A stretch of 64,000 nucleotides of DNA from Lacunisphaera limnophila (GCF_001746835.1 NZ_CP016094.1:1054001-1118000), one strand, 5' to 3'; positions 1-64,000 are shown, numbered from the stretch's first letter. The notes: a model not told the origin generated them from the sequence alone. Numbers and translations: made by a program.

Positions 1-1
1 C

Positions 2-577
2 CATTTCATCGAGCGCTTCGTCTCGGCCTGCGGGTCGTATCCCATCGGCGACCCGGCCCAGCCCGGCACCATCCTCGGCCCGGTGATCGACGCCGACGCG
101 CAGAAGAAAATCCTCGGCATAATCGAACAGGGCAAAAAGGAGGCGAAGCTCGCCTTCCAAGGCACCGCACCCGCCGAAGGCTACTTTGTGCCGGCGACCG
201 TCTTCGTGAACGTAAAGCCGGAGCACAGCATCGCCCGCGAGGAGATCTTCGGGCCGGTCGTCGCCGTCCTCCGCGCCAAGAACCTCGACGAGGCCTTCGC
301 CCTCGTGAACGGCACTGACTACGCCCTCACCGGCGGCCTCTTCTCCCGCAGCCCGAAGGCCTTGGAGCGCGCCCAAAACGAGATGCTCGTCGGCAACCTC
401 TACCTCAACCGCGCCTGCACCGGCGCCATCGTCGAGCGCCACCCGTTCGGCGGCTTCAAGATGTCCGGGGGCGGCACCAAGGCCGGCGGCAAGGGTTATC
501 TCGAGAATTTCCTCTTCCCCCGCTCGGTCGCCGAGAACGTCATGCGCCGCGGCTTCACTCCCCCGGAGGAAGCCTGA
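2..577 (+). CDS. 1-pyrroline-5-carboxylate dehydrogenase, C-terminal part (cut by window start)
   Basis: The reading frame is open from the window edge to the stop at 575-577, so only the last ~191 residues are present. It reads as the C-terminal end of an NAD-dependent aldehyde dehydrogenase: EIFGPVVAVLRAK near the middle and PFGGFKMSG near the end, with the KAGGKGYLENF stretch typical of the P5C dehydrogenase branch (PutA C-terminal half or RocA). The enzyme oxidises glutamate semialdehyde to glutamate in proline breakdown. The catalytic cysteine lies upstream of the window. Whether the gene is fused to proline dehydrogenase cannot be seen. It converges on the Nramp-like gene with only 6 bp between stops. 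Confidence 0.88.
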   Translation, partial: HFIERFVSACGSYPIGDPAQPGTILGPVIDADAQKKILGIIEQGKKEAKLAFQGTAPAEGYFVPATVFVNVKPEHSIAREEIFGPVVAVLRAKNLDEAFALVNGTDYALTGGLFSRSPKALERAQNEMLVGNLYLNRACTGAIVERHPFGGFKMSGGGTKAGGKGYLENFLFPRSVAENVMRRGFTPPEEA

Positions 578-583
578 TGCCTC

Positions 584-1930
584 TCACCCCCGCAAGGCGC
601 TGATGACCTGGTAGAGGCCCAGGGCGGCCATCAAGGTGGAGGCGATGATCAGGCTGACGACGGAGAACCGGCCGGCCCGCAGGTCGCGGTGTGGGTTGGT
701 GAAGTGATAGTAGATGGCCGCCCCCGCGAGGAACGGCAGCATCAGCCCCTGCCCCACCGCGCCGATGAAGACGAGGCTGACCGGGGCGCCGACCAGCATG
801 AACACCGTCGTGAACGCCACCGGCAGCGCCACGCACATGTATTTCAACCAGCGCAGTCGCTCGGCGCTGTCCCGGTAACGCTTGATCTTGAAGAGATCCA
901 GCGCGTCGACCGCCAGGCGCGCATTGGAGGCCGTCGCCCCGAAGATCGTTGAGTAGAGCACCGCAAACGCGCCAACCAGGAACATCCAGAAGCTCCATTC
1001 GCCGAAGACCTCGCGATACATGAGCGACAGGGTCTCGATCATCTGCGAGTTCTCCACTTTCACGTTCTTCGCGTACAGAATCGCTGCACCGAGCAGGTAA
1101 AACGCCAGCGTAGTGCTCGTGTAGAGGCCGAAGGAGACCCAGGCATCCAGGCGCATGATCTTCAGCCACCCTTTGGCGTTCTCCCGCCAGGCCGCGGTGC
1201 CGTCATCCGGCCCGATGTTCTTCGCGTAGCCTTTCTCGAGGCACCAATAGGGATAATAGATCAGCTCCGACGCACCGACGCCGATGATGCCGAAGGCCGC
1301 GAACGCGGTGACCAACTTGTCCGGCAGACCCAGGGTGAAGCCGGAGGCCAGCTGCGCGCCGGTCACGGCGTAGGTGGTCTTCTGCAGCAGCCCGACCGCA
1401 ATCAGCGTCGCGAGGGTAAATAGGGCCACGAACGCCGTGGACAGGTTTTCCACCAGCTTGTACCGCCCGACCACGAGCAGCACGGCGCAGCTCCCGCCGA
1501 TCAGCACCGCCAGCAGGTTGATCGGGAGAGTCATCCCGCCGAGCGCAAAGACGCGCGCCACCCCGCCCACCATCCCCGCCACCTGGAAGACGAGCGACAG
1601 GTACATCGCCAGCCACAGCCAGAGCACCCACGAAACCACCGCCCGCGGACCGGGCAGGGTATTGAGCGACGCCAGGGTCGTCTGGCCGCGCAGCACGGCA
1701 TGGCGGCCGAGCTCGATCTGCACGAAAACCTTCAGCAGGCAGCCCAGGATGATGAACCAAAGCAGCTTGAACCCGGCCTCCGCCCCGAGCTTGGGGGTGA
1801 CAATCAGCTCACCGGAGCCGACGATCACCGCGCTGATGATCAGGCCGGGGCCGAGTTGGCGCAGGACGCCGCCCAGCGAACGGGGCGGCGGCATACGTCC
1901 GGGGGGTACAGCCGGCGTGGAGGCACTCAT
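584..1930 (-). CDS. Nramp-fold membrane transporter lacking the canonical metal motifs
   Basis: 448 residues with about eleven hydrophobic segments, matching the Nramp (NRAMP/SLC11) family in length and in the GPGLIISA opening of TM1. The metal-binding DPGN of TM1 is replaced by GSGEL (residues 38-42), and the MPH motif of TM6 is replaced by VGASELI (residues 218-224). The two replacement motifs resemble each other, as expected of the two inverted halves of a LeuT-fold carrier. Such Nramp relatives are usually annotated as divalent metal transporters, but this one lacks the Asp, Asn and Met ligands, so its substrate is open. It lies 37 bp downstream of actP on the same strand and is probably cotranscribed, which hints at a carboxylate or other organic substrate. 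ATG start at 1930. Confidence 0.8.
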   Translation of the reverse strand: MSASTPAVPPGRMPPPRSLGGVLRQLGPGLIISAVIVGSGELIVTPKLGAEAGFKLLWFIILGCLLKVFVQIELGRHAVLRGQTTLASLNTLPGPRAVVSWVLWLWLAMYLSLVFQVAGMVGGVARVFALGGMTLPINLLAVLIGGSCAVLLVVGRYKLVENLSTAFVALFTLATLIAVGLLQKTTYAVTGAQLASGFTLGLPDKLVTAFAAFGIIGVGASELIYYPYWCLEKGYAKNIGPDDGTAAWRENAKGWLKIMRLDAWVSFGLYTSTTLAFYLLGAAILYAKNVKVENSQMIETLSLMYREVFGEWSFWMFLVGAFAVLYSTIFGATASNARLAVDALDLFKIKRYRDSAERLRWLKYMCVALPVAFTTVFMLVGAPVSLVFIGAVGQGLMLPFLAGAAIYYHFTNPHRDLRAGRFSVVSLIIASTLMAALGLYQVISALRG

Positions 1931-1967
1931 GGGGTGCCGGACACTGGGGCGAAAAACACCCCGGCCG

Positions 1968-3722
1968 TCAATGCCCCATGCCCGTCTGGTGCTCCTGGAT
2001 GTATTCCTGCTTGAGCCCGAGCTTCTCGGGCGCGTGCAGGACCAGCATCTTCATGCGGATGTCGGCCGGCACCCGCACCGCCGTCAGCTTGGAGACGACG
2101 ATCATGAGGCCGATCGCCAGCGGCACGGTCCAGATGGCCGGCTGCTCGCAGAGGATGCGCAGCAGCGGGTTGGCCTTCCAGAATTCCGCCAGGTTCACGA
2201 CCTTGAGGTCGCTCAGGTTGATGATCGTCGTGCAGGCCAGCGCCGCGAGGCCGCCGCCCAGCATGCCCGTGGCCGCGCCCTGCATCGTCATGCCGCGCCA
2301 CCAGACGCTCATGAAGAGCAGCGGGAAATAACTGGCCGCCGCGATGGCGAAGGCCTGGCCCACCATGAAGTTGATCTGCAGTTGCTCGACCTGCGAGCCG
2401 AGCGCGATGGCCACCGCGCCGATGATGACGGCGGAGACCTTGAACATGAACATCCGCTCGGCCGGGGTGGATTTCGGCCGCAGGATGCGTCCGTAGACGT
2501 CGTGCGCCAACGCACCGGTCATCGAGACCAGCAGGCCGCTGAAGGTGCTCATGAACGCGGCGAAAGCTCCGGCGCAGGTGATGCCGCTCAGGATGCTGCC
2601 CCAGAGGCCGCCCACCATGCGTGGCAGTTCCAGCACGACCTTGTCGGTGCCCTTGGCCCCGGTCGCGGCGTACAGCTCGGGCATGAGGTTACGCCCGATC
2701 ACGCCGAAGACCGGCGGAAACACATAGAAGACCCCGATCAGGATCATCACCCACATCGTCGTCTTCTTGGCCGCGACGCCGTCGGGGTTGGTGTAGAACC
2801 GCACGAGGATGTGCGGCAGGCCGGCCGTGCCGCACACGAGCGCGATGATCAGCGAATAGGTGTAGAGCAGCGAATAGGGCTTCGCCGCCTCGTCGGACAA
2901 ACCGGCCGCCTTGGCCGCCTTGGTCGTGAGCGGGCCGAAGGGCGAGATCCACGCGGTGTCCGCCGGCGCCTTGGCCGTCAGCGGCTGGCGCTGGACCTCG
3001 TCGCCCGCCGTCACCCCGGCCACGAGGGCGGCCGGATCCCGCCCGTCATTCGCCGCGAGGTGTTTGCCGTAGAAACCGTAGACCGACATCACCACGAAGA
3101 TCGGTACGCAGATGGCAAACATCTTGATCCAATACTGGACCGCCTGGACCAGCGTGATGCCCTTCATGCCGCCGAGCGCCACGTTGAGCGTGATGACCGC
3201 ACCGACCAGCACCACCCCACCCCAGTAGGGCATGCCCGGGAAAATGTAGGCGAGGGTCGTGCCCGCGCCCTTCATCTGCGGCATCGTGTAGAAGAACCCG
3301 ATGAAAAGGACGAAGCACACGGCGATCTTGCGGAAGAGCGGCGAATCAAACCGGCCCTCGGCGAAGTCCGGAATCGTGTAGGCACCGAACCGGCGCAGCG
3401 GCCCGGCGATGAAAAGGAGCAGGAACAGGTAACCGCAGGCGTAACACACCGGGTACCACAGGGCGTCATAGCCCGATGACATCACCATGCCGGCCACGCC
3501 CATGAAGGAGGCGGCGGACAGGTACTCGCCGGAGATCGCCGAGGCGTTCCAGCCCACGGAGACCGAGCGGCCGGCGACAAAGAAATCGCTGGCCGTCTTG
3601 GAGGTCTTGGCGGACCGGAAGCCCATCCAGACCGTCACCACGACGGTGATGAACGAGAAGCTGAAGATCCACGGATCGACGCCGCCAAACATGCTGGCGA
3701 GGGGCAATGACAGGGCATGCAT
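1968..3722 (-). CDS. actP: Cation/acetate symporter of the SSS family (ActP-like)
   Basis: 584 residues, a typical ActP length. The N-terminal part carries FFVAGRSV and SAISGEYLSAASFMG, followed by YTIPDFAEGRF and FYTMPQMKGAGTTL; these are sodium:solute symporter signatures specific to the acetate permease branch. About thirteen membrane segments are visible, with a long extracytoplasmic insertion near residues 225-270. It takes up acetate and other short monocarboxylates with a cation. The ATG at 3722 overlaps the stop of the DUF485 gene by one base (TGATG); a GTG one codon upstream would give a 4-bp overlap. The DUF485-actP pair is the usual arrangement (yjcH-actP in E. coli). Confidence 0.93.
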   Translation of the reverse strand: MHALSLPLASMFGGVDPWIFSFSFITVVVTVWMGFRSAKTSKTASDFFVAGRSVSVGWNASAISGEYLSAASFMGVAGMVMSSGYDALWYPVCYACGYLFLLLFIAGPLRRFGAYTIPDFAEGRFDSPLFRKIAVCFVLFIGFFYTMPQMKGAGTTLAYIFPGMPYWGGVVLVGAVITLNVALGGMKGITLVQAVQYWIKMFAICVPIFVVMSVYGFYGKHLAANDGRDPAALVAGVTAGDEVQRQPLTAKAPADTAWISPFGPLTTKAAKAAGLSDEAAKPYSLLYTYSLIIALVCGTAGLPHILVRFYTNPDGVAAKKTTMWVMILIGVFYVFPPVFGVIGRNLMPELYAATGAKGTDKVVLELPRMVGGLWGSILSGITCAGAFAAFMSTFSGLLVSMTGALAHDVYGRILRPKSTPAERMFMFKVSAVIIGAVAIALGSQVEQLQINFMVGQAFAIAAASYFPLLFMSVWWRGMTMQGAATGMLGGGLAALACTTIINLSDLKVVNLAEFWKANPLLRILCEQPAIWTVPLAIGLMIVVSKLTAVRVPADIRMKMLVLHAPEKLGLKQEYIQEHQTGMGH

Positions 3723-4030
3723 CACTCGGTCCTCCCTTCTTTCACCTGCCGGACCTCATCCTCTTCCAGCCAGATCGAGCGCTTGATGAAGATCCAGGAA
3801 ATGGCCCAGACCGCCGGAAAAAACAGCACGCCCAGGATCAGCCAGGTCAGGGTAAAACCAAAGACCCGGGTCGCCATCAGGCCGGGCGCGAAATAATTCG
3901 CCAGCGGCAGGCCCAGCAACACCACCAGAAAGGCGGCGGCACAGGCGATGGAAAGCTTCAGTTGCCGGCGCATCAGCGTATGCAAAAACTCCTCGCTGTG
4001 CACCCTGTCGTGGGGGGTCGGGGTGGGCAT
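3722..4030 (-). CDS. DUF485 membrane protein, partner of the acetate permease
   Basis: 102 residues with two hydrophobic segments (about 30-52 and 63-85) after a basic, His-containing N-terminus. Size, topology and position immediately before actP identify a DUF485 (YjcH-like) inner-membrane protein. Its function is unknown in detail; family members are coexpressed with actP and are presumed to assist the permease. First gene of the DUF485-actP-Nramp-like group. ATG start at 4030. Confidence 0.88.
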   Translation of the reverse strand: MPTPTPHDRVHSEEFLHTLMRRQLKLSIACAAAFLVVLLGLPLANYFAPGLMATRVFGFTLTWLILGVLFFPAVWAISWIFIKRSIWLEEDEVRQVKEGRTE

Positions 4031-4110
4031 GAACCCCGCAGCATGGGGATGAGCCTGAGCCTGACAACTCCCGTTCTAGGCCAACACTAGTCCGGTCCGG
4101 TCGGCCCGCC

Positions 4111-4953
4111 TCACGCTGCCTGCGACCACTCCAGCAGCGCAAACCGGGCGAACTGCCGCCGGGCATCCGCCTCGGCGCCTTCCAGCAGATCGGGGTCGAT
4201 GCCTACCTGGGCGAGCAGGTCCGCATCACGCCGCCAGCGGGTGACTTCACCCGGCAGCGCACAACCCCAGGTCGCGGCGAAACTGCACGCGAGGTGCAAG
4301 GTCGCGGCCCCGGCACTGAACTCCCCCGCACTTTCCGGCTGCGGGTGGGTGCACACCGCCCCGGCGATCTCGACGGGGAACCGCCAGTGGTCGAGCAGCA
4401 CCGCCGTCGCCTCCGGGGCCGTCGTCCCATGCATGGCTTTTTCCCACCCAAAAACATCCGGCTGGGCCTCCTCACCGGGATAGGTCACGCCGCCGCTGTG
4501 GTTGTTGAGGATGATCTTGCCGAGGTTGCGGAGCAGGCCCGCCGAATACGCCGCCGGCGCATTGCCCCCCGCGCGTTCGGCAAAGGCCGAGGCGAGTGAA
4601 CCCACCGCGACCGCGTTTTCCCACAGCCGGCCGGCCGGAATCCCGTAAAGCATCAGGTCGCCCTGGAACACCTGGCGCGAGACGATCAGGCCGACGAGCT
4701 GGTGGATCTCGCCAAAACCCACCCGGGCCACGGCCTCGTCCAAGGACTGACTGCGGCTCCTCAGCCCGTACATCGCGCTGTTGCTGAGCTTGATGATCTG
4801 GAAGGTCAGGGCCGGGTCCACGCGCAACAGCTCCACGATCTCGTCGAGATCGCCGTCCGCCTGGTCCAGCAACCCGCGCAACCGGCCGAAGATGCCGAGG
4901 GCGGGCGGCAGCTTGCTGCCAAGAGTGATGATGGTATCGCGGCCCAGGCTCAT
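4111..4953 (-). CDS. HDOD domain protein
   Basis: 280 residues from the ATG at 4953; a GTG at 4983 would add ten residues. The N-terminal two thirds carry HDOD features: SKLPPALGIFGRL, then IVELLRVDPALTFQIIKLSNSA and a YGLR...SLDEAVARVGF stretch. HDOD proteins are catalytically degenerate HD-fold modules that act in signalling and regulation, often with GGDEF or response-regulator domains. None is fused here and the HD metal ligands are not evident. The C-terminal ~100 residues are not recognised. It stands alone between the acetate operon and a secreted hypothetical protein, so no pathway can be assigned. Confidence 0.82.
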   Translation of the reverse strand: MSLGRDTIITLGSKLPPALGIFGRLRGLLDQADGDLDEIVELLRVDPALTFQIIKLSNSAMYGLRSRSQSLDEAVARVGFGEIHQLVGLIVSRQVFQGDLMLYGIPAGRLWENAVAVGSLASAFAERAGGNAPAAYSAGLLRNLGKIILNNHSGGVTYPGEEAQPDVFGWEKAMHGTTAPEATAVLLDHWRFPVEIAGAVCTHPQPESAGEFSAGAATLHLACSFAATWGCALPGEVTRWRRDADLLAQVGIDPDLLEGAEADARRQFARFALLEWSQAA

Positions 4954-5082
4954 GACAGAGGGGTGGTGCCGCTCAATCGGCACAACCCGCCCCCACTGTA
5001 GCCTTAACGCCCGCCCGCTCCGGTTGGCACCCCCTTGTTACGCACGATGCCGCCGCGACCCCGCTGCGGTTCGCCCCCGACC

Positions 5083-5835
5083 TCAAAAATCCAGATAATT
5101 CAAATCCTGCAGCTTTACCTGGAACCGCTCGTCAAACGGCGTCACCCGCTTGAATTCCGTCCGCTCCGCAGTGAACGCACCACCCACCTTGATGAGCAAT
5201 ACCGTGGCCTCCCCCTGCCCGCTCACCACCTGGACCACCGGGCTGTGCTCCACAGTCGGGCGGGCAAACTGAATGCGAGCTCCACCTTTCTTCACCTTGG
5301 CGACCAGCGCCATCCGCATCGGCTCGCGCAGGACAATGTCGATGCTCGCGAGCCGCCAGGGCTCCGGCGTCACCGTGACCAGCACCTGGAATTTCTCCGG
5401 GGGCAGCTTCTCGTTGTTTTCCTTCCGCAGCGGCACCTCGTAGACCGTCGTGGTGGTATCGGACCGCGTCACGACCGCCCGGTCCAGCTGGAGGAATTCA
5501 CTCAGCTTGATCCGCTTGTTGCCCTCCTTCGTCATCTGGCGGCGGAACTTCTTCTTGGCCTTCTCGCTGGCCGGCCGGCCCTCCTCCTCCAGCAACAACC
5601 ACCGATCCTCCGGCGCCAGCGAGGGATCGAAGCGGTACACCTTGCTCTCCTGGGTGACGCCTTTCCGGTCCGTGCTGGTGACCCGCTCGGTGTAGGCCCA
5701 CCGGTCCCGCTCCTGGGCGAAGGCCTGCAAGGCCTCGGCCAGCGGCGCGGGCGCGCTCGCCAGCAGGTCCGCCGTGGCGGCCCCGGCGTTCAGCCCCGGC
5801 CCGAGCAGGATCAGCCAGAAAAAGAAACGGCGCAT
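5083..5835 (-). CDS. Secreted protein of unknown function
   Basis: 250 residues starting with MRRFFFWLILLGPGLNAGA, a clear Sec signal peptide. The mature part is charged and mostly beta-like, with regularly spaced phrases such as DRWAYTERV, YRFDPSLAPEDRW and KFQVLVTVTPEPWRLASIDI. This is reminiscent of LolA/LolB-like or other periplasmic beta-sheet proteins that read substrates as a sheet, but no diagnostic motif is present. It lies downstream of pckG on the same strand (63-bp gap) with no obvious functional link. The ATG at 5835 is fixed by the signal peptide. Confidence 0.65.
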   Translation of the reverse strand: MRRFFFWLILLGPGLNAGAATADLLASAPAPLAEALQAFAQERDRWAYTERVTSTDRKGVTQESKVYRFDPSLAPEDRWLLLEEEGRPASEKAKKKFRRQMTKEGNKRIKLSEFLQLDRAVVTRSDTTTTVYEVPLRKENNEKLPPEKFQVLVTVTPEPWRLASIDIVLREPMRMALVAKVKKGGARIQFARPTVEHSPVVQVVSGQGEATVLLIKVGGAFTAERTEFKRVTPFDERFQVKLQDLNYLDF

Positions 5836-5898
5836 GATCGTGAGACCATGCGCCGGAAAACCGTTCCGGCAAGCGCCGGCGGATGAACGGGGATCCGC

Positions 5899-7725
5899 TC
5901 AGAGCAGGCGGCAGATGAGCAGTTCGCGCTCGAACATCATCTCCTTGGGCAGGTGGGCGTGCACGTCCAGGAAGAGCTCCTCGTGGCTGAGCACCTCGGT
6001 GCGCCACGCGGCGCGGTCCACGGACTGCAGCTCGTCGAACTTCTCCTTCGGGAAATCCAGGCCCTTCCAATCGATGTCCTCGTAGCGGGGCATCCAGCCG
6101 ATGGGGGTTTCCTTGGCCCGGCCGCCGCCGCGGGCGCGGTCGACGATCCACTTGAGGACGCGCATGTTCTCCGAGAAGCCCGGCCACATGAACTTGCCGT
6201 CCTTGTCCTTGCGGAACCAGTTCACGTGGAAGACGCGCGGGGTCTCGCTGATGAGCTTCTGCATCTTGATCCAGTGCCGGAAGTAGTCGCCCATGTGGTA
6301 GCCGCAGAAGGGCAGCATGGCCATCGGGTCGCGGCGCACCTTGCCGATCGTGCCGGCGGCGGCGGCGGTCATCTCCGAGCCCATGGTGGCGCCGGTATAG
6401 ACGCCGCCCGACCAGTTGAAGGCCTGGTAGATGAGCGGCATGGTCGTGGCGCGGCGGCCACCGAAGATGAAGGCGCTGATTGGCACGCCCTCGGGCTTCT
6501 CCCAGTCGGGATCGATCGTGGGGCACTGCGAGGCGGGGGCGGTGAAGCGCGAATTCGCGTGCGCGGCCTTGACGCCCTTCTCCTTCGCCAGTGCGGGGGT
6601 CCACTCGTTGCCCTGCCAGTCGATGAGGTGCGCGGGCGCGTCATCGGTCATGCCCTCCCACCACACGCCGCCGTCATCGGTCAGGCCGACGTTGGTGAAG
6701 ATGGTATTCTTCGCCAGCGAGGCCATGGCGTTGGGGTTGGTCTGCATGCTCGTGCCCGGGGCCACGCCGAAGAAGCCGGCCTCGGGGTTGATGGCCCGCA
6801 GGCGGCCCTCCGCGTCGGGCTTGATCCAGGCGATGTCGTCACCGACGGTCCACACCTTCCAGCCCTGTTTCTGGAAGTGTGGGGGCGGGATGAGCATCGC
6901 GAAGTTGGTCTTGCCGCAGGCGCTGGGGAAGGCGGCGGCCACGTAGGTCTTCTCGCCCTGCGGGTTCTCGACGCCGAGGATGAGCATGTGCTCGGCCATC
7001 CAGCCCTCGTCGCGCGCCATCGCGCTGGCGATACGGAGGGCGAAGCACTTCTTGCCGAGCAGGGCGTTGCCGCCGTAACCGGAGCCGTAGCTCCAGATCT
7101 CGCGGGACTCCGGGAAGTGGACGATGTACTTCTCCTTGTTGCAGGGCCACGCCACGTCCTTCTGCCCCTTCTTGAGCGGCGCACCGACGGAATGGATGCA
7201 GGGGACGACGCGCTTGAAGTCGGCGTCGATCAGCTCGAACACCTTTTTGCCGATGCGGGCCATGATGCGCATGTTCACCACGACGTAGGGCGAGTCGGTC
7301 AGCTCCACGCCGATCTGCGACATGGGCGAGCCGATCGGGCCCATGCTGTAAGGCAGCACGTACATCGTGCGGCCCTTCATGCAGCCGTTGAACAGGCCCT
7401 TGAGCGTCTTGCGCATCTCAAAGGGATTGACCCAGTTGTTGGTCGGGCCGGCGCTGTCCTTGGAGAGGGAGCAGATGTAGGTCCGGTCCTCGACGCGCGC
7501 GACGTCGCCCGGGTCGGAGCGCGCCAGGAAGCAGCCGGGCCACTTCTTCTGGTTGAGCTTGATGAAGGTGCCGGCGTCCACCATCTGGGCGCACAGCGCG
7601 TCGTTTTCCGCCTGGGACCCGTCCACCCAATGGATGGCGTCGGGCTTGCACAGGGCAGCCATCTTGTTCACCCAGCGAATAAGATTCGGGTTGTTGCTCA
7701 AGGGGGTGCTTTCAGCAGTTTTCAT
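5899..7725 (-). CDS. pckG: Phosphoenolpyruvate carboxykinase (GTP)
   Basis: 608 residues, the normal length for the GTP-dependent enzyme. The P-loop reads FPSACGKTN (residues 266-274), with the reactive cysteine typical of the GTP class. [17 protein letters not shown] and the downstream [10 protein letters not shown] segment complete the active-site signature, and [16 protein letters not shown] forms part of the substrate-binding region. It converts oxaloacetate plus GTP to PEP, CO2 and GDP, the entry step of gluconeogenesis; next to an acetate permease it fits growth on acetate or amino acids. ATG start at 7725. The 182-bp upstream gap presumably holds its promoter, but no convincing -35/-10 pair was picked out. 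Confidence 0.97.
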
Positions 7726-7907
7726 GACACGAACAAGCTACCTCCGCCCCCCCGGGTAGTAAACGGGAAAGGCTGGGCACGCCTTGTGAATCTCACGCGG
7801 CCTTTTGCGGAGCAGCATTAAACTCACGCATGGATTGACCAACGACCGGTGGGCGCCGGGGACAATATATGCAGATTGAATGCAACCCCGCGGCGGGCGA
7901 ACCCAAA

Positions 7908-8816
7908 TCAGGTCTGCTGGTCCGGCTCCACGTGCACCGTGACGTCGCTGATCGCATGCGTCCCCGAGGCCGTGAGTGCGTCCTTCACCGCGTGCGCGAT
8001 GGCGTGGCCCTCGCGCACGCTCAGACCGCCATCCACCCGCACCTGGATGTCCACGAGGTGGCTGAGGCCGCTCTTGCGCACCCGCACCTTGTCCAAGGCC
8101 GCGACGCCCGGCACCGCGAGGGCGAGGGCCCGCACCTCGCGTTCGAAATTCTCCGGCGCGGCCGTGTCCATTACGTCGCCCAGCGCTTTCTTCAGCATGC
8201 CGAGTCCGTTGAAGGCGATGATCACGCAGGCAAACAGCGCGGCCCAATCATCGGCCGTCTCCCAACCCGGGCCGCCCCAGATCGCGATGCTGATGCCGAT
8301 AAAGGCCGCCGCGGAGGTCATGGCGTCCGACCAATGGTGCAGCGCCTCGATGCCGAGCGCCGTGCTGCCCACCTCCTCGCCCGCCGCCCCCATGCGTCGC
8401 GAGAACCACAGTTTGGCGGCGATCACCGCTGCCAGCACCAGCAATGTCCACCAGGCGGGCCCCTGGTGCGGGGTGTTGATCTCCCGCACGGCATGCCACG
8501 CCACCCAGCCTGCCATCAGGAAAATGAAGGCCGCCACCATCAGGCCGGAGAGCGACTCGGCCTTGCCGTGGCCATAAGGGTGATCCTCGTCCGGCGGCCG
8601 CGCCGCCACCTGGAAACCGGCCCACACCAGCAGGGACGAAAGGATGTCGAGCAGCGACTCGGCCGCGTCCGCGATCAGGGCGTAGGTGTGGCCGAAAACG
8701 CCTCCAGCCAGCTTCACCGCCGCCAGCACCGCGTTCAGCACGATGCCCCGCAACACCAGCCGCGCACTCTCGTGCGCCCGGCGGGCCGTGCGGGCATGGG
8801 TTTCGGGCAGAACCAT
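7908..8816 (-). CDS. Cation diffusion facilitator family transporter
   Basis: 302 residues from the ATG at 8816; the open frame upstream is spurious. Six hydrophobic segments and a cytoplasmic C-terminal domain give the CDF architecture. TM2 carries ALIADAAESLLD and TM5 carries HHWSDAMTS, corresponding to the two metal-binding sets of the family, and DEDHPYGHGKAE is the conserved loop after TM3. The C-terminal domain (GVAALDKVRVRKSG, then HAISDVTVHVEP) is the ferredoxin-like metal sensor. Family members export zinc, iron, manganese or cadmium from the cytoplasm by proton antiport; the metal is not decided by sequence here. It is divergent from the ACT-domain gene and lies close to, but outside, the zinc island. 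Confidence 0.93.
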   Translation of the reverse strand: MVLPETHARTARRAHESARLVLRGIVLNAVLAAVKLAGGVFGHTYALIADAAESLLDILSSLLVWAGFQVAARPPDEDHPYGHGKAESLSGLMVAAFIFLMAGWVAWHAVREINTPHQGPAWWTLLVLAAVIAAKLWFSRRMGAAGEEVGSTALGIEALHHWSDAMTSAAAFIGISIAIWGGPGWETADDWAALFACVIIAFNGLGMLKKALGDVMDTAAPENFEREVRALALAVPGVAALDKVRVRKSGLSHLVDIQVRVDGGLSVREGHAIAHAVKDALTASGTHAISDVTVHVEPDQQT

Positions 8817-8858
8817 CCCAACAGCCTGCCCCCTCGCCAGCGCCGGCACAAGGCGGCA

Positions 8859-8887
8859 TTGACCGTCCACCGCCCCGGGTGTAGGGT
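8859..8887 (+). promoter_or_regulatory. Sigma-70-type promoter of the ACT-domain gene
   Basis: TTGACC at 8859-8864 and TAGGGT at 8882-8887 are separated by exactly 17 bp, and the start codon follows 17 nt after the -10. The predicted transcript has a leader of about ten nucleotides. This is the cleanest promoter in the window and shows that TAGGGT is acceptable as a -10 hexamer here, which supports the reading of TAGGGT in two of the zinc-island elements. Confidence 0.6.
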
Positions 8888-8904
8888 CCCGCCCAGATCC
8901 TCCG

Positions 8905-9360
8905 ATGTCCGATACCGCCGCACCCGTCGCCGCCGAGCCCGTCAAACAATTCTCCGTGTTCATCGAGAACCGGGTTGGCCGCCTGCACGACCTCGTCGCC
9001 CTGCTCGCGCAACACAACATCCACCTCATGGCGATGACCACCATCGACCAGACCGACACCGCGCTGGACCGCATGATCGTGGACGACCCCGATCGGGCCC
9101 GCGAGCTCATGGCGGCCAACAATTTCTTCTTCACGGAGTGCGATGTCCTCGCGGTGGAGTTCCGGGATGAGTCCCAGCTCAAGGACGTGCTCAACGCCCT
9201 GATCACCGTCGAGTGCAACATCCACTACGCCTATGCCTTCCTGGTGCGGCCCAAGGGCCGCTCGGCGCTCGCCATGAGCGTGGAGGACCTCGACCTCGCC
9301 GCCAGCGCGCTCAACACCCGCGGCTTCAAGGTCCTCTCGCAGCGGGATATCTCGCGCTGA
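8905..9360 (+). CDS. Tandem ACT-domain protein
   Basis: 151 residues. The N-terminal half (QFSVFIENRVGRLHDLVALL...NIHLMAM) and the second half (ECDVLAVEFRDESQLKDVLNALI...NIHYAYAFL) each read as a beta-alpha-beta-beta-alpha-beta ACT module, about residues 14-80 and 80-151. The first opens with the Rx2L ligand-loop pattern of amino-acid-binding ACT domains. Free-standing double-ACT proteins are presumed small-molecule sensors, often of branched-chain amino acids or glycine. It lacks the C-terminal domain of the acetolactate synthase small subunit. It has its own promoter and converges on the DUF3299 gene, sharing a hairpin over both stop codons. Confidence 0.85.
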   Translation: MSDTAAPVAAEPVKQFSVFIENRVGRLHDLVALLAQHNIHLMAMTTIDQTDTALDRMIVDDPDRARELMAANNFFFTECDVLAVEFRDESQLKDVLNALITVECNIHYAYAFLVRPKGRSALAMSVEDLDLAASALNTRGFKVLSQRDISR

Positions 9361-9373
9361 CGCGGCGCGTCAG
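9357..9373. terminator. Symmetric hairpin spanning two convergent stop codons
   Basis: CTGACGC-GGC-GCGTCAG is a perfect 7-bp inverted repeat with a 3-nt loop. It contains the TGA of the ACT gene on the plus strand and the TGA of the DUF3299 gene on the minus strand. It could stall or protect both transcripts. There is no T tract, so intrinsic termination is not assured. Confidence 0.4.
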
Positions 9374-9861
9374 CCCTTCGTCTCCACCCGGCGGTCGCCC
9401 TTCAGCAGGTAGAGCCCGGTCAGGTAGCCACCCTCGTAGAGCTGGCCCACCGCGAGCGTGCCCTCGAACGTGATCGGCACATCCATCAGGGGCGCGACGC
9501 CCTTGCCGTTCATCTTCACCACGACCCACTCGTTGACCTTCGGCATCACGCCGTAGCAACACATCATCGGATCCTTCACCAACAGAAATTCCGTCACCAG
9601 GCCTTCCTCCATCTTCACGGGCAGCATGAAGCCCGTCACCGCGACCTTCTTCGCGTCGAGTTCCCTCACCGCGGCCGGGATCTGGGCGTCGGCTTCCTTC
9701 GCCTTGGACTCGTCCGGCGGGGCGGTGAACTCGTACGAGGCCAGCCGCTCGAAACCCACCGCAATGGCCGGCTCATCGGCCGTCCGGCCGGGGGTCGCGA
9801 TCGCCAAGAGCAGGCCGGCCAGCAGGAGAGGACGGAGGGACGGGGAGAGCGGAGCTTTCAT
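9370..9861 (-). CDS. DUF3299 secreted protein
   Basis: 163 residues from the ATG at 9861, with a signal peptide (LRPLLLAGLLLAIATPGRTA). The mature part carries VAVTGFMLPVKMEEG and then DPMMCCYGVMPKVNEW, where the paired cysteines and following residues are the DUF3299 hallmark. Family function is unknown. In some proteobacteria DUF3299 genes sit in zinc-responsive clusters with a MacB-like ABC exporter and a His-rich periplasmic protein. Here it follows a His-rich lipoprotein (93-bp gap), and a MacB-like pair lies at 32-34 kb. It is the last gene of the long minus-strand run that starts at 21.8 kb. Confidence 0.82.
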   Translation of the reverse strand: MKAPLSPSLRPLLLAGLLLAIATPGRTADEPAIAVGFERLASYEFTAPPDESKAKEADAQIPAAVRELDAKKVAVTGFMLPVKMEEGLVTEFLLVKDPMMCCYGVMPKVNEWVVVKMNGKGVAPLMDVPITFEGTLAVGQLYEGGYLTGLYLLKGDRRVETKG

Positions 9862-9954
9862 GAGCACGGGTAAAAGAGGGAGGACGGCGGGAAACTGTCG
9901 CGAAACCTAGCCGGTTTCACCCCGCCGTCAAAAGCTTTGGTCGACCGGCGTGCC

Positions 9955-10446
9955 TCAGCCCTGCGGGTGAAAATGGAACGTGATGTCGCGGAACACGGTG
10001 TCGCGCACCTTGATGGCCTTCACCACGCCGTCGAAGTGTCCTACGGCACCCAGCCACCCGGCCTCGCCCTCGAACGCCGCCGTGTCCCCGGATTTCTCCC
10101 CGGTCATCTCGTTGGCCACCGCCCGCAGCGTGATCGTACGCTGGGCCCCGCCCGCCTCCTGCACGTCGAACAGGGCCATGCTGACGCGCACGAAGTTCTC
10201 GGCGTGCCCGTCCAGCACCCAGGCCTGCAGCACGCCGCGCGTCGCATCGTATTTGAACTCGAGGTTGAACTGATGCTCGCCGACCTCGACCAGCTGTCCG
10301 CCCATCAGCGGCCGGTGGGCATGGCCGGAACCGGACTCGTGCTCATGCCCGGCATGAGCATCGGTCGGAGCGGGAGCGCTTTCCTTCCGGCCGCACCCTG
10401 TGGCCGACACGGACAGAAGAACCAACAGAGACAGAAAGGCTTTCAT
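9955..10446 (-). CDS. His-rich lipoprotein of unknown function
   Basis: 163 residues from the ATG at 10446. A lipoprotein signal ends in SVSATGC (cysteine at about residue 18). The new N-terminus is followed by HAGHEHESGSGHAHR, a classic extracytoplasmic metal-binding tract. The rest is a beta-rich domain (LVEVGEHQFNLEFKYD, AWVLDGHAENFV) with further histidines and a terminal TFHFHPQG. It is probably anchored facing the periplasm and binds or buffers Zn2+ or a similar metal. It lies 62 bp after the second COG0523 gene and before DUF3299, at the end of the island operon. Frame upstream of 10446 contains no signal and is discarded. Confidence 0.75.
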   Translation of the reverse strand: MKAFLSLLVLLSVSATGCGRKESAPAPTDAHAGHEHESGSGHAHRPLMGGQLVEVGEHQFNLEFKYDATRGVLQAWVLDGHAENFVRVSMALFDVQEAGGAQRTITLRAVANEMTGEKSGDTAAFEGEAGWLGAVGHFDGVVKAIKVRDTVFRDITFHFHPQG

Positions 10447-10508
10447 CGGAGAATCGGTTAGGAATGAAAGTGAATACAAATGGAGCGGGTTGGCCAGTGC
10501 TTCCTGCC

Positions 10509-11867
10509 TCAGCGGCAAAGGCAGGAGGCGAAGCCGGCGGATAATTCCGCACGGTCGAGGTTTCGCCCAATGAACACAAAGGTGTTCTTCCGGGGCTCGG
10601 AACCCCAGGGCCGGTCGAAGCGCCCATCGAACAACATGTGTACGCCTTGGAAAACCAGACGGTTTTCCGTTCCGCGCACCGCCAACACCCCCTTGCTGCG
10701 GAAGATGTCATTCCCCTTCGTGCGCAAAAGCTCGCCCAGCCAGGCGTTGAGGCGCTTGCCGTCCACGTCGCCGGGGAATTCGAGACCGACGGAGGTCACG
10801 GCCTCGTCGTGTTCATGGTCGGGTTTGAGCGCCTCCTGCCGGGCCGGTGTCACAGGGCCACCCTCGACCAGCAGGGTGGCCGCGAATTCGTCGGGATGGT
10901 GCTGGGTGAAAAGGGCATACCAACCGGAGGCCGGGATCCTGATCTGGAAGATCTGGTCCGCCGCCGGCAAGGCGAGCCGCTGCCGGCCCTGCGCGGGATC
11001 AATGATGCCGCCCTCCGCCAGCCGGTGCGGCGGCTCGGCGAACAACCGCACGGCCGTCTCCTTGGCGGCGGCAACGGGTGCGGAACCGGGGCCGGGGATG
11101 GGCACCAGCGCCAGATCCATGGTCGGATCCGGTCCCGCCTCCAGCCGGTAGACCAGCTCACCCGGCGCGAGCTGGTAAAGCCCCATCCACTCGAACGGGT
11201 ATTCGGGCTCGAGAAAATTCGGGGCCATCTCGCTGGCGCGGCTGAGGTTGAACCCACCCACCTCCAGCACGTGCCGGAGCGGCACCTCGGCCTGCACGGC
11301 GCGATGCACGCGGGCGGCGGCGTTCATTTTCCGCAACCGCGCCTCAAGTACGGCCAACTCGTCCGGGCTGACGAGGTCGGTCTTGTTCAGCACGATCACA
11401 TCGGCGAAGGCCACCTGGGCGCGGGCCTCGTCGCTGTCGTCAAGGTGCAGCCCCAGGTGTTTCGCGTCCACGAGCGTGACGATGGCGTCAAGCTGGTAGC
11501 GTTCCTTGATGTCCGCCGCGGTGAAAAACGTCTGCGCCACCGGCCCGGGATCGGCTAGGCCGGTAGTCTCGATTACGACGGCATCGAGCGGGTCCTTGCG
11601 CTTGGCGAGACGCTCAAGGATGCGGATGAGGTCGCCACGCACGGTGCAGCAGATGCAGCCGTTGTTCATCTCGAACAGCTCCTCGTCGCTCTGGATGACG
11701 AGTTGGTGGTCGATGCCGACCTCCCCGAACTCATTCTCGATGACGGCAATCTTCCGGCCGTGTTGTTCCGTGAGAATGCGATTGAGCAACGTGGTCTTCC
11801 CGGCGCCGAGGAAGCCGGTGAGGACGGTGACGGGGATGCGAGTGAGGACAGGTTGGTCGTCGGACAT
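10509..11867 (-). CDS. COG0523 (CobW/ZNG1-type) GTPase, second copy
   Basis: 452 residues from the ATG at 11867. The P-loop is GFLGAGKTT (18-26), the metal site GCICC (70-74), followed by ETTGLADPG and the guanine-recognition NKTD. The C-terminal CobW domain ends with [13 protein letters not shown] and a CLCR tail. COG0523 proteins are GTP-driven metallochaperones; several subgroups are Zur-regulated and deliver zinc to client enzymes during starvation. A long insertion with PDHEHDEA gives an extra His/acidic patch. It differs enough from the copy at 20.5 kb to suggest a different client. It lies 13 bp after the PAP2-like gene in the same operon. Confidence 0.9.
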
Positions 11868-11880
11868 GGGAGGGTTGGGT

Positions 11881-12609
11881 CTAGGGTTGGGAGGAAACGG
11901 AAAGGCTGCGGAAACGCGCCGCCTCGACACGAAGGACGGGAAGTTCCTTCTGGAAACGAGGGGAAGAGAGGAAGGCTCGGGCGAGCCGCTCGCCGGCGAT
12001 GAGTCCGGCGCTCACGTCGCTTGGATAATGGTGCCCGCCCCAGATCCGCATCCACCCCTGACGACGGATTTCAGCCTCCAGCCGGGGCCGGCATTCCGGG
12101 TGCAGCTCCGCGAGCAGGAGACCGAGGTTGTAGAAACTCCACACCTTGGCACTGGGATAGGATCCGATGTCGGTGCGGGTGCCGAGCAGGCGCACCCTTT
12201 CGTCCCGGTTCGGCGGCCGCGACCGCGGGTAGGCCTGGCGGGCGGCCGCGAGAAAGGCCTCGAAATCCGCCCGCACCCCGGCGAGCACCCGGTAGGTTTC
12301 CGGACGGTTGACGGCATTGAAGTGCGGGCCGAGCACATCGCGGATGAACTCATCCCACGGCCGGTCGCCGTGGGCTTTGGCGTCGGTAAATTCCGCCTCG
12401 CTCAGGCGGCTCTGCACCCAAAGCACCGTTTCCAGATCGGCGAGATCCTCCGGCGATCCGGGCGCCGGTGGCGGCGGCAACAGCGTCGCCACCGGTGCCT
12501 CCGCCAGAGTAAGGTAGGCCGAGACGGTGCTTTGGGCGGTTTGCGCTCCGGCGATCGCCCAGAGGAGCAGGACGGTGGAGGAGATCCGGATGAGGTGGCG
12601 GCGTTTCAT
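11881..12609 (-). CDS. PAP2/class A acid phosphatase-like secreted protein with altered active site
   Basis: 242 residues with an N-terminal signal ([15 protein letters not shown]). The C-terminal motif [11 protein letters not shown] (188-198) fits the third PAP2 motif, R-x5-H-x3-D, including the nucleophilic His194 and Asp198. Motif 1 is R124-x6-RP instead of K-x6-RP. Motif 2 reads SYPSAKV where active enzymes have PSGH, so the second catalytic histidine is a lysine. Class A members are periplasmic non-specific phosphatases. This one may be catalytically impaired or have another substrate. The ATG overlaps the end of the PepSY gene by 4 bp, placing it firmly in the operon. Confidence 0.75.
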
Positions 12610-14132
12610 GGGGAGGAAGACGATTGCGGGCGGGAAAACTCCGCCCGCAGCCGGCGCACACCGACCACGACGCCGAGCACGGAAAGCGACAGGCCGCCGG
12701 CGCAGAAGGCGATGACCACGACATCCCAAAGCGGACGACGCGACCACAGCCACCACCAGTCGAAGGAATGGAGTCCGTTGTAGAGCCAGCGGAAGACGCG
12801 GTTGGTCCGCGTACTCCGGTCGAGGACCTGGCCGGTGGCAATGTCGAGGTGGAACCAGGTCGCCTCCGCATCCGCAAATCGCACCCGCAGGACCGGCAGC
12901 GGGCGCGTGCCGGTCTCGGGGTGGCGGCTGTAGTAGTAGTCGTCGTATTCGGCGAGCACCTTGGATTCCACCACCCGTGCTTCCGGCCGGAGTTCCGGGG
13001 CCCGGGCGAGGAGGGCGGCGACGGTTGGCGGCCGCAGCGGTGCATCGGCCCGGGCCGCCACCAGCGTAGTGGTGCCGTCGCGCCGCGTGGCGCGATAGAG
13101 CGGCTGTCCGTCGTAGTGGTGCAATGCCGCCTCGACGGTGCCCGCGGGCAGGACCGGCAGCGCCGTGAACGCCACGGCATCGAAACGCGTGCCAGCCAGC
13201 ACGGCTGTCTCGGTTGCAGTGGGGGCGCGCGGCGGGTTGAGTTGGCCGGGATTCATGGACATCCAGCCGCTGAAGACCCAGGTGAGCGTGACTACCCCGA
13301 ACACGGCACCGGTGACATAGTGCCAGCGGACGAGACGCTGCTGGATTGTGCGGGTTTCCGGCACCCGCCGCCGCGCCCGCAGCACACCGACCCAGAGACC
13401 GCTGAGCGCGAGCACGCAGCCGGTGGCGGCGACGATGTCCACCCCCCAGGCCCAGGCGTCGGGATATTGCCGCAAAACGTGCGGATAGAGGTAGTGCGTG
13501 ACCGCGCCGAAATAGTTCAGCACCCGCTCGCGCCGCGTGCTGTCGCGCACCACCTCGGCCGTGGACGACGACACGTAAACTTCCGTGCCGGCCGGATCGT
13601 CGTAGGCAAAGTGGTGCAGCGGACGGTGGGCATTGAGCGCAGACGAGACGGCCCATTGGTCGGACTGGATCGTGCCGAGGAAGCGCGGTTGGGTGCCGGG
13701 GCGGAAGGCGCGCGCCGCCGCCGCCGCCTGCTCCGCGGTGGCGCGGCCCAGCTTCTCGCCGTTGTGGGCGAAGACCACCGCCGGCTGCGCCGGACCCGAC
13801 GTGAACACATAGGCCGGGCGGCCCAGGATCTGCGCCAGGCGGACGCCGTCCGGCTGCACCGGAGCCGCCGGATCCGGGAGCGCGAGCGGCACGTTGCGCG
13901 TCGGCGTGCCGCGCTCGGCGAAATCGCCGGCGACGAGCGCACGCGTCGCGCCGCGCGGCGTGAACCGCGCGGCGGAGAAGTCCAGTTCCGCCGCCGCCGC
14001 CAGCCGTTCGGGCCGGGTCAGCTGCGGATATTCCACATACATCATGAAGAATCCGCTGCAGAACCACGCGGCGAAGAACAGGCAGAGCCCGATGCCCAGC
14101 CAGCGGTGGAGGAGATGAAGTTGGCGTTTCAT
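12606..14132 (-). CDS. PepSY-associated transmembrane protein
   Basis: 508 residues. The N-terminus LHLLHRWLGIGLCLFFAAWFC is the usual first helix of PepSY-TM proteins, with a conserved His facing the membrane. Three more hydrophobic segments lie near residues 205-230, 265-290 and 465-490, separated by periplasmic PepSY-like regions (RPAYVFTSG, GQPLYRATRRDG). In TonB-receptor operons such proteins are commonly thought to be inner-membrane reductases or accessory proteins for metal-chelate uptake. It lies 43 bp after receptor A and overlaps the PAP2-like gene, so it probably acts on the same ligand. Confidence 0.82.
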   Translation of the reverse strand: MKRQLHLLHRWLGIGLCLFFAAWFCSGFFMMYVEYPQLTRPERLAAAAELDFSAARFTPRGATRALVAGDFAERGTPTRNVPLALPDPAAPVQPDGVRLAQILGRPAYVFTSGPAQPAVVFAHNGEKLGRATAEQAAAAARAFRPGTQPRFLGTIQSDQWAVSSALNAHRPLHHFAYDDPAGTEVYVSSSTAEVVRDSTRRERVLNYFGAVTHYLYPHVLRQYPDAWAWGVDIVAATGCVLALSGLWVGVLRARRRVPETRTIQQRLVRWHYVTGAVFGVVTLTWVFSGWMSMNPGQLNPPRAPTATETAVLAGTRFDAVAFTALPVLPAGTVEAALHHYDGQPLYRATRRDGTTTLVAARADAPLRPPTVAALLARAPELRPEARVVESKVLAEYDDYYYSRHPETGTRPLPVLRVRFADAEATWFHLDIATGQVLDRSTRTNRVFRWLYNGLHSFDWWWLWSRRPLWDVVVIAFCAGGLSLSVLGVVVGVRRLRAEFSRPQSSSSP

Positions 14133-14175
14133 GGCGGAGGCGACCGGCGGGTGACGCCGCCGGTCACGCGCGGGG

Positions 14176-16452
14176 TCAGAACCGGGCCCGGGCGGTCAGC
14201 TCGACGCTGAGCGGATCGGCGAGCCGCTGGAGCACGCCGCCATAGATCGAGGTGTCGGAATACAGCTCGTCGAGCAGGTTGCGCCCGCGCAGCGTGAAGG
14301 TCCAGGCACCGACCCGGCGACCCACCGCCGCCTCGAGCTCGGTGTAGGCATCGAGGGTGATCGAGTTGTTGTTGTTGGCGTAGGTTTCGCCCACATGGCG
14401 GGGTCCGCCGGAGAGAAACCAACCTCCGCCCAGCTCGTAGCTGCCCCAGAGGCTGGCGATGACCTTGGGCACCCCGACCGGCGTGTTGCCGGCGCGACTG
14501 ACCCGGCCCTGGTCGCCCACGGTGGCCACGCCGGTATTCTCGATGAACTGGTCGAACTCCGCCTCAGTCCACGCAAAGGCGGCCTCAAGCCGCAACCGCT
14601 TCGTCGGGGCGACGGACAACGCGAGTTCAAGGCCTTGGGAATGCTGTGCCCCGACGGACTGGGTGACGAAGGCGCCGGTGGTGCTGTCGCGGGTCGTGGT
14701 CGCCAGGTCGCGGCGGTCGATACGGTAGATGGCGGCGGTGAGATCGGCGCGACCGTCCCAGAACGTGCTCTTGAGACCGGCTTCCCATTGCACTCCCTTC
14801 TGCATCGGCAGGGCCAGCGAAGCGGCGGCCGTCGGGAGGGACACGAGCTGCGTGGCCGGTTCCTGCGCGTAACTGTAGCTGGCGTAGAGTGCGGTGGCCG
14901 GGGTCAGGTCATGAACCATCCCGGCGCGCCACGTCAGCGGCCGGTAGGTCTTGGTCGCGACCAACTGCGTGATGCCGCGAGTGGGGTCGTTGCGGGTGGT
15001 GCGCTGGACATCGAGATGGTCTAGCCGCAGGCCGGTGACGAGCGTCAGATCGGGCCGGAGCTTGAGCGCATCCTCGGCGAAGAAGGCCGCGGTCTTCACC
15101 ACGACGTCGCGATCCCGCGTGAGCGCGTAGGTCTGGAGCCGGCCCGGGTCGAAGCCGGTGAGCGACACCCCGCCGGCGGGCAGGTCCGTGGTGGGCCGGT
15201 CGGGGAAACCACTGGGATTGATGCCTCGCTCGTAGCGGACGCGAGAGACGTCCACGCCGGCGAGGAGCTTGTTGGCCATGTCGCCAAGAGCGCGGTCGAA
15301 CTGGAGCTCGGTGCGGTTGCCCAGCATCCAGTCGTTGCGGTAGGCCTGCCAGATGAAGTCACGTTGCACGAGCTGCGTGGCGGAGTTCCAGCGGTAGCGC
15401 TCGAAGTTCTCGCTCTGCAGGAAGTGGTGAACGCCGTAGAGCGTGTTGCGCAGCCGGAGGTCGGGCGCGAGCGTGGCTTCGGCGAGCAGCCGCAGGCGCA
15501 CGTTCACCGAATCCGCGGAGGCGTCGGTGATGTTGTAGTTCTGCCGGCGGGAGCGCGGGTCGATGCGCGGGTTGATGAGGCGGTCGGTGTTGGGATTGGC
15601 CACCCCTTGCAAAATCGGGGCGCCGGGCAGCAGCGTGTTCTGCACCCCGTCATGCCGCACCGGTGTGCCGTAGTAGGGCTCGAACTGATCCTCGGTGTAG
15701 GTGGCGAAGAAGTTCAGGCTGAGCCGCTCCGTGGCACGCCAGCCCAGCGCGAGGGAGGCGTTGAAAAGCTCGGTCTGGTTGCGGTCCACGTAGCCGGCGC
15801 TCGTCGAGGTCGAGACGTCGGCGCGATAGGCCAGTCCCGGCGCGAGGGTGCCGCCGGTCCCGACGCCCGCGCGGAAGGAGCCCCAAGAACCTGCGGCGAA
15901 CAGCAGATCGGTGCGCGCGACACCGTCCGGTTGCTTTGAGACGTAGTTGATGGAGCCGCCGATGGCCCCTTCGCCGAAGAGCACGGAGGACGGACCCTTG
16001 AGCACCTCGACCCGGTCGAGGTTGAAGGCGTCCACCGGCCGCTCGCTCTGCGACTGGGTGTTCATGCGGACGCCGTCGAAGAGGATCGTGACCTGGTTGC
16101 CGCTGAGTCCGCGCATGGTGTAGCGCGGGATCGAGCCGACCCCGAGACCGCCCTGCACGCCGACGACGGAGTTGACGGTTTCGACGGTGGTGCGAAGCCC
16201 GCGGGCGGAGATGACCTCCTGGGTCATCACGTTGAGGCTGGCGGGGACCTCGCGCAGCGAGAGGCCGAGTCGCGAGCCGGTGCCGGACGTCGCGTCGAGC
16301 GGCAGGGTGAAAGCGTCGGCCTTCTCGGCCTTGGTGACGAACTTTTCGAGTTGGATCACGCCCGGGTCGGGCGCCGCGGTCGTGGTTTGGGCGCGTGCCG
16401 CGGTCGCGGCGCAGGCAATGAAGGAAAGAAGGAAAGAAAAACGGAGATTCAT
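14176..16452 (-). CDS. TonB-dependent outer-membrane receptor A (metallophore/siderophore type)
   Basis: 758 residues with signal peptide (MNLRFSFLLSFIACAATAARA). The plug domain follows (REVPASLNVMTQEVI...IPRYTMRGLSGNQVTILFDGV...DRVEVLKGPSSVLFGEGAIGG, split over about residues 65-175), then a beta-barrel ending in the aromatic strand VELTARARF. The plug resembles siderophore receptors more than ZnuD. It has no long His-rich loops, so the ligand is more likely a chelate than a free ion. It lies 100 bp after small protein A, with a strong hairpin in between, downstream of the ZnuABC-like genes and upstream of PepSY. Operon membership suggests zinc-starvation expression. Confidence 0.92.
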   Translation of the reverse strand: MNLRFSFLLSFIACAATAARAQTTTAAPDPGVIQLEKFVTKAEKADAFTLPLDATSGTGSRLGLSLREVPASLNVMTQEVISARGLRTTVETVNSVVGVQGGLGVGSIPRYTMRGLSGNQVTILFDGVRMNTQSQSERPVDAFNLDRVEVLKGPSSVLFGEGAIGGSINYVSKQPDGVARTDLLFAAGSWGSFRAGVGTGGTLAPGLAYRADVSTSTSAGYVDRNQTELFNASLALGWRATERLSLNFFATYTEDQFEPYYGTPVRHDGVQNTLLPGAPILQGVANPNTDRLINPRIDPRSRRQNYNITDASADSVNVRLRLLAEATLAPDLRLRNTLYGVHHFLQSENFERYRWNSATQLVQRDFIWQAYRNDWMLGNRTELQFDRALGDMANKLLAGVDVSRVRYERGINPSGFPDRPTTDLPAGGVSLTGFDPGRLQTYALTRDRDVVVKTAAFFAEDALKLRPDLTLVTGLRLDHLDVQRTTRNDPTRGITQLVATKTYRPLTWRAGMVHDLTPATALYASYSYAQEPATQLVSLPTAAASLALPMQKGVQWEAGLKSTFWDGRADLTAAIYRIDRRDLATTTRDSTTGAFVTQSVGAQHSQGLELALSVAPTKRLRLEAAFAWTEAEFDQFIENTGVATVGDQGRVSRAGNTPVGVPKVIASLWGSYELGGGWFLSGGPRHVGETYANNNNSITLDAYTELEAAVGRRVGAWTFTLRGRNLLDELYSDTSIYGGVLQRLADPLSVELTARARF

Positions 16453-16510
16453 GTGGGTTGGGTGGTTGGGAGGATCGTCGCGCGAAGGCGCACAGAGCGG
16501 AGCAAACGTG

Positions 16511-16533
16511 CCGCCCGCCCCTATTGCGGGCGG
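16511..16533. other. Hairpin between small protein A and receptor A
   Basis: CCGCCCGC at 16511-16518 pairs perfectly with GCGGGCGG at 16526-16533 around a 7-nt loop. It lies in the 100-bp gap between the two genes. No T tract follows on either strand, so it looks more like a processing, stability or attenuation element than a plain terminator. A similar element sits at the same place in the small protein B/receptor B pair. Confidence 0.45.
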
Positions 16534-16552
16534 CGGGACAACAGAGGACGCT

Positions 16553-16975
16553 TCAACCCAACGGCGGCGCCTGCGCCGGCCGATGCCAATAATCCGGACG
16601 CCCGGCCAACATCCCGAGACAGACCCTGCCCCACTCGCGGATCGCGACGAGCGGATAGGAAAGGGGCAACACGGCCAGGATCAGGACAGTCAGGCCCTGT
16701 GCAAACAGCGTGACTGCGCAAACATGGTCGGGCTCCCCGACGGGGGCAGTGCAACCGGCCGGTCCTTTCGCCGCAGAGCCCAGCGGAATCGCAAAGGGAT
16801 GCGGCGCTCCCTCGGCCACAACCTCCCGCGGATGCCCGCAGTCGTCATGCCCATGAATCCACGCGTGCCAGGCGGGACTGGCCGACAGCAGCCCCAGCGC
16901 CAGCACGAGCGCCGCCAGAAAGGCGGCGGTGCTTCGGGCCAGGAAACCGGGAGAAGGGGTGGACGTGAGGCGCAT
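16553..16975 (-). CDS. Small His/Cys membrane protein A, paired with receptor A
   Basis: 140 residues. An N-terminal hydrophobic segment (about 12-35) leads into SASPAWHAWIHGHDDCGH, a His/Cys-rich loop, then CTAPVGEPDHVCAVTLFAQG, a second hydrophobic segment and a tail ending RPAQAPPLG. Two paralogues at 27.8 and 30.4 kb share ASPxxHxxxH, a CAVTLF core and a proline-rich APP end. All three lie immediately upstream of a TonB receptor. I do not recognise the family with certainty; DUF2946-like small proteins have a comparable habit. The loop probably faces the periplasm and could bind metal. The ATG is 12 bp after the permease stop. Confidence 0.72.
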   Translation of the reverse strand: MRLTSTPSPGFLARSTAAFLAALVLALGLLSASPAWHAWIHGHDDCGHPREVVAEGAPHPFAIPLGSAAKGPAGCTAPVGEPDHVCAVTLFAQGLTVLILAVLPLSYPLVAIREWGRVCLGMLAGRPDYWHRPAQAPPLG

Positions 16976-16987
16976 GCCGGTGTCAGT

Positions 16988-17881
16988 TTAATCCGTGGTG
17001 TGGCGCACGGTGTGCCGTTCGTGCCGGGCGCGGCGCAGAGCAGCCAGCAACCCATACCGCGGGCTGCCCACGGCGGACATGAGGAACCCCGCGCCGAGGC
17101 ACAGCACGATGGCCGGTCCGCTAGCGAGGCCGGTGTGATAGCTAAGGAGGAGGCCCACGGTGGATCCGACCATGCCCGCGCCGACCGAGCACCCGAGCAT
17201 GCCGCCGAAGCGGTCGCACCAGAGGTAGGCGGTGGCGGCCGGCAACAGGAAAAGCCCCAGCGCCAGGATCACGCCCATGGTCTGGAGCGCGGCCACCAAA
17301 TTGAGCACCGCCAGAGCCAGGAATCCGAGATGAAACCAGCCGCCACCGAGGCCCGCGGTGCGGGCGAACACCGGATCAAAGACCTCAAGGATGATCCCGC
17401 GCCGGAAGAGACCGAAACCCGCGACAGTCAGTGCGGTGGCCCCGGCGGTGAACCAGAGATCGGCCGGCGCCACCCCGAGCACGTGGCCGAAAAGAAAATG
17501 GAGCAGGTCCACCCGGGTGCCCGCATGGCTCACCAGGGCGATGCCACCGGCGTAGGCGATCAGGAAAAAAGCCCCGAAGGCGGCGTCTTCCTTCAACCGG
17601 GTCAGCCGGCTCAGCAAGGCGCTGCCCAGCGCGGTGAGCAGTCCGGCCAGCAACGCGCCCAGCAGCAACGCCCCGGGGCCACGGCCGAGCAGGAACCAGC
17701 TGGCCGCTAGTCCGGGCAGCAACGAGTGCGAAAGAGCGTCCCCCATCAGGGACATGCGGCGCAGGACCAGCACGCTGCCGAGCATGCCCCCGCTCACGCT
17801 GAGCAGCAGCGCCGAGCCCAGCCCGCGCTGCATGAAGCCGTAGTGCCAGGGCTCGCTGAGCATGTTCCAGACGGCGCTCAT
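16988..17881 (-). CDS. znuB: Zinc/manganese ABC transporter permease (ABC-3 family, ZnuB-like)
   Basis: 297 residues with about eight hydrophobic segments. SLMGDALSHSLLPGLA near residue 45 is the conserved cytoplasmic region of ABC-3 permeases, and ALQTMGVILALGLFLLPAATA near residue 195 is the second hallmark. The protein forms the inner-membrane channel for Zn2+ or Mn2+ delivered by the binding protein. Its ATG overlaps the ATPase stop by 4 bp. The C-terminus has several histidines (RHERHTVRHTTD). Family alone does not separate zinc from manganese; the COG0523, ThrRS-like and ZnuD-like neighbours favour zinc. Confidence 0.9.
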   Translation of the reverse strand: MSAVWNMLSEPWHYGFMQRGLGSALLLSVSGGMLGSVLVLRRMSLMGDALSHSLLPGLAASWFLLGRGPGALLLGALLAGLLTALGSALLSRLTRLKEDAAFGAFFLIAYAGGIALVSHAGTRVDLLHFLFGHVLGVAPADLWFTAGATALTVAGFGLFRRGIILEVFDPVFARTAGLGGGWFHLGFLALAVLNLVAALQTMGVILALGLFLLPAATAYLWCDRFGGMLGCSVGAGMVGSTVGLLLSYHTGLASGPAIVLCLGAGFLMSAVGSPRYGLLAALRRARHERHTVRHTTD

Positions 17882-18621
17882 GGGCGGGCTCCCAGCACCG
17901 GGATGCGTTGGCGGTAGGCCGCGGCGAGATTGTCGTCGGTCAACACGGCGTCGACCGACCCCGCCGCGACCAGGCGCGTGTCCAGCAGCAGGGCATGGGC
18001 GAAATGCACCCGCACGAGCGGCAGGTCGTGCACGGCGGCGATCACGGTGCGTCCCTGCCCCCGCCAGCGGTGCAGCAGATGCAGGAGTTCGGCGGTGGCC
18101 GCGAGGTCGAGCCCTGTGAACGGCTCGTCGAGAAGGAAAATGTCCGCCCCCTGCGCGACGGCCCGCGCGAGGAACATGCGTTGTTGCTGCCCGCCGGACA
18201 GCCGGCGGATCTGTTCGCCCCCGAAGGCGGTCAGGTCGAGCTCCTCCAGCGCCTCGTCCACGCGCTGCCAGTCGGCGGCGGTGAGCCGCCCGAAATACCC
18301 CCGCACCGGCCAGCGGCCCTGGGCCACCACTTCGCGGACGGAGACCGGAAAATCCCATTCCACCTCCGCGCGCTGCGGCAGGTAGGCCAGCCGCGGATGC
18401 AGGTGGCTGGGGTGCCGGTCGCCCAGCCGCACCTCCCCCCGGGTCAACGGCAGCCAGCCCAGCAAGGCCTTGAGCAAAGTGCTCTTGCCGGCTCCGTTGG
18501 GGCCAACCAGGGCGACCAGGCCGCCACAGGGAATCTGGGCCGTGACGCGCTCCAAGGCGCACCGCGCCCCGTAGTGCACGGTGATCTCGTGCAGGCGGAA
18601 GATGTCGTGGGATGATTCCAT
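17878..18621 (-). CDS. znuC: Zinc/manganese ABC transporter ATPase (ZnuC-like)
   Basis: 247 residues from the ATG at 18621, 5 bp after the binding-protein stop. Walker A is GPNGAGKST, the ABC signature LSGGQQQRM, Walker B IFLLDEP, and the switch histidine lies in AVHDL. Length and sequence fit the ATPases of ABC-3 (ZnuC/TroB/MntB) systems. It energises the permease encoded by the overlapping next gene. The large open frame upstream of 18621 is out of context and was not used. Confidence 0.92.
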   Translation of the reverse strand: MESSHDIFRLHEITVHYGARCALERVTAQIPCGGLVALVGPNGAGKSTLLKALLGWLPLTRGEVRLGDRHPSHLHPRLAYLPQRAEVEWDFPVSVREVVAQGRWPVRGYFGRLTAADWQRVDEALEELDLTAFGGEQIRRLSGGQQQRMFLARAVAQGADIFLLDEPFTGLDLAATAELLHLLHRWRGQGRTVIAAVHDLPLVRVHFAHALLLDTRLVAAGSVDAVLTDDNLAAAYRQRIPVLGARP

Positions 18622-18626
18622 GCGGG

Positions 18627-19523
18627 TCAGCGCAGCGCCTGCACGATGATCGTGAGGTTGTGCCGCATCAGCGCCTCGTAGGTCTGGGCCTCGTCCGCGC
18701 CCAGGCCGTCGGCGTGGAGCGTGCCGCCGAGCCGGACCCCGGTTTCGCGGATCACGGCCTCGACGAGGCGGTTTTGCGACGAACTCTCGGCGAACACGGC
18801 CTTGATCCGATGCCGCCGGATCAAGTCGATGATGCGCGCCAGCTGGCGCGCATCCGCCTCCTCCGCCGTGCTCAGCCCGATCAGCGGATGGACCGCAAAC
18901 CCATGCTCGCGGGCCAGGTAGCCGAAGGCGTCGTGCGTGGTCACCAGGTGACGGCGGTCCGACGGCAGTCCCGCCACCAGGGCGACGGACCACTCCCGCA
19001 GCTCCTCGAGACGCGCGCGATACGCCGCCGCGTTGCGGGCGAATTCCTCCGCCCGGGCCGGCCGGAGCCGGGACATTTCCCCGGCGACCACCTCCACCGC
19101 CGCCTGCACCTGGGTCAGGCCGTGCCACCAATGGGGATCGGGTTCTTCGGCGATCTGCCGGAAGTCGGGGCCGTGTGGAACCGCGCCTTGAAGGAGGCCG
19201 GGCAGCCGCGGACCCACCTCAATCAACCGGCCGGGAACGACCACCGCACCGAGGCGGTTCAGGTAGGTTTCCAAACCCAGACCACCGGCCAGCACGAGGT
19301 CGGCTTGCTCCAGCAGCCGCATATCGGCCGGCGTTGGCTCGAAAAGATGCGGATCGACGCCCGGCCGGACGAGCCCGGTGACCTCGACCCGGGATCCGCC
19401 CACCGAACGGACAATCTCCGTGAGCACCGTGTGCAAACTGACCACGCGCAGCGGCGCGACGGGCGATTCCGAACGCAATGAGCCGGCCAAAGCCAGACCA
19501 AGAATAAATAGACGCAGGATCAT
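18627..19523 (-). CDS. znuA: Zinc/manganese ABC transporter substrate-binding protein (ZnuA-like)
   Basis: 298 residues from the ATG at 19523 with a signal peptide. The four expected metal ligands of cluster A-I binding proteins are visible: His59 in DPHLFEPTP, His131 in DPHWWH, His197 in TTHDAFGY and Glu246 in FAESSSQNR. The acidic His loop of many ZnuA proteins is short here, reduced to the VPHGPDF to PDPHWWH region. Three His plus one carboxylate suits Zn2+ or Mn2+. It delivers the metal to the permease. It follows the methyltransferase by 10 bp, so the importer is embedded in the operon that starts with a COG0523 GTPase. Confidence 0.9.
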   Translation of the reverse strand: MILRLFILGLALAGSLRSESPVAPLRVVSLHTVLTEIVRSVGGSRVEVTGLVRPGVDPHLFEPTPADMRLLEQADLVLAGGLGLETYLNRLGAVVVPGRLIEVGPRLPGLLQGAVPHGPDFRQIAEEPDPHWWHGLTQVQAAVEVVAGEMSRLRPARAEEFARNAAAYRARLEELREWSVALVAGLPSDRRHLVTTHDAFGYLAREHGFAVHPLIGLSTAEEADARQLARIIDLIRRHRIKAVFAESSSQNRLVEAVIRETGVRLGGTLHADGLGADEAQTYEALMRHNLTIIVQALR

Positions 19524-19533
19524 GAGAAAGGGC

Positions 19534-20244
19534 TCAAGGCAGGATGGACTTGCGCCGCGCAAACCAGGCATGGATCAGAAGAGACTGGGAAATACGCACC
19601 GGCCGGTCGAAACCGGCTTCGACCAGCAGGGCTTCCATCACCGGCGCGGCCAACAGCGCCATGTCATGCTCATAGGTGGCAAACATGGCCTGAATCTGGG
19701 CCTCGCTCGCCCCGACATGCCGCATCATCTGCGACCAGACACCGAGCAAACGTTCGTGCTGCCCATCTGGCGCGGTGATCAGATCGGCCGTGATGAGCAG
19801 GCCGTCGGGCCGCAGGCGCCGCGCGATTTCGCGGAAGAACTCCGTGCGCCGCGCCCGGTCGGTGATGAATTGAGAAACGAGGACCGAGGTGGCCGCGTCG
19901 AAAGGCTCCCCCGCTGGCACTTCGTGGATGAAGCAGGAATGAAACTCGCAGCGGTCGGCGACGCCCGCCTCGGCCGCCTTCCGCCGGCAGACGTCCAGCA
20001 TGGGCGCGGAGGGATCGACCGCGACGAAGCGCCAGCCCGGAAAGAACCGGGCCAGCGCGAGCAGCTCCGCCCCGGTGCCGACACCCACGCAGAGCACGCG
20101 CGCGGCGGCGGGCAGCTGCTGCAGCACGAACCGCATCTGCAAGTGCAGGCTGTCACGCAACGGCGCCAGCGGCGCCCAGCGGTCGTCGTAGACCGCCGCG
20201 TGCTGCGCGTCAAAGGCGTTGGGTGAGGAACACGATTGGCTCAT
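19534..20244 (-). CDS. Class I SAM-dependent methyltransferase
   Basis: 236 residues from the ATG at 20244; an in-frame TTG at 20274 would add ten. Motif I is VLCVGVGTGAELL with the acidic end of strand 2 in FVAVDPS and a later ATSVLVSQFI. The C-terminal half is helical and ends near a basic ARRKS. The substrate is unknown. Its place between the small COG0523-linked gene and znuA implies a role in metal starvation. It could modify a metallophore, tRNA or protein, but nothing in the sequence selects among these. It is not a nicotianamine-synthase-like protein. Confidence 0.85.
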   Translation of the reverse strand: MSQSCSSPNAFDAQHAAVYDDRWAPLAPLRDSLHLQMRFVLQQLPAAARVLCVGVGTGAELLALARFFPGWRFVAVDPSAPMLDVCRRKAAEAGVADRCEFHSCFIHEVPAGEPFDAATSVLVSQFITDRARRTEFFREIARRLRPDGLLITADLITAPDGQHERLLGVWSQMMRHVGASEAQIQAMFATYEHDMALLAAPVMEALLVEAGFDRPVRISQSLLIHAWFARRKSILP

Positions 20245-20283
20245 GGAATGGTAAGCAACAGACGGGGAATGCAAAGGAAAGCC

Positions 20284-20508
20284 TCAGGCGAGGCCCAGCT
20301 CCCGCTGCGCCTGGGAAAACCAGACGAGCAGGTTGCGATGATGCGCCTCGCCGTAGAGGCGGCGCAGCTCGCGCGTGTGCGGATCATTCGTGTCGTTCAG
20401 GGCGGCGAGCCGGGCGGTCACAAAGGCGGGGGACAGTTCAATCCCGCACTTCACGGTGATGCAGTGCCGCCAGCCGGCGTAGGTGGAGGGGATGATTTCG
20501 TCGTTCAT
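20284..20508 (-). CDS. Small conserved-looking protein linked to the COG0523 GTPase
   Basis: 74 residues, soluble, with no signal. It begins MNDEIIPSTYAGWRHCITVKC; the two cysteines five residues apart, a later HHR and several tryptophans give possible metal ligands. The rest is helical (AFVTARLAALND, HTRELRRLYGEAHH). It is separated from the GTPase stop by 8 bp and shares its codon use, so it is a real translationally coupled gene. I do not know a named family. It could be a client or partner of the GTPase. Confidence 0.7.
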   Translation of the reverse strand: MNDEIIPSTYAGWRHCITVKCGIELSPAFVTARLAALNDTNDPHTRELRRLYGEAHHRNLLVWFSQAQRELGLA

Positions 20509-20516
20509 GGTTGGTT

Positions 20517-21761
20517 TCACTCCCATTTCGGGAACGGATCCTCGTAGGCGGACCAACGGCGGGGGCCGCGGGCAAATTCGTCGTCGGTGAGCAGGCAGGC
20601 GTCGAGCTGGGCGGTGAGCGCGGCCCGGTCCATGGCGTCGGTGCCAATGAACACGATCTCCTGGCGCCGATCGCCATAGGGTTCGTGCCATTTCAACTGG
20701 ATCGAGTTCAGCGATGCCGGCGAGGCCGGCCACTCGTTTTTCGGGGTGTCGGCCCACCAGTTGCCGATCTGCTCCACCCGTCGGATGCCGCCCGCCTGCG
20801 ACCACTCCCCCACCCACGCCATGCGCGTGGCCAGCCAGAAGAAACCCTTCGAGCGGATGACGTTCGCCGGCGCCCTCGAGGCCCAGGCATGGAAACGGGC
20901 CGGATGAAACGGCCGGCGGGCGCGATAGACAAAGCTGTTGATGCCGTATTCCTCCGTCTCGGGATGGACCTGCCCGCGCAGCGTCCGCAGCCAGAGCGGA
21001 AACTTGCTGGCGTGCTCCATCGAGAAACGGCGGGAATTGACGATTTCGCGCACCGGCACGCGGCCGTGCTCGGCGAAAAGGAAGTGCGCGTCGGGATTGA
21101 GCGTGCGGACCAGGTGCGTCACGAGCTCGAGCTCCTCCGGCTTCAGCAGGTCGCATTTGTTGAGGATGATCACGTCGGCAAACTCGATCTGCTCGGCGAG
21201 CAGCGTGGCCAGCGTGCGGGTGTCGCTGGCGTCGGTGGCCTGGCCGCGCTGGAAGAGCGAATCGTCGGAGCAGTAGTCCTTGAGGAAATGGTAGCCGTCC
21301 ACGACGGTCACCATCGTGTCGAGGCGGGCGACGTCGCCGAGGCTGACGCCGTCCTCGCCGGCAAAGGTGAAGGTCTCGGCCACGGGCAGCGGCTCGGCGA
21401 CGCCGGTGGACTCGATGACGAGGTAGTCGAAACGGCCTTCCTTCGCGAGGCGGGCGACCTCGACGAGCAGGTCCTCGCGCAGGGTGCAGCAGATGCAACC
21501 GTTGGAGAGTTCGACGATCTTTTCGCTGCGCTGGGCGACGGCCGCGGCGCCCTTGCCCACCAGCGCGGCGTCGATGTTCACCTCGGCCATGTCGTTCACG
21601 ATGAGCGCCACGCGCAGTCCCTCGCGGTTGGCGAGGATGTGGTTGAGGAGGGTCGTTTTGCCGGCGCCGAGGAAGCCGGAAAGCACGGTGACGGGGAGGC
21701 GGCGGTCGGTGGTTTCGACCTCCATTACGCCCGTGGCAGCGGAAGGATTGGGGGGATTCAT
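20517..21761 (-). CDS. COG0523 zinc-chaperone GTPase, first gene of the island operon
   Basis: 414 residues from the ATG at 21761. P-loop GFLGAGKTT (29-37), metal motif GCICC (88-92), [10 protein letters not shown], and NKCD (201-204) define the COG0523 G3E GTPases. The C-terminal half has the conserved [13 protein letters not shown] and ending FPKWE seen in the YciC/ZigA-like branch, which is typically induced by zinc shortage. It is predicted to hand zinc to a client under limitation. A nearly leaderless promoter with the 16-bp island element lies directly in front, back to back with the one for the ThrRS-like gene. Confidence 0.93.
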
Positions 21762-21776
21762 GCGGTGGGAACCTGG

Positions 21777-21796
21777 AGCATAGCAAAGTCGTCAAG
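21777..21796 (-). promoter_or_regulatory. Island element 1 with -10, driving the COG0523/znu operon
   Basis: On the minus strand CTTGACGACTTTGCTA (21796-21781) runs into TATGCT (21782-21777), a plausible -10. The ATG of the GTPase is 15 nt further on. No good -35 exists 17 bp upstream of the hexamer, so the element occupies the spacer region like an operator or activator site. The same 16 bp recur at 28147-28162, and with one change each at 21828-21843 and 31531-31546. Confidence 0.7.
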
Positions 21797-21827
21797 GGGG
21801 GTCGAACCGGCCGCCCGCGGCGGGGGG

Positions 21828-21847
21828 CTTGACGGCTTTGCTAGGGT
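21828..21847 (+). promoter_or_regulatory. Island element 2 with -10, driving the ThrRS-like gene
   Basis: CTTGACGGCTTTGCTA (21828-21843) differs by one base from element 1 and overlaps TAGGGT (21842-21847). The GTG start codon at 21854 begins six nucleotides after the hexamer, so transcription would start at or beside the start codon: a leaderless mRNA. Elements 1 and 2 lie 31 bp apart in opposite orientations, forming a divergent control region. Confidence 0.68.
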
Positions 21848-21853
21848 GGACGC

Positions 21854-22384
21854 GTGGAAACGAGTTTCATCACCCTGCACAAGGCCAAGCACCTGCTCTC
21901 GCATGTGCTGGTGGTGGCGGGCGCGCGCCGCTGGCCGCGGGCGCTGCTCGGGGAGAGCGGGGAGACGGCGACGGGGTTCTACGCCGACTTCGGCCTGATC
22001 GACCCGCCCGACGAGATCGAGCGGGGACTGTTGGCCGAGGAGATGGGGCGCGTGCTGGCGGGTTTTCAGATCTTCCGCGACGTGCAGCTCACGCCCCGCG
22101 AGGCCCGGGAGCGCTTTGCCGGCCAACCCTGGAAACAGCAGCAGGTGGCCGTGCTCGCGGAACTGGGCGAGCGCATCGGCTGCTACGAGCTCGACGGTTT
22201 TCTCGACGTCTGCGACTGCGCCATCAAGTCCCCCCGCGAATTGCGGGCCGTGCATCCGGAGAAGTTCCTGCTGACGGCCGCCGAGACCGTGCTCTGGCGC
22301 GACCGCACGGCCACGCGCCGCCTGGTGCGGATCACGGGCGAGATCTTCCCCGCTCCGCCACCTTGCGAGTGCTGCGTGCCGTGA
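21854..22384 (+). CDS. Free-standing threonyl-tRNA synthetase editing-like domain
   Basis: 176 residues. Although far shorter than ThrRS (~640), it reads along the N2 editing domain of bacterial ThrRS: HKAKHLL (9-15) matches HSAAHLL, GFYADFG matches the GFYYDF region, LTPREARERFAGQPWK matches the SREEA...PYK helix, and DGFLDVC matches DFVDLC. His9, His13 and Cys120 keep three editing-site ligands; the fourth, normally His in CRGPH, is Ile124. No catalytic or anticodon domain follows. The tail ends CECCVP, an unusual Cys cluster. GTG is the only start that keeps the HxxxH. Zur-controlled full-length ThrRS paralogues next to COG0523 genes are known in cyanobacteria; a stand-alone domain is different. 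Confidence 0.72.
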   Translation: METSFITLHKAKHLLSHVLVVAGARRWPRALLGESGETATGFYADFGLIDPPDEIERGLLAEEMGRVLAGFQIFRDVQLTPREARERFAGQPWKQQQVAVLAELGERIGCYELDGFLDVCDCAIKSPRELRAVHPEKFLLTAAETVLWRDRTATRRLVRITGEIFPAPPPCECCVP

Positions 22385-22413
22385 GCCAGCCACGGAGATG
22401 AAACTGCATGCGA

Positions 22414-23187
22414 TCATCTTGCTGATCTGAGTTCAAACCGCCCCAAGCGCTCCGAGAAAACCACCTCGCGGGTGTCGAAGGCGCGGCCGATGGCTCCGGC
22501 GGACACCAACTCAGGGGTCGTGCCCGTCACCAGTCCGCCCTGGCCGCCCAACAGCCAGATCGTGTCGGCCAGTTGCAGCGATAGATCAAGGTCGTGACTG
22601 GAGAGGATCACCGAGGCCCCAGATGTGCGCGCGTGCTCACGCAGCAGCGTCATCACCTCGACCCGTCCCGGCAGGTCGAGGAAGGCGGTGATTTCGTCCA
22701 GCAGCAGCAGCCGGGCGTCCTGCGCCATGGCCCGCGCAATCATCACGCGCTGGCGCTCGCCGTCGCTGAGGTCGTCGAAGAGCCGGCCGCGAAAGGCCGC
22801 CGCCCCCGCCCGGGCAAAGGCGGATGTGATGCGGGCGTGATCGTCCGCTGTTAGCCGCCCCGTCCAGCCGGTGAACGGCTGGCGTCCCAGGGCCACGACG
22901 TCGTCCGCGGTCAAACCGGGGCTGGAGGCCCGCTCGGTCAGGACCACGGCGATCCGCCTGGCCCGCTCGGCGGCGGGTAGGCGGTCGACCTCGTCGCCCT
23001 GCACTCGCACGCAGCCGGCCAGCGGCGGCAACAATCCTGCCAGCGTGCGCAGCAGCGTGGACTTGCCGGCGCCGTTGCGGCCGAGGACGCAGACAAAGCG
23101 TCCGGCTTCGGTGTGCAGCGACACCGGGGCAAGCACCGCGCCGCGCGCGCCGGGATAGCCAACGGATAAATCTGAGGTGGTGAGCAT
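22414..23187 (-). CDS. FecE/BtuD-type ABC transporter ATPase
   Basis: 257 residues from the ATG at 23187, overlapping the permease stop by one base (TGATG). Walker A GRNGAGKST, signature LSDGERQR, Walker B LLLLDEI and the switch histidine in SSHDLDLSL are all intact. The sequence is of the chelate/B12 importer ATPase class that pairs with FecCD permeases. It is the last gene of the small protein B operon and converges on the ThrRS-like gene with 29 bp between stops. Confidence 0.9.
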   Translation of the reverse strand: MLTTSDLSVGYPGARGAVLAPVSLHTEAGRFVCVLGRNGAGKSTLLRTLAGLLPPLAGCVRVQGDEVDRLPAAERARRIAVVLTERASSPGLTADDVVALGRQPFTGWTGRLTADDHARITSAFARAGAAAFRGRLFDDLSDGERQRVMIARAMAQDARLLLLDEITAFLDLPGRVEVMTLLREHARTSGASVILSSHDLDLSLQLADTIWLLGGQGGLVTGTTPELVSAGAIGRAFDTREVVFSERLGRFELRSAR

Positions 23188-24230
23188 CAGCGGCTTCCTC
23201 GCATTGACGGAGAATAGATCAGGAGGGCGATCACCACCGGGGCCCCGACGATGGCGAGCACCGCGTTGAGGTGCAGGAAGTGTTGCGGCCAGGGCAGGTG
23301 CACGACGAGGTCCGCCGCGAGGGCCAGCGCCGCGCCGGCGAGGGCCGCCAGCGGGAGCAGCGAGCCCACCCTCGCTGTGCCCGCAAGGGCCCGCGCAAAG
23401 TGCGGCACAATCAAGCCGACAAAGGTCACCGGCCCACAATAGGCCGTCACCGGTGCCACGAGCAGGACCGCCGCCGCCAGCGTGCCGACGCGCACCCGGC
23501 CAAGATCCACGCCCAACGATCGCGCATAGGTCTCGCCCAGCAGGAGCGACGTCAGCGGCTTGGCCACGAGCACCGCGCCGATCAGGCCGAGCACCACCGG
23601 CGCGGCGAGCACGGGCAGCTCACCGGTCGTCACCCCGGCGAAATTACCGTCGTTCCAGCCGGAATAGATCCGGCCGCCGGCGCGGCTGGCGAAGTGCATG
23701 ATCACACTCACGAGTCCCTGCGACGTGAACCACGTCATCAGGCCGACCACGAGGAGCGACACCGTATTCAGTCGCCGTCCGAGCATCAGCATCAGCGAGG
23801 CGGCGACCGCGACCCCGATCCCGGCGGCCACGGTAAGACTCAGGCCCTGGAAGGCCCCGAGAAACGACAACGCCGCCGGCCCGGCGAAGGCCGCCGCCGC
23901 GACGGCCAGCGCCACGCCAAGTTGGCCGCCAGCCGTAAGCCCGAGCGACCACGGATCGGCCATCGGGTTGCGAAACAACGCTTGCATCAGGACCCCACCG
24001 ACCCCGAGCGCCGCTCCGGCGAGCAACGCGGTGGCGATGCGCGGCAACCGGATCTCCCGCACAATTTGCCGGGAGATGTCGTCCCGCTCCGGTGAGAAAA
24101 GGGCCGACCCAATCTCCCCGGGCGGCAACCACACGTGCCCAATGGCCAGCGCGAGATAGCCAAGCACGAGCACGAGTGCCACTAGGCCGGCACTTCCGGC
24201 CACGACGCGTTTGTTTGTTATTCCGGTCAT
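23187..24230 (-). CDS. FecCD/BtuC-family ABC transporter permease
   Basis: 347 residues with about ten hydrophobic segments. RLPRIATALLAGAALGVGG followed by LFRNPMADPWSLGLTAGGQLG is the family signature, and GPVTFVGLIVPHFAR near residue 265 is the conserved cytoplasmic coupling region. FecCD permeases import iron- or zinc-chelates, heme or cobalamin. The ATG overlaps the binding-protein stop by 4 bp. It belongs to an operon headed by the island element and a TonB receptor, an arrangement like zinc-responsive TonB-FecBCD operons known in Pseudomonas. Confidence 0.92.
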   Translation of the reverse strand: MTGITNKRVVAGSAGLVALVLVLGYLALAIGHVWLPPGEIGSALFSPERDDISRQIVREIRLPRIATALLAGAALGVGGVLMQALFRNPMADPWSLGLTAGGQLGVALAVAAAAFAGPAALSFLGAFQGLSLTVAAGIGVAVAASLMLMLGRRLNTVSLLVVGLMTWFTSQGLVSVIMHFASRAGGRIYSGWNDGNFAGVTTGELPVLAAPVVLGLIGAVLVAKPLTSLLLGETYARSLGVDLGRVRVGTLAAAVLLVAPVTAYCGPVTFVGLIVPHFARALAGTARVGSLLPLAALAGAALALAADLVVHLPWPQHFLHLNAVLAIVGAPVVIALLIYSPSMRGSR

Positions 24231-25441
24231 GGGGACGAGGCGACAGTGCGCACGGGTTCGAGATAGCGGAAAGGTTCCGGCCGCAGTTCCGGGTGCAGCG
24301 CCTTGATGATGTCGCCCAGCAGGTAGTCCGGGCGCAGAATGCCGATCTCGTAGATCTCGTAGGCATCGCGTTCCCGCTTCTGGCGTCCGGTCACGGCAAA
24401 GACCCGGCCCTCCCGCCAAGCCTTGAAGCGCCGCAAGACGCGCTCGTCCGGATAAGCCTTCGAATGCGGGTCGCCGCTTACCCAGACATCAGCCTCCGTC
24501 CCCTGGCGCAGCAACGCCTCGGTTGAAAGCCATGAGAAGTTGTCCCGCCTCAGGTCGTCGGACTCACCGAGCAGCAGTTCGGCATGGGCGTCGTGGATCT
24601 GGTGCGCATCGGCGTTCCGCACGGTGACCGCCCACTTGTCACCTGCTCCAGGCCAGGCCCAGAGCAGGCGCTGGCGAGGCTGGGTGGCAGCCAGCGCCTT
24701 GAGGCGCGCATACTCGGAGTCGACTTCGGCGACGAAATGTTCCGCCTCGGCCTCGCGGCCGGTGAGCAGGCCGACGAGGCGAACGTATTCCGTCCGGCCG
24801 AGGCAGGTCGGCTCCGCCTCGACGAACATGGGCACGACCGGAATGCCTAACGCCTGGAGCCTTGGGATGGACTCGGCGTGGGAAATATCGCCCAGAGCCA
24901 TTAGAAACACCTCCGGCCGCGCCGCCACGAGCGCGTCCATCACCGGCGGGCTGTGCCAGCCATAGCCGACCTGAGCGAGTTCGCCGGATTTTACCCGCGC
25001 ATGAATCGCATCGTCATAGGAGAACGTGCCGCCGACGGCCACGAGCCGGTCGGCCACGCCGAGTACGTTCAGCATGGCCTCGTGCGAGGTGTAGTTTACG
25101 GCCACGCGCCGCACCGGGGTGCGGATGATCGGCGCACCAGCGAGATCGGGCGGCAACGCGGGGAGCGTGGCCTCGCGCGGCACCAGGATGAGCCGGGCGG
25201 TCTGTTCCTGCCCGCCGGCAGCGGCTCCCCAACTCACGATCGAGGCGCGCAGGGTCACCACGCGATATCCGGCTCCCTCCTCAACCGTGAAGGTGCGCGC
25301 ATGCCGGAGCGGCAGCACTGTGTGTGTCGACGCGACCGCGGCCACGGCGCCAGGCTCGGGCGCACGCCCGCAGCCCGCCGCGACCAGCAGGATCGCGGCG
25401 AGGATGCCCGGAAGGAAGGGAGCGGTGCGCTCAGAACGCAT
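24227..25441 (-). CDS. FepB/BtuF-like lipoprotein, substrate-binding protein of the FecCD importer
   Basis: 404 residues. The signal ends in the lipobox LVAAGC (Cys24). The mature protein has two lobes: RVAVNYTSHEAMLNVLGVADRLVAVGG opens the N-lobe, and the C-lobe follows the RLLWAWPGAGDKWAVTV region, the layout of class III binding proteins. It is longer than BtuF (~250) and resembles the larger metal-chelate binders. Several His (HSPPVMD, HQIHDAHAE) could contribute to metal recognition. Its start overlaps the end of receptor B by 11 bp, so the pair is translationally coupled and likely shares a ligand. Confidence 0.87.
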   Translation of the reverse strand: MRSERTAPFLPGILAAILLVAAGCGRAPEPGAVAAVASTHTVLPLRHARTFTVEEGAGYRVVTLRASIVSWGAAAGGQEQTARLILVPREATLPALPPDLAGAPIIRTPVRRVAVNYTSHEAMLNVLGVADRLVAVGGTFSYDDAIHARVKSGELAQVGYGWHSPPVMDALVAARPEVFLMALGDISHAESIPRLQALGIPVVPMFVEAEPTCLGRTEYVRLVGLLTGREAEAEHFVAEVDSEYARLKALAATQPRQRLLWAWPGAGDKWAVTVRNADAHQIHDAHAELLLGESDDLRRDNFSWLSTEALLRQGTEADVWVSGDPHSKAYPDERVLRRFKAWREGRVFAVTGRQKRERDAYEIYEIGILRPDYLLGDIIKALHPELRPEPFRYLEPVRTVASSP

Positions 25442-27647
25442 AGCGCAGGGTGGTCAGGAACTGCCGGGGCGCTCCAGGATACGCTTCCACGGGTTCGCGG
25501 CTCGTGCCGCGCAAGAGGTTGTATTCCTTGTCGAAGGCATTTCGGACTACGACGCTCCACTCCCATTGCGAGGCCTGCTTGGGCCGCCAGGTGAGGCTGA
25601 TGTTCGCCAAGCCGTGGGCACCGTCCACCAGCTGGTTCAATCCATCAACCGGATAGTCGCCGACGTAGTCATACCACGCGCTCAGCGCGAGGCCGGCCGC
25701 CGGAAGATTTTTCGTGAGGCCGAAAGAGAACTGGTGCTTAGGCACGCGCACCACGCTCTTGCCCGAGAGGTCGATCTCCTCGCCGGTGAACTCGTCCACG
25801 ATAAAGCGATTCTTGATCCACTTCGCGTCGGTATAGGTGTAACTGGCGAAGCCACTCAAGCCCTCCGCAACGGCGCGCAAATCAAAGCGCGCCTGCAGTT
25901 CCAAACCTTCGGCACGCTGCTTACCGGCGTTGATGGTCTTGGTCGCGACGCCATCGGCGACGTATTGGAGCAAATCCTGGCGTTCGAGGCGATATACCGT
26001 GGCGGTCAGCCCCAGCGCACGGTCGAAGAACTCACCCTTCACCCCGACCTCGAAGTTACGGGCTGTTTCGGGCTTGAGCGTGGTGTCACGTCCGCCGAAT
26101 GACCAGACCGGCCCGAACGCCGGACTGAAGCCCTCGCCGTAGGCGAAATACGTGCTAAGCTGCGGCGTCCACTGGTAGAGCGCGGAAAACTTCGGACTGA
26201 GGTTGTCGTCGCTATCGGCTTTTCGACTGCCGGGGAGCGTGACGGTGCCGTTTTCCTCTGTCGTCGGACCAAAGGCCACGTCGCGTTCGAAGCGATCGAG
26301 CCGCGCGCCGACCGTGAGCGTCAGGCGGTCGGTCGCCTTGAACTCATCCTGCACAAACAGCGCCCCGACCTTCACGTCGGTGTCTGCGTCCAGCAAGCGG
26401 TCCTGGATCCAGTCCGCCTTGTTCAGTAGCGCGCCGGTGCGGTAGCTGCGGAACTGGTTGTAGAAGTAGAAATCAAACGTGGCGAAATCGAAGCCGTATT
26501 GGCCCGTCCAGGTCTCGCGATCCTGGCTGGCGATCCATTCATGGTTAGCCCCGACCAGCAGGTGGTTGCGGGCGGTCTTCCAGGACACCTGCGCCTCGGC
26601 GAAGGTGGTTTGATCCGAGCCGTCGCCCCGAAAGCCGTTCCAGCGGATCGTCTCCGCAACTTCGTCAAATCCCTCGTTGAAACCGCCGTTGTAGAGCGAG
26701 TCATTGTCGCGGTGGTGGAGCGTGAACGTCGCCTCCACGGCGTCGCTGACCGCGAGCTTCGCCCTGGCCGTCCCGAACCATAGCGTGCGTTCGGAACGGG
26801 CGTCATCGATGTTGGTGTTGGCCTCGCGCCCGCCCGTGACCGCGACGATGCTGCCGTCGGCGCGCAGCGGGAGGTGGCTGGCGATCTGCTGCTCGGTGTC
26901 GGAGTAGCTCCCGGAGAGCGTCAGTTCCAGTTTCGGCGTCACCTGCCACACGTCCTTCAGAAAGGCCGAGGAGGAGCGGCGCGCCGTGCGGTCGCGCCAG
27001 CCGTCGCCGCGTTCGTGACCGAGGCGCACGAGCAGGCGGTTGGTGTCACTCACGGGCGTGCCGTAGACGAGCGAGGGGGCGAAGTAGTTGTTGCTGCCGT
27101 AAGAGAGAGTCAGTTCCCCGGCAGCCTGGTCGCCGACCTCGCGGGTGGAATACGCGACCGCACCGCTCACCCCGCCGCGGCCATAGAGCGCGGAAACCGG
27201 ACCGCGCACGACTTCGACGCGATCCACCGCGCCATACGGCACCGATTCCAAGAGGACCTCGTCGTCCGGCGTCACAAAGGGCACGCCGTCGAGCAGGAGG
27301 AGGAAAGTGTCGTTGAGGTGACGCTCTGGCGCACCGCGGATGACGAGGGCGGCCTCGACGCCGGATTGTTCCTGGCGGAGGGTCACGCCGGGCACGCCGA
27401 CGAGCTCCTCGCCGATCCGGAGGAGGCCCTTGTTTTCGCGGTCCTTGAGGGACACGACGGAGACACTGGCCGGAACTTCAATGAGTGGCTTTTCGGTGCG
27501 GGTCGCTGACACCACGAGGGTGTCGAGCTTCACGAACGGGTCGGCGATTTTGACACCGGGTTCGGCCGGAGGCAGCTGGACCTGGGCGATCGCGAACGAG
27601 GTCGTGAACGCAAGGGAAGGAACAAGGCGGGAAAGACGGAGATTCAT
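25431..27647 (-). CDS. TonB-dependent outer-membrane receptor B
   Basis: 738 residues from the ATG at 27647, with a short signal (SLAFTTSFAIAQ). A TonB box-like DTLVVSATR precedes the plug (EVPASVSVV, LRQEQSGVEAALVIRGAPE, then RVEVVRGPVSALYGRGG), and the barrel ends in FLTTLRYAF. The plug is of the general FepA/CirA type. It lacks the long His/acidic loops of ZnuD, so a metal chelate is the better guess for its ligand. It is coupled by overlap to the FecBCD-type importer and preceded by small protein B and a hairpin. Confidence 0.93.
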   Translation of the reverse strand: MNLRLSRLVPSLAFTTSFAIAQVQLPPAEPGVKIADPFVKLDTLVVSATRTEKPLIEVPASVSVVSLKDRENKGLLRIGEELVGVPGVTLRQEQSGVEAALVIRGAPERHLNDTFLLLLDGVPFVTPDDEVLLESVPYGAVDRVEVVRGPVSALYGRGGVSGAVAYSTREVGDQAAGELTLSYGSNNYFAPSLVYGTPVSDTNRLLVRLGHERGDGWRDRTARRSSSAFLKDVWQVTPKLELTLSGSYSDTEQQIASHLPLRADGSIVAVTGGREANTNIDDARSERTLWFGTARAKLAVSDAVEATFTLHHRDNDSLYNGGFNEGFDEVAETIRWNGFRGDGSDQTTFAEAQVSWKTARNHLLVGANHEWIASQDRETWTGQYGFDFATFDFYFYNQFRSYRTGALLNKADWIQDRLLDADTDVKVGALFVQDEFKATDRLTLTVGARLDRFERDVAFGPTTEENGTVTLPGSRKADSDDNLSPKFSALYQWTPQLSTYFAYGEGFSPAFGPVWSFGGRDTTLKPETARNFEVGVKGEFFDRALGLTATVYRLERQDLLQYVADGVATKTINAGKQRAEGLELQARFDLRAVAEGLSGFASYTYTDAKWIKNRFIVDEFTGEEIDLSGKSVVRVPKHQFSFGLTKNLPAAGLALSAWYDYVGDYPVDGLNQLVDGAHGLANISLTWRPKQASQWEWSVVVRNAFDKEYNLLRGTSREPVEAYPGAPRQFLTTLRYAF

Positions 27648-27718
27648 GGTGATGGGCTGAAGGGCTGGGAGAGTTCCTGCGGTCGCAGCACGCCGCGACC
27701 GGACATACGGAAACAAGC

Positions 27719-27747
27719 GGGTGCGCCGCGGACAGCGCGGCGCACCC
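27719..27747. other. Hairpin between small protein B and receptor B
   Basis: GGGTGCGCCGC (27719-27729) and GCGGCGCACCC (27737-27747) form a perfect 11-bp stem with a 7-nt loop, inside the 117-bp gap between the two genes. No T tract follows. The position matches the hairpin of the A pair, suggesting a shared way of setting the small-protein to receptor expression ratio. Confidence 0.5.
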
Positions 27748-27764
27748 ACACACACAACTACCAA

Positions 27765-28133
27765 TCAGACCACCGGCGGCGCGTGCGACGGCACGTGCCG
27801 GTAGCGCGGCCGGGCCGCGCGGAAGGTCTCGGACAAACCGCCGGGAACGGTTGCGAAGGTCGGTTGCTCAACGACGGGCAGCCTCCAGACCACCAACGGG
27901 AGCACCCCGTGACAAAAAAGTGTGACCGCGCAACCCGCCTCCTCCGCCGCGGCGGGCGCTTCATCGGTGTGATGATGCTCGCAGGCGTGGGTCTCGTCGC
28001 CTGCATGGCCGTGCAGCCAGACGTGGACCGCCGGCGAGGCGGCGGCCACGGTCAGAAGCAGCACAAGCCCCGCCCCCACCCCGGCGATGATTCGCCGGGA
28101 CAAGGAGGGCTGAGGTGGGACGGATAACTTCAC
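27765..28133 (-). CDS. Small His/Cys membrane protein B, paired with receptor B
   Basis: 122 residues from a GTG at 28133. It has an N-terminal hydrophobic segment (about 14-32), then ASPAVHVWLHGHAGDE, then HACEHHHTDEAP, CAVTLFCHG, a second hydrophobic segment, and RYRHVPSHAPPVV at the end. It is the most His-rich of the three paralogues. The GTG lies 9 nt after the -10 of island element 3, so it is first in its operon and practically leaderless. No function is known; a periplasmic metal-binding or receptor-assisting role is inferred from the histidines and the fixed pairing. Confidence 0.72.
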   Translation of the reverse strand: MKLSVPPQPSLSRRIIAGVGAGLVLLLTVAAASPAVHVWLHGHAGDETHACEHHHTDEAPAAAEEAGCAVTLFCHGVLPLVVWRLPVVEQPTFATVPGGLSETFRAARPRYRHVPSHAPPVV

Positions 28134-28142
28134 GCGGCTTTA

Positions 28143-28162
28143 CTTATAGCAAAGTCGTCAAG
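28143..28162 (-). promoter_or_regulatory. Island element 3 with -10, driving the small protein B operon
   Basis: Minus-strand CTTGACGACTTTGCTA (28162-28147) is identical to element 1 and overlaps TATAAG (28148-28143), a good -10. The GTG of small protein B follows nine nucleotides later. The element sits 4 bp past the stop of the ZnuD-like gene, so it separates two operons that otherwise run in the same direction. Confidence 0.7.
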
Positions 28163-28166
28163 CACC

Positions 28167-30278
28167 TCAGAAGCTGAAGCGCACGCCGGCGGTGAAGTTC
28201 CGGCCGGGCAGCGGGGCGAGGTCCTTCAGGAAGGAGGCGTGCACGCGGGCGGTCTCGTCGAGGAGGTTGCGGCCCTGCACGAACAGCTCGCCGTGGGTCC
28301 GGCCGGCGGTGAAGCGCCAAGCGGTGCCGATACCAACCATGTCGTAGGCGGGCGAGGCGGTCTCGCCGGGGGCGAGGCGGTCCGCTTTGACCACGTGCCG
28401 CCAATCGGCCGACACGGACCACGGGCCGTGCTGCCAGTCGAAGCCCAAGCCGAGGCGCACCGGCGTGGTGCGCGGCAACGGCGTGTCGTCCGACGTGTTC
28501 GTCGCCCGCACGCTGTCGGCCATCACCCGGACATCGGCGACCGTCTCCTTGGTCTCGTGCAGATGGAACACCAGCTCGGCCTCGGCGCCGTAGAGCTCGG
28601 CGTCGCGCTGCACAAAGGCGTAGACGGGCAGGCCGTCCTCCTCGGCCCCGGTGGCCGCCTCGTAGATGTAGCCGTCGAAGCGGTTCAAAAACACGCTGAG
28701 CTCGCCCGTGACCGCGCCGCGGCGGTGGCGGTAGCTAAGGTCGAGGCCGCGGGACTGCTCGGTGCCCAACGTGGGATCGCCCAGCTCGTAGGCGCCGGTG
28801 CCGGCATGCGGACCGTCAGCGTAGAGTTCCTGCGCGTTGGGGGCACGCTCATTGGCCGACGCCGACAAGGCCAGGCTGCCCGCCTCGCTCACGCGCCAGA
28901 TCAGGCCGGCCGTGAAGGTCTCCCCCGTGTGGCGGCGCGCCGGCAGGCCGGAGACGGCTGCGGGCGTGATCTTCTGCCATTCGACGCGGGCGCCGAACTG
29001 CGCCGTCCAGTCACCCCGCCCGCGTTCCTCATAGAGGAAGACGGCCTGCTGCCGCGTCACGGACGGCGGCATGAAGGCCTCCGCACCGGCCGCGGCGAAA
29101 TCACTCCGGGCAAATTGCCAGCCGAGGGCGCCCTCGAAGTCACCGACCTTCTCGTGCAGCAGCTCGAGCCGGCCCTCATGGGCCTGGTTGGTGAAACGGG
29201 TGCCGATCTCGTCCCCCTCGAGCTCGGTATGCTCATAGTCTGCCACGCCCAACTGGAAGCGGGCGGCGCGCAGGAGACCCACGGGGGCCAGCCACTCGCC
29301 GTGCACGTCCCCGCGGCGCTGCCGCAGATCGATGCGCACGCCGCCGTGCTCGTCATGACCTGCGTCCTCATCCTCCGCCTCGCCGGCCGCGGGCTCCTCC
29401 TCGTGATGCTCGTGGCCGGGCACGCCATACAGGGAGTCCAAACCGCTGTAGCTGAAGCCGAGGTGGCCCCGGCCGCCGATGTAGCTCAGGCCGAAGGCGG
29501 CGCCGTTCGTCTCCGTCGCGGTGTTGGGCAGCGTGCCGAAGGCCGGGGCCTCCTCCTCGTGCTCCTCGCCGGCGTGTTCTGCCTCCTCAAGTTCATGCTC
29601 GGCGCGCAGGGCCGCCGTCTCCGCAAAGCCGGGGATGTCGATGTCCCCCGTCAGGCGGCGGAAACCGTCGAGCCGCCAGGCAAACTGGCCGGCGGCGCCG
29701 GTCAGGACGCCGGCCGTCGTACGCTCGTCGGCCGCGGTGTCACCCCGCACCTCGAGCCGGCCCGTGACGGGTCCGGCCGGCAGGGCCTCGGGAATACGGC
29801 CGTCGATGACGTTGACCACGCCGCCGATGGCGCCGCCGCCGTAAAGCAAGGCGGCCGGGCCGCGCACGACCTCGACGCGGTCGATCAGCAGGGGATCCAG
29901 GCTCACGGCGTGGTCGGGGCTCACGACGGAGGCGTCGAGCGTGCCGACGCCGCCCGTGAGCACACGGATGCGGTCGCCGCCGAGGCCGCGGATGACCGGC
30001 CGGCTGGCGCCAGGCCCGAAATAGGTGGAGTCCACGCCGGGCAGACCGGCGAGTGTTTCCCCGAGGGTGCCCTGCTGGCGCCGCGCGAGGGCGTCGCCTG
30101 CCAGCACGTGGGTCGGTGCGCTGATTTCATCGGCGCCGCGGGCGAGCGGACTGGCCGTGACGACCAGATCGTCGAGATGGAGCGGGTCCGCCGGCGGGGC
30201 CGGCGGCACGGTTTGGGCGCGCCCCGCGACTGCGGCGAGCGCCAGAAAGGTAAGGGAAAAGGAATGACGGAAAGACAT
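28167..30278 (-). CDS. ZnuD-like TonB-dependent zinc receptor (receptor C)
   Basis: 703 residues from the ATG at 30278, with a signal ending AAVAGRAQ. The plug has HLDDLVVTASPL, ETLAGLPGVDSTYFGPGASR, VIRGLGGDRIRVL and RVEVVRGPAALLYGGGAIGG. Two loops are rich in His and acid: HAGEEHEEE near residue 245 and GHEHHEEEP...GHDEHGG near 300-325. The barrel ends FTAGVRFSF. His/Asp/Glu loops with this plug are the features of ZnuD-type receptors, which bind free zinc at the surface and are Zur-regulated in Neisseria and relatives. It follows small protein C and the UreH-like gene in the operon headed by island element 4. Confidence 0.88.
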   Translation of the reverse strand: MSFRHSFSLTFLALAAVAGRAQTVPPAPPADPLHLDDLVVTASPLARGADEISAPTHVLAGDALARRQQGTLGETLAGLPGVDSTYFGPGASRPVIRGLGGDRIRVLTGGVGTLDASVVSPDHAVSLDPLLIDRVEVVRGPAALLYGGGAIGGVVNVIDGRIPEALPAGPVTGRLEVRGDTAADERTTAGVLTGAAGQFAWRLDGFRRLTGDIDIPGFAETAALRAEHELEEAEHAGEEHEEEAPAFGTLPNTATETNGAAFGLSYIGGRGHLGFSYSGLDSLYGVPGHEHHEEEPAAGEAEDEDAGHDEHGGVRIDLRQRRGDVHGEWLAPVGLLRAARFQLGVADYEHTELEGDEIGTRFTNQAHEGRLELLHEKVGDFEGALGWQFARSDFAAAGAEAFMPPSVTRQQAVFLYEERGRGDWTAQFGARVEWQKITPAAVSGLPARRHTGETFTAGLIWRVSEAGSLALSASANERAPNAQELYADGPHAGTGAYELGDPTLGTEQSRGLDLSYRHRRGAVTGELSVFLNRFDGYIYEAATGAEEDGLPVYAFVQRDAELYGAEAELVFHLHETKETVADVRVMADSVRATNTSDDTPLPRTTPVRLGLGFDWQHGPWSVSADWRHVVKADRLAPGETASPAYDMVGIGTAWRFTAGRTHGELFVQGRNLLDETARVHASFLKDLAPLPGRNFTAGVRFSF

Positions 30279-30386
30279 GACGGAGCTGGGTTGAGGAAGA
30301 CCGGGGCGCGGCAAGGCGCAGCCCGGACCAAGAGACGGAAAACGGCCAGGGCGCCACGCGCCTCAGCCGGAACGGTTCGGTTCAAC

Positions 30387-30743
30387 TCAGGCCGCCGGCG
30401 GCGCGTGCGACGGCACGAGCCGGTAACGGGGCGACAAAGCCACGACCTCATCGGTCGCGCGCAGCGTCAGGCCGGCCACGGTGGGCCGCGCCAGGATCAG
30501 CAGGAACAGCACCAGCAGGGTCATCGCCCCCTGGGCAAAAAGCGTCACCGCACAGGCATGGTCCGCATCGCCGACCGGGGCATCGGGCCCGGGATGCGCA
30601 CAGCCGGCTTGCCCGGCATCGGGCGCGGCGTGCAACCCGGCGTGCAACCCGGGGCTAGCGGCCAGGACCGCCAGCACCAGCACGCACAACGCCGCCACCA
30701 GGGCGGTGGCGCGGGTCAGCGGGTGCTCGGCGGGACGGGACAT
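30387..30743 (-). CDS. Small His/Cys membrane protein C, paired with the ZnuD-like receptor
   Basis: 118 residues from the ATG at 30743. The hydrophobic N-terminus (about 12-32) leads to ASPGLHAGLHAAPDAGQAG, then CAHPG, DHACAVTLFAQG, a second hydrophobic segment and SPRYRLVPSHAPPAA. It shares the order ASPxxH, CxH, CAVTLF, hydrophobic segment, RYRxVPSHAPP with paralogues A and B; B and C are closest at the C-terminus. The gap to the receptor is 108 bp. The open frame extends upstream to 30866, but the ATG at 30743 gives the paralogue-like start. Confidence 0.72.
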   Translation of the reverse strand: MSRPAEHPLTRATALVAALCVLVLAVLAASPGLHAGLHAAPDAGQAGCAHPGPDAPVGDADHACAVTLFAQGAMTLLVLFLLILARPTVAGLTLRATDEVVALSPRYRLVPSHAPPAA

Positions 30744-30798
30744 GCGGGAGAAGAAGGACGGGGACGCGTGCGTGTCAAATGAAGTGTGGGACCCGGCC

Positions 30799-31503
30799 TC
30801 AGCCGTGCGCGTGGAAATGCTCGACCAGGATGAACGCCCCGCCGCAGAGGATGAGCAGGGTGCCAAGGACCTGGGCCTCGCATTTTTCCAGCCACTTGAA
30901 GCGCACCCGCTCGACCCCCAGCAGCGTCAGCCAGGTGAACAGCAGCATCGCCGCCCAGGTGCCGGCCGCGAGGAGCACGCTGAGGAGCGTCACGCCGCCC
31001 CAGCCGAACTGCACGCCCGCCAGATAGACCGGGAGCAGCCCCTCGCAGGGGGAAAAGGTCAGCATCGTGAACAGGCCGCTGATGGCCGCCCAGTCGCTGG
31101 TGCGGGCGACCGGTTTTGCCGGCTCATGGTGATGGCCGTGCCCATGATCGTGCTGGCAGTGTCCCTCGATCCACTCGCCATGCCCGTGGGTCCACCCGCG
31201 CCAGTGCCGGACGAGGATGAGGACGCCGATGGCGATCAGCGCGCCGCCCGCCAGATAGGGGAAGGTCTCGACCCAGTGCTCGTCGATCTGGAGGCCGAAC
31301 CAGGCCAGCGCCAGGCCGATCGCCGTCATCACCAGCAGGTGACCGCCCGAGCAAAGCGTCACGATCGCCAGGGTCCGCCCCCGGGACCAACCCTGGGCCC
31401 GCGCCACCACCACGAAGGGCAGCCAGTGCGTCGGGATCGCGGCATGGATGAACGCGACCGAGAGGCCGGTGGCGGCGAGGGTGAGGAAGGCGGCGAGATC
31501 CAT
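30799..31503 (-). CDS. UreH/NicO-like His-rich membrane transporter
   Basis: 234 residues with six hydrophobic segments. TM1 has HAAIPTHWLPFVVVARAQGW and TM2 TLCSGGHLL, the conserved His pattern of UreH/RcnA-like (NicO) carriers; the family Asp of HxxxxDH is replaced here. The central loop is loaded with His: HGHGEWIEGHCQHDHGHGHH (about 113-132). The second half has TFSPCEGLLPVYLAG. Relatives move nickel or cobalt; here the island element and ZnuD-like neighbour suggest zinc, direction unknown. The ATG at 31503 is chosen because frame upstream runs through element 4. Confidence 0.78.
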   Translation of the reverse strand: MDLAAFLTLAATGLSVAFIHAAIPTHWLPFVVVARAQGWSRGRTLAIVTLCSGGHLLVMTAIGLALAWFGLQIDEHWVETFPYLAGGALIAIGVLILVRHWRGWTHGHGEWIEGHCQHDHGHGHHHEPAKPVARTSDWAAISGLFTMLTFSPCEGLLPVYLAGVQFGWGGVTLLSVLLAAGTWAAMLLFTWLTLLGVERVRFKWLEKCEAQVLGTLLILCGGAFILVEHFHAHG

Positions 31504-31526
31504 GCTGGGAAGGTGTAGGCGGACCC

Positions 31527-31546
31527 ACCCTACCAAAGTCGTCAAG
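31527..31546 (-). promoter_or_regulatory. Island element 4 with -10, driving the UreH-like/ZnuD-like operon
   Basis: Minus-strand CTTGACGACTTTGGTA (31546-31531) has one change from elements 1 and 3 and overlaps TAGGGT (31532-31527). Its flanks, GGGGG before and GGGTGG after, match element 2 more than the other copies. The ATG follows 23 nt after the -10, the longest leader of the four. Confidence 0.68.
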
Positions 31547-31685
31547 CCCCCTTGTGGCCGGGAACGCCCGATTGGGCCGCCTTGAGGCCGTTAGGCGACC
31601 CGGTCCGCTTTCTTGACCGACGCTGGAATAAGCCAGCTCGCCGAACCTCTTCCCTCTACATCCGCTCCGCCGACTCCCCTAGCCT

Positions 31686-32222
31686 ATGAAAACGCTCCTC
31701 TGTCTCCTTTCCCTGCTGGCCCCCGCCTGGCTCGCCGCCGAACAACCGGGGCTCAAGGTCGGCGAAACCGCGCCGGATTTCACGCTCGCCAGCTCGGCCG
31801 GCGGATCCCTCTCGCTCAAGACCGCCCTCGCCCAGGGCCCGGTCGCCCTGATTTTCGTGCGCTCGGCCGACTGGTGCCCCTTTTGCCGCCGGCAGCTCGA
31901 GGACCTGCAAACCGCCCGCGCAGCCATCGAGGCCGCCGGCGTCCAGCTGATCGCCGTGAGCTACGATGCCCCGGCCACGGGCGCCGCGGCGGCGAAAAAG
32001 CTCGGCCTCATCTACCCGCTCCTCGCCGACCCCGACAGCAAAGTGATCTCCGCCTACGGCATCCTCAACCACGAGGTCAGCGGCAAGGGCGCCGGCATCG
32101 CGCACCCCGTCGCCTATATTCTCGACCGTCAGGGCGTCATCCGCGCGAAGCTCATGCGCGACAACTACCGCGACCGCCCCGAGAGCGCGGAGCTCATCGC
32201 CGCAGCCAAAGCACTCCCGTAG
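31686..32222 (+). CDS. Secreted peroxiredoxin/thioredoxin-like protein (AhpC/TSA family)
   Basis: 178 residues with a cleavable signal (KTLLCLLSLLAPAWLAAE). The core reads VGETAPDFTLASSAGG, then RSADWCPFCRRQLEDLQ with a CxxC active site, and GVQLIAVSYDAP. This is the AhpC/TSA fold; the CPFC pair is more thioredoxin/Prx-like-2 than a classical 2-Cys peroxiredoxin. It probably acts as an extracytoplasmic thiol peroxidase or reductase. It is divergent from the island operon 4 and converges with the ABC permease gene. No island element faces it. Confidence 0.85.
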   Translation: MKTLLCLLSLLAPAWLAAEQPGLKVGETAPDFTLASSAGGSLSLKTALAQGPVALIFVRSADWCPFCRRQLEDLQTARAAIEAAGVQLIAVSYDAPATGAAAAKKLGLIYPLLADPDSKVISAYGILNHEVSGKGAGIAHPVAYILDRQGVIRAKLMRDNYRDRPESAELIAAAKALP

Positions 32223-32247
32223 GATCGATCCAAGTCCGGTCCGGCCC

Positions 32248-33447
32248 TCACGAGACCGGGGCGATCGTCTCGGCCACCGGCACGCGGTATGCCTTGATCG
32301 CCGGCACGAGGCCGCCCAGGGCGCACAACCCGACGAAGGTCGCCGGGCCCCACCAGAAGATCGGATTCCATTTCAGCGGCTCCAGCACCACGCCCGTTTG
32401 CGCCTGGATGATGCCGGCCACGACCGCGGCAAAGGCGGCGAACACCGCGAAACCCGCGACCGCGCCGAGCAGGCCGATGACGGCCGCCTCGCCCACCACG
32501 GCGCCGAAGACGGTCCGCCGCCGCGCCCCGAGCGCGCGCAGGATGGCGATGTCGCGCTGGCGGGCGCTCATGGAATTGTAGATGCTCACCAGCACCGAGG
32601 CCGACGCCACCGCTGCGACCACCCACGCGAGAAGCGTCAGCACCTGGTCCACCCAGCTGATCTTGTTGAACAGGTCGGCCACGATGGCGCCGATGGGATA
32701 GGCAAAGGTCATTTTGTTACCCTGCTTGTTGATCATCATGTCGAGCATGAGGCCGGCCGTGGGTGCGCGCAGCTGGATGAGCACGGCGCTCACGTCATTG
32801 GCGGCGCGCGCATCGTGTCCGCCCATCGTCTGCACGCCCGCCAGCGGGATCCAGATCACCCGGTCCACCGGCGTGCCGGTCGGCTCGAGGATGGCGGTGA
32901 TCGTGTAGGTTTCCTCATGCTGCGCCTTCGGATCGAAGGCCAGCCCGTGGTAGGGTTGAAAGGTGTCGCCCGCCTTCCAGCCCAGCTGTTTTGCCGCATA
33001 GGCGCCGACGACCGCCTCCCGCGTGCCCTCGGCGAACAGCTTGCCGCCGGGGGCGACCGCGTAATTCCGCCCGGGCCGGTACTCGACCGCGAACAAGGCG
33101 GGCAGCGTGCCCACGATGCGCCAGCCCTCGTAGTTGTCGCCCACGGCGATCGGGATGGCCGTCTTGATCGCCGGGTGGCGGCGGATGCCCTCGTAGTCGG
33201 CCGCGGCCAGGTTGCCCGGCGAGGCCTCGAGGTGGAAGATGGCGTTGAGCACCAGCTGCAGCTTCGACCCGCGCGCGCCGAGCACGGCGTCAAACCCGGA
33301 GTTGGTCGCGGCGAACACGGACTGCGACTGCGTCTTCACCACCCACACCGTGAGCAGCAGCCCGGCCGCGAGCGCGATGCTCCCGGCCGTCACGAGCGTC
33401 GAGAGCGCGTGCTGGCGGAGGCTGCGGTAGATGAGGTTGAGAATCAT
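32248..33447 (-). CDS. MacB/LolE-type ABC transporter permease (FtsX domain)
   Basis: 399 residues with one N-terminal membrane segment (about 15-38), a ~220-residue periplasmic domain of the MacB_PCD type, and three C-terminal segments with the FtsX signature [19 protein letters not shown]. Such permeases do not import but use ATP to move lipoproteins, peptides or small molecules from the periplasmic side, or to transmit force. It follows its ATPase by 10 bp. Zinc-responsive clusters in Pseudomonas and Vibrio contain an equivalent pair with DUF3299 and a His-rich protein; here those partners lie at 9.4-10.4 kb. Confidence 0.88.
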
Positions 33448-33457
33448 TCAGGGTATA

Positions 33458-34123
33458 TCATGACGCGGCCGGACGTTCGACCCGGTTCAGCTGGGTGAAA
33501 TCGGTGACACCCTCGAACTGGCTCAACACCCCCTCGTCGTGGCTCACCAGCAGGAGCGCGGCCCCTTCCTCGCGGCAAACCTCGCGGATGAGCGCCAGCG
33601 CCTCGCGGCTGTTCCGCGCATCGAGGTTGCCCGTCGGCTCGTCGGCGAGCACCAGCTTCGGCCGGTTGGCCAGCGCGCGGGCCACGGCCACGCGCTGCTG
33701 CTGGCCGGTCGAGAGCTGCCGGGGGAAATGCGCCAGCTTGTCGCCGAGCCCCACCCGCCGGAGCAGCGCGGTCGCATGCGCCCGGTCCACGCCGCGGCCG
33801 AAGGCCATGCCGAGTTCCACGTTCTCGAGGACCGTGTGCCCCTGCAGCAGATTGAAGGTCTGGAATATGTAGCCGATGGTCTCGGCCCGCAACCGGTCGC
33901 GCCCCGCCTCGCCGAGACTCGCGAGGTCGCGGCCGGCCAGCTCGATGCGGCCGGCGTCGGGGGCGAGGATGCCGGCGAGGAGATGCAGGAAGGTCGTCTT
34001 GCCCGACCCGCTTTCCCCGCGGAGCGCCACCTGCGCGCCCGCTTCGAGGCCAAACGCCGCCACGTCCACCACACGGTGGGGGCCGTAGGCCTTGGTCAGA
34101 TCACGGACGGCAAGGAGGGACAT
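33458..34123 (-). CDS. LolD/MacB-type ABC transporter ATPase
   Basis: 221 residues from the ATG at 34123. Walker A is GESGSGKTT, the signature LSTGQQQRV, Walker [13 protein letters not shown] and the switch His SHDEG; the DEPTGNLD string is characteristic of the LolD/MacB/FtsE class. It powers the FtsX-domain permease 10 bp downstream. No island element or clear promoter was seen in the 150 bp upstream, which also hold the terminator of the pyrophosphatase gene. Confidence 0.92.
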
Positions 34124-34206
34124 CGGCGGGAAGGGGAAGACACCACGGAGGCTCAGGACACGCGAAACGTCAATGGCCGGATGCTCCGCCCGCCGCACGG
34201 CGGGTC

Positions 34207-34238
34207 AAAAAAGCGCGCCGGCGGTCAGGCCGGCGCGC
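34207..34238 (-). terminator. Intrinsic terminator of the pyrophosphatase gene
   Basis: On the minus strand, GCGCGCCGGC (34238-34229) pairs with GCCGGCGCGC (34222-34213) around a 6-nt loop, followed by six T residues (34212-34207). It is a textbook rho-independent terminator 39 bp past the hppA stop codon. Confidence 0.88.
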
Positions 34239-34276
34239 GGGGGGGAACACACAACCAACAATTCTGGCCCGAGGGC

Positions 34277-36481
34277 TTAGAAGAGAGTGTAGGCAATGTT
34301 CACGCCGGCGGTGACGATTGAAACCATGCTCATCAGCTTGATGAGGATGTTGAGGCTCGGACCGGCCGTGTCCTTGAAGGGATCGCCGACCGTGTCGCCA
34401 ATGATGGCGGCCTTGTGGGCCAGGGAGCCCTTGCCGCCGTGGTGACCTTCCTCGATGTACTTCTTGGCGTTGTCCCACGCGCCGCCGGAGTTGGCCATGA
34501 AGACCGCGAGCACGAAACCGGTGGAGAGGGCGCCGCCGAGCAAGCCGAACACGCCGGGCACGCCGAAGATGAGACCCGTGGCGATCGGGATGATGACGGC
34601 GAGGAGCGAGGGGATGATCATCTCCCGCTGCGCCCCGGCGGTCGAGATCGCGACGCACCGCGCGTAGTCCGGCAGGTCCTTGCCCTGGAGGATGCCGGGC
34701 TTGGCCTTGAACTGGCGGCGGACCTCCTCGACCATGCTGGCGGCGGCGCGGCCGACGGCGTTGATGGTGAGCCCGCAGAACACGAAGGAAACCATCGAGC
34801 CCAGGAACATGCCGAGCAGGACCTTGGGGTTCATCAGGTTCACCTCGAAATGATTCATGAACTCGGTGAGCGTGGCCGTGGCCGTGGGCACCGCCACGCC
34901 GGCGACCTCCATCGTGACCTGGCCGGCATGGATCATGGCGATCTTCAGTTCCTCGACGTAGGAGGCGAGCAGCGCAAGGGCTGTGAGGGCGGCCGAACCG
35001 ATGGCAAACCCCTTGCCGGTGGCGGCGGTGGTGTTGCCCAGCGAATCGAGCGCGTCGGTGCGCTTGCGGACCTCGGGGTCGAGGCCGGCCATCTCGGCGT
35101 TGCCGCCGGCGTTGTCGGCGATGGGGCCGTAGGCGTCGGTGGCGAGCGTGATGCCCAGGGTGGAGAGCATGCCGACCGCGGCGATGCCGACGCCGTAGAG
35201 GCCCATGGCCATGCTGGCCGGGGAGAAATGCCAGCTGCCGGCGGCGAAGCAGTAGGACAGGGCCGTGCCGATCACGATGGCGACGACGGGGACCACGGTG
35301 GAGAGCATGCCCGTGCCGAGACCGGAAATGATCACGGTGGCGGGGCCGGTGGTGGCATTGTCCGCAATGCCCTTGGTCGGGCTGTATTCCTGCGAGGTGA
35401 AATACTCGGTGACCTTGCCGATCACCAGGCCGGTGATGAGGCCCGTGACGATGGCGCCCCAGATGCCAACGTAGTTGGGCAGGTCGAGCTGGCGCAGCAC
35501 GACGTAGGAGAAAACGAGGATGAGGGCCGAGCTCAGGTTGATGCCGCGGCCGAGGGCGTTGAGCAGGTCGCGCTGCGTCGAGCCGGATTTCACGCGCACG
35601 GCATACATGCCGATGATCGAGAAGACCGTGCCGATGGCGGCGACGACCATCGGCGCGATGACGGCCTTGTAGGCGTTGGCCGGGTCGCCCGCCTGGGCGT
35701 AGGCGGCCGCGCCCAGCGCGGCGGTGGCGAGGATGGAACCGACGTAGGACTCGTAAAGGTCGGCGCCCATGCCGGCGACATCGCCGACGTTGTCGCCGAC
35801 GTTGTCGGCGATCGTGGCGGGGTTGCGCGGGTCGTCCTCGGGGATGCCGGCCTCGACCTTGCCGACCAGGTCGGCGCCGACGTCGGCGGCCTTGGTGAAG
35901 ATGCCGCCGCCCACGCGGGCGAACAGCGCCTGCAGCGAGGCGCCCATGCCGAAGGTCAGCATGGTGGTGGTGATCAAAAGGAGCTTGTGGGCCGGATCGG
36001 CGTCCTCGACGTAGTGGCTCAGTACGAGGAACCAGACAGAGATGTCGAGGAGGGCGAGGCCGACGACAACCAGCCCCATGACCGCGCCACTCCGGAAGGC
36101 GAGGCGGAGGCCGGCATCCAGCGAGTGGCTGGCGGCATGGGCGACGCGCGCCGCGGCGTAGGTCGCGGTCTTCATGCCGAAGAACCCAGCCAGGCCGGAG
36201 AAAAAGCCGCCGGTGAGGAAGGCGAAGGGCACCCAGTGATTCTGCAGGTTGAGCCCGTACGCGAGCCAGGCGAACAGGAGGGTCAGCACCAGGAAGAAGA
36301 TGCCGACTACCTTGTATTGCTGGCGCAGGTAGGCCATGGCGCCGGCGCGCACATGGGAGGCGATCTCCACCATGCGGGGAGTGCCTTCCGGGGCGGCCTT
36401 CATGCTGCGGTAGAAAAGGGCCGCGACGCCCAGGGCGAGGAGCGAGGAGGCAGGGGTGAGCCAGAACAAGGACGATTGCAT
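34277..36481 (-). CDS. hppA: Membrane-bound ion-pumping pyrophosphatase
   Basis: 734 residues with about sixteen membrane segments, the usual size. The active-site signatures are present: [19 protein letters not shown], then [15 protein letters not shown], and a second DNAGGNAEM region. The K+-dependence position reads GNTTAAT, with Ala where K+-independent enzymes have Lys, so this should be a K+-dependent enzyme. It couples PPi hydrolysis to H+ and/or Na+ export, saving energy under stress. Whether it pumps Na+ cannot be settled by eye. It is monocistronic with a strong terminator. Confidence 0.96.
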
Positions 36482-36513
36482 TGAACGGGGGGGTTAGGGG
36501 AAAAAGCCGGGCC

Positions 36514-37287
36514 TCAGGCGCCGAAGGAACTGAGCGCGGAGCGCCACCACGGGAAAAACTCGGTCTCGAGTTGATGCTGGGTGGGCATGGGGAAATAGAC
36601 GAACTTGCCGCCGACGCCGGCCAGGTAGATGCCGCCGGTCAGGGTCCGGAACAGCACATCCTGCTGGAGGTAGCGGATGACCGTCTTGGTGGGCTTGCCG
36701 TGTTTGAGCCGGAGCTCGCGGAGACAGTCGCGCAGATGCTCGAGATTCGGATAGGGCAGGTTGTCCACGTCCGTGGCCTCGGGGTCATCCCCCAGACGGT
36801 CGAGCTTCAGCTCGGCGAAAACCAGGGCGGGCAGGGAGACGGGCGCGGCCGGATCGGTGATGTGCGCGGCGAACTCGCGGGGTTCGAAGGCGCTGACGAC
36901 ACGCGGGGTCACCGGGCAGAACTCCTGATAAAGGTGGAAACGCGGGCCCGGGTTGGTCTGGTACGGCGCCGGCTTGAGCGAGAGGACGCGGCCGTCATCG
37001 GCGGTGAGGTGGACGGACTCGATGGCCTCGAGGGGAGTGTGCTCCAACACGCGGTAGATGGACAGATAGAGCGAGCGCCGCGGGTTGCGCTCGGCCATGC
37101 GGCGGGCGACATCACCAGTGATCTGCGTGGCGGCGTAGGCGTCGTTAAGCTTGAAGAAGATGGCCTGGCCGCGCGCGCGTTTCTTGGTGCCGGTGGCGAT
37201 GTAGGAGCCGAACTCCTCGGGGGTCAGGTGCGATGCCACCAGGGATTCGGGCATCAGCGAGATATAGAGATGATTGGGGTGGCTCAT
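36514..37287 (-). CDS. Conserved-looking cytoplasmic protein of unknown function
   Basis: 257 residues from the ATG at 37287; no signal or membrane segments. It is a mixed alpha/beta protein with phrases such as ESLVASHLTPEEFGSYIATG, ARGQAIFFKLND and YLQQDVLFRTLTGGIYLAG. I do not recognise a domain. It lies 32 bp upstream of hppA on the same strand and may be cotranscribed with it. Codon use matches its neighbours. The 251 bp between it and the divergent lipoprotein gene hold GC-rich, unremarkable sequence. Confidence 0.6.
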   Translation of the reverse strand: MSHPNHLYISLMPESLVASHLTPEEFGSYIATGTKKRARGQAIFFKLNDAYAATQITGDVARRMAERNPRRSLYLSIYRVLEHTPLEAIESVHLTADDGRVLSLKPAPYQTNPGPRFHLYQEFCPVTPRVVSAFEPREFAAHITDPAAPVSLPALVFAELKLDRLGDDPEATDVDNLPYPNLEHLRDCLRELRLKHGKPTKTVIRYLQQDVLFRTLTGGIYLAGVGGKFVYFPMPTQHQLETEFFPWWRSALSSFGA

Positions 37288-37538
37288 GGCGGGGGTGGGG
37301 CTGGGAGCGCCGACCGATGTCGGCATCGGCCATCATCCTGCCAGAAAATGCAAACGGGTGCCGCGCACGGTTTGCGATGTGCCGTGCGCGAATTGCGCGG
37401 GCCGCCATGTGGCCAAAACCCCGCCGCGCTTTCGCGCGTGCGGCGGGCGAACCGGGCCCGGCCCATCAAAATTACCGATGTCGCGCATCAGGTTTATCAA
37501 CTAACACCCGCGCCGTGAACCCGGCTAAAGTCGCGGGC

Positions 37539-38447
37539 ATGCACTCCCCTCTCCTCCCCCGCCCCGGCCTCCGCCGCCTGCTCCTGCCCGCTCTCGCTGT
37601 CGCGCTCGCCTTCAGCCTCGCCGGCTGCGTCGGCATGTGGGGCCAGCGCCGCCACCACGAGTCCAGCAGCGTCGTCCAGTTCCTCTACCCCGACCAGGAC
37701 CTACCCTTCGTGCAACCGGCCATTCCCACGCTGCGTCTGCCGCTGCGGATCGGCGTGGCCTTTGTGCCGGCGGGCTTGTCCGGCGGTCGCGGCTTCAGTC
37801 ACATTCAGGCCAATTTCACCGAACTGCAGAAGACCGAGCTCATGCGCAAGGTGTCCGCCCAGTTCAAGACCCTGCCCTTTGTTCAATCCATCGAGATCAT
37901 CCCGGCCACCTACCTGCGACCGGGCGGCGGCTTCACCAATCTCGACCAGCTGCGCACGATGCTCGGCATCGATGTGATCGCGCTGATCGCCTACGATCAG
38001 GCCCAGAGTTCGGACGACACCGAGGCAAGCCTGGCTTACTGGACCATCGTCGGCAGCTATGTTGTCCCGGGGCAGCGCAACTCCACCCACACGCTCATGG
38101 AGGCCGCGGTCTACGACATCCCCAGCCGCAGCCTCCTCTTCCGTGCCCCCGGCACGAGCACGATCCAGAATCACGCCACTCTTGTCCGCAACGCCCACGA
38201 GCTGAAAAAATCCTCCGCCGCCGGCATCGAGCAAGCCTCGGCCCAGATGACGGCGGCCCTCGCCCAGGAACTTGAACTCTTTAAGGTCCGGGCCCGGGAG
38301 GAACCGGCCACGGTCAAGATCGAGCACAAGCCGGGCTACACCGGCGGCGGCTCCCTGGATGCCGGTTTCAGCCTGGTGCTGCTCGTCCTGCTTGGCACGG
38401 CGGGGGTGCGCGCGGTGCAGGGCAAGCATCCCCATGCCCGCAAATGA
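37539..38447 (+). CDS. Rhombotarget lipoprotein, dedicated substrate of rhombosortase
   Basis: 302 residues from the ATG at 37539. The signal ends SLAGC (lipidated Cys30). The C-terminus has GGGS (269-272), a hydrophobic stretch LVLLVLLGTAGV and a basic tail KHPHARK, i.e. a GlyGly-CTERM-like sorting signal. The body contains a conserved RIGVAFVPAG and a MLGIDVIALIAYDQ region. Rhombotarget lipoproteins are encoded beside rhombosortase and are thought to be cleaved by it after the Gly-Gly. The next gene, 43 bp downstream, is that protease. Confidence 0.85.
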   Translation: MHSPLLPRPGLRRLLLPALAVALAFSLAGCVGMWGQRRHHESSSVVQFLYPDQDLPFVQPAIPTLRLPLRIGVAFVPAGLSGGRGFSHIQANFTELQKTELMRKVSAQFKTLPFVQSIEIIPATYLRPGGGFTNLDQLRTMLGIDVIALIAYDQAQSSDDTEASLAYWTIVGSYVVPGQRNSTHTLMEAAVYDIPSRSLLFRAPGTSTIQNHATLVRNAHELKKSSAAGIEQASAQMTAALAQELELFKVRAREEPATVKIEHKPGYTGGGSLDAGFSLVLLVLLGTAGVRAVQGKHPHARK

Positions 38448-38490
38448 ACCAGACTGCTGGGCTGTGTCTCCGAACCCCGCTCTGCCATTG

Positions 38491-39117
38491 ATGAAGACCC
38501 TGCGCGTTCCGCTGCTGCTGTTTGTCCTGCCCGCGGTGCTGCTGGCGTTTGCTCCCGCGCGACACGGGCTGGTCCTCCTTGATCGTTCCGCGGTGGCCGC
38601 CGGCGAGGTCTGGCGGCTGTGGACCGGGCACTGGGTTCATTTCTCCGCCTCGCACCTGGGCTGGAACCTCGCCGTGCTCCTCGCTGCCGGGACCTGGCTG
38701 GAGCGCCAACGCCCCGGCCTTCTGCTGCGTCACACCGTGATCGCCGCCCCGCTCATCGGTCTGGCTGTCCTCATCGGCGAACCGGCACTGCAGGCCTATG
38801 GCGGATTGTCCGGCCTGGCCACCAGCGTCGTCGTGCTGCTCGGCCTGCACCAGCTTCGCTCCGGAGGGGCCTCACGCTGGCTCTGGACAGGATTGCTTGC
38901 CCTTGTGGCGGTCAAAACGACGGGTGATGCCATCCGCGCGGAGACCTCGCTGGTCGCCTTTGCGCTACCCGGGGTGCGCCTCTCGACCACCGCCCACTTC
39001 GCCGGGGCGCTCAGCGCCCTCCTGCACGAGGGCCTGGGCTGCCTCCGTCGTTCGAAAATGACACCGCCGGGACCCGTGACGGGCTCCCGGCGGCAAGATT
39101 CCGGCTATTACCCCTAA
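38491..39117 (+). CDS. rrtA: Rhombosortase (rhomboid-family intramembrane protease)
   Basis: 208 residues with about six hydrophobic segments. It has the rhomboid pattern HFSASHLGWNL (50-60), catalytic Ser107 in GGLSG and catalytic His169 in TTAHFAG. Short length, and a neighbouring protein with a GlyGly-CTERM signal, place it in the rhombosortase subfamily. It cleaves GlyGly-CTERM proteins in the inner membrane, releasing or transferring them for surface display. The last ~18 codons encode a polar tail that coincides with a strong RNA hairpin. Confidence 0.87.
   Translation: MKTLRVPLLLFVLPAVLLAFAPARHGLVLLDRSAVAAGEVWRLWTGHWVHFSASHLGWNLAVLLAAGTWLERQRPGLLLRHTVIAAPLIGLAVLIGEPALQAYGGLSGLATSVVVLLGLHQLRSGGASRWLWTGLLALVAVKTTGDAIRAETSLVAFALPGVRLSTTAHFAGALSALLHEGLGCLRRSKMTPPGPVTGSRRQDSGYYP
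39064..39093 (+). terminator. Hairpin inside the 3' end of the rhombosortase gene
   Basis: CCGCCGGGA-CCCGT and ACGGG-C-TCCCGGCGG form a 14-bp stem with one bulged C and a single-base apex, so the top pairs must open into a small loop. It lies within the last 54 nt of the coding region. There is no T tract. It may terminate or protect the rhombotarget/rhombosortase mRNA. Confidence 0.4.
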
Positions 39118-39259
39118 CAGCCAGAGGGACACACAAACCTACTAACACCCCCTTAATCGGCACGCGCCGACGCGGGCCGCGACTTTTTTCATTTTCCGCG
39201 CAAAAATGTAACAGAGCCCGGAAAATTACCCGCGGATGAACGCGGAAACCTCGCCCGCC

Positions 39260-40144
39260 TCACCCGTGCCGGCCCTTGAAGGTCAGCTCGGCCACGCCGC
39301 TCTTGTCGAGGCCGCCCAGACCCAGCGCCACCATCCGGTCGAACTGCGCCTTGGTCGCCTCCGCAAGCGGCAATTTCAGCCCGGCCTCACGCCCCAGCTG
39401 CGCGGCTATGCCCGAGTCCTTGGCGGCATGCGCCCCGGAGAAATAACAGTCGTGCGCCCGATGCTGCATGTCCTCGCCGTCCGTCTTCAGCACCTGCGAG
39501 TTGGCTCCGGTCTGCGCAAAAACCTCGCGCAGCAGGTCCAGGTCGAGCCCGAGCGCCGCCCCCAGCCCCAGGCCCTCGGCCAGACCCGCGGTGTTGATGT
39601 TCATCACCATGTTCACCAGCGCCTTCACCTGGGCGGCCTGCCCCGCGGGCCCGATGTAACGGGGCGTCGCGCTGAGTTTTTCCAGCACGGGCCGCACCCG
39701 CTCATACCCGGCCCGGTCGCCCCCGCACATGAGATAAAGCGTCCCATTGCGCGCCTGCGGGATCGAGGACGCCATGCAGCCTTCCAGCGACACCGCCCCC
39801 GCGGCCCGGGCCCGCCGCTCCACCTCGACATGGGTGGCGGGCGAAATCGTGGCGCAGTTGACGAACACTTTGCCCCGCGCCCCGGACAACAAGGAATCAC
39901 CCGCCTCCGGAAACACCGCGAGTTGCGCGGCATCGTCGGTCACGACCGTGAAGATAATCTCGGCGGCGGCTGTCACCTCCGCCAGCCGGGTCACGGCCGT
40001 CGCTCCCAGCTCCGCCGCGAGCACCGCCGCGCCGGCCGAGTTCACATCGTACACCGCCGTGACGGGGTAACCACAGTCCTTGAGGCGGCGGGCCATGTTG
40101 GCCCCCATGCGACCGACCCCGACAAAGGCGATTTTTTCGTTCAT
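39260..40144 (-). CDS. NAD(P)-dependent beta-hydroxyacid dehydrogenase (3-hydroxyisobutyrate dehydrogenase family)
   Basis: 294 residues. The N-terminal Rossmann motif is FVGVGRMGANMARRL (about 7-21). The substrate-binding VNCATISPATHVEV (115-128) and catalytic-lysine region VKALVNMVMN with Lys near 173 complete the family pattern. Members oxidise or reduce small hydroxyacids such as 3-hydroxyisobutyrate, tartronate semialdehyde or succinic semialdehyde. The substrate cannot be read from sequence alone. It follows the carbohydrate esterase gene by 46 bp and may be cotranscribed with it. Confidence 0.92.
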   Translation of the reverse strand: MNEKIAFVGVGRMGANMARRLKDCGYPVTAVYDVNSAGAAVLAAELGATAVTRLAEVTAAAEIIFTVVTDDAAQLAVFPEAGDSLLSGARGKVFVNCATISPATHVEVERRARAAGAVSLEGCMASSIPQARNGTLYLMCGGDRAGYERVRPVLEKLSATPRYIGPAGQAAQVKALVNMVMNINTAGLAEGLGLGAALGLDLDLLREVFAQTGANSQVLKTDGEDMQHRAHDCYFSGAHAAKDSGIAAQLGREAGLKLPLAEATKAQFDRMVALGLGGLDKSGVAELTFKGRHG

Positions 40145-40190
40145 GATAATTCAGGATTTCCGTGGGTGATAGTGAGGTTCAGACACTCGC

Positions 40191-40961
40191 TTAGTGAGCC
40201 CGGGCCTTTAGGGTCAGCCACGCCGCGGCATAGCGGCGGCCGAGTTCGCGGAAGCCGGGCGACTCGAAGTGGAGGACCTCCGGTTCCTCCGGCCGGCCGG
40301 GTAACCCTTCCGACGAAACCAAGGCGCATTGCGGGACCAAGCCGGGCAACTCGCGGATCGCCGCATTCACCGGTCCTTCATTCGGACAAAAGCGCCCGAT
40401 CTCGCCGACGATCACCGGCACCTCCGGCGCGTCGAGGTCGGTCCGCAGCTGGGCGATGAAACTCTGGAATCGGGCCGCGTAGGTCGCCACCTTGTCCGGC
40501 GCGCGGTCCGACTCCCCCTGGTGCCAGAGGATGCCGGCGAGTTGCCCGTGCTTGCGCGCCTCCCGGGCGCGCGCCAGGGCATTCACGTAATGGGGCGAAC
40601 CCGGCGCCCACTCGTCCAGGGCGCTGCCCCCGAAGGCCGCCGGGATGAGCCCGATGGCCTGGCCCGGGTTGGCCTCCGCGATGACCGCGCCGAAGGTCTT
40701 CCCCAGTCCGGTCCCGATGCGCTCGGGTTTGTCGAAATGCAGCGGGTCCACCGCCGGCACCCACGCCAGGTCCCGATTCAATACCCACACCCGCGGATGC
40801 GGCGCCCGGTCCTCCGCCTCGACCCGGCCGCGGCCGGCCATGTTGGACTGCCCGATGAGCAAAAAGAGCTTCAAGTCGGCGGGGACGGTTTCGGTGGCGA
40901 CCAACGGCATGGCGGAAAAAAGCAGGAGCGCCGGCAGGACAAACACGGGGTGACGGGGCAT
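40191..40961 (-). CDS. Secreted SASA-family carbohydrate esterase (sialate O-acetylesterase-like)
   Basis: 256 residues with a signal peptide (FVLPALLLFSAMPLVATE). The nucleophile motif is LIGQSNMAGRG, then GGSALDEWAPGS and LWHQGESD, and a C-terminal VLHFES supplies the active-site His. This is the SASA/CE6-like SGNH esterase fold that removes acetyl groups from sialic acids or plant polysaccharides such as xylan. It probably acts in the periplasm or outside. It lies upstream of the NAD-dependent oxidoreductase on the same strand. Confidence 0.88.
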   Translation of the reverse strand: MPRHPVFVLPALLLFSAMPLVATETVPADLKLFLLIGQSNMAGRGRVEAEDRAPHPRVWVLNRDLAWVPAVDPLHFDKPERIGTGLGKTFGAVIAEANPGQAIGLIPAAFGGSALDEWAPGSPHYVNALARAREARKHGQLAGILWHQGESDRAPDKVATYAARFQSFIAQLRTDLDAPEVPVIVGEIGRFCPNEGPVNAAIRELPGLVPQCALVSSEGLPGRPEEPEVLHFESPGFRELGRRYAAAWLTLKARAH

Positions 40962-41073
40962 GGGCGCAGTGTGGGCACGACCTGCGACGGCGCAAGCGGG
41001 CGCTGGCGGTGGGTGGAGGCCGAGATCAAGCTCTCCCGCTGGACTTCATCCCGGTGACCGCTAGCCTCCGCCC

Positions 41074-42851
41074 ATGCTGATCCCCCGCCCGCGGCTCCTG
41101 CTGGCCGCCCTGTTCCCGGTGCTCGTCTTCGCCTCGGACCCCGCCTTCGACTCCTGGGTGGACCAGCTCACCACCGCGTCTATGCGAGCCGACCCGAGTG
41201 GGGCCACCCGCACGCAGTTCTTCACGGGCGCGGAGCAGGATGCCCTCGACCGGCAGCTCACCCCGATCACCCCCGCCTACCGGGCGGAGCAGCTGGCCTT
41301 TGCCCGTGACGCGCTGGCGGAGCTGGCGCGATTCGACCGCGCCAAGCTCGATCCCCAGCAGGTCGCCTCCGCACGCGTGATCGAGTGGGACCTGCAGGAA
41401 CGCGTGAAGGCCGCACCGTTCGAGGACCACCGCTTTGTGTTCAACCAGTTCTGGGGCCTGCACGTGACGCTGGTCAATTTCCTCAGCCAGACCCACCCCG
41501 TCCGCCACCGGCGCGACATCGAGAACTACCTCGCGCGCCTCACGCTCGTGGCCGGGCAGATCGACGAGGGCGTGGCCCAGGCGCGGGAGGCAGCGACCCG
41601 CGGCTTCCTGATGCCCGACTTCATCACCCGGTCCGCGCTCGGCCAGTTCGACCGTTTCCTCGACGCCGAACCCGCCCAGAACGTGCTCGTCACATCGCTC
41701 GCCGAGCGCGCCGCGAAGCTCGCCGACCTGCCGGCCGACGACCGCACCGCCCTGGTCGCCGCGGCCACGCAAACCGTGCGCGAACAGATCATCCCCGCCT
41801 TCAGCCGCGCCCGGGCGCTGTTGCAGGAGCAATTGCCGCTCACCACCGCCGACGCCGGCCTCTGGCGCCTGCCGGGCGGCGAGGCCGCCTACGCGGTCCG
41901 CCTCGGCTATTTCACGACGACCAGCCTGACGGCGCGCGAGATCCATGAGACGGGCCGGCGCGAGGTCGCCCGCATCGAAGCCCGGATGGACGGCCTGTTG
42001 CGGGAACTCGGTTACAAGGAAGGTTCGGTGCGCGAGCGTTTCGCCCGTCTCAACCAGGACCTCCAACCCCCGCCGCGCCCGACCCGCGCCCGGCCCTCAT
42101 CGCCCGCTACCAGGCGATCCTCGATGATTCCGTCCGCCGCGCCCAAGCCCTGTTCGACCTGCAACCCCAGGCCCCCTGTGTCGTGCAACGCGAGCCCGCC
42201 TTCACCGAGAAAACCGCGGCGGCCCACTACTCCACCCCGGCGCCGGATGGTTCGCGCCCGGGAACCTTTTGGGCCCCGCTGCCCGGACCGGTATTCAAGA
42301 TCCTGAACATGCGGACGCTCACCTACCACGAGGCCATCCCCGGCCATCATTACCAGCTCGCCCTGATCCAGGAGATGCAGGACCTGCCCCGGTTCCGCCG
42401 CGATCGCATCTTCGGCGCCAATTCCGCCAACGCCGAGGGCTGGGCCCTCTACGCCGAGCAACTGGCCACCGAGCACGGCTGGTACGAGGGCGACATCCCC
42501 GGTTTGCTCGGCCAACTGGATGCCGAGCTGTTTCGCGCCCAGCGCCTCGTGGCCGACACCGGCCTCCACGCCATGCGCTGGACCCGTCAGCAGGCCATCG
42601 ACTACGGGATCCCGCCGCACGAGGTGGACCGGTACACAGTCATCCCCGGTCAGGCCTGTTCCTACAAGATCGGCCAGCTGAAGTTCCTGGAGCTGCGCGC
42701 CAAGGCCCGGGCCGCGCTCGGCGACCGGTTCGATCTCAAGCAATTCCACAACACCGTGCTCCGCGCCGGGGTCGTGCCGCTGTCCGTCCTTGAGACCATC
42801 GTGGACGACTGGATCGCCACCACCCTCGCCCCGGCCGCCCGCCCCGCCTGA
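41074..42851 (+). pseudogene. DUF885 secreted peptidase-like protein interrupted by a -1 frameshift
   Basis: The first frame (41074 to about 42069) encodes a signal peptide (LLLAALFPVLVFAS) and the N-terminal two thirds of a DUF885 protein up to KEGSVRERFARLNQD. The second frame resumes directly with DPRPALIARYQAILDD and continues through the metal motif YHEAIPGHHYQ to the stop at 42851. The switch falls at a run of five C (42067-42071): one extra C would restore a single ~592-residue frame. Both parts have normal codon use, so the break is recent, a sequencing error, or a true slippage site. DUF885 proteins resemble zinc peptidases. Confidence 0.85.
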
Positions 42852-42932
42852 GCCCCCCGGAGGCGCCCCGGAGGGGGCGTGTCTTTCCCGTTGCGAAAAC
42901 GGTCATCGCACACACGGTGCCTGCCTACCCGC

Positions 42933-44351
42933 ATGAAACGTACCCTCTGTGCCCTGGCCGTCCTCGGCCTCACCGCCACCCTCCCCGCCCAGCCCGCCTT
43001 GAACAAGGATGTGGCCAAGATCTATGCCGAGATCTGCGCAAACTGCCACGGCGCACAGCTGGAAGGCGGTTCCGCCCCCTCCATGCTCGATGACCAGTGG
43101 TCCAGCGGCAACGGCGACGACGCGAGCATCGCCCGCATCATCTATGACGGCTCTCTCGAGAAGGGCATGCCCGCGTTCCACTCGCTCATGTCCGAGGGCG
43201 ATGTCCGCGCGATGGTCATCTTCATCCGCGAGCAACGCGCCAACCACCAGCGCAGCCGCCAGGCCAAGACCGTGCCCACCGGGACCATCACCACCACCGA
43301 ACACCCCTACCGCATCGAGACCGTCGCCACCGGCCTGTCCACGCCGTGGAGCATCGCCTTCCTGCCCGGTGACCGGGTGCTGGTGACGGAAAAGACCGGC
43401 CGCCTCCGGGTCATCGAGGGCGGCCGCCTGCTCCCGCAGGCCATCAAGGGCACCCCCGCCGTGCGTGATGACGGCCAGGGCGGCCTGCTCGAGGTCGCGG
43501 TGCACCCCGACTACGCCACGAACGGCTGGATCTACCTCGCATACTCCGACCCGGCCAAGAACGCCGCCGGCAAGGAGGTCAGCCTCACCATGCTGGTGCG
43601 CGGCCGGATCAAGGCCGGCGCCTGGGTCGACGAGGAGAAAATCTGGCAGGCCCCGATCGAGTTTTATCATCCCGGCGGCGGCGTGCATTATGGCTGCCGG
43701 ATCGCCTTCGACGGCCAGGGCTACCTCTATTTCTCGCACGGCGAGCGTGGCCGCGGCCCCGAGGCCCAGGAAATCCGCCGGCCCAACGGCAAGATCCACC
43801 GCATCCATGACGACGGCCGCATCCCGGCGGACAACCCCTTCGTCAACACCCCCGGCGCCTTCCCCACGATCTGGACCTACGGCAACCGCAACCCGCAGGG
43901 CCTCGATTTCGACCCGCGCACCGGCATCCTGTGGGAAACCGAGCACGGGCCGCGCGGCGGCGACGAGCTCAACATCGTGCGCCGCGGCGCCAACTACGGC
44001 TGGAACACGATCACCTTCGGCATGAACTACGACGGTTCCCCCATCACCGCCGAGACCGCGCGCGAAGGCATGGAGCAGCCCGTAACCTACTGGGTGCCCT
44101 CGATCGCCGTCTGCGGCATCGATTTCTACGAAGGCACGCTTTTCCCGAAATGGACGGGCAACCTCTTCGTAAGCTCCCTCGCGCAGCAGGAGCTCCGCCG
44201 CCTCGTCATCGACGGCGACAAGGTCGTCAGCCAGGAGGTCATCCTCAAGGGCATCGGCCGTCTCCGCGACGTGCAGTGCGCCCCTGACGGCAGCATCTAC
44301 GTGGCGGTGAACGATCCCGGCGCCATCATCCGGCTGGTGCCCGCAAACTAA
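42933..44351 (+). CDS. Cytochrome c/PQQ-type sugar dehydrogenase fusion
   Basis: 472 residues from the ATG at 42933 with a signal peptide. A cytochrome c module comes first: CANCHG (C35-x2-C38-H39), with GMPAF supplying the distal Met near residue 79. From about residue 125 follows a soluble glucose-dehydrogenase beta-propeller (VATGLSTPWSIAFLPGD, then TEKTGRLRVIEGG, a YGCRIAFDGQGYLYFSHGER blade, TYGNRNPQGLDFDP). It should oxidise a sugar or related aldose in the periplasm with PQQ and pass electrons to its own heme. The natural substrate is unknown. Confidence 0.9.
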   Translation: MKRTLCALAVLGLTATLPAQPALNKDVAKIYAEICANCHGAQLEGGSAPSMLDDQWSSGNGDDASIARIIYDGSLEKGMPAFHSLMSEGDVRAMVIFIREQRANHQRSRQAKTVPTGTITTTEHPYRIETVATGLSTPWSIAFLPGDRVLVTEKTGRLRVIEGGRLLPQAIKGTPAVRDDGQGGLLEVAVHPDYATNGWIYLAYSDPAKNAAGKEVSLTMLVRGRIKAGAWVDEEKIWQAPIEFYHPGGGVHYGCRIAFDGQGYLYFSHGERGRGPEAQEIRRPNGKIHRIHDDGRIPADNPFVNTPGAFPTIWTYGNRNPQGLDFDPRTGILWETEHGPRGGDELNIVRRGANYGWNTITFGMNYDGSPITAETAREGMEQPVTYWVPSIAVCGIDFYEGTLFPKWTGNLFVSSLAQQELRRLVIDGDKVVSQEVILKGIGRLRDVQCAPDGSIYVAVNDPGAIIRLVPAN

Positions 44352-44690
44352 GACCAGAGCCGAGCGAGACCGCCTTCGATCTCGCGGCCACCCTCACCCC
44401 GATCGGTCGCCCCGGCACTCCGGGGCGTAACTGACGGCCAGCGCCCGTAATCCATCATCCCGGCGGGGCGACCTGCCGCGGCCGGCACGACCGTGCCGGC
44501 TGGCATGCGCGTTTTGTGCAATTTTCGGAGCGCGGTGGATACTTTACGCGGCCGCCGCCCGCGACAGTTACTGTCGCCACCCTCGTGCTGTTCCAGCCCT
44601 AACCCCTCGGCACCCTTGTCGGCGGGCACGACTCACCCTCGTTCCCCGCCGCCCGCCGGGACGGACCTTCGGCACGCCCAAACCAACCCC
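44352..44690. other. 339-bp intergenic region before the siderophore-type receptor
   Basis: No gene is visible. It holds a compact hairpin CGCCCCGG-CACT-CCGGGGCG at 44408-44427, a second GC-rich inverted repeat GCCGGCA...TGCCGGC at 44481-44500, an AT-richer patch with TACTTT near 44540 that could be a -10, and the perfect palindrome at 44561-44577. It probably contains the terminator of the dehydrogenase gene and the promoter/operator of the receptor gene. Confidence 0.5.
44561..44577. promoter_or_regulatory. Perfect 17-bp palindrome upstream of the TonB receptor
   Basis: GCGACAGT-T-ACTGTCGC has two exact 8-bp arms around one central base. It lies about 20 bp downstream of the TACTTT -10 candidate and 113 bp before the start codon. 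This is the size and symmetry of a dimeric repressor operator, or it could fold in the leader RNA. No second copy was seen in the window. Confidence 0.45.
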
Positions 44691-47054
44691 ATGAATACCC
44701 AATCCCCCCGTCCGTTGCTACGCTTCACCGCGGCCGCCCTCCTTCTGGGCGCGGCCGCCGTTGCCGCCGCCCAAACCACCCCGGCCGCCCCCAAGGAGGA
44801 GGTCGTCAACCTCCCGACCTTCACCATCACCGAGGAGCCGGTGAACCCCTACATCTCCAAGCAGGCGCTCTCCTCCTCCCGCGTCGCCATGGACCTGCAG
44901 GATATCCCGCAGACCGTCTCCGTGGTCACCAGCGACTTCATCCGCGACTCCATGAGCATGCGCATGCTCGACGCCGCCAAATATGTGACCCCGGTCACCG
45001 AATCGACCCTGCCCACCGGCGGCGACCGCTACACCATCCGCGGCTTCCAGGTGTCGCATGAATTTGTCGACGGCATGGAGATCTCCGGCGCCGACGGCTA
45101 CAGCGCCGCGCTGATGAGCTACAACATCGACCGCATCGAGATCATCAAGGGACCCAACGCGATCCTCGTCCCCGGCGGCGCGGCCGGCGGCCAGATGAAC
45201 CCGATCACCAAGTCCCCCATCATGAAGGACCAGGCCTCCGCCACCCTGGAGCTGGCCCAGTATGTCGGCAACTCCCTCAGCTTCGACGTCAACCGCATCG
45301 TCTCGCAGGACAAGGGCATCGCCGCCCGGCTCGTCGCCGCCCTGTGGAAAAACGACGGCTACTCGAACAGCCACTTCCGCGACGGCTGGATGATCGCCCC
45401 CTCGCTCTCGTGGCAGCTTTCGCCGGCCCACAAGTTCACCGTCAAGGCCGAGATCATGCAGAACGACGAGACCAACGGCACCTTCCTGCCCATCGACCCG
45501 AGTGTCGGCAGCGACGACTACGCCGTGATCGCCCGCGGTCTCCCGCGCGACTGGTCCTTCGGCAACAGCGATGATGTCCGCCACCGCGAGACCGAGCGCC
45601 TCACCTTCGAACTGCTCTCCGAACTCGGGCAGCACGTCAGCTCCCGCCTGATGTTCACCGCCAACCACGTCGTCCGCGAGGACCAGGGCGGCACCAGCGG
45701 CTCGATCAATGGCTTCTCGATCACCCGCAACCCGACCACCGGCAAATACGAGCCCGGCGTCGTCTGGACCGTGAACCAAACCGGCCCCATCGCCCTCCCC
45801 TCCTCGACCAACGTGCCGCTGGCCGATCCCAGCACCTACGTCTTCGGCCGCACCAACGGCAGCGACCACCTCTACTACAACGAGCTCCACCTACGCAACG
45901 ACTACGCCATCAAGTTCGAGGGCACCGGCTGGAAATCCACGACGATCGCCGGCCTGGCGGCCAACGGCGTGAAGACCCACTGGAAGAGCTTCCCCGCCTA
46001 CAACCGCGGCAACGTGGCCAACAACAACCTCGCCGCCATCACCTTCCCCGACTGGAACCACGCCGCCCCCTCCGCCCCGGCCAATGGACAGAACCGCAAG
46101 GCCAAGCAGACGGACGCCCAGTTCTTCGTCTTTGAGAACCTCGGCCTGTTCGACGACAAGCTGCTGCTCTCCGGCGGCGTCTCCCGCTTCTACGGTACCC
46201 TCACCCGCGTGGACACCAGCGGTATCCAACCGACGCCGTTCCCGAGCTATGACCTCGCCGACACCGCCACCAGCTACGGCGCGGTCTACAAGCCCATCAA
46301 GGAAGTATCCCTCTTCTACAGCCACAACACCTCGGGCGGCACGATGCCCGGCTCGCTCAGCGCCGGCAACGTGGCGCCCACTTTCCGCGCCTCCGTCGGT
46401 GACCAGGACGAGTTTGGGGTGAAGACCTCGTTCCTCGAGGGCAAGCTCACCGCCTCGTTTGCCTACTTCGACATCACCTCGTCGAACTATGCCGTGCCGA
46501 ACAGCGAGTACTACGTCCTCGTCGCCCAGGGCAATCTCGCCGCGGCCAACGCGCTGCAAAACCCGCTCTACCTCGACCTCACCTCCAAGGGCTGGGAATT
46601 CGAGGGCAGCTACACCGCCACGGCCAACCTCACCGTCATCGGCAACTACACGTCCTACAAGATGCGCCAGCCCACCGGCGTGCGCCTCCGCGGCGTGTCG
46701 GACAAGAGCTACGGCCTGTATGCCGACTACCGCTTCAACGGCGGCGCGCTGAGCGGCTTCGGCGTGAATCTCGGCCTCGACTATCGCAGTGACCTCGTGG
46801 GCGAGAACGTCAACGCGTTCACCACCACCAAGCCGCTCGCCGGCGGCGTGCTCGTGCCCCAGCAGCCCAGCTTCAAGATCGCCCCCCGCACGGTCATGAA
46901 CCTCGGCTTCACCTACCGGGCCAAGGACTGGACCGCCCGGCTGCAGGTCAGCAACGCCCTCGACAAGGACTACATCATGGGCGGCATCAACCGCAACGCC
47001 ATGATGGTCGCCGAGCCGCGCAACCTGAAGGCCTCGGTCACCTACAACTTCTGA
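44691..47054 (+). CDS. TonB-dependent siderophore-type receptor
   Basis: 787 residues from the ATG at 44691 with a signal peptide ending AAAVAAAQ. The plug has MDLQDIPQTVSVVTSDFIRD, then GDRYTIRGFQVSHEFVDGME and DRIEIIKGPNAILVPGGAAGG, and the barrel ends LKASVTYNF. The IPQTVSVV and IKGPNA strings are typical of the FhuE/FpvA-like siderophore receptor group. Opitutaceae have many such receptors, so the ligand may equally be an oligosaccharide or another chelate. It is followed by a strong terminator and then an AraC regulator. No island element precedes it, so it is not part of the zinc set. Confidence 0.9.
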   Translation: MNTQSPRPLLRFTAAALLLGAAAVAAAQTTPAAPKEEVVNLPTFTITEEPVNPYISKQALSSSRVAMDLQDIPQTVSVVTSDFIRDSMSMRMLDAAKYVTPVTESTLPTGGDRYTIRGFQVSHEFVDGMEISGADGYSAALMSYNIDRIEIIKGPNAILVPGGAAGGQMNPITKSPIMKDQASATLELAQYVGNSLSFDVNRIVSQDKGIAARLVAALWKNDGYSNSHFRDGWMIAPSLSWQLSPAHKFTVKAEIMQNDETNGTFLPIDPSVGSDDYAVIARGLPRDWSFGNSDDVRHRETERLTFELLSELGQHVSSRLMFTANHVVREDQGGTSGSINGFSITRNPTTGKYEPGVVWTVNQTGPIALPSSTNVPLADPSTYVFGRTNGSDHLYYNELHLRNDYAIKFEGTGWKSTTIAGLAANGVKTHWKSFPAYNRGNVANNNLAAITFPDWNHAAPSAPANGQNRKAKQTDAQFFVFENLGLFDDKLLLSGGVSRFYGTLTRVDTSGIQPTPFPSYDLADTATSYGAVYKPIKEVSLFYSHNTSGGTMPGSLSAGNVAPTFRASVGDQDEFGVKTSFLEGKLTASFAYFDITSSNYAVPNSEYYVLVAQGNLAAANALQNPLYLDLTSKGWEFEGSYTATANLTVIGNYTSYKMRQPTGVRLRGVSDKSYGLYADYRFNGGALSGFGVNLGLDYRSDLVGENVNAFTTTKPLAGGVLVPQQPSFKIAPRTVMNLGFTYRAKDWTARLQVSNALDKDYIMGGINRNAMMVAEPRNLKASVTYNF

Positions 47055-47092
47055 TCTGGCGGCCCAGGCCCCCGCTTCGCGGGGGTCGATCC

Positions 47093-47123
47093 GGCCGGCA
47101 CCAGCCCAGGTGCCGGCCTTTTT
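47093..47123 (+). terminator. Intrinsic terminator after the siderophore-type receptor
   Basis: GGCCGGCACC (47093-47102) and GGTGCCGGCC (47109-47118) form a perfect 10-bp stem with a 6-nt loop, followed by TTTTT. It is 38 bp past the receptor stop codon and separates it from the AraC gene. Confidence 0.88.
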
Positions 47124-47213
47124 GTGCCCCGTCTCGGACTGGCCGAATCGACCGGGGCTCGTTTACCGCGGCCCCGCCCGCACCATGGGGGCGCTTCCAC
47201 CCCCCCGCACTCC

Positions 47214-48086
47214 ATGCTGCGTTACCTGGCCAATGGCCGCATTCGTTGGAAAAATGGCATGCGCTGCAACACGCGCACCAATTGGGAGTTCTATGCCGTG
47301 ATCGATGGCCGCTGCGGCGTCATGTTGCGCGACGGCCAACGCCCGGTCCTGCAGGAACACATGTTCTGGGTATTCGCCCCGGGGTGCGCCCATGCCTGGG
47401 TCGACGACGGGCACCACACCTACCACCGCCTGTCCCTGCACTTCAGCAGCGTGCCCTTCCCGCTCGACGAGCTCGTCCAGCAGAACGGCGGCTGGCTCGC
47501 CCGCCCGCTGGCGGCGGCCGACATCACCCGTCTCCTGGCCATCGCCGGCGACCTCGAGCAACACTTCTGCGCCCCGGTGATCGCCAGCCCACTGCATTTC
47601 CAGCGCGGGCTCATGGAGCTCGCCCTGCTCCTGCTCGAGGGCCACCGCCGCGCCGCGGAGCCGATGGCGCTGACCGACGTGGCCTCCTTCCGCGTCGAGC
47701 GGGCCCTGACCTGGTATACCGAACATCTCGGCCGCAATCCCTCGGTCAAGGAGGTGGCGGAAGTCGTGCACGTCTCGCCCAGCCACCTGCGCCGGCTGTT
47801 CGCCGAGGTGCGGCAGGCCAGCCCGAAGGAACTTTTCCGCCGTGTCCGGCTCGAGAAGGCGCAGGATCTCCTCGGCCGCACCAACCTCACCCTGGATGAG
47901 ATTGCCCGCCGTTGCGGCTACACCACGGCCAGTCATTTCTGCCGCGATTACAAGGCGGTACACCGCTTCACCCCCTCGACCTGGCGCCGCCGGCTCATCG
48001 ACCGCTTCACCCGCCCGCTCCCCGCCGGGATCGTGCCCGTGCGCGAATTCAGCGCCCGCCCCGGTGAACGCCGCCTCAAGGCCTGA
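47214..48086 (+). CDS. AraC-family transcriptional regulator
   Basis: 290 residues from the ATG at 47214. The N-terminal ~150 residues form a cupin-like sensing domain (RTNWEFYAVIDGRCGVML, HMFWVFAPGCAHAWV, RLSLHFSSVP). The C-terminal ~100 carry two helix-turn-helices: NPSVKEVAEVVHVSPSHLRR and NLTLDEIARRCGYTTASHF. This layout is typical of regulators of sugar uptake or degradation. It sits just after the TonB receptor and may control it, perhaps through the palindrome at 44561, but no direct evidence links them. Confidence 0.9.
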   Translation: MLRYLANGRIRWKNGMRCNTRTNWEFYAVIDGRCGVMLRDGQRPVLQEHMFWVFAPGCAHAWVDDGHHTYHRLSLHFSSVPFPLDELVQQNGGWLARPLAAADITRLLAIAGDLEQHFCAPVIASPLHFQRGLMELALLLLEGHRRAAEPMALTDVASFRVERALTWYTEHLGRNPSVKEVAEVVHVSPSHLRRLFAEVRQASPKELFRRVRLEKAQDLLGRTNLTLDEIARRCGYTTASHFCRDYKAVHRFTPSTWRRRLIDRFTRPLPAGIVPVREFSARPGERRLKA

Positions 48087-48092
48087 TCCGGA

Positions 48093-48539
48093 TCAGGCCT
48101 TCATCGCGGGGGGCTCGCGCTCCTCGCTCTGTTCAATGAGGTCGAAGGAAGTGATGGCCGTGAGATGCTCCCAACCCGGCTCGGTCTTCACCTTGGCGTT
48201 GAAGGCCGCCACCCGGTCGTTCCAGCCGATTTTCCGGGAATGCTCGTTCCAGACCAAGGTCTGCATGCGGTTCGGCCGGAGCCCGGTGGTAAAAATCCAC
48301 TCCGCGACGTCGCCGTCGGCCCGCCCGGCCGCCACCTGCGCCGCGACGTCGGCAAAAGCCACGCCGAGAAAACCGCAGAGCTGGCCATCCAGGCCGATGG
48401 AGAGGCCGTAGTTGCGATGGTAGTGCTCCGGCAGCGCGCCCGACTGCATCAGCCGGATCTTGTCGAGCATGCGCCCCAGATGATGCAGGCCGCCGACCGA
48501 CTTGTCGTAGGGGGAGCGGAGACCGGCAACGCGGGGCAT
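48093..48539 (-). CDS. DUF5069 domain protein
   Basis: 148 residues, cytoplasmic. It starts with VAGLRSPYDKSVGGLHHLGR and MLDKIRLMQSGALPEHYHRN, the opening typical of DUF5069, a family common in Verrucomicrobiota. A FLGVAFADVAAQVAAG segment and an ERxP-rich end follow. No function is known. It converges on the AraC gene and lies downstream of the TonB2-like operon by 53 bp; whether it is transcribed with it is uncertain. Confidence 0.78.
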   Translation of the reverse strand: MPRVAGLRSPYDKSVGGLHHLGRMLDKIRLMQSGALPEHYHRNYGLSIGLDGQLCGFLGVAFADVAAQVAAGRADGDVAEWIFTTGLRPNRMQTLVWNEHSRKIGWNDRVAAFNAKVKTEPGWEHLTAITSFDLIEQSEEREPPAMKA

Positions 48540-48592
48540 GGACGGTACGAAACCAGCCGGCCGGGAGGGCGCGACGCTATTTTTGCGGCCGG

Positions 48593-49846
48593 TCAGAGGT
48601 CTGCCAACCGCACCTTGGCCGTGCCTTCCATCGCCTTGCCCTGCGCCAGGGCGGGCAGGTAGAAGACCTCGCCCAAGGCCGCCAGCGCGGCTGGATCGTC
48701 GAGTTGCAGGCTGCAGGCCTCGTCGATGTAGGCGCCGAGCAGCGCGCCCTCCGGGGAAATCCGGACGTGGAGCGTGCGGTTGAGCTGGTCGAGGCTGAAT
48801 TGCTGGCGGAGTGCCCGGGGCAGCGTGCCCGGCACGGGGGCCGCGGGCACCGTTGCCCCCTTGTGCATGCCCAGGTGATCGATGAGAAGGTATTGGTGCG
48901 CCTCCGTCCGGCTCAGCTCGACCCGCTTGGGCGACACATTCGTGGCAACCTCCCGGCCGCGATTGTAGACGTGCACCTCGGAATCGAGGTATTTGAAACC
49001 GACCGGCAGGCCCCCCTCGCGAATGCGGATGTATTTCGGCTTCGGTCCGATCGGCTCGAGGGCCTTGGCGTGGATGAGCAGGCTATCCTGGCCGGGCTTG
49101 GCCCCGCGCTCCAGGAACTTGAAGAGGATGACCACATAGGGTTCCTCCAGCTCGACCGGTGAGGAGATCTTGAAGGCCACCTCCATGGCGTCGTAGTTGG
49201 CCTCGTCGAGCTCCTGCATCATGCGGTGCGCCTGCTGGCCGGTGTTGTACCGGTCCTGGCCCATCGACGCGTTGGCCATGTCGAACTGGCGCATCGCATC
49301 GTCCAGCCGGCCCTGCGCGGCATCCGCGGCGCCTTGGGCGGCGGCGGCCCCGGCACCGCCGGCGGCGCTGGCCGCCGCCCCGGCGGACAGCGAGGCCCCC
49401 AGCGAGGCGCTGATCATGGCCCCATAGGCCAGATCCTGCACGGCGGCCGCCCCGCCCGCCGCCCCTGACTCCCGGTCGAATTTGTGCCGCGGATCGTTCG
49501 CGGGCGTGTAGCCCGGACCGGCCTCCAGGCCGTCGAGCTGCGCGGCGGCGGCCGTGAGCTTAAGGCCGTAATCCACCTTGATGCCGGTCTGACGCCGGTG
49601 CGTCGGCACCAGGAATTCCTTCTGACCGATGCGGATCTTGAGCTCGCTGCCGATCACATCCCGCACCCGATAGTACTTGCTGGACCGCTCGACATCCAGG
49701 TCGGCACCCATGAAGAGGACGTACGGCTTGGGCTCCCCGGTATCGGCCGGCACCGGCTTTTTTTTCACCGCCGCGGGCAGCGCGGGCAGCAGACAAAGGC
49801 TGAGCAGGGCGGGCCGGAGGAGGCGAAAAGGGGTGGAGGCATTCAT
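48593..49846 (-). CDS. Secreted protein with TonB-C-like C-terminus, paralogue 2
   Basis: 417 residues with signal peptide (LLRPALLSLCLLPALPAAV). It is a paralogue of the preceding gene: both share YVLFMGADLDVE / HVLYMGANLSVQ, PGYTPANDPRHKFD, a PVGFKYLDSEVHVYNRGREV segment and the C-terminal pattern. The last ~75 residues (LHVRISPEGALLGAYIDEAC then FYLPALAQGKAMEGTAKVRL) follow the beta-alpha-beta-beta logic of the TonB C-terminal domain, though no membrane anchor is present. A central Ala/Gly-rich insertion (about 130-190) is specific to this copy. Last gene of the operon, 12 bp after paralogue 1. Confidence 0.7.
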   Translation of the reverse strand: MNASTPFRLLRPALLSLCLLPALPAAVKKKPVPADTGEPKPYVLFMGADLDVERSSKYYRVRDVIGSELKIRIGQKEFLVPTHRRQTGIKVDYGLKLTAAAAQLDGLEAGPGYTPANDPRHKFDRESGAAGGAAAVQDLAYGAMISASLGASLSAGAAASAAGGAGAAAAQGAADAAQGRLDDAMRQFDMANASMGQDRYNTGQQAHRMMQELDEANYDAMEVAFKISSPVELEEPYVVILFKFLERGAKPGQDSLLIHAKALEPIGPKPKYIRIREGGLPVGFKYLDSEVHVYNRGREVATNVSPKRVELSRTEAHQYLLIDHLGMHKGATVPAAPVPGTLPRALRQQFSLDQLNRTLHVRISPEGALLGAYIDEACSLQLDDPAALAALGEVFYLPALAQGKAMEGTAKVRLADL

Positions 49847-49858
49847 GGTGGGAAAAAC

Positions 49859-51070
49859 TCAGAGGGCCAGTTCGGCGACGCGCACCCGGACGACTCCTTC
49901 CATCGGCTTGCCCGCCGCGACGGCCGGTATGAAAAAGGCCCCGGCCAGCGCCGCGTTTACCGCGGCGTCGGGCTGCGGCAGGCTGGCGGCCTCGTCGACA
50001 AAAACGCCCAGCAACTTCCCTTCACGTGAAACCCGCACGTAGCACACCCGGTTCAACTGGTCCGGCTCCAGCCGGCTGCGCAGGCCGGGGGGCAAGCTGC
50101 CCGGCACCGCGGCGGCCGGCACCGTGTCTTTCTTGTGGGCCGCGAGATGTTCGATCACCAGGTACTCGCGGGCCTCGTCTCGACTGAGCTCCACCCGTTT
50201 CGACGACTCGCTGGTGGCAACCTCCTGGCCGCGGTTGTAAATGTGCACTTCATGGCGCAGGTATTTGAAACCGACCGGCATGCCGCCCTCGCGCATGTGG
50301 ATGAATTGGGGCTCGGGGCCGATGGGATCCAGCGCCTTGGCGTGGATCAAGGTCGCCGTCTCGCCGGGCTTGGCGCCGCGCGGCTGGAAATCCACCACGA
50401 TCACCATGTACGGATCGTCCAGCGGCTCGGGCGACGAAACCAGGAAAGAAACCTCCATCAGGTCGTAGTTCCCCTCGGCCAGCTCCAGGGCCAGTTCGTT
50501 CTGCATGCCCGGGATCGACACGTAATCGTTCGAGCCCAGCAGCTGGTTGAGGGGCACCTGCGCGGTTTTTTCCAGATCGATGATGTCCTCGTACTGCTTG
50601 CGAAACTCAGGAAATCGGACCTTGGAGAGTGAGTCCTCGGCTTCGGCTTGCCGCGCCGCACTCCAATTGCGGGCCATCTCGGCGCCGCCCTGGGCGCCGG
50701 ACCGGGCGTTGTATTTGTGCCGGGGATCGGCCGCGGGCGTGTAGCCGGCGGCGCCTTGCATGGCGTCGAGCTTCACCGACAGGGGGGCGAGCTTCAACGC
50801 GCGCTGCACCTTCACGTTATTCCGCGCCATCCGGGTCCGCACAAACGTCTTCTCCCCTTTCTGCCGGATGATGAACTCGCTGCCATCGACGTCCTCGACG
50901 TCATAGTACCGCTTGCCCTGCTGCACCGAGAGGTTGGCGCCCATGTAGAGCACGTGGGACTTGTCCGCCGGCGGGGCGGCCGCCGGCTCGACCTCGGCCG
51001 TCGCACACACGTTGGCCGCTCCGCCCAACAGGAGGGCGGCCAGACCAAGGCGGGCAACGGCGGGGTTCAT
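49859..51070 (-). CDS. Secreted protein with TonB-C-like C-terminus, paralogue 1
   Basis: 403 residues with a signal peptide (RLGLAALLLGGAANVCATA). The N-terminal part has KRYYDVEDVDGSEFIIRQKG, a small beta domain. The centre is charged and helical in place of the Ala/Gly insertion of paralogue 2. The C-terminus CYVRVSREGKLLGVFVDEA followed by FFIPAVAAGKPMEGVVRVRV resembles a TonB_C domain. Its ATG overlaps the TPR stop by 4 bp, so it is part of the TonB2-like operon. Function unknown; a periplasmic or outer-membrane partner of the TonB complex is plausible. Confidence 0.72.
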   Translation of the reverse strand: MNPAVARLGLAALLLGGAANVCATAEVEPAAAPPADKSHVLYMGANLSVQQGKRYYDVEDVDGSEFIIRQKGEKTFVRTRMARNNVKVQRALKLAPLSVKLDAMQGAAGYTPAADPRHKYNARSGAQGGAEMARNWSAARQAEAEDSLSKVRFPEFRKQYEDIIDLEKTAQVPLNQLLGSNDYVSIPGMQNELALELAEGNYDLMEVSFLVSSPEPLDDPYMVIVVDFQPRGAKPGETATLIHAKALDPIGPEPQFIHMREGGMPVGFKYLRHEVHIYNRGQEVATSESSKRVELSRDEAREYLVIEHLAAHKKDTVPAAAVPGSLPPGLRSRLEPDQLNRVCYVRVSREGKLLGVFVDEAASLPQPDAAVNAALAGAFFIPAVAAGKPMEGVVRVRVAELAL

Positions 51071-52464
51071 GGGGTGGCGGGGGTTTCGTCCGGAATGAGG
51101 GCGCGGACGCGGGCGAGGTAATCGGCGACTTCGTCGGTGTGCTCGAGGCTCAGAGCTTTGCGGAGGTGTTCGACACTGCGGGGATAGTTTCGGTTCCGAA
51201 GCTCGAGGTTCGCCAGCTCGAGGCTGGCCCGATAGGTGGCCTCGGGCACCCGGCTGGCGGCCTCAAAGACGAAGGCCGCGCGGATGTCGTCCCCCTCGCC
51301 CACATGCACCGCGCCAAGCGCCAGCAGCGCCGCACCATTCATGGGTTCGTCAGCGAGCACCGTTTCCAGGTCCCGCCGCGCCTTGGCCCAGCGCTGGGCC
51401 GCGCGGGCGATCTGGGCCTGGACGAGCAGCCGCGTGACGCGGCCGGCCGGGGTGAGGGTGGCGGGCAGGGCCTGCAGCGCGGCGAGCGCCTCGGCCGGCC
51501 GGCCCGCGGCGGCGAGGGACCGGGCGAGGCGGATGAGCTTGTCCTCCCCGGTGGCGGGCGCGAGGGGGACCAGCTTCGTGTAGATGGCCAGGGCCTCGGC
51601 GTGCAGGTTTTGCTCCGCATACAGGTCGCCGAGCAGGATGAGTTCGTCGGGGCTGGCGGCGCCGACGCCGGCCGCCAGTTCGAGCACGGTCAGGGCCTCG
51701 ATCCGGCGGTTGTCGGTGAGCAGGACGTTGGCGAGGATCAGCCAGAAGCGGGACTCGCCGGGCCGGGTCTTGATCAGCGTCCGGGCGATGGCCTCCGCCC
51801 GGGCGAGCTGCCGCCCTTGCACGCAGAGCCGCAGCAGGCCCTCCTGCCAGTCGGCGTTGCCGGGGTCGCCGCTGAGCGCCTGCATGTAGGCCACCTCGGC
51901 GGCGACCAGGTTGTTCTCCTTCTCCAGACTATAGCCGAGCAAGCCGTACGTGGTGGGATCGCGGTCGCCGAGCGAGACGGACTTCGAAAACGCCTGCACG
52001 GCGTCGGCAAAGCGGTCGGTCGAGTAGTAGAGCACGCCGAGGTTGTTCCAGGCGCGGAGGAAGGTCGGGTAGCGTTCCACCGCCTTCTTGTAGCTGGCCT
52101 CCGTCTTCTCGTTTTCCCCGGCGGCGTAATAGACATTGCCGAGGATGAACTCGAAGGCCGGGCTGGCTTCCTCGCCGCCGCTGATCATGCCCTCGAGCAG
52201 GCGCAGGGCGAAGGTCGGGTTGGTGCCGAGCATGTTGACCACCTTCTCATACAACGCGTACTCCTCGGCGGTCATCTCCGGTTCGCGCTCCTTCAGGAAC
52301 GAGGAGGACTCGTTGATGATCCGCTTCGGATCCAGCGCCGGGGCCTTGGCCGCGCGGCGGGCGAAGGCGTTCTGGATGTTGGAGGCATCGAGCAGTTCGG
52401 TGTCGGTCTGCGCGGCCAGCAGGACGGGCAGCAGGAGAAAGGGAAGCAGGTGGCGTGATCTCAT
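51067..52464 (-). CDS. Secreted TPR-repeat protein of the TonB2-like operon
   Basis: 465 residues with a signal peptide (HLLPFLLLPVLLAAQ). From about residue 95 on it is built of TPR repeats: FEFILGNVYYAAGENEKTEA, LRAWNNLGVLYYSTDRFADA, TYGLLGYSLEKENN, and more to the C-terminus. In Vibrio-type TonB2 operons the gene after tonB2 likewise encodes a TPR protein. It probably scaffolds the periplasmic side of the complex. It is 3 bp from tonB and overlaps paralogue 1 by 4 bp. Confidence 0.88.
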   Translation of the reverse strand: MRSRHLLPFLLLPVLLAAQTDTELLDASNIQNAFARRAAKAPALDPKRIINESSSFLKEREPEMTAEEYALYEKVVNMLGTNPTFALRLLEGMISGGEEASPAFEFILGNVYYAAGENEKTEASYKKAVERYPTFLRAWNNLGVLYYSTDRFADAVQAFSKSVSLGDRDPTTYGLLGYSLEKENNLVAAEVAYMQALSGDPGNADWQEGLLRLCVQGRQLARAEAIARTLIKTRPGESRFWLILANVLLTDNRRIEALTVLELAAGVGAASPDELILLGDLYAEQNLHAEALAIYTKLVPLAPATGEDKLIRLARSLAAAGRPAEALAALQALPATLTPAGRVTRLLVQAQIARAAQRWAKARRDLETVLADEPMNGAALLALGAVHVGEGDDIRAAFVFEAASRVPEATYRASLELANLELRNRNYPRSVEHLRKALSLEHTDEVADYLARVRALIPDETPATP

Positions 52465-52467
52465 GGC

Positions 52468-53205
52468 TCAGTAGGAGTCGAAGGGGGAACCGCCGGACCA
52501 GACGACGCGCACGTTCTGCTGCACGAGGCAGCGGACCTTGCGTCCCTTCTTCATGGCGGGGCTGAAGACCCAGGAGTGGCTGATGTCGTAGAGGATGATC
52601 TTGTCGAAGTGCTCGTTGCCCGAACCCTGCAGCACGCGCACGTTGCTGACGGCGCCGCGGGTATCGATGAGGATGAGTACGGAGATGCGGAGGGTGTCGG
52701 CGTTGCCCCGCACCACCGGCGGGATGTACGGCTTGGGCCGGGATACCACCAACGGGCGCTGGTCGACCTCATGCTGCTGGAAGACGCGGGAGAAATCGCC
52801 GGTGAGCTCGGTGCGCGGCTTGAACTCGGTGTAAAGCTGCGCGGGCTCGATCTTCGCCGCGGGGGCCGTGCTGTTGGTCGGGAGGAGCGTGGCGAGATCC
52901 GGCGGGACCACCGCGATGCGCACCGGGCTGTCCGTGGCGCTGACCTCCAACCCCGCAAACGGGGAGCCTGACACCGCCACCGGTGGGGTCTCGACCGGCC
53001 GCGGCGGCGGGGTCTCCAACGGCACCGACATGGCGCGCATCTCGGCGAGATCCGCCTCCTCCGCGGGCGCCTCGGTGGCCTCAAAGTGGGCGACGCCGAG
53101 GAAGAGGGCCAAGGTGACCGCCAGGCCCAGGACCACGCTCAGCGCCTCCGCCGCCGCGTTGGCGACGGCGCTCTCCGGAGGCGGCAGGGTGACGGTCTCC
53201 GCCAT
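52468..53205 (-). CDS. tonB: TonB energy transducer
   Basis: 245 residues. A single N-terminal membrane anchor (SVVLGLAVTLALFLGVAHFE, about 22-41) is followed by a short proline-rich linker (PLETPPPRPVETPP) and a C-terminal TonB domain: TLRISVLILIDTRGAVSNVR, then SHSWVFSPAMKKGRKVRCLV. It carries the proton-motive energy captured by ExbB/ExbD to outer-membrane receptors. The linker is short, as in TonB2 types that depend on TtpC. It is the only TonB in the window, so it could serve the metal receptors. It is flanked by 3-bp gaps to exbD and the TPR gene. Confidence 0.92.
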   Translation of the reverse strand: MAETVTLPPPESAVANAAAEALSVVLGLAVTLALFLGVAHFEATEAPAEEADLAEMRAMSVPLETPPPRPVETPPVAVSGSPFAGLEVSATDSPVRIAVVPPDLATLLPTNSTAPAAKIEPAQLYTEFKPRTELTGDFSRVFQQHEVDQRPLVVSRPKPYIPPVVRGNADTLRISVLILIDTRGAVSNVRVLQGSGNEHFDKIILYDISHSWVFSPAMKKGRKVRCLVQQNVRVVWSGGSPFDSY

Positions 53206-53208
53206 GGC

Positions 53209-53618
53209 TCAGGGCCCTTCCGCCTTGGCGGTGGCGAACTGCACCTGCTGGATGCCGGAACGTTTCGCCTCGGTGTAGACCTGTGCGAACACCCCCAGGT
53301 CCGAGGCGGCGTCGCCGCGCACGATGAGCGAGGGCGAGCGGCCCACCGCGGCCTGCTTGAGCACGGCGGCGACCTGGTCGGTCCGGATCTCCTGCCCGTC
53401 GAACCAGATGCGGTTGTCCGCGGTGATGGCGATGAGCAGGGCATTCTGGTCGCTGCTGAGGGCGCCGATCACGTCGGGCTTCTGCACCTCGACGCCGGGG
53501 TCGTTCACGAACGAGCTGCTGACCATCAGGAAAATCACCAGCACCATGATGCAATCCACCATCGGCACCATGTCGATGTGCGTGGTCTCGAACCGGTGCT
53601 GACCCTGGGCGCGGCGGA

Positions 53619-53622
<4 letters not shown>
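53209..53622 (-). CDS. exbD: ExbD/TolR biopolymer transport protein
   Basis: 137 residues with one membrane segment that begins IDMVPMVDCIMVLVIFLMV; Asp23 occupies the position of the essential proton-carrying Asp of ExbD. The periplasmic domain ends with YTEAKRSGIQQVQFAT, the usual ExbD/TolR fold. It forms the proton channel with ExbB. Its ATG overlaps the exbB stop by 4 bp. Confidence 0.95.
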
Positions 53623-54100
<478 letters not shown>

Positions 54101-54104
<4 letters not shown>

Positions 54105-55528
54105 CGGGCCACCTCCGCCGGGGTGAGGCCGCTCTGGGCCGAGCTGGCCGCCGTGACAAACTCCAGTGCCTGGCGCTCGAGCCGCGCCATGTTCTTGTTG
54201 ATGCGGTGGGCGAGGAAGCCGTGGACGACGAGGGCAGGGATGGCCACGGCCAGACCCAACTCGGTCGCCACCAGCACCTCGGAGATGCCGCTGGAGAGTT
54301 TGGCCGCGTTGCCCGTGCCGAAGACGGTGATGAGGGTGAAGGTCTTGACCATGCCCACGACCGTACCCAGCAGACCCATGAGCGGGGCGGCGGTGGCGAT
54401 GACCGCCAGCAGGGGCAGCCGGCGCTCAAAGTGCAGCCGTTGGCCGAGCAGCACGGCCTCGAGGCGTTCCTCAAGGATGTTGACGGGGGCGTCGAGGTGC
54501 TTGAGGCCCTCGGCAAAGATCTCGCGCGTGGTGCGGCTCAGGCCGCCCACCGCCGCCTGCGCCTCGGCGCGGGCCCCGCTGGCGACCGCCCGCAGACACG
54601 CCGGCACGCGCGCCGAGCCGTCCACCCGCATGGCGGCGACGTCGATGAACTTGTGGATCATCAGCAGCAGCGCCACGAGGCCGACCAGCACGATGGCAAA
54701 GGCCACCTTGCCGCCCTTCGCGATGTGCTCGAGCACGGTACCCCCGGTCTGCTGGAGCCGGAGGGCCTTGCCGCCGGATGAATCGACCGGCAGCGAGCCG
54801 AGGCGGCCCGCAAACAGCGCCGCGCTTTCGGCGGCCGACCATGCGGCCTGAGGATAATAGACCGGCTGGCGGGAGCCTTCGCGCAGGCGCACGGCGCCCG
54901 CCGGACCGCCGGCCGCCGGTTGAAAGAACACTTCGGGGCCGACGAAGGCCAGGGTGCCGTCCTGAACCAGATTGTCGGCGGCGTTCATCGCGCGGCCGGC
55001 CACGAGCTGGCCGCCCAGCGCGCGCTCGGTGCGCTCCAGCAGGAAGCCCGCGATGTCCAGCGCGGCCGGTCCACCCGTGCCCGCGGCGGCCGCGGTCTCG
55101 AGGGCCTGTTGCAGTTCCTGCAGGCGTTCCGTCACCAGGCCCTCACCTCCCGGCGGCAGGCCCTCGGTCAGGGCCTTCAGGGCGTCGCCGGCGAGGGTCG
55201 TCACGTAGGCCCCGGTCTTCCGCACGTCCTCGATGTCGCGCAGGATACGACGCTTGGTGGCGACGGACTCCTCCTGCCCCGTGGTCAGGCGGATGGCCTC
55301 CCGCTCCAGCGTGATGATGCGGTCCTCGGTCGCCCGCAGCTCCTGGAGCAGCGGGGCCTTCTCGCCCGCGATGCGTTCCCGCGTACGGTTCAGCTCCTCG
55401 TTGGCCTGGCGGAGCCGGTTTGCGTAGTCGGTCGCGGCGCGTTTGAGCGCATCATCGAAATTGTCGGCGCCCGCGAGACCGGTCAGCAAGGTGCACGCGA
55501 GCAGGGCGGAGAAAAAGTGTTTCTTCAT
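54101..55528 (-). CDS. ttpC: TtpC-like fusion of a periplasmic coiled coil and an ExbB-type channel
   Basis: 475 residues from the ATG at 55528. A signal peptide is followed by a periplasmic coiled coil (about 25-115, rich in E, R, L with RLRQANEELNRTRERIAGE). A membrane segment near 280 and two more near 390-460 form an ExbB-like unit: APLMGLLGTVVGMVKTF and ISEVLVATELGLAVAIPALV. This architecture is that of TtpC from Vibrio TonB2 systems, where it is needed in addition to ExbB2. It lies between DUF3450 and exbB, exactly as in those operons. Confidence 0.88.
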
Positions 55529-55536
55529 GGCCGGGT

Positions 55537-56319
55537 TCAACGGGCGGGTTTGAGCCGGGCGGGGATGGAAACAAACTGGGGGTCGGCCTCGTCGAGGCGG
55601 ATGGCCATCAGGGTGGCGACGGCCGGCGCGGCACCGGGCAGCGGTTCCCACTGCCAGCGTTCGGTGCCGGGCGTGCCCAGCCAGGCCTTGCCGGCGGCCC
55701 GGTCGAGGGCGTAGCCCTGGCCCAGGCCCCAGTAGATCACGTCCACCGCCTTGGGGCCGGCCTCCCCCTCGAGCGTGAGCACCTCCTCGCCGTGCGTGAG
55801 GGTGTGGTTGAACTGGGCGCAGCGGTTGAGCACCGTCATCACCAGCTGCATGCGCTCAGCGGGACTGGCCGCCGGGTTGGCGAGACTCCGGTACGACATC
55901 TCCAGTGCGTCGGCCAGGCGGGGGGGGAGCAACGGGCGGAGCCGGACGATCTTCTCGGTCAGCGCGATCAGGCGGGTTTCGGTGGCCTGCAGGCTTTCGC
56001 GTGAAGTGGTGAGCTTGGCGTTCAGCGCGGCTTGTTCGGCGCGCTCCTCGGCGGTGACGGCGAGCAGGTGATCCCGGCGGTCCTGCAGGCGCTCCGCCCG
56101 CTCCTTCAGGGCGTTGAGGGTGGAGCCGAGCATCGCCCGGTCCTGCGTCCACGCGGTCTCGAGGCGCACGGTCTCGGCGCGGGTCTTGACCCACTCCGAG
56201 GCGGTTTTCCCGACCTCCTGAATCGGATCGGCGGCGCGAGCCAGGCCGGCGGCGAGCAGGCCGGCACAAAAAAACAACGGTCCTCGGACCAGACGGTGGA
56301 GTGAGGCTGGGATGGGCAT
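55537..56319 (-). CDS. DUF3450 periplasmic coiled-coil protein
   Basis: 260 residues from the ATG at 56319 with a signal peptide (GPLFFCAGLLAAGLARA). The first ~110 mature residues are coiled coil (TRAETVRLETAWTQDRAML, NALKERAERLQDRRDHLLAV). The C-terminal half has LPPRLADALEMSYRSLANP and GEAGPKAVDVIYWGLGQGYA, which are the DUF3450 hallmarks. In TonB2 operons this is the first gene, before ttpC, as here (8-bp gap). It probably pairs with the TtpC coiled coil in the periplasm. Confidence 0.9.
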   Translation of the reverse strand: MPIPASLHRLVRGPLFFCAGLLAAGLARAADPIQEVGKTASEWVKTRAETVRLETAWTQDRAMLGSTLNALKERAERLQDRRDHLLAVTAEERAEQAALNAKLTTSRESLQATETRLIALTEKIVRLRPLLPPRLADALEMSYRSLANPAASPAERMQLVMTVLNRCAQFNHTLTHGEEVLTLEGEAGPKAVDVIYWGLGQGYALDRAAGKAWLGTPGTERWQWEPLPGAAPAVATLMAIRLDEADPQFVSIPARLKPAR

Positions 56320-56522
56320 GGGGTCCTCGACGAGGCACCCACACGACAAAGCGCAGGCGCTTGGGGGGTTGGGAAAGCGCCAACAGAGCACTCCCATGCG
56401 CCGGGGGAGTCAATTTGGAACGCCCCCGTCCATCCGTCACACGTTAGACCGAATGAAGGGTGATGGGCGCGCAACCCGACAATCGGTTTTCCTTTCGCGG
56501 ACTTTCGTGCATCGAGTCTTCC

Positions 56523-57512
56523 ATGCAATACCGCCCCTTCGGCCGCCATGGCATCCCCTGCTCGGAGATTGGTTTCGGCGCCTGGGCCATCGGCTCCCAC
56601 TGGGGGGCCCAGGCCGACACCGATTCCCTCGCCGCCCTGCACCGGGCGCTGGATCTCGGTTGCACGTTCATCGACACCGCCGCCGGCTACGGTGACGGCC
56701 ACAGCGAAAAACTCATCGCGCAGGTGCTCCACGACCGCCGCGCGGCGGGCAAGACGGCCCGGGTCTTCGTCGCCACCAAGACGCCACCCGCCGCCGGCCC
56801 CTGGCCACCCTCACCCTATTGCCGGGCCGAGGACCGCTACCCGGAGAAATACCTGCGCGAGAACATCGCGGCGCGGCTCGCGAATCTAGGCACGACCAAG
56901 CTCGACCTGCTCCAGCTGCATACCTGGACCCGGGCCTGGAACCGCGACCCCGTCCCCTTCAAGATCCTCCGCCAGCTCCAGCAGGAGGGTCTCGTCGGCC
57001 TCATCGGCGTCTCCACGCCCGAGCAGGATCAGAACAGCGTGATCGACCTGATGCGCGGGGGCTGGATCGATTCCGTCCAGGTGATCTACAACCTTTTCGA
57101 GCAGGAACCCGCCGCCGAGCTGCTCGACGTCGCCGCCGAGCACGGCGTGGCGGTCATCGTGCGCGTGGCCTTCGACGAGGGCGCGCTCACCGGCAAGTTC
57201 ACCGCCGCCACGACTTTCGGGCCCGACGATTTCCGCGCGAGCTACTTCGCCGGCGACCGCATCGGCCGGGCCGTGGCCCGCGCCGACGCGATCAAGCCCG
57301 ACCTGGCGGGCACCGGCTACACCCTGCCGCAGGCCGCGCTCAAGTGGGTGCTCGCCCATCCGGCGGTCTCGACCGTGATTCCCGGCATCCGCAGTGTCGC
57401 CCAGGCTGAGGCCAACTGCGGCGTGAGCGACCTGCCCGCGATGCCCGCCGCCCTGGTGGAAAAACTCCGCCGCCACAACTGGCGGCGCGGCGTCTGGTAC
57501 GGGGGCAAATAA
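56523..57512 (+). CDS. Aldo/keto reductase
   Basis: 329 residues from the ATG at 56523. The catalytic set is recognisable: Asp in FIDTAAGYG with the Tyr of the same motif, Lys in VFVATKTPP, and His in LLQLHTW. The C-terminal VSTVIPGIRSVAQAEANCG is the NADPH-binding end of the family. It reduces aldehydes or sugars; the group resembles the YajO/Tas-like or general stress reductases. The substrate is not evident. It is followed after 24 bp by a small membrane protein and may be cotranscribed. Confidence 0.93.
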   Translation: MQYRPFGRHGIPCSEIGFGAWAIGSHWGAQADTDSLAALHRALDLGCTFIDTAAGYGDGHSEKLIAQVLHDRRAAGKTARVFVATKTPPAAGPWPPSPYCRAEDRYPEKYLRENIAARLANLGTTKLDLLQLHTWTRAWNRDPVPFKILRQLQQEGLVGLIGVSTPEQDQNSVIDLMRGGWIDSVQVIYNLFEQEPAAELLDVAAEHGVAVIVRVAFDEGALTGKFTAATTFGPDDFRASYFAGDRIGRAVARADAIKPDLAGTGYTLPQAALKWVLAHPAVSTVIPGIRSVAQAEANCGVSDLPAMPAALVEKLRRHNWRRGVWYGGK

Positions 57513-57536
57513 ACCGCCGGCCCGCACCCGCAGCCC

Positions 57537-57911
57537 ATGAATCCCTTCGCCCTGCTCGCCCCCCTCTTTCTCGCCCTCGAGGTCTGGCAGCTCGTGCTCA
57601 GCGAGCGTTACCTGGGCGTGAAGCAGATCCGCGTGAACGCCGATCCCCGCGCCCTGCCCATGGCGGGTTGGATGGCGGCCGGCTGGGCGGGCGGGCTGCT
57701 CGCCTATTATGTCTGGATGTTCACCCTCCTGCTCCACCCGGTCGGCCGCGCGCAGGGCGTGGTCCTGCTCGTCGTCACCGCCCTGGGCTACGCGGTCCGC
57801 ACGACCTGCAGCCTGAAATGGGTGCTGGTCGTCCTGACGTTCGAAGGCTCCGTCCGCATCGGCATGCTGATCTCGCTGTTCGGCAGCACCTGGCGCCGCC
57901 TGATGATGTGA
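57537..57911 (+). CDS. Small four-helix membrane protein of unknown function
   Basis: 124 residues, mostly hydrophobic, with four likely membrane segments (about 5-22, 42-65, 70-92, 95-117). It begins MNPFALLAPLFLALEVWQLV and ends SLFGSTWRRLMM. No domain is recognised. Its tight spacing to the aldo/keto reductase gene is the only context. Confidence 0.65.
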   Translation: MNPFALLAPLFLALEVWQLVLSERYLGVKQIRVNADPRALPMAGWMAAGWAGGLLAYYVWMFTLLLHPVGRAQGVVLLVVTALGYAVRTTCSLKWVLVVLTFEGSVRIGMLISLFGSTWRRLMM

Positions 57912-57981
57912 GCAGGAGGGCCGCTTCGCCCGCCAGCTTCCCGACTGATCTTGGGGCCACGGCGGCCTCGCCGTGGACGCC

Positions 57982-58242
57982 CTACCCCCGCGGTCCCGGC
58001 TCCGGCTGCGACTGGGCGAAAAAATCCTGCGCCGCCGCGAGCAGCTTGCCGTACTGGCCGTAGTCACCCGCCCACGAGTTCGGCACGCAGATCCGCTTGA
58101 TCACCCCGCGGCCCACGCGGTCGGGCGCCTCGCCGTCGGGCGTCAACTCCAGCGTGAACTTCGGATCGTGGGTGTGCACCACATAGTGCCGTGCGCGCCC
58201 CTGGCGTTCCCGGTCAATCCGCACGAAGTGGGGGAAGTTCAT
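57982..58242 (-). CDS. Small cytoplasmic protein of unknown function
   Basis: 86 residues from the ATG at 58242. It begins MNFPHFVRIDRERQGRARHY and includes THDPKFTLELTPDG, VIKRICVPNSWAGDYGQYGK, and a helical end. It looks like a small beta protein, perhaps PilZ-sized, but no motif confirms that. It converges on the membrane-protein gene and is divergent from the coiled-coil gene. Amino-acid composition and codon use look coding. Confidence 0.55.
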   Translation of the reverse strand: MNFPHFVRIDRERQGRARHYVVHTHDPKFTLELTPDGEAPDRVGRGVIKRICVPNSWAGDYGQYGKLLAAAQDFFAQSQPEPGPRG

Positions 58243-58355
58243 CGCTGAGCCGCAGCTTGCCGCGGCCGGCCCGCCGCTCAAGGCCCAACTGGACCGGTTT
58301 AGCCTTGAGCCAACGGCCTCCTCCGGCGAAAACCTGCCTGCGCGCGACTCGCCCT

Positions 58356-59645
58356 ATGAATCTCGACCCCGCCCCCCGTCCGTCCAAGCTGGTTTACCTT
58401 TCGATTGATGCCGGCTTGTTGGTCACCGCCCTGATCATCGTTTATTTCGCGAAGGATCCCTACGCCCCCCTGCCCTTCGTCAGCGCCGTGCTCTGCGTCG
58501 TGCTCGCCGCGATCATCGGCCTCGTTCCCTTCCTGATCGAATACGCCGCCGACTCCGCGGAATACGTGCAGGCCGAGCGCGGCCGCGTGGCCGAGCAGGT
58601 GCAGCGCCTCCACGCCGCCGGCGAGAGCCTCGCCCGCGCCGCCGCCCAGATCAAGGCCGTCGAGGAGGCCGTGCACAAGACCGCCCATGCCGCCGAGAAC
58701 CTGCCCTACCGCATGCAGGAAAAACTCGCCGAGTTCAACGAGGCCCTCGCCGCCAAGGACAATGACGATCGCGAGGCGCTCGAGCGCGAGCTCGAGGAAT
58801 TGCGCGCCGCCAACTCCACCGCCCTCAAGGCCGCCGCCGACAAGATTGCCAAGGCCACCGCCGAGTGGACCGCCCTCGAGGCCGCCAGCCGCAAGTCACT
58901 CGACGCCGCCCACGATACTTCCACCAAGCTCACCGACCGCCTCCACGCCGCCCTGGGCCAGCTCGATGCCCGCGTCGCCGACCTGAACAAGGCCGCCGCC
59001 GCGGTGCCGGTAAAGGCGGTCTCTGAACGCCGCGAGGCACCGCCGCTTCCGCCGGAGCCCGTCGCCGAGACACCCACCCCCGTGGTCGTGGTATCCTCGC
59101 CGGAAGCTCCGGCCGCCCGCCCTGAGCCCGTCGAAGGGGCCCGCCCTGAGCCCATCGAAGGGGTCATCGAATCCGTCACTTTCAGCGAAACCACCGGCAA
59201 ACCGGCCAGCGAGGAAACCAAGCCGAAGAAGCCCCGCGCCCCGCGCAAGCCGAAGCCCGAGGACACTCTCGCCGCCCTGTCCGCCGACCCCGCTCCGACT
59301 GAATCCGGGCCCGCCGCCGCGGCGGACGAGGAGCCGGCCTCCATCGCGGAGGAAGCCCCCGCCAAGCCCGAATCCTCCGCCTCCTCCGATGGCGCCACCC
59401 GCCTGCTCGTCACCGCCTACATCGGCATTGGCAACAAGCTCTACCTCCGCGGCGAGGGCCCGGGGCTCAGCTGGGACAAGGGCGTGCCCATGCAATTCGT
59501 CTCCATCGGCAAATGGGGCTGGGCCTCGCACGACGCCACCGGTCCGGTGAAGTGCAAACTCTACAAGAACGACGACACCGCCGCCCTCTCCGGTGAGGTC
59601 ACCCTCGAGCCCGGCCAGCACGTCGAGGTCACGGCGCTGTTCTGA
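58356..59645 (+). CDS. Membrane-anchored coiled-coil protein with a C-terminal beta domain
   Basis: 429 residues from the ATG at 58356. Two membrane segments (about 11-28 and 35-57) are followed by a long coiled coil (62-215), an Ala/Pro/Glu-rich linker (220-345), and a C-terminal domain of about 85 residues with TAYIGIGNKLYLRGEGPGLS and MQFVSIGKWGWASHD. The domain resembles a carbohydrate-binding-module-like beta sandwich (CBM20/48 shape), which is only a guess. The linker contains two copies of a 24-bp-period repeat coding PEPVEG/PEPIEG. Role unknown; the layout suggests a structural or envelope protein. Confidence 0.7.
   Translation: MNLDPAPRPSKLVYLSIDAGLLVTALIIVYFAKDPYAPLPFVSAVLCVVLAAIIGLVPFLIEYAADSAEYVQAERGRVAEQVQRLHAAGESLARAAAQIKAVEEAVHKTAHAAENLPYRMQEKLAEFNEALAAKDNDDREALERELEELRAANSTALKAAADKIAKATAEWTALEAASRKSLDAAHDTSTKLTDRLHAALGQLDARVADLNKAAAAVPVKAVSERREAPPLPPEPVAETPTPVVVVSSPEAPAARPEPVEGARPEPIEGVIESVTFSETTGKPASEETKPKKPRAPRKPKPEDTLAALSADPAPTESGPAAAADEEPASIAEEAPAKPESSASSDGATRLLVTAYIGIGNKLYLRGEGPGLSWDKGVPMQFVSIGKWGWASHDATGPVKCKLYKNDDTAALSGEVTLEPGQHVEVTALF
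59119..59163 (+). repeat. Two tandem in-frame copies of a GCCCTGAGCCCGTCGAAGGG-type repeat
   Basis: The 21-bp unit GCCCTGAGCCC(G/A)TCGAAGGGG occurs at 59119-59139 and 59143-59163 with one mismatch and a 24-bp period. It encodes the peptide PEPVEG/PEPIEG twice. The unit is nearly identical to a palindromic element widely scattered in proteobacterial and other genomes, often inserted in frame in low-complexity linkers. Confidence 0.75.
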
Positions 59646-59650
59646 GTTCC

Positions 59651-59727
59651 GGCTGTAGCGGCGGTCTATGACCGCCGTGAGGCACGGTCCTCGCTCGCAA
59701 CGACGGCCATAGACCGCCGCTACAGCC
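59651..59727. repeat. Large inverted repeat between the coiled-coil gene and slyX
   Basis: The 24-bp arms at 59651-59674 and 59704-59727 are complementary with a single mismatch (GGCTGTAGCGGCGGTCTATG on the left against its reverse complement on the right), separated by 29 bp. Each arm also holds a short internal CGGCGGTC...GACCGCCG dyad. It lies exactly between two convergent stop codons, so it could act as a bidirectional terminator, but it looks like a mobile REP/BIME-like or MITE element. Confidence 0.6.
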
Positions 59728-59739
59728 AGGAGCACCCCC

Positions 59740-59940
59740 TCAATAATGCGGCGGGCGCTCGTCCGGCGCCTCGCCGGTTTCGGTTCCGCCCGCGGCGCGG
59801 GTGCGCAGCACGACCACTTCCTGCCGCAGCTTCGCCAGCTCATCCGCCAGCTCCAGCATCACCTTGTCCTGTTCCGCCTGGTGCCGGTGCAGGTGCGCGT
59901 AACGTTCTTCCAGTCGGGTGATGCGGTCGAGATCGGCCAT
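59740..59940 (-). CDS. slyX: SlyX-family protein
   Basis: 66 residues from the ATG at 59940. It is an uninterrupted short coiled coil: RITRLEERYAHLHRHQAEQD, then ELADELAKLRQEVVVLR, ending in an acidic PDERPPHY tail. Length and the C-terminal PPHY end are characteristic of SlyX proteins. Function is unknown in general. It is divergent from the phosphodiesterase gene by 52 bp. Confidence 0.85.
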   Translation of the reverse strand: MADLDRITRLEERYAHLHRHQAEQDKVMLELADELAKLRQEVVVLRTRAAGGTETGEAPDERPPHY

Positions 59941-59992
59941 GGACCGGACAATGTGCATTGCCGGACCGCACTCAAACCCTAGTTTCCCCCGC

Positions 59993-61219
59993 ATGCGCCG
60001 CGTCCCCCTCCTTCTGCTGCTCCTCGCCAGCCTTGGGCTCATTTCCTGCACGACGCCCGGGACCGGTCCCGCCGCAGGTCCGCTGATCCTGGTCTCCATC
60101 GACGGTTTCCGGTGGGACTACCTGGAGAAATACGACGCGCCCGTGCTCCGTCGGCTGGCCGCCGCCGGCGTGCACGCGCGCCGGATGACGCCGAGCTTCC
60201 CCTCCAAGACCTTCCCCAACCACTACACGATCGTCACGGGGCTGCGGCCGCAGCGCCATGGCATCGTGGCCAATAGCTTCTACGATCCCGCGCTCAACGA
60301 CACCTTCGGCATGCCGCGCAAGGAGGAGGTCTGGTGGTCGGGCGGCGAGCCCCTCTGGATCACCGCGGAAAAGCAGGACGTGCGCACCGCCATCTATTTC
60401 TGGCCCGGTTCGGAATCCTCCCTGCAGGGCCGGCGCCCGACGCAATTCCAGCCCTTTCAAAAGAACCGGCTGACCACCGAGCGCGTGGACGGGGCCCTCG
60501 CCTGGCTGGACCGGCCCGCCGCCGAGCGCCCGCGCTTCCTCGCCCTGTACCTTGAGCACCTCGACATCGCCGGCCACGCCCACGGGCCCGACGCGCCGGA
60601 GACCGCCGCCGCGGTGAAGGAAGCCGACGATGCCATCGCCCGGCTGCTCGCGGGTCTGGAAAAACTCGGCCTGCGCGATTCCGCCAACCTTGTCATCGTC
60701 TCCGACCACGGTATGTCCGCGGCCAGCCCGGACCGCGTGGTGTTCTTCGAGGATTTGATGGACCTGTCCCTCGTCTCGGTCGAGGCCGCCGGCCCGTACG
60801 GCGGGGTGCGGCCCAAAGCCGGCGTGGACCCCGCCGCCCTCGTCGCCTCGATCCGCGCCCACGCGCCGCCGCAGGTGCAGGTCTATCGGCGCGAGGACAT
60901 GCCCGCGCGCCTGCACTACAACCACGGCGACCGCGTGCCGCCGATCCTGCTGCTGATGGACGATGGGTGGAGCATCGAGCAAAAGCCCGGGTGGCCGGCC
61001 TTGCGGGCCCGCTATTCCAAGGGCAACCACGGCTGGGACCCCGCCCTGCCCAGCATGGGCGCGCTGTTCATCGCGACGGGCCCGGCCTTCCGGCGGGGCA
61101 CGCAACTCGCGGACGTGGACAACGTGGACGTGTACGACCTGCTTTGCGCGGTGCTCGGCATCACGCCGGCCCCGAACGACGGTACCACCAAACTCACCCG
61201 CGCCGCCCTGCGGCCCTGA
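59993..61219 (+). CDS. Ectonucleotide pyrophosphatase/phosphodiesterase-like lipoprotein
   Basis: 408 residues from the ATG at 59993. The signal ends LISC (lipidated Cys19). The alkaline-phosphatase-superfamily NPP core follows: VSIDGFRWD with metal Asp37, PSFPSKTFPNHY with the nucleophile Thr73, LEHLDIAGHAHGP, VSDHGM, and HYNHGDRVPP near the end. It hydrolyses phosphodiester or pyrophosphate bonds of nucleotides or lipids in the periplasm using two zinc ions. It converges on the response-regulator gene with 4 bp between stops. Confidence 0.93.
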   Translation: MRRVPLLLLLLASLGLISCTTPGTGPAAGPLILVSIDGFRWDYLEKYDAPVLRRLAAAGVHARRMTPSFPSKTFPNHYTIVTGLRPQRHGIVANSFYDPALNDTFGMPRKEEVWWSGGEPLWITAEKQDVRTAIYFWPGSESSLQGRRPTQFQPFQKNRLTTERVDGALAWLDRPAAERPRFLALYLEHLDIAGHAHGPDAPETAAAVKEADDAIARLLAGLEKLGLRDSANLVIVSDHGMSAASPDRVVFFEDLMDLSLVSVEAAGPYGGVRPKAGVDPAALVASIRAHAPPQVQVYRREDMPARLHYNHGDRVPPILLLMDDGWSIEQKPGWPALRARYSKGNHGWDPALPSMGALFIATGPAFRRGTQLADVDNVDVYDLLCAVLGITPAPNDGTTKLTRAALRP

Positions 61220-61223
61220 ACGG

Positions 61224-61826
61224 TTACGGGTTTACCCGGCGGACCTGCGGATAGGGCGGCGGCTCCACCCCGAGATCCCGCATCTGAGGCACGATGACCC
61301 GGTCGTAGCAATCCGGGCACACGCCATGGCTGAAACTGGCGCCGGTCTGCCGGCCGATGTACTCCTCGACCTGACTCCAGTAATTCTGGTCGTCCCGCAG
61401 CTTCCGGCAGTACCCGCAGATGGGGATGATCTCCTCCAGCTGGCGCACCTGCGTGGCGTAGTTCAGGATGCGCTCGGCCACGTGCAGTCGCGCCTTGAGC
61501 TCGGCCACCTTGGCCGGCTTCGCGAGAAAATCGTCGACCCCCGCGCTCATGGCCTGATCCAGGTTCTCCCCACTGGCCGACAGGTTCGAGAGCAGGATGA
61601 AATAGGTGTACTCGCCCCCCGTCCCGCGGATGCGCCGGCAGAGTTCGAGGCCATCGAGTCCGGGCATCATCCAGTCGCTGATCACGACGCGGGTCGGCGC
61701 CTGCTGGAACTGCGTCCAGCCCTCGAGCCCGCTCATCGCGAGGGTCGGCTCATGGCCCAGCACCTTGAGCGAGGCCGACAACAACGTGGCGGCAATGGGG
61801 TCGTCCTCGACAATTTGGATTCTCAT
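61224..61826 (-). CDS. Response regulator with C-terminal Cys4 motif
   Basis: 200 residues from the ATG at 61826, whose first bases overlap the kinase stop by 4 bp. The receiver domain (1-120) has the acidic pair D8/D9, phospho-acceptor Asp51 in [10 protein letters not shown] and Lys103 in FLAKPAK. A helix follows, then [19 protein letters not shown] and [11 protein letters not shown] with Cys137, Cys140, Cys170 and Cys173, a CxxC-x29-CxxC set seen in many receiver-like proteins and likely to bind zinc. There is no DNA-binding domain. It probably works with the adjacent kinase. Confidence 0.92.
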
Positions 61827-64000
61827 GGGACGGAAGGCGGGCGCAGGGCGCGCAAAGCGTCCTGTACCAACTGCCATTGCCGGTCAAGTCCCGAGCCATG
61901 CCCGTCGGCGGCCGCCCAGTCGCCTGCGTGCGCCGCCTGCTCAAGCCCGAGCAGCAGCGCCCGCAGCGGCCCGGCACCCAGGCTGGCCGCGCTGCCGGCG
62001 AGTCGGTGGGCCAGCGAGGCCACCTCAGCGGCGTGGCGGGCCTCGAGCTCGCTCCGCAACCGCCCCAGGCTGGGCGGCATCTCCTGGAGAAACTTGTCCG
62101 CCAGCAGCTCCAGCAAGGTCTCGCCCGGCCGGGTCCCGGGCAGCGCCCGCAGCTCCGCCAGCTGGCCCGCATCCAGGATCGCCGGTGCCGCCACCGGTGG
62201 CGCATTCTCCGGGGTGGCCAGCGTGACCGCCACGCCGTAGCGCTGGAGCACCACCTGCAGTGCCTCGAGCCGCAGGGGTTTGGACAGATAATCATCCATG
62301 CCGGCATCCAGGCACTTCTGCCGGTCCCGGGCCTGCGCATGCGCCGTGAGCGCGATGATCGGCACGCGCTCGCGGGCCGACCCGGCGGCCCCGGCCCGGA
62401 TCTGGCGCGTCGCCTCATAACCGTCCAGCCGGGGCATCTGGCAGTCCATCAACACCAGTGCATAATGCTCCCGGGCCAGTTGGCCGATGGCCGCCTGCCC
62501 GTCACCCACAATGGTATGGGCCACCCCCATCTTGCCCAGCAGCAGGCGCATCACCAGCTGGTTGGCCTCGTTGTCCTCGGCCACCAGAATGCGCAGGGTC
62601 GCCGGTAGGTCGGCCACCGGCGCGGCGGGGGCCGGCAGGGCCGGGCCCGGCGGCGGCATGGCCAGTTCCAACTCGACCCAGAACACCGAACCCCGGCCCG
62701 GCTCGCTCTCGACACCGATGCGGCCCCCCATCAACTCGACCAGCTGCCGCGAGATGGCCAAGCCCAGCCCCGTGCCGCCGTAGCGCCGCGTGGTCGAGCC
62801 GTCGGCCTGGGTGAAGGGCTGGAACAGCCGCGCCCGCTGCGCCGCCGTGATGCCGATGCCGGTGTCACGCACCTCGAGGCGGAATGCGTAGCGCCCCGGG
62901 CCCGTGGGCGGACTCGGCCGCACGACCACCGTGACGGTGCCCCGCTCGGTGAACTTCATCGCATTGCCCACCAGGTTGACCAGCACCTGCTGCAACCGCC
63001 CGGCATCACCGTGCAATCGCGCCGGCAGCCCGGCCGGCAGGTCGCTCTCCAAGGCCAGCACACCGGCCACGGCCCGCGGGGCCATGAGCGCCAGCGTCTG
63101 ATCCACCTGCTCCGTCAGGTTAAACTCCCCTTCCGTCAGGCTCAGTTTGCCCGCCTCGATTTTCGCGAAATCCAGCAGGTCGTCGATGATCGTGAGCAAG
63201 TTCCGGGCGCTCGACTGGATCACGCGGCCCATCTGCTGCTGTTCCTCCGCCAGGGTCGTGTCCATGAGCAGGTCGGCCATGCCCAACACCCCGTTCATCG
63301 GGGTGCGGATCTCATGGCTCACGTTGGCGAGAAATTCCGACTTCAGCTTCGACGCCGCCAGCGCCTGGTCACGGGCGGCCGACAGACTTTGTTCCAGCTC
63401 CTTCCGGCGGGTGATATCGATGGCCACCCCCACCAGCCAGAAATCTCCGGAACTGAGAGGCGAAATGGAGACCGTTTCATTGATCCACGTGACGGCCCCC
63501 TCGTTCCGGAGCTGAAACTCCTGCGTGTATCCCCGCTTGCCGCCGAGCAGCGCATCCCGCGCCCGGCGGTCCATCTCGGCCATTTCGGGCACATTGCGGT
63601 TGTTCCAAAGCCCCCAGTGCTCTTCGGGCATACATTCCCCGGCGATCCGTTGGAGCAGGCCCGAAGGCTGATAGGTGAAGCGCCACTTCCACTCGGTCCC
63701 CACGATGGTGACCTTGGCTTCCCAAACCAGGCAGTCCGCCTGCCCCAGGACGCGTTGCAGCCGCTCCTCGCTTTCGCGCAGGGCCATTTCCTGCTGCCGT
63801 TTCTGAGTCACGTCCGAAAAGCTGGCCACCACGGCCTTCAGGTGACCCTTCTCATCCAGGATCCCCTCCGTGTTCACCGACAGCCAGCTGATGGCGCCGT
63901 CGGTCTTGCGGACCCCCATGATCACGCCGCGCAAGGATTTCCCGGTCATGCGGGTGAGAGTCGCCGGATGATGGTCCGGATGGCAGGGGGTGCCGTCCGC
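61823..64000 (-). CDS. Hybrid sensor histidine kinase with PAS, HK, receiver and HPt domains (N-terminus beyond window)
   Basis: 725 residues are visible; the frame stays open to the window edge, where [11 protein letters not shown] reads as PAS sequence. Order: end of one PAS domain with [13 protein letters not shown], a second PAS-PAC module, HisKA ([17 protein letters not shown]), HATPase ([37 protein letters not shown]), a receiver ([25 protein letters not shown]) and an HPt domain with phospho-His in [14 protein letters not shown]. It is a complete internal phosphorelay. The final acceptor is probably the response regulator whose gene overlaps the stop by 4 bp. The signal is unknown. Confidence 0.95.

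Follow-up and report, generated by a model that had tools for sequence, protein, structure and literature searches.

The window analyzed here, a stretch of 64,000 nucleotides (64 kb) of the Lacunisphaera limnophila genome, carries a metal island on its minus strand that starts at about 31.5 kb and reaches down to 9 kb. It begins with a TctB-like His-rich membrane protein, a small His-rich protein, a ZnuD-like receptor, and a second small His-rich protein, continues with a TonB receptor, a FecBCD-type importer, zigA, a 74-aa protein, a methyltransferase, and znuABC, and ends with a further TonB receptor, a PepSY protein, a second COG0523 GTPase, and DUF3299-type proteins. The main genes of the window are as follows.

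30799..31503, minus strand: TctB-like His-rich membrane protein, with invariant HAxxPTHW, GH, and SPCE motifs
28167..30278, minus strand: ZnuD-like TonB-dependent receptor (NF038289, 428.7 bits, below the cut-off of 950)
27765..28133, minus strand: 122-aa His-rich exported/membrane protein, whose homologs in relatives stand behind the element described below
25431..27647, minus strand: TonB-dependent receptor (PF00593/PF07715, TIGR01783)
24227..25441, minus strand: periplasmic binding protein of a siderophore/metallophore-type ABC importer (PF01497)
22414..23196, minus strand: ABC ATPase belonging with the binding protein above to one importer (PF00005), with a permease before it at about 23187-24240
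21854..22384, plus strand: free-standing ThrRS N2/editing-like domain protein, GTG start (1tje, E 0.0065; TIGR00418, E 0.014)
20517..21761, minus strand: zigA, COG0523 zinc metallochaperone GTPase (NF038288, 603 bits, cut-off 600)
20284..20508, minus strand: 74-aa protein (MNDEIIPSTYAGW...), preceded in relatives by its own element (L138; L381 site 16573)
18627..19571, minus strand: znuA, zinc-binding protein of an ABC importer (PF01297, 227.6 bits)
17878..18590 (start approximate), minus strand: znuC ATPase, 66% identical to the ZnuC behind the element in a relative (L023)
16988..17881 (start approximate), minus strand: znuB permease, 65% identity to the same relative (L023)
10509..11930, minus strand: second COG0523 GTPase, at the far end of the island (PF02492/PF07683)
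47124-48086: AraC-type regulator gene
61224-61877: response regulator gene

The island contains four copies of a short element. The sequence-only reading had placed its 16-bp core at 21796-21781 (minus) and 28162-28147 (minus) exactly, and with one change each at 21828-21843 (plus) and 31546-31531 (minus); these positions were all recovered, and each copy is indeed intergenic and directed into the gene that follows.

21777..21796, minus strand: copy 1, CTTGACGACTTTGCTATGCT, exact 16-bp core and exact family consensus, facing zigA
21828..21847, plus strand: copy 2, CTTGACGGCTTTGCTAGGGT, one change in the 16-mer, family consensus exact, facing the ThrRS-domain gene
28143..28162, minus strand: copy 3, CTTGACGACTTTGCTATAAG, 16-mer exact, without the final T of the consensus
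31527..31546, minus strand: copy 4, CTTGACGACTTTGGTAGGGT, one change in the 16-mer, facing the gene for the TctB-like/His-rich membrane protein

Copy 2 is oriented opposite to the island and points into the free-standing ThrRS N2/editing-like domain gene, and copy 3 lies in the 33-bp gap that separates the ZnuD-like gene from the small His-rich protein. From the first base of the element, the gene starts are 35, 26, 29, and 43 nt away for copies 1-4, and the -10-like hexamers that the copies were said to overlap are present as described (TATGCT, TAGGGT, TATAAG, and TAGGGT, respectively). All four copies precede genes of the zinc-uptake or zinc-sparing type. The gene set first proposed held: ZigA, ZnuA, the ZnuD-like receptor, and the ThrRS-like domain (a weak match, E 0.0065-0.014) were found. 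As a small correction, znuABC does not stand immediately behind any copy. It lies three genes downstream of zigA, and we infer that zigA through znuABC form one operon.

The four copies do not behave like random matches. With up to three mismatches allowed, the window gives four matches, whereas 0.19 are expected by chance, and none of 100 shuffles reached four. In the complete genome, a single contig of 4,199,284 bp, no further match has one mismatch or fewer; the next eight all carry three mismatches, and the reversed pattern yields 20. The scan of this genome and its relatives that had been proposed as a check thus found a motif that is not scattered, the genome's own copies being confined to one 10-kb metal island. 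The flanks of the four copies are entirely different, so they are not a duplicated block.

A refined element, (C/G)TTGACG-NN-TTTG-N-TA-NNN-T, was derived from the relatives. The consensus was built from 66 orthologous sites, and a looser pattern with at most one mismatch was dropped because its control counts were nearly as high across genomes. In the 66-site profile, (C/G)-TTGACG-NN-TTTG-N-TA-NN-(G)-T, the TTGACG block is invariant and the final T is conserved at 98%. The exact consensus has 112 matches in 83 of 150 genomes of the Opitutaceae, a family of soil, water, and gut bacteria, versus about nine for the reversed pattern. When the whole collection was scanned with the exact long core, 68 stretches were found, about 56 of them in Opitutaceae or in unplaced Opitutia/Verrucomicrobiota and the rest scattered singletons. 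In the order's other families, the consensus is no more frequent than expected by chance, and the same is true of a related pattern across the phylum. Apparent matches in other phyla, orders, and families were rejected as chance, and zinc genes are absent downstream of them. As judged from these sequences, the range of the element is almost exclusively the Opitutaceae.

Within the family, the upstream regions of TctB-like genes offered a sample of 89 (orthologs and paralogs) picked by protein and not by motif. The element was found within two mismatches upstream of 60 of them, while shuffled patterns averaged 0.0/89. Some family members have a TctB-like gene without the element (about 23/89), and the regulon is thus not universal in the family.

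The genes behind the element point to zinc. Among 107 non-redundant in-family sites, which were fetched by motif, 97 have a zinc-related or TctB-like gene on the same strand no more than 2 kb away, versus none of 15 out-of-family chance sites (Fisher p 5e-13); random 2-kb stretches of the same loci contain a listed gene in 141 of 600 cases. The commonest target, with about half of the sites, is the TctB-like membrane protein gene (53), followed by ZnuA (14), ZnuC (9), ZigA (5), ThrRS (4), HisI (3), COG0523, MerC, and the ThrRS-like domain (2 each), and Dcd, a TonB receptor, and a ZnuD-like receptor (1 each). As about half of the sites precede one uncharacterized protein family, the zinc assignment rests on the other half. 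In a count extended to 3.5 kb, seven of 115 in-family sites lack any listed gene, and at least five of these seven stand before small His-rich proteins (like 27765-28133) or a FeoB-like gene. In one relative (G117), the element precedes hisI and, at another site, a small gene with thrS and cysS behind it. Paralogs of HisI, ThrRS, and CysRS are among the Zur-regulated enzymes described beside COG0523 genes (PMC2770081), and znuABC, zigA/COG0523, hisI, thrS, cysS, and ZnuD-like genes match the content reported for Zur regulons (PMC2770081, PMC6103462). The target set therefore has the gene content of a Zur regulon, which supports the original call of a candidate metal-starvation regulon.

The same data bear on whether the similarity of the copies could come from chance, recent duplication, or a mobile repeat, as the confinement of the genome's own copies to 10 kb might suggest. 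We give this explanation practically no credence, as the flanks differ completely, shuffled and reversed patterns yield almost no matches, and in dozens of genera the element stands at zinc genes, orthologous or not, that lie on different contigs. With the target specificity added (97/107 versus 0/15), the chance and recent-duplication readings were ruled out.

Several relatives show further arrangements of the element. Six exact copies lie within 22 kb of one contig (G090:C57; L043:8595, 16590, 16738; L044:8629, 10994, 11115), where they precede MerC-like, flavoprotein/FeoB-like, HisI, dCTP deaminase, and ZigA genes; it would be unusual for such a regulon to include a zinc-sparing dCTP deaminase. 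In another genome (G046, L381), a cluster of elements occurs with identical spacing at two distant places on the chromosome, C1:353265-364587 and 7581431-7592761, as if the zinc island had been duplicated. The free-standing ThrRS N2/editing-like family is preceded by the element in the window (21854-22384, plus strand) and in two relatives (L137:3721-4251 and L056:10075-10650); the L137 protein matches TIGR00418 with an E of 8.8e-6. This domain is possibly a trans-editing or zinc-related factor that acts in zinc starvation.

The TctB-like protein has a predicted structure without a significant PDB match (CcdA, E 0.9). In relatives (L095, L156, L061, and others) its gene is often found beside heme biosynthesis genes, with hemE at 26 of 71 loci, hemF at 26 of 71, and a protoporphyrinogen-oxidase-like gene at 15 of 71 (names read from sequence). 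TctB-like genes, and no other targets, show a second conserved block, GTTCGACA(G), about 23-31 nt past the element's first T (e.g., L237, L245, and L264), which is kept in several relatives with a decayed first block (L254, L255, and L267). This block may serve as another operator or as a signal of the start region.

The architecture of the 66 sites suggests how such an element could work. Its profile positions T10, G11, T13, A14, and T18 read TGnTAnnnT, an extended -10, and no -35 hexamer is seen at the expected place in the profile, where a G/C run is found instead. The gap from TTGACG to TAnnnT is 7 nt, so TTGACG is too near the -10 to serve as a -35. The 3′ half, TTTGnTAnnnT, fits a predicted housekeeping extended -10 promoter without a -35. 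Among the 29 targets that are not TctB-like, 17 have their first in-frame start 4-14 nt past the T of TAnnnT, and in most targets of this kind the start lies 6-15 nt downstream of the site. As these start codons lie where transcription would begin, many such mRNAs would be leaderless or nearly so. The sequence-only reading had found no clear dyad and an overlap with the -10; both hold across the 66 sites, in which the best dyad reaches a mean complement probability of 0.38 over 10 pairs and the invariant TTGACG has no partner. The weak direct repeat that it also reported is borne out only faintly.

It is likely that this element is the shared control site of an Opitutaceae zinc-starvation regulon, in which an extended -10 is combined with a TTGACG read by a zinc-responsive regulator. 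More specifically, it is probably a lineage-specific zinc-starvation operator/promoter that is repressed when zinc is sufficient. In the mechanism that we propose, TTTGnTAnnnT would act as an extended -10 promoter lacking any -35 and as the source of partly leaderless mRNAs, and TTGACG, in the promoter spacer, would be the recognition site of the regulator. At sufficient zinc, the regulator would sit on TTGACG and block RNA polymerase; when zinc is short, it would depart from TTGACG. The derepressed cell would then make ZnuABC, TonB receptors, COG0523 chaperones, and second copies of HisI, ThrRS, and CysRS, which are zinc-demanding enzymes. From these sequence patterns, we infer the zinc response, repression over activation, and one dedicated reader of TTGACG. 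Repression is proposed by analogy; a promoter without a -35 could equally require an activator, and part of the conservation may be due to overlapping RNA polymerase contacts.

The same features could be read as a promoter class of its own, dependent on an alternative sigma factor or an activator and switched on in zinc starvation, and not as a repressor operator. The G/C run at the expected -35 place would fit, as would the fusion of TTGACG to an extended -10 directly before start codons. We consider this unlikely, as 7 nt between TTGACG and TAnnnT is too short for a two-block alternative sigma promoter, whose blocks lie 15-18 nt apart, and as the 3′ half matches the housekeeping extended -10. 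The sigma-54-type GG-N10-GC was not found either, as the profile shows no GG at the -24 position. Still less probable, to the point of being hard to defend, is an element that acts as RNA (a leader, riboswitch, or translational signal) and not as DNA. Its placement in the window, 26-43 nt ahead of the start codons, would suit it. However, across sites the element stands anywhere from 6 to 116 nt away from the start, no Rfam match was found in 20000-32500, the T and A of the -10-like part are conserved, and the mRNA would begin downstream of the element.

Which protein might read TTGACG was approached through the Fur family. The statement that no regulator gene lies in the window needs amending, as AraC-type and response regulator genes are present; it stands for Fur/Zur genes, none of which lies within the 64 kb. 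The genome encodes three Fur-family proteins, FurA (L063), FurB (L064), and FurC (L065). No element was found upstream of their genes, where a search with up to four mismatches gave a single match outside the promoter (L065:2416), and clustering of the neighborhoods of element sites showed no recurring regulator gene adjoining them. FurC has two CxxC motifs and its gene adjoins a superoxide dismutase gene; it was rejected, as it is missing from a finished genome that bears the element (G013) and from all three g11 genomes, in which the element stands before znuA. FurA, encoded beside sufC and PerR/Irr-like, was judged unlikely, as it is also absent from the Cephaloticoccus-group genomes G045 and G076, which bear the element. 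FurC is likewise absent from these two genomes, which keep the element. FurB (G000:C1:3059258-3059725) is nearly universal in the family. FurB and its orthologs, without the HHxH histidines, are very strongly conserved throughout the order. Many of the relatives' genomes are drafts, in which absences can be assembly gaps.

It is plausible, if somewhat short of probable, that an ordinary Fur-family Zur reads the element, with FurB as the best candidate and the right half of the site masked by the -10, hence the lack of a dyad. The target genes are those of a Zur regulon, and FurB is the sole Fur-family protein in G045 and G076, besides being found in nearly all family genomes. However, the dyad center is absent in the 66 sites, the Fur-family paralogs are far from the Zur model (19 bits versus a cut-off of 167), FurB lacks the usual HHxH metal site, and its recognition helix (VSRATVYRTLP or near) is unchanged in families of the same order without the element. 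FurB was also not found in three element-bearing drafts (G043, G025, and G018).

A non-Fur regulator specific to the Opitutaceae, reading TTGACGnnTTTG as a direct or asymmetric site, is a possibility that we hold tentatively. The site is asymmetric with a weak direct-repeat character and its range is restricted to the family; FurC is missing from the finished G013 and both FurA and FurC from G045/G076, and FurB, the third paralog, keeps the same helix where the element is absent. On the other side, no recurring regulator gene was found beside the sites, no candidate protein can be named, and Fur absences in drafts can reflect assembly gaps. The Fur presence patterns and the helix point either to FurB with a changed partner or site or to a regulator outside the Fur family. 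A further reading, possible but less likely than not, is that a zinc sensor of another family has replaced the Fur-type Zur in the Opitutaceae, with an asymmetric TTGACG fused to an extended -10 and partly leaderless transcripts.

Good maps of zinc regulons exist for proteobacteria, firmicutes, actinobacteria, and cyanobacteria. Our literature search, of incomplete coverage, found no earlier description of a zinc regulon of Verrucomicrobiota or of this element. AdcR/ZitR, of the MarR family, is a non-Fur repressor that jointly controls zinc-uptake genes, with a TTAAC-type dyad as its operator in streptococci and lactococci. The Opitutaceae element would resemble that system in the predicted joint control of zinc-uptake genes, but the TTAAC-type dyad is not seen in it. 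With the Zur regulons of E. coli, Bacillus, actinobacteria, and cyanobacteria, it shares a site that overlaps the promoter (here a predicted one) and a gene content of znuABC, COG0523, TonB receptors, and second HisI, ThrRS, and CysRS copies (PMC6103462, PMC2770081). However, published Zur boxes are palindromes (7-1-7, 9-1-9, or 23 bp), whereas this element has no dyad and overlaps an extended -10, and the consensus sequences of two classical Zur boxes had no match within the window. By its sequence features, the set would function like a Zur regulon without a palindromic box. Its zigA next to znuABC and its ThrRS/HisI paralogs are shared with the known COG0523/ZigA islands (PMC2770081), but in the window ThrRS is represented by a stand-alone N2-like domain, and across the family the element most often precedes the gene of an uncharacterized membrane protein.

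From a biological perspective, the element presents a predicted zinc site placed within an extended -10 instead of a palindrome. It assigns candidate functions to the TctB-like membrane protein, the small His-rich proteins, and the free-standing ThrRS-like domain, and its more than 100 consistent sites across the family would make a ready probe for its regulator.
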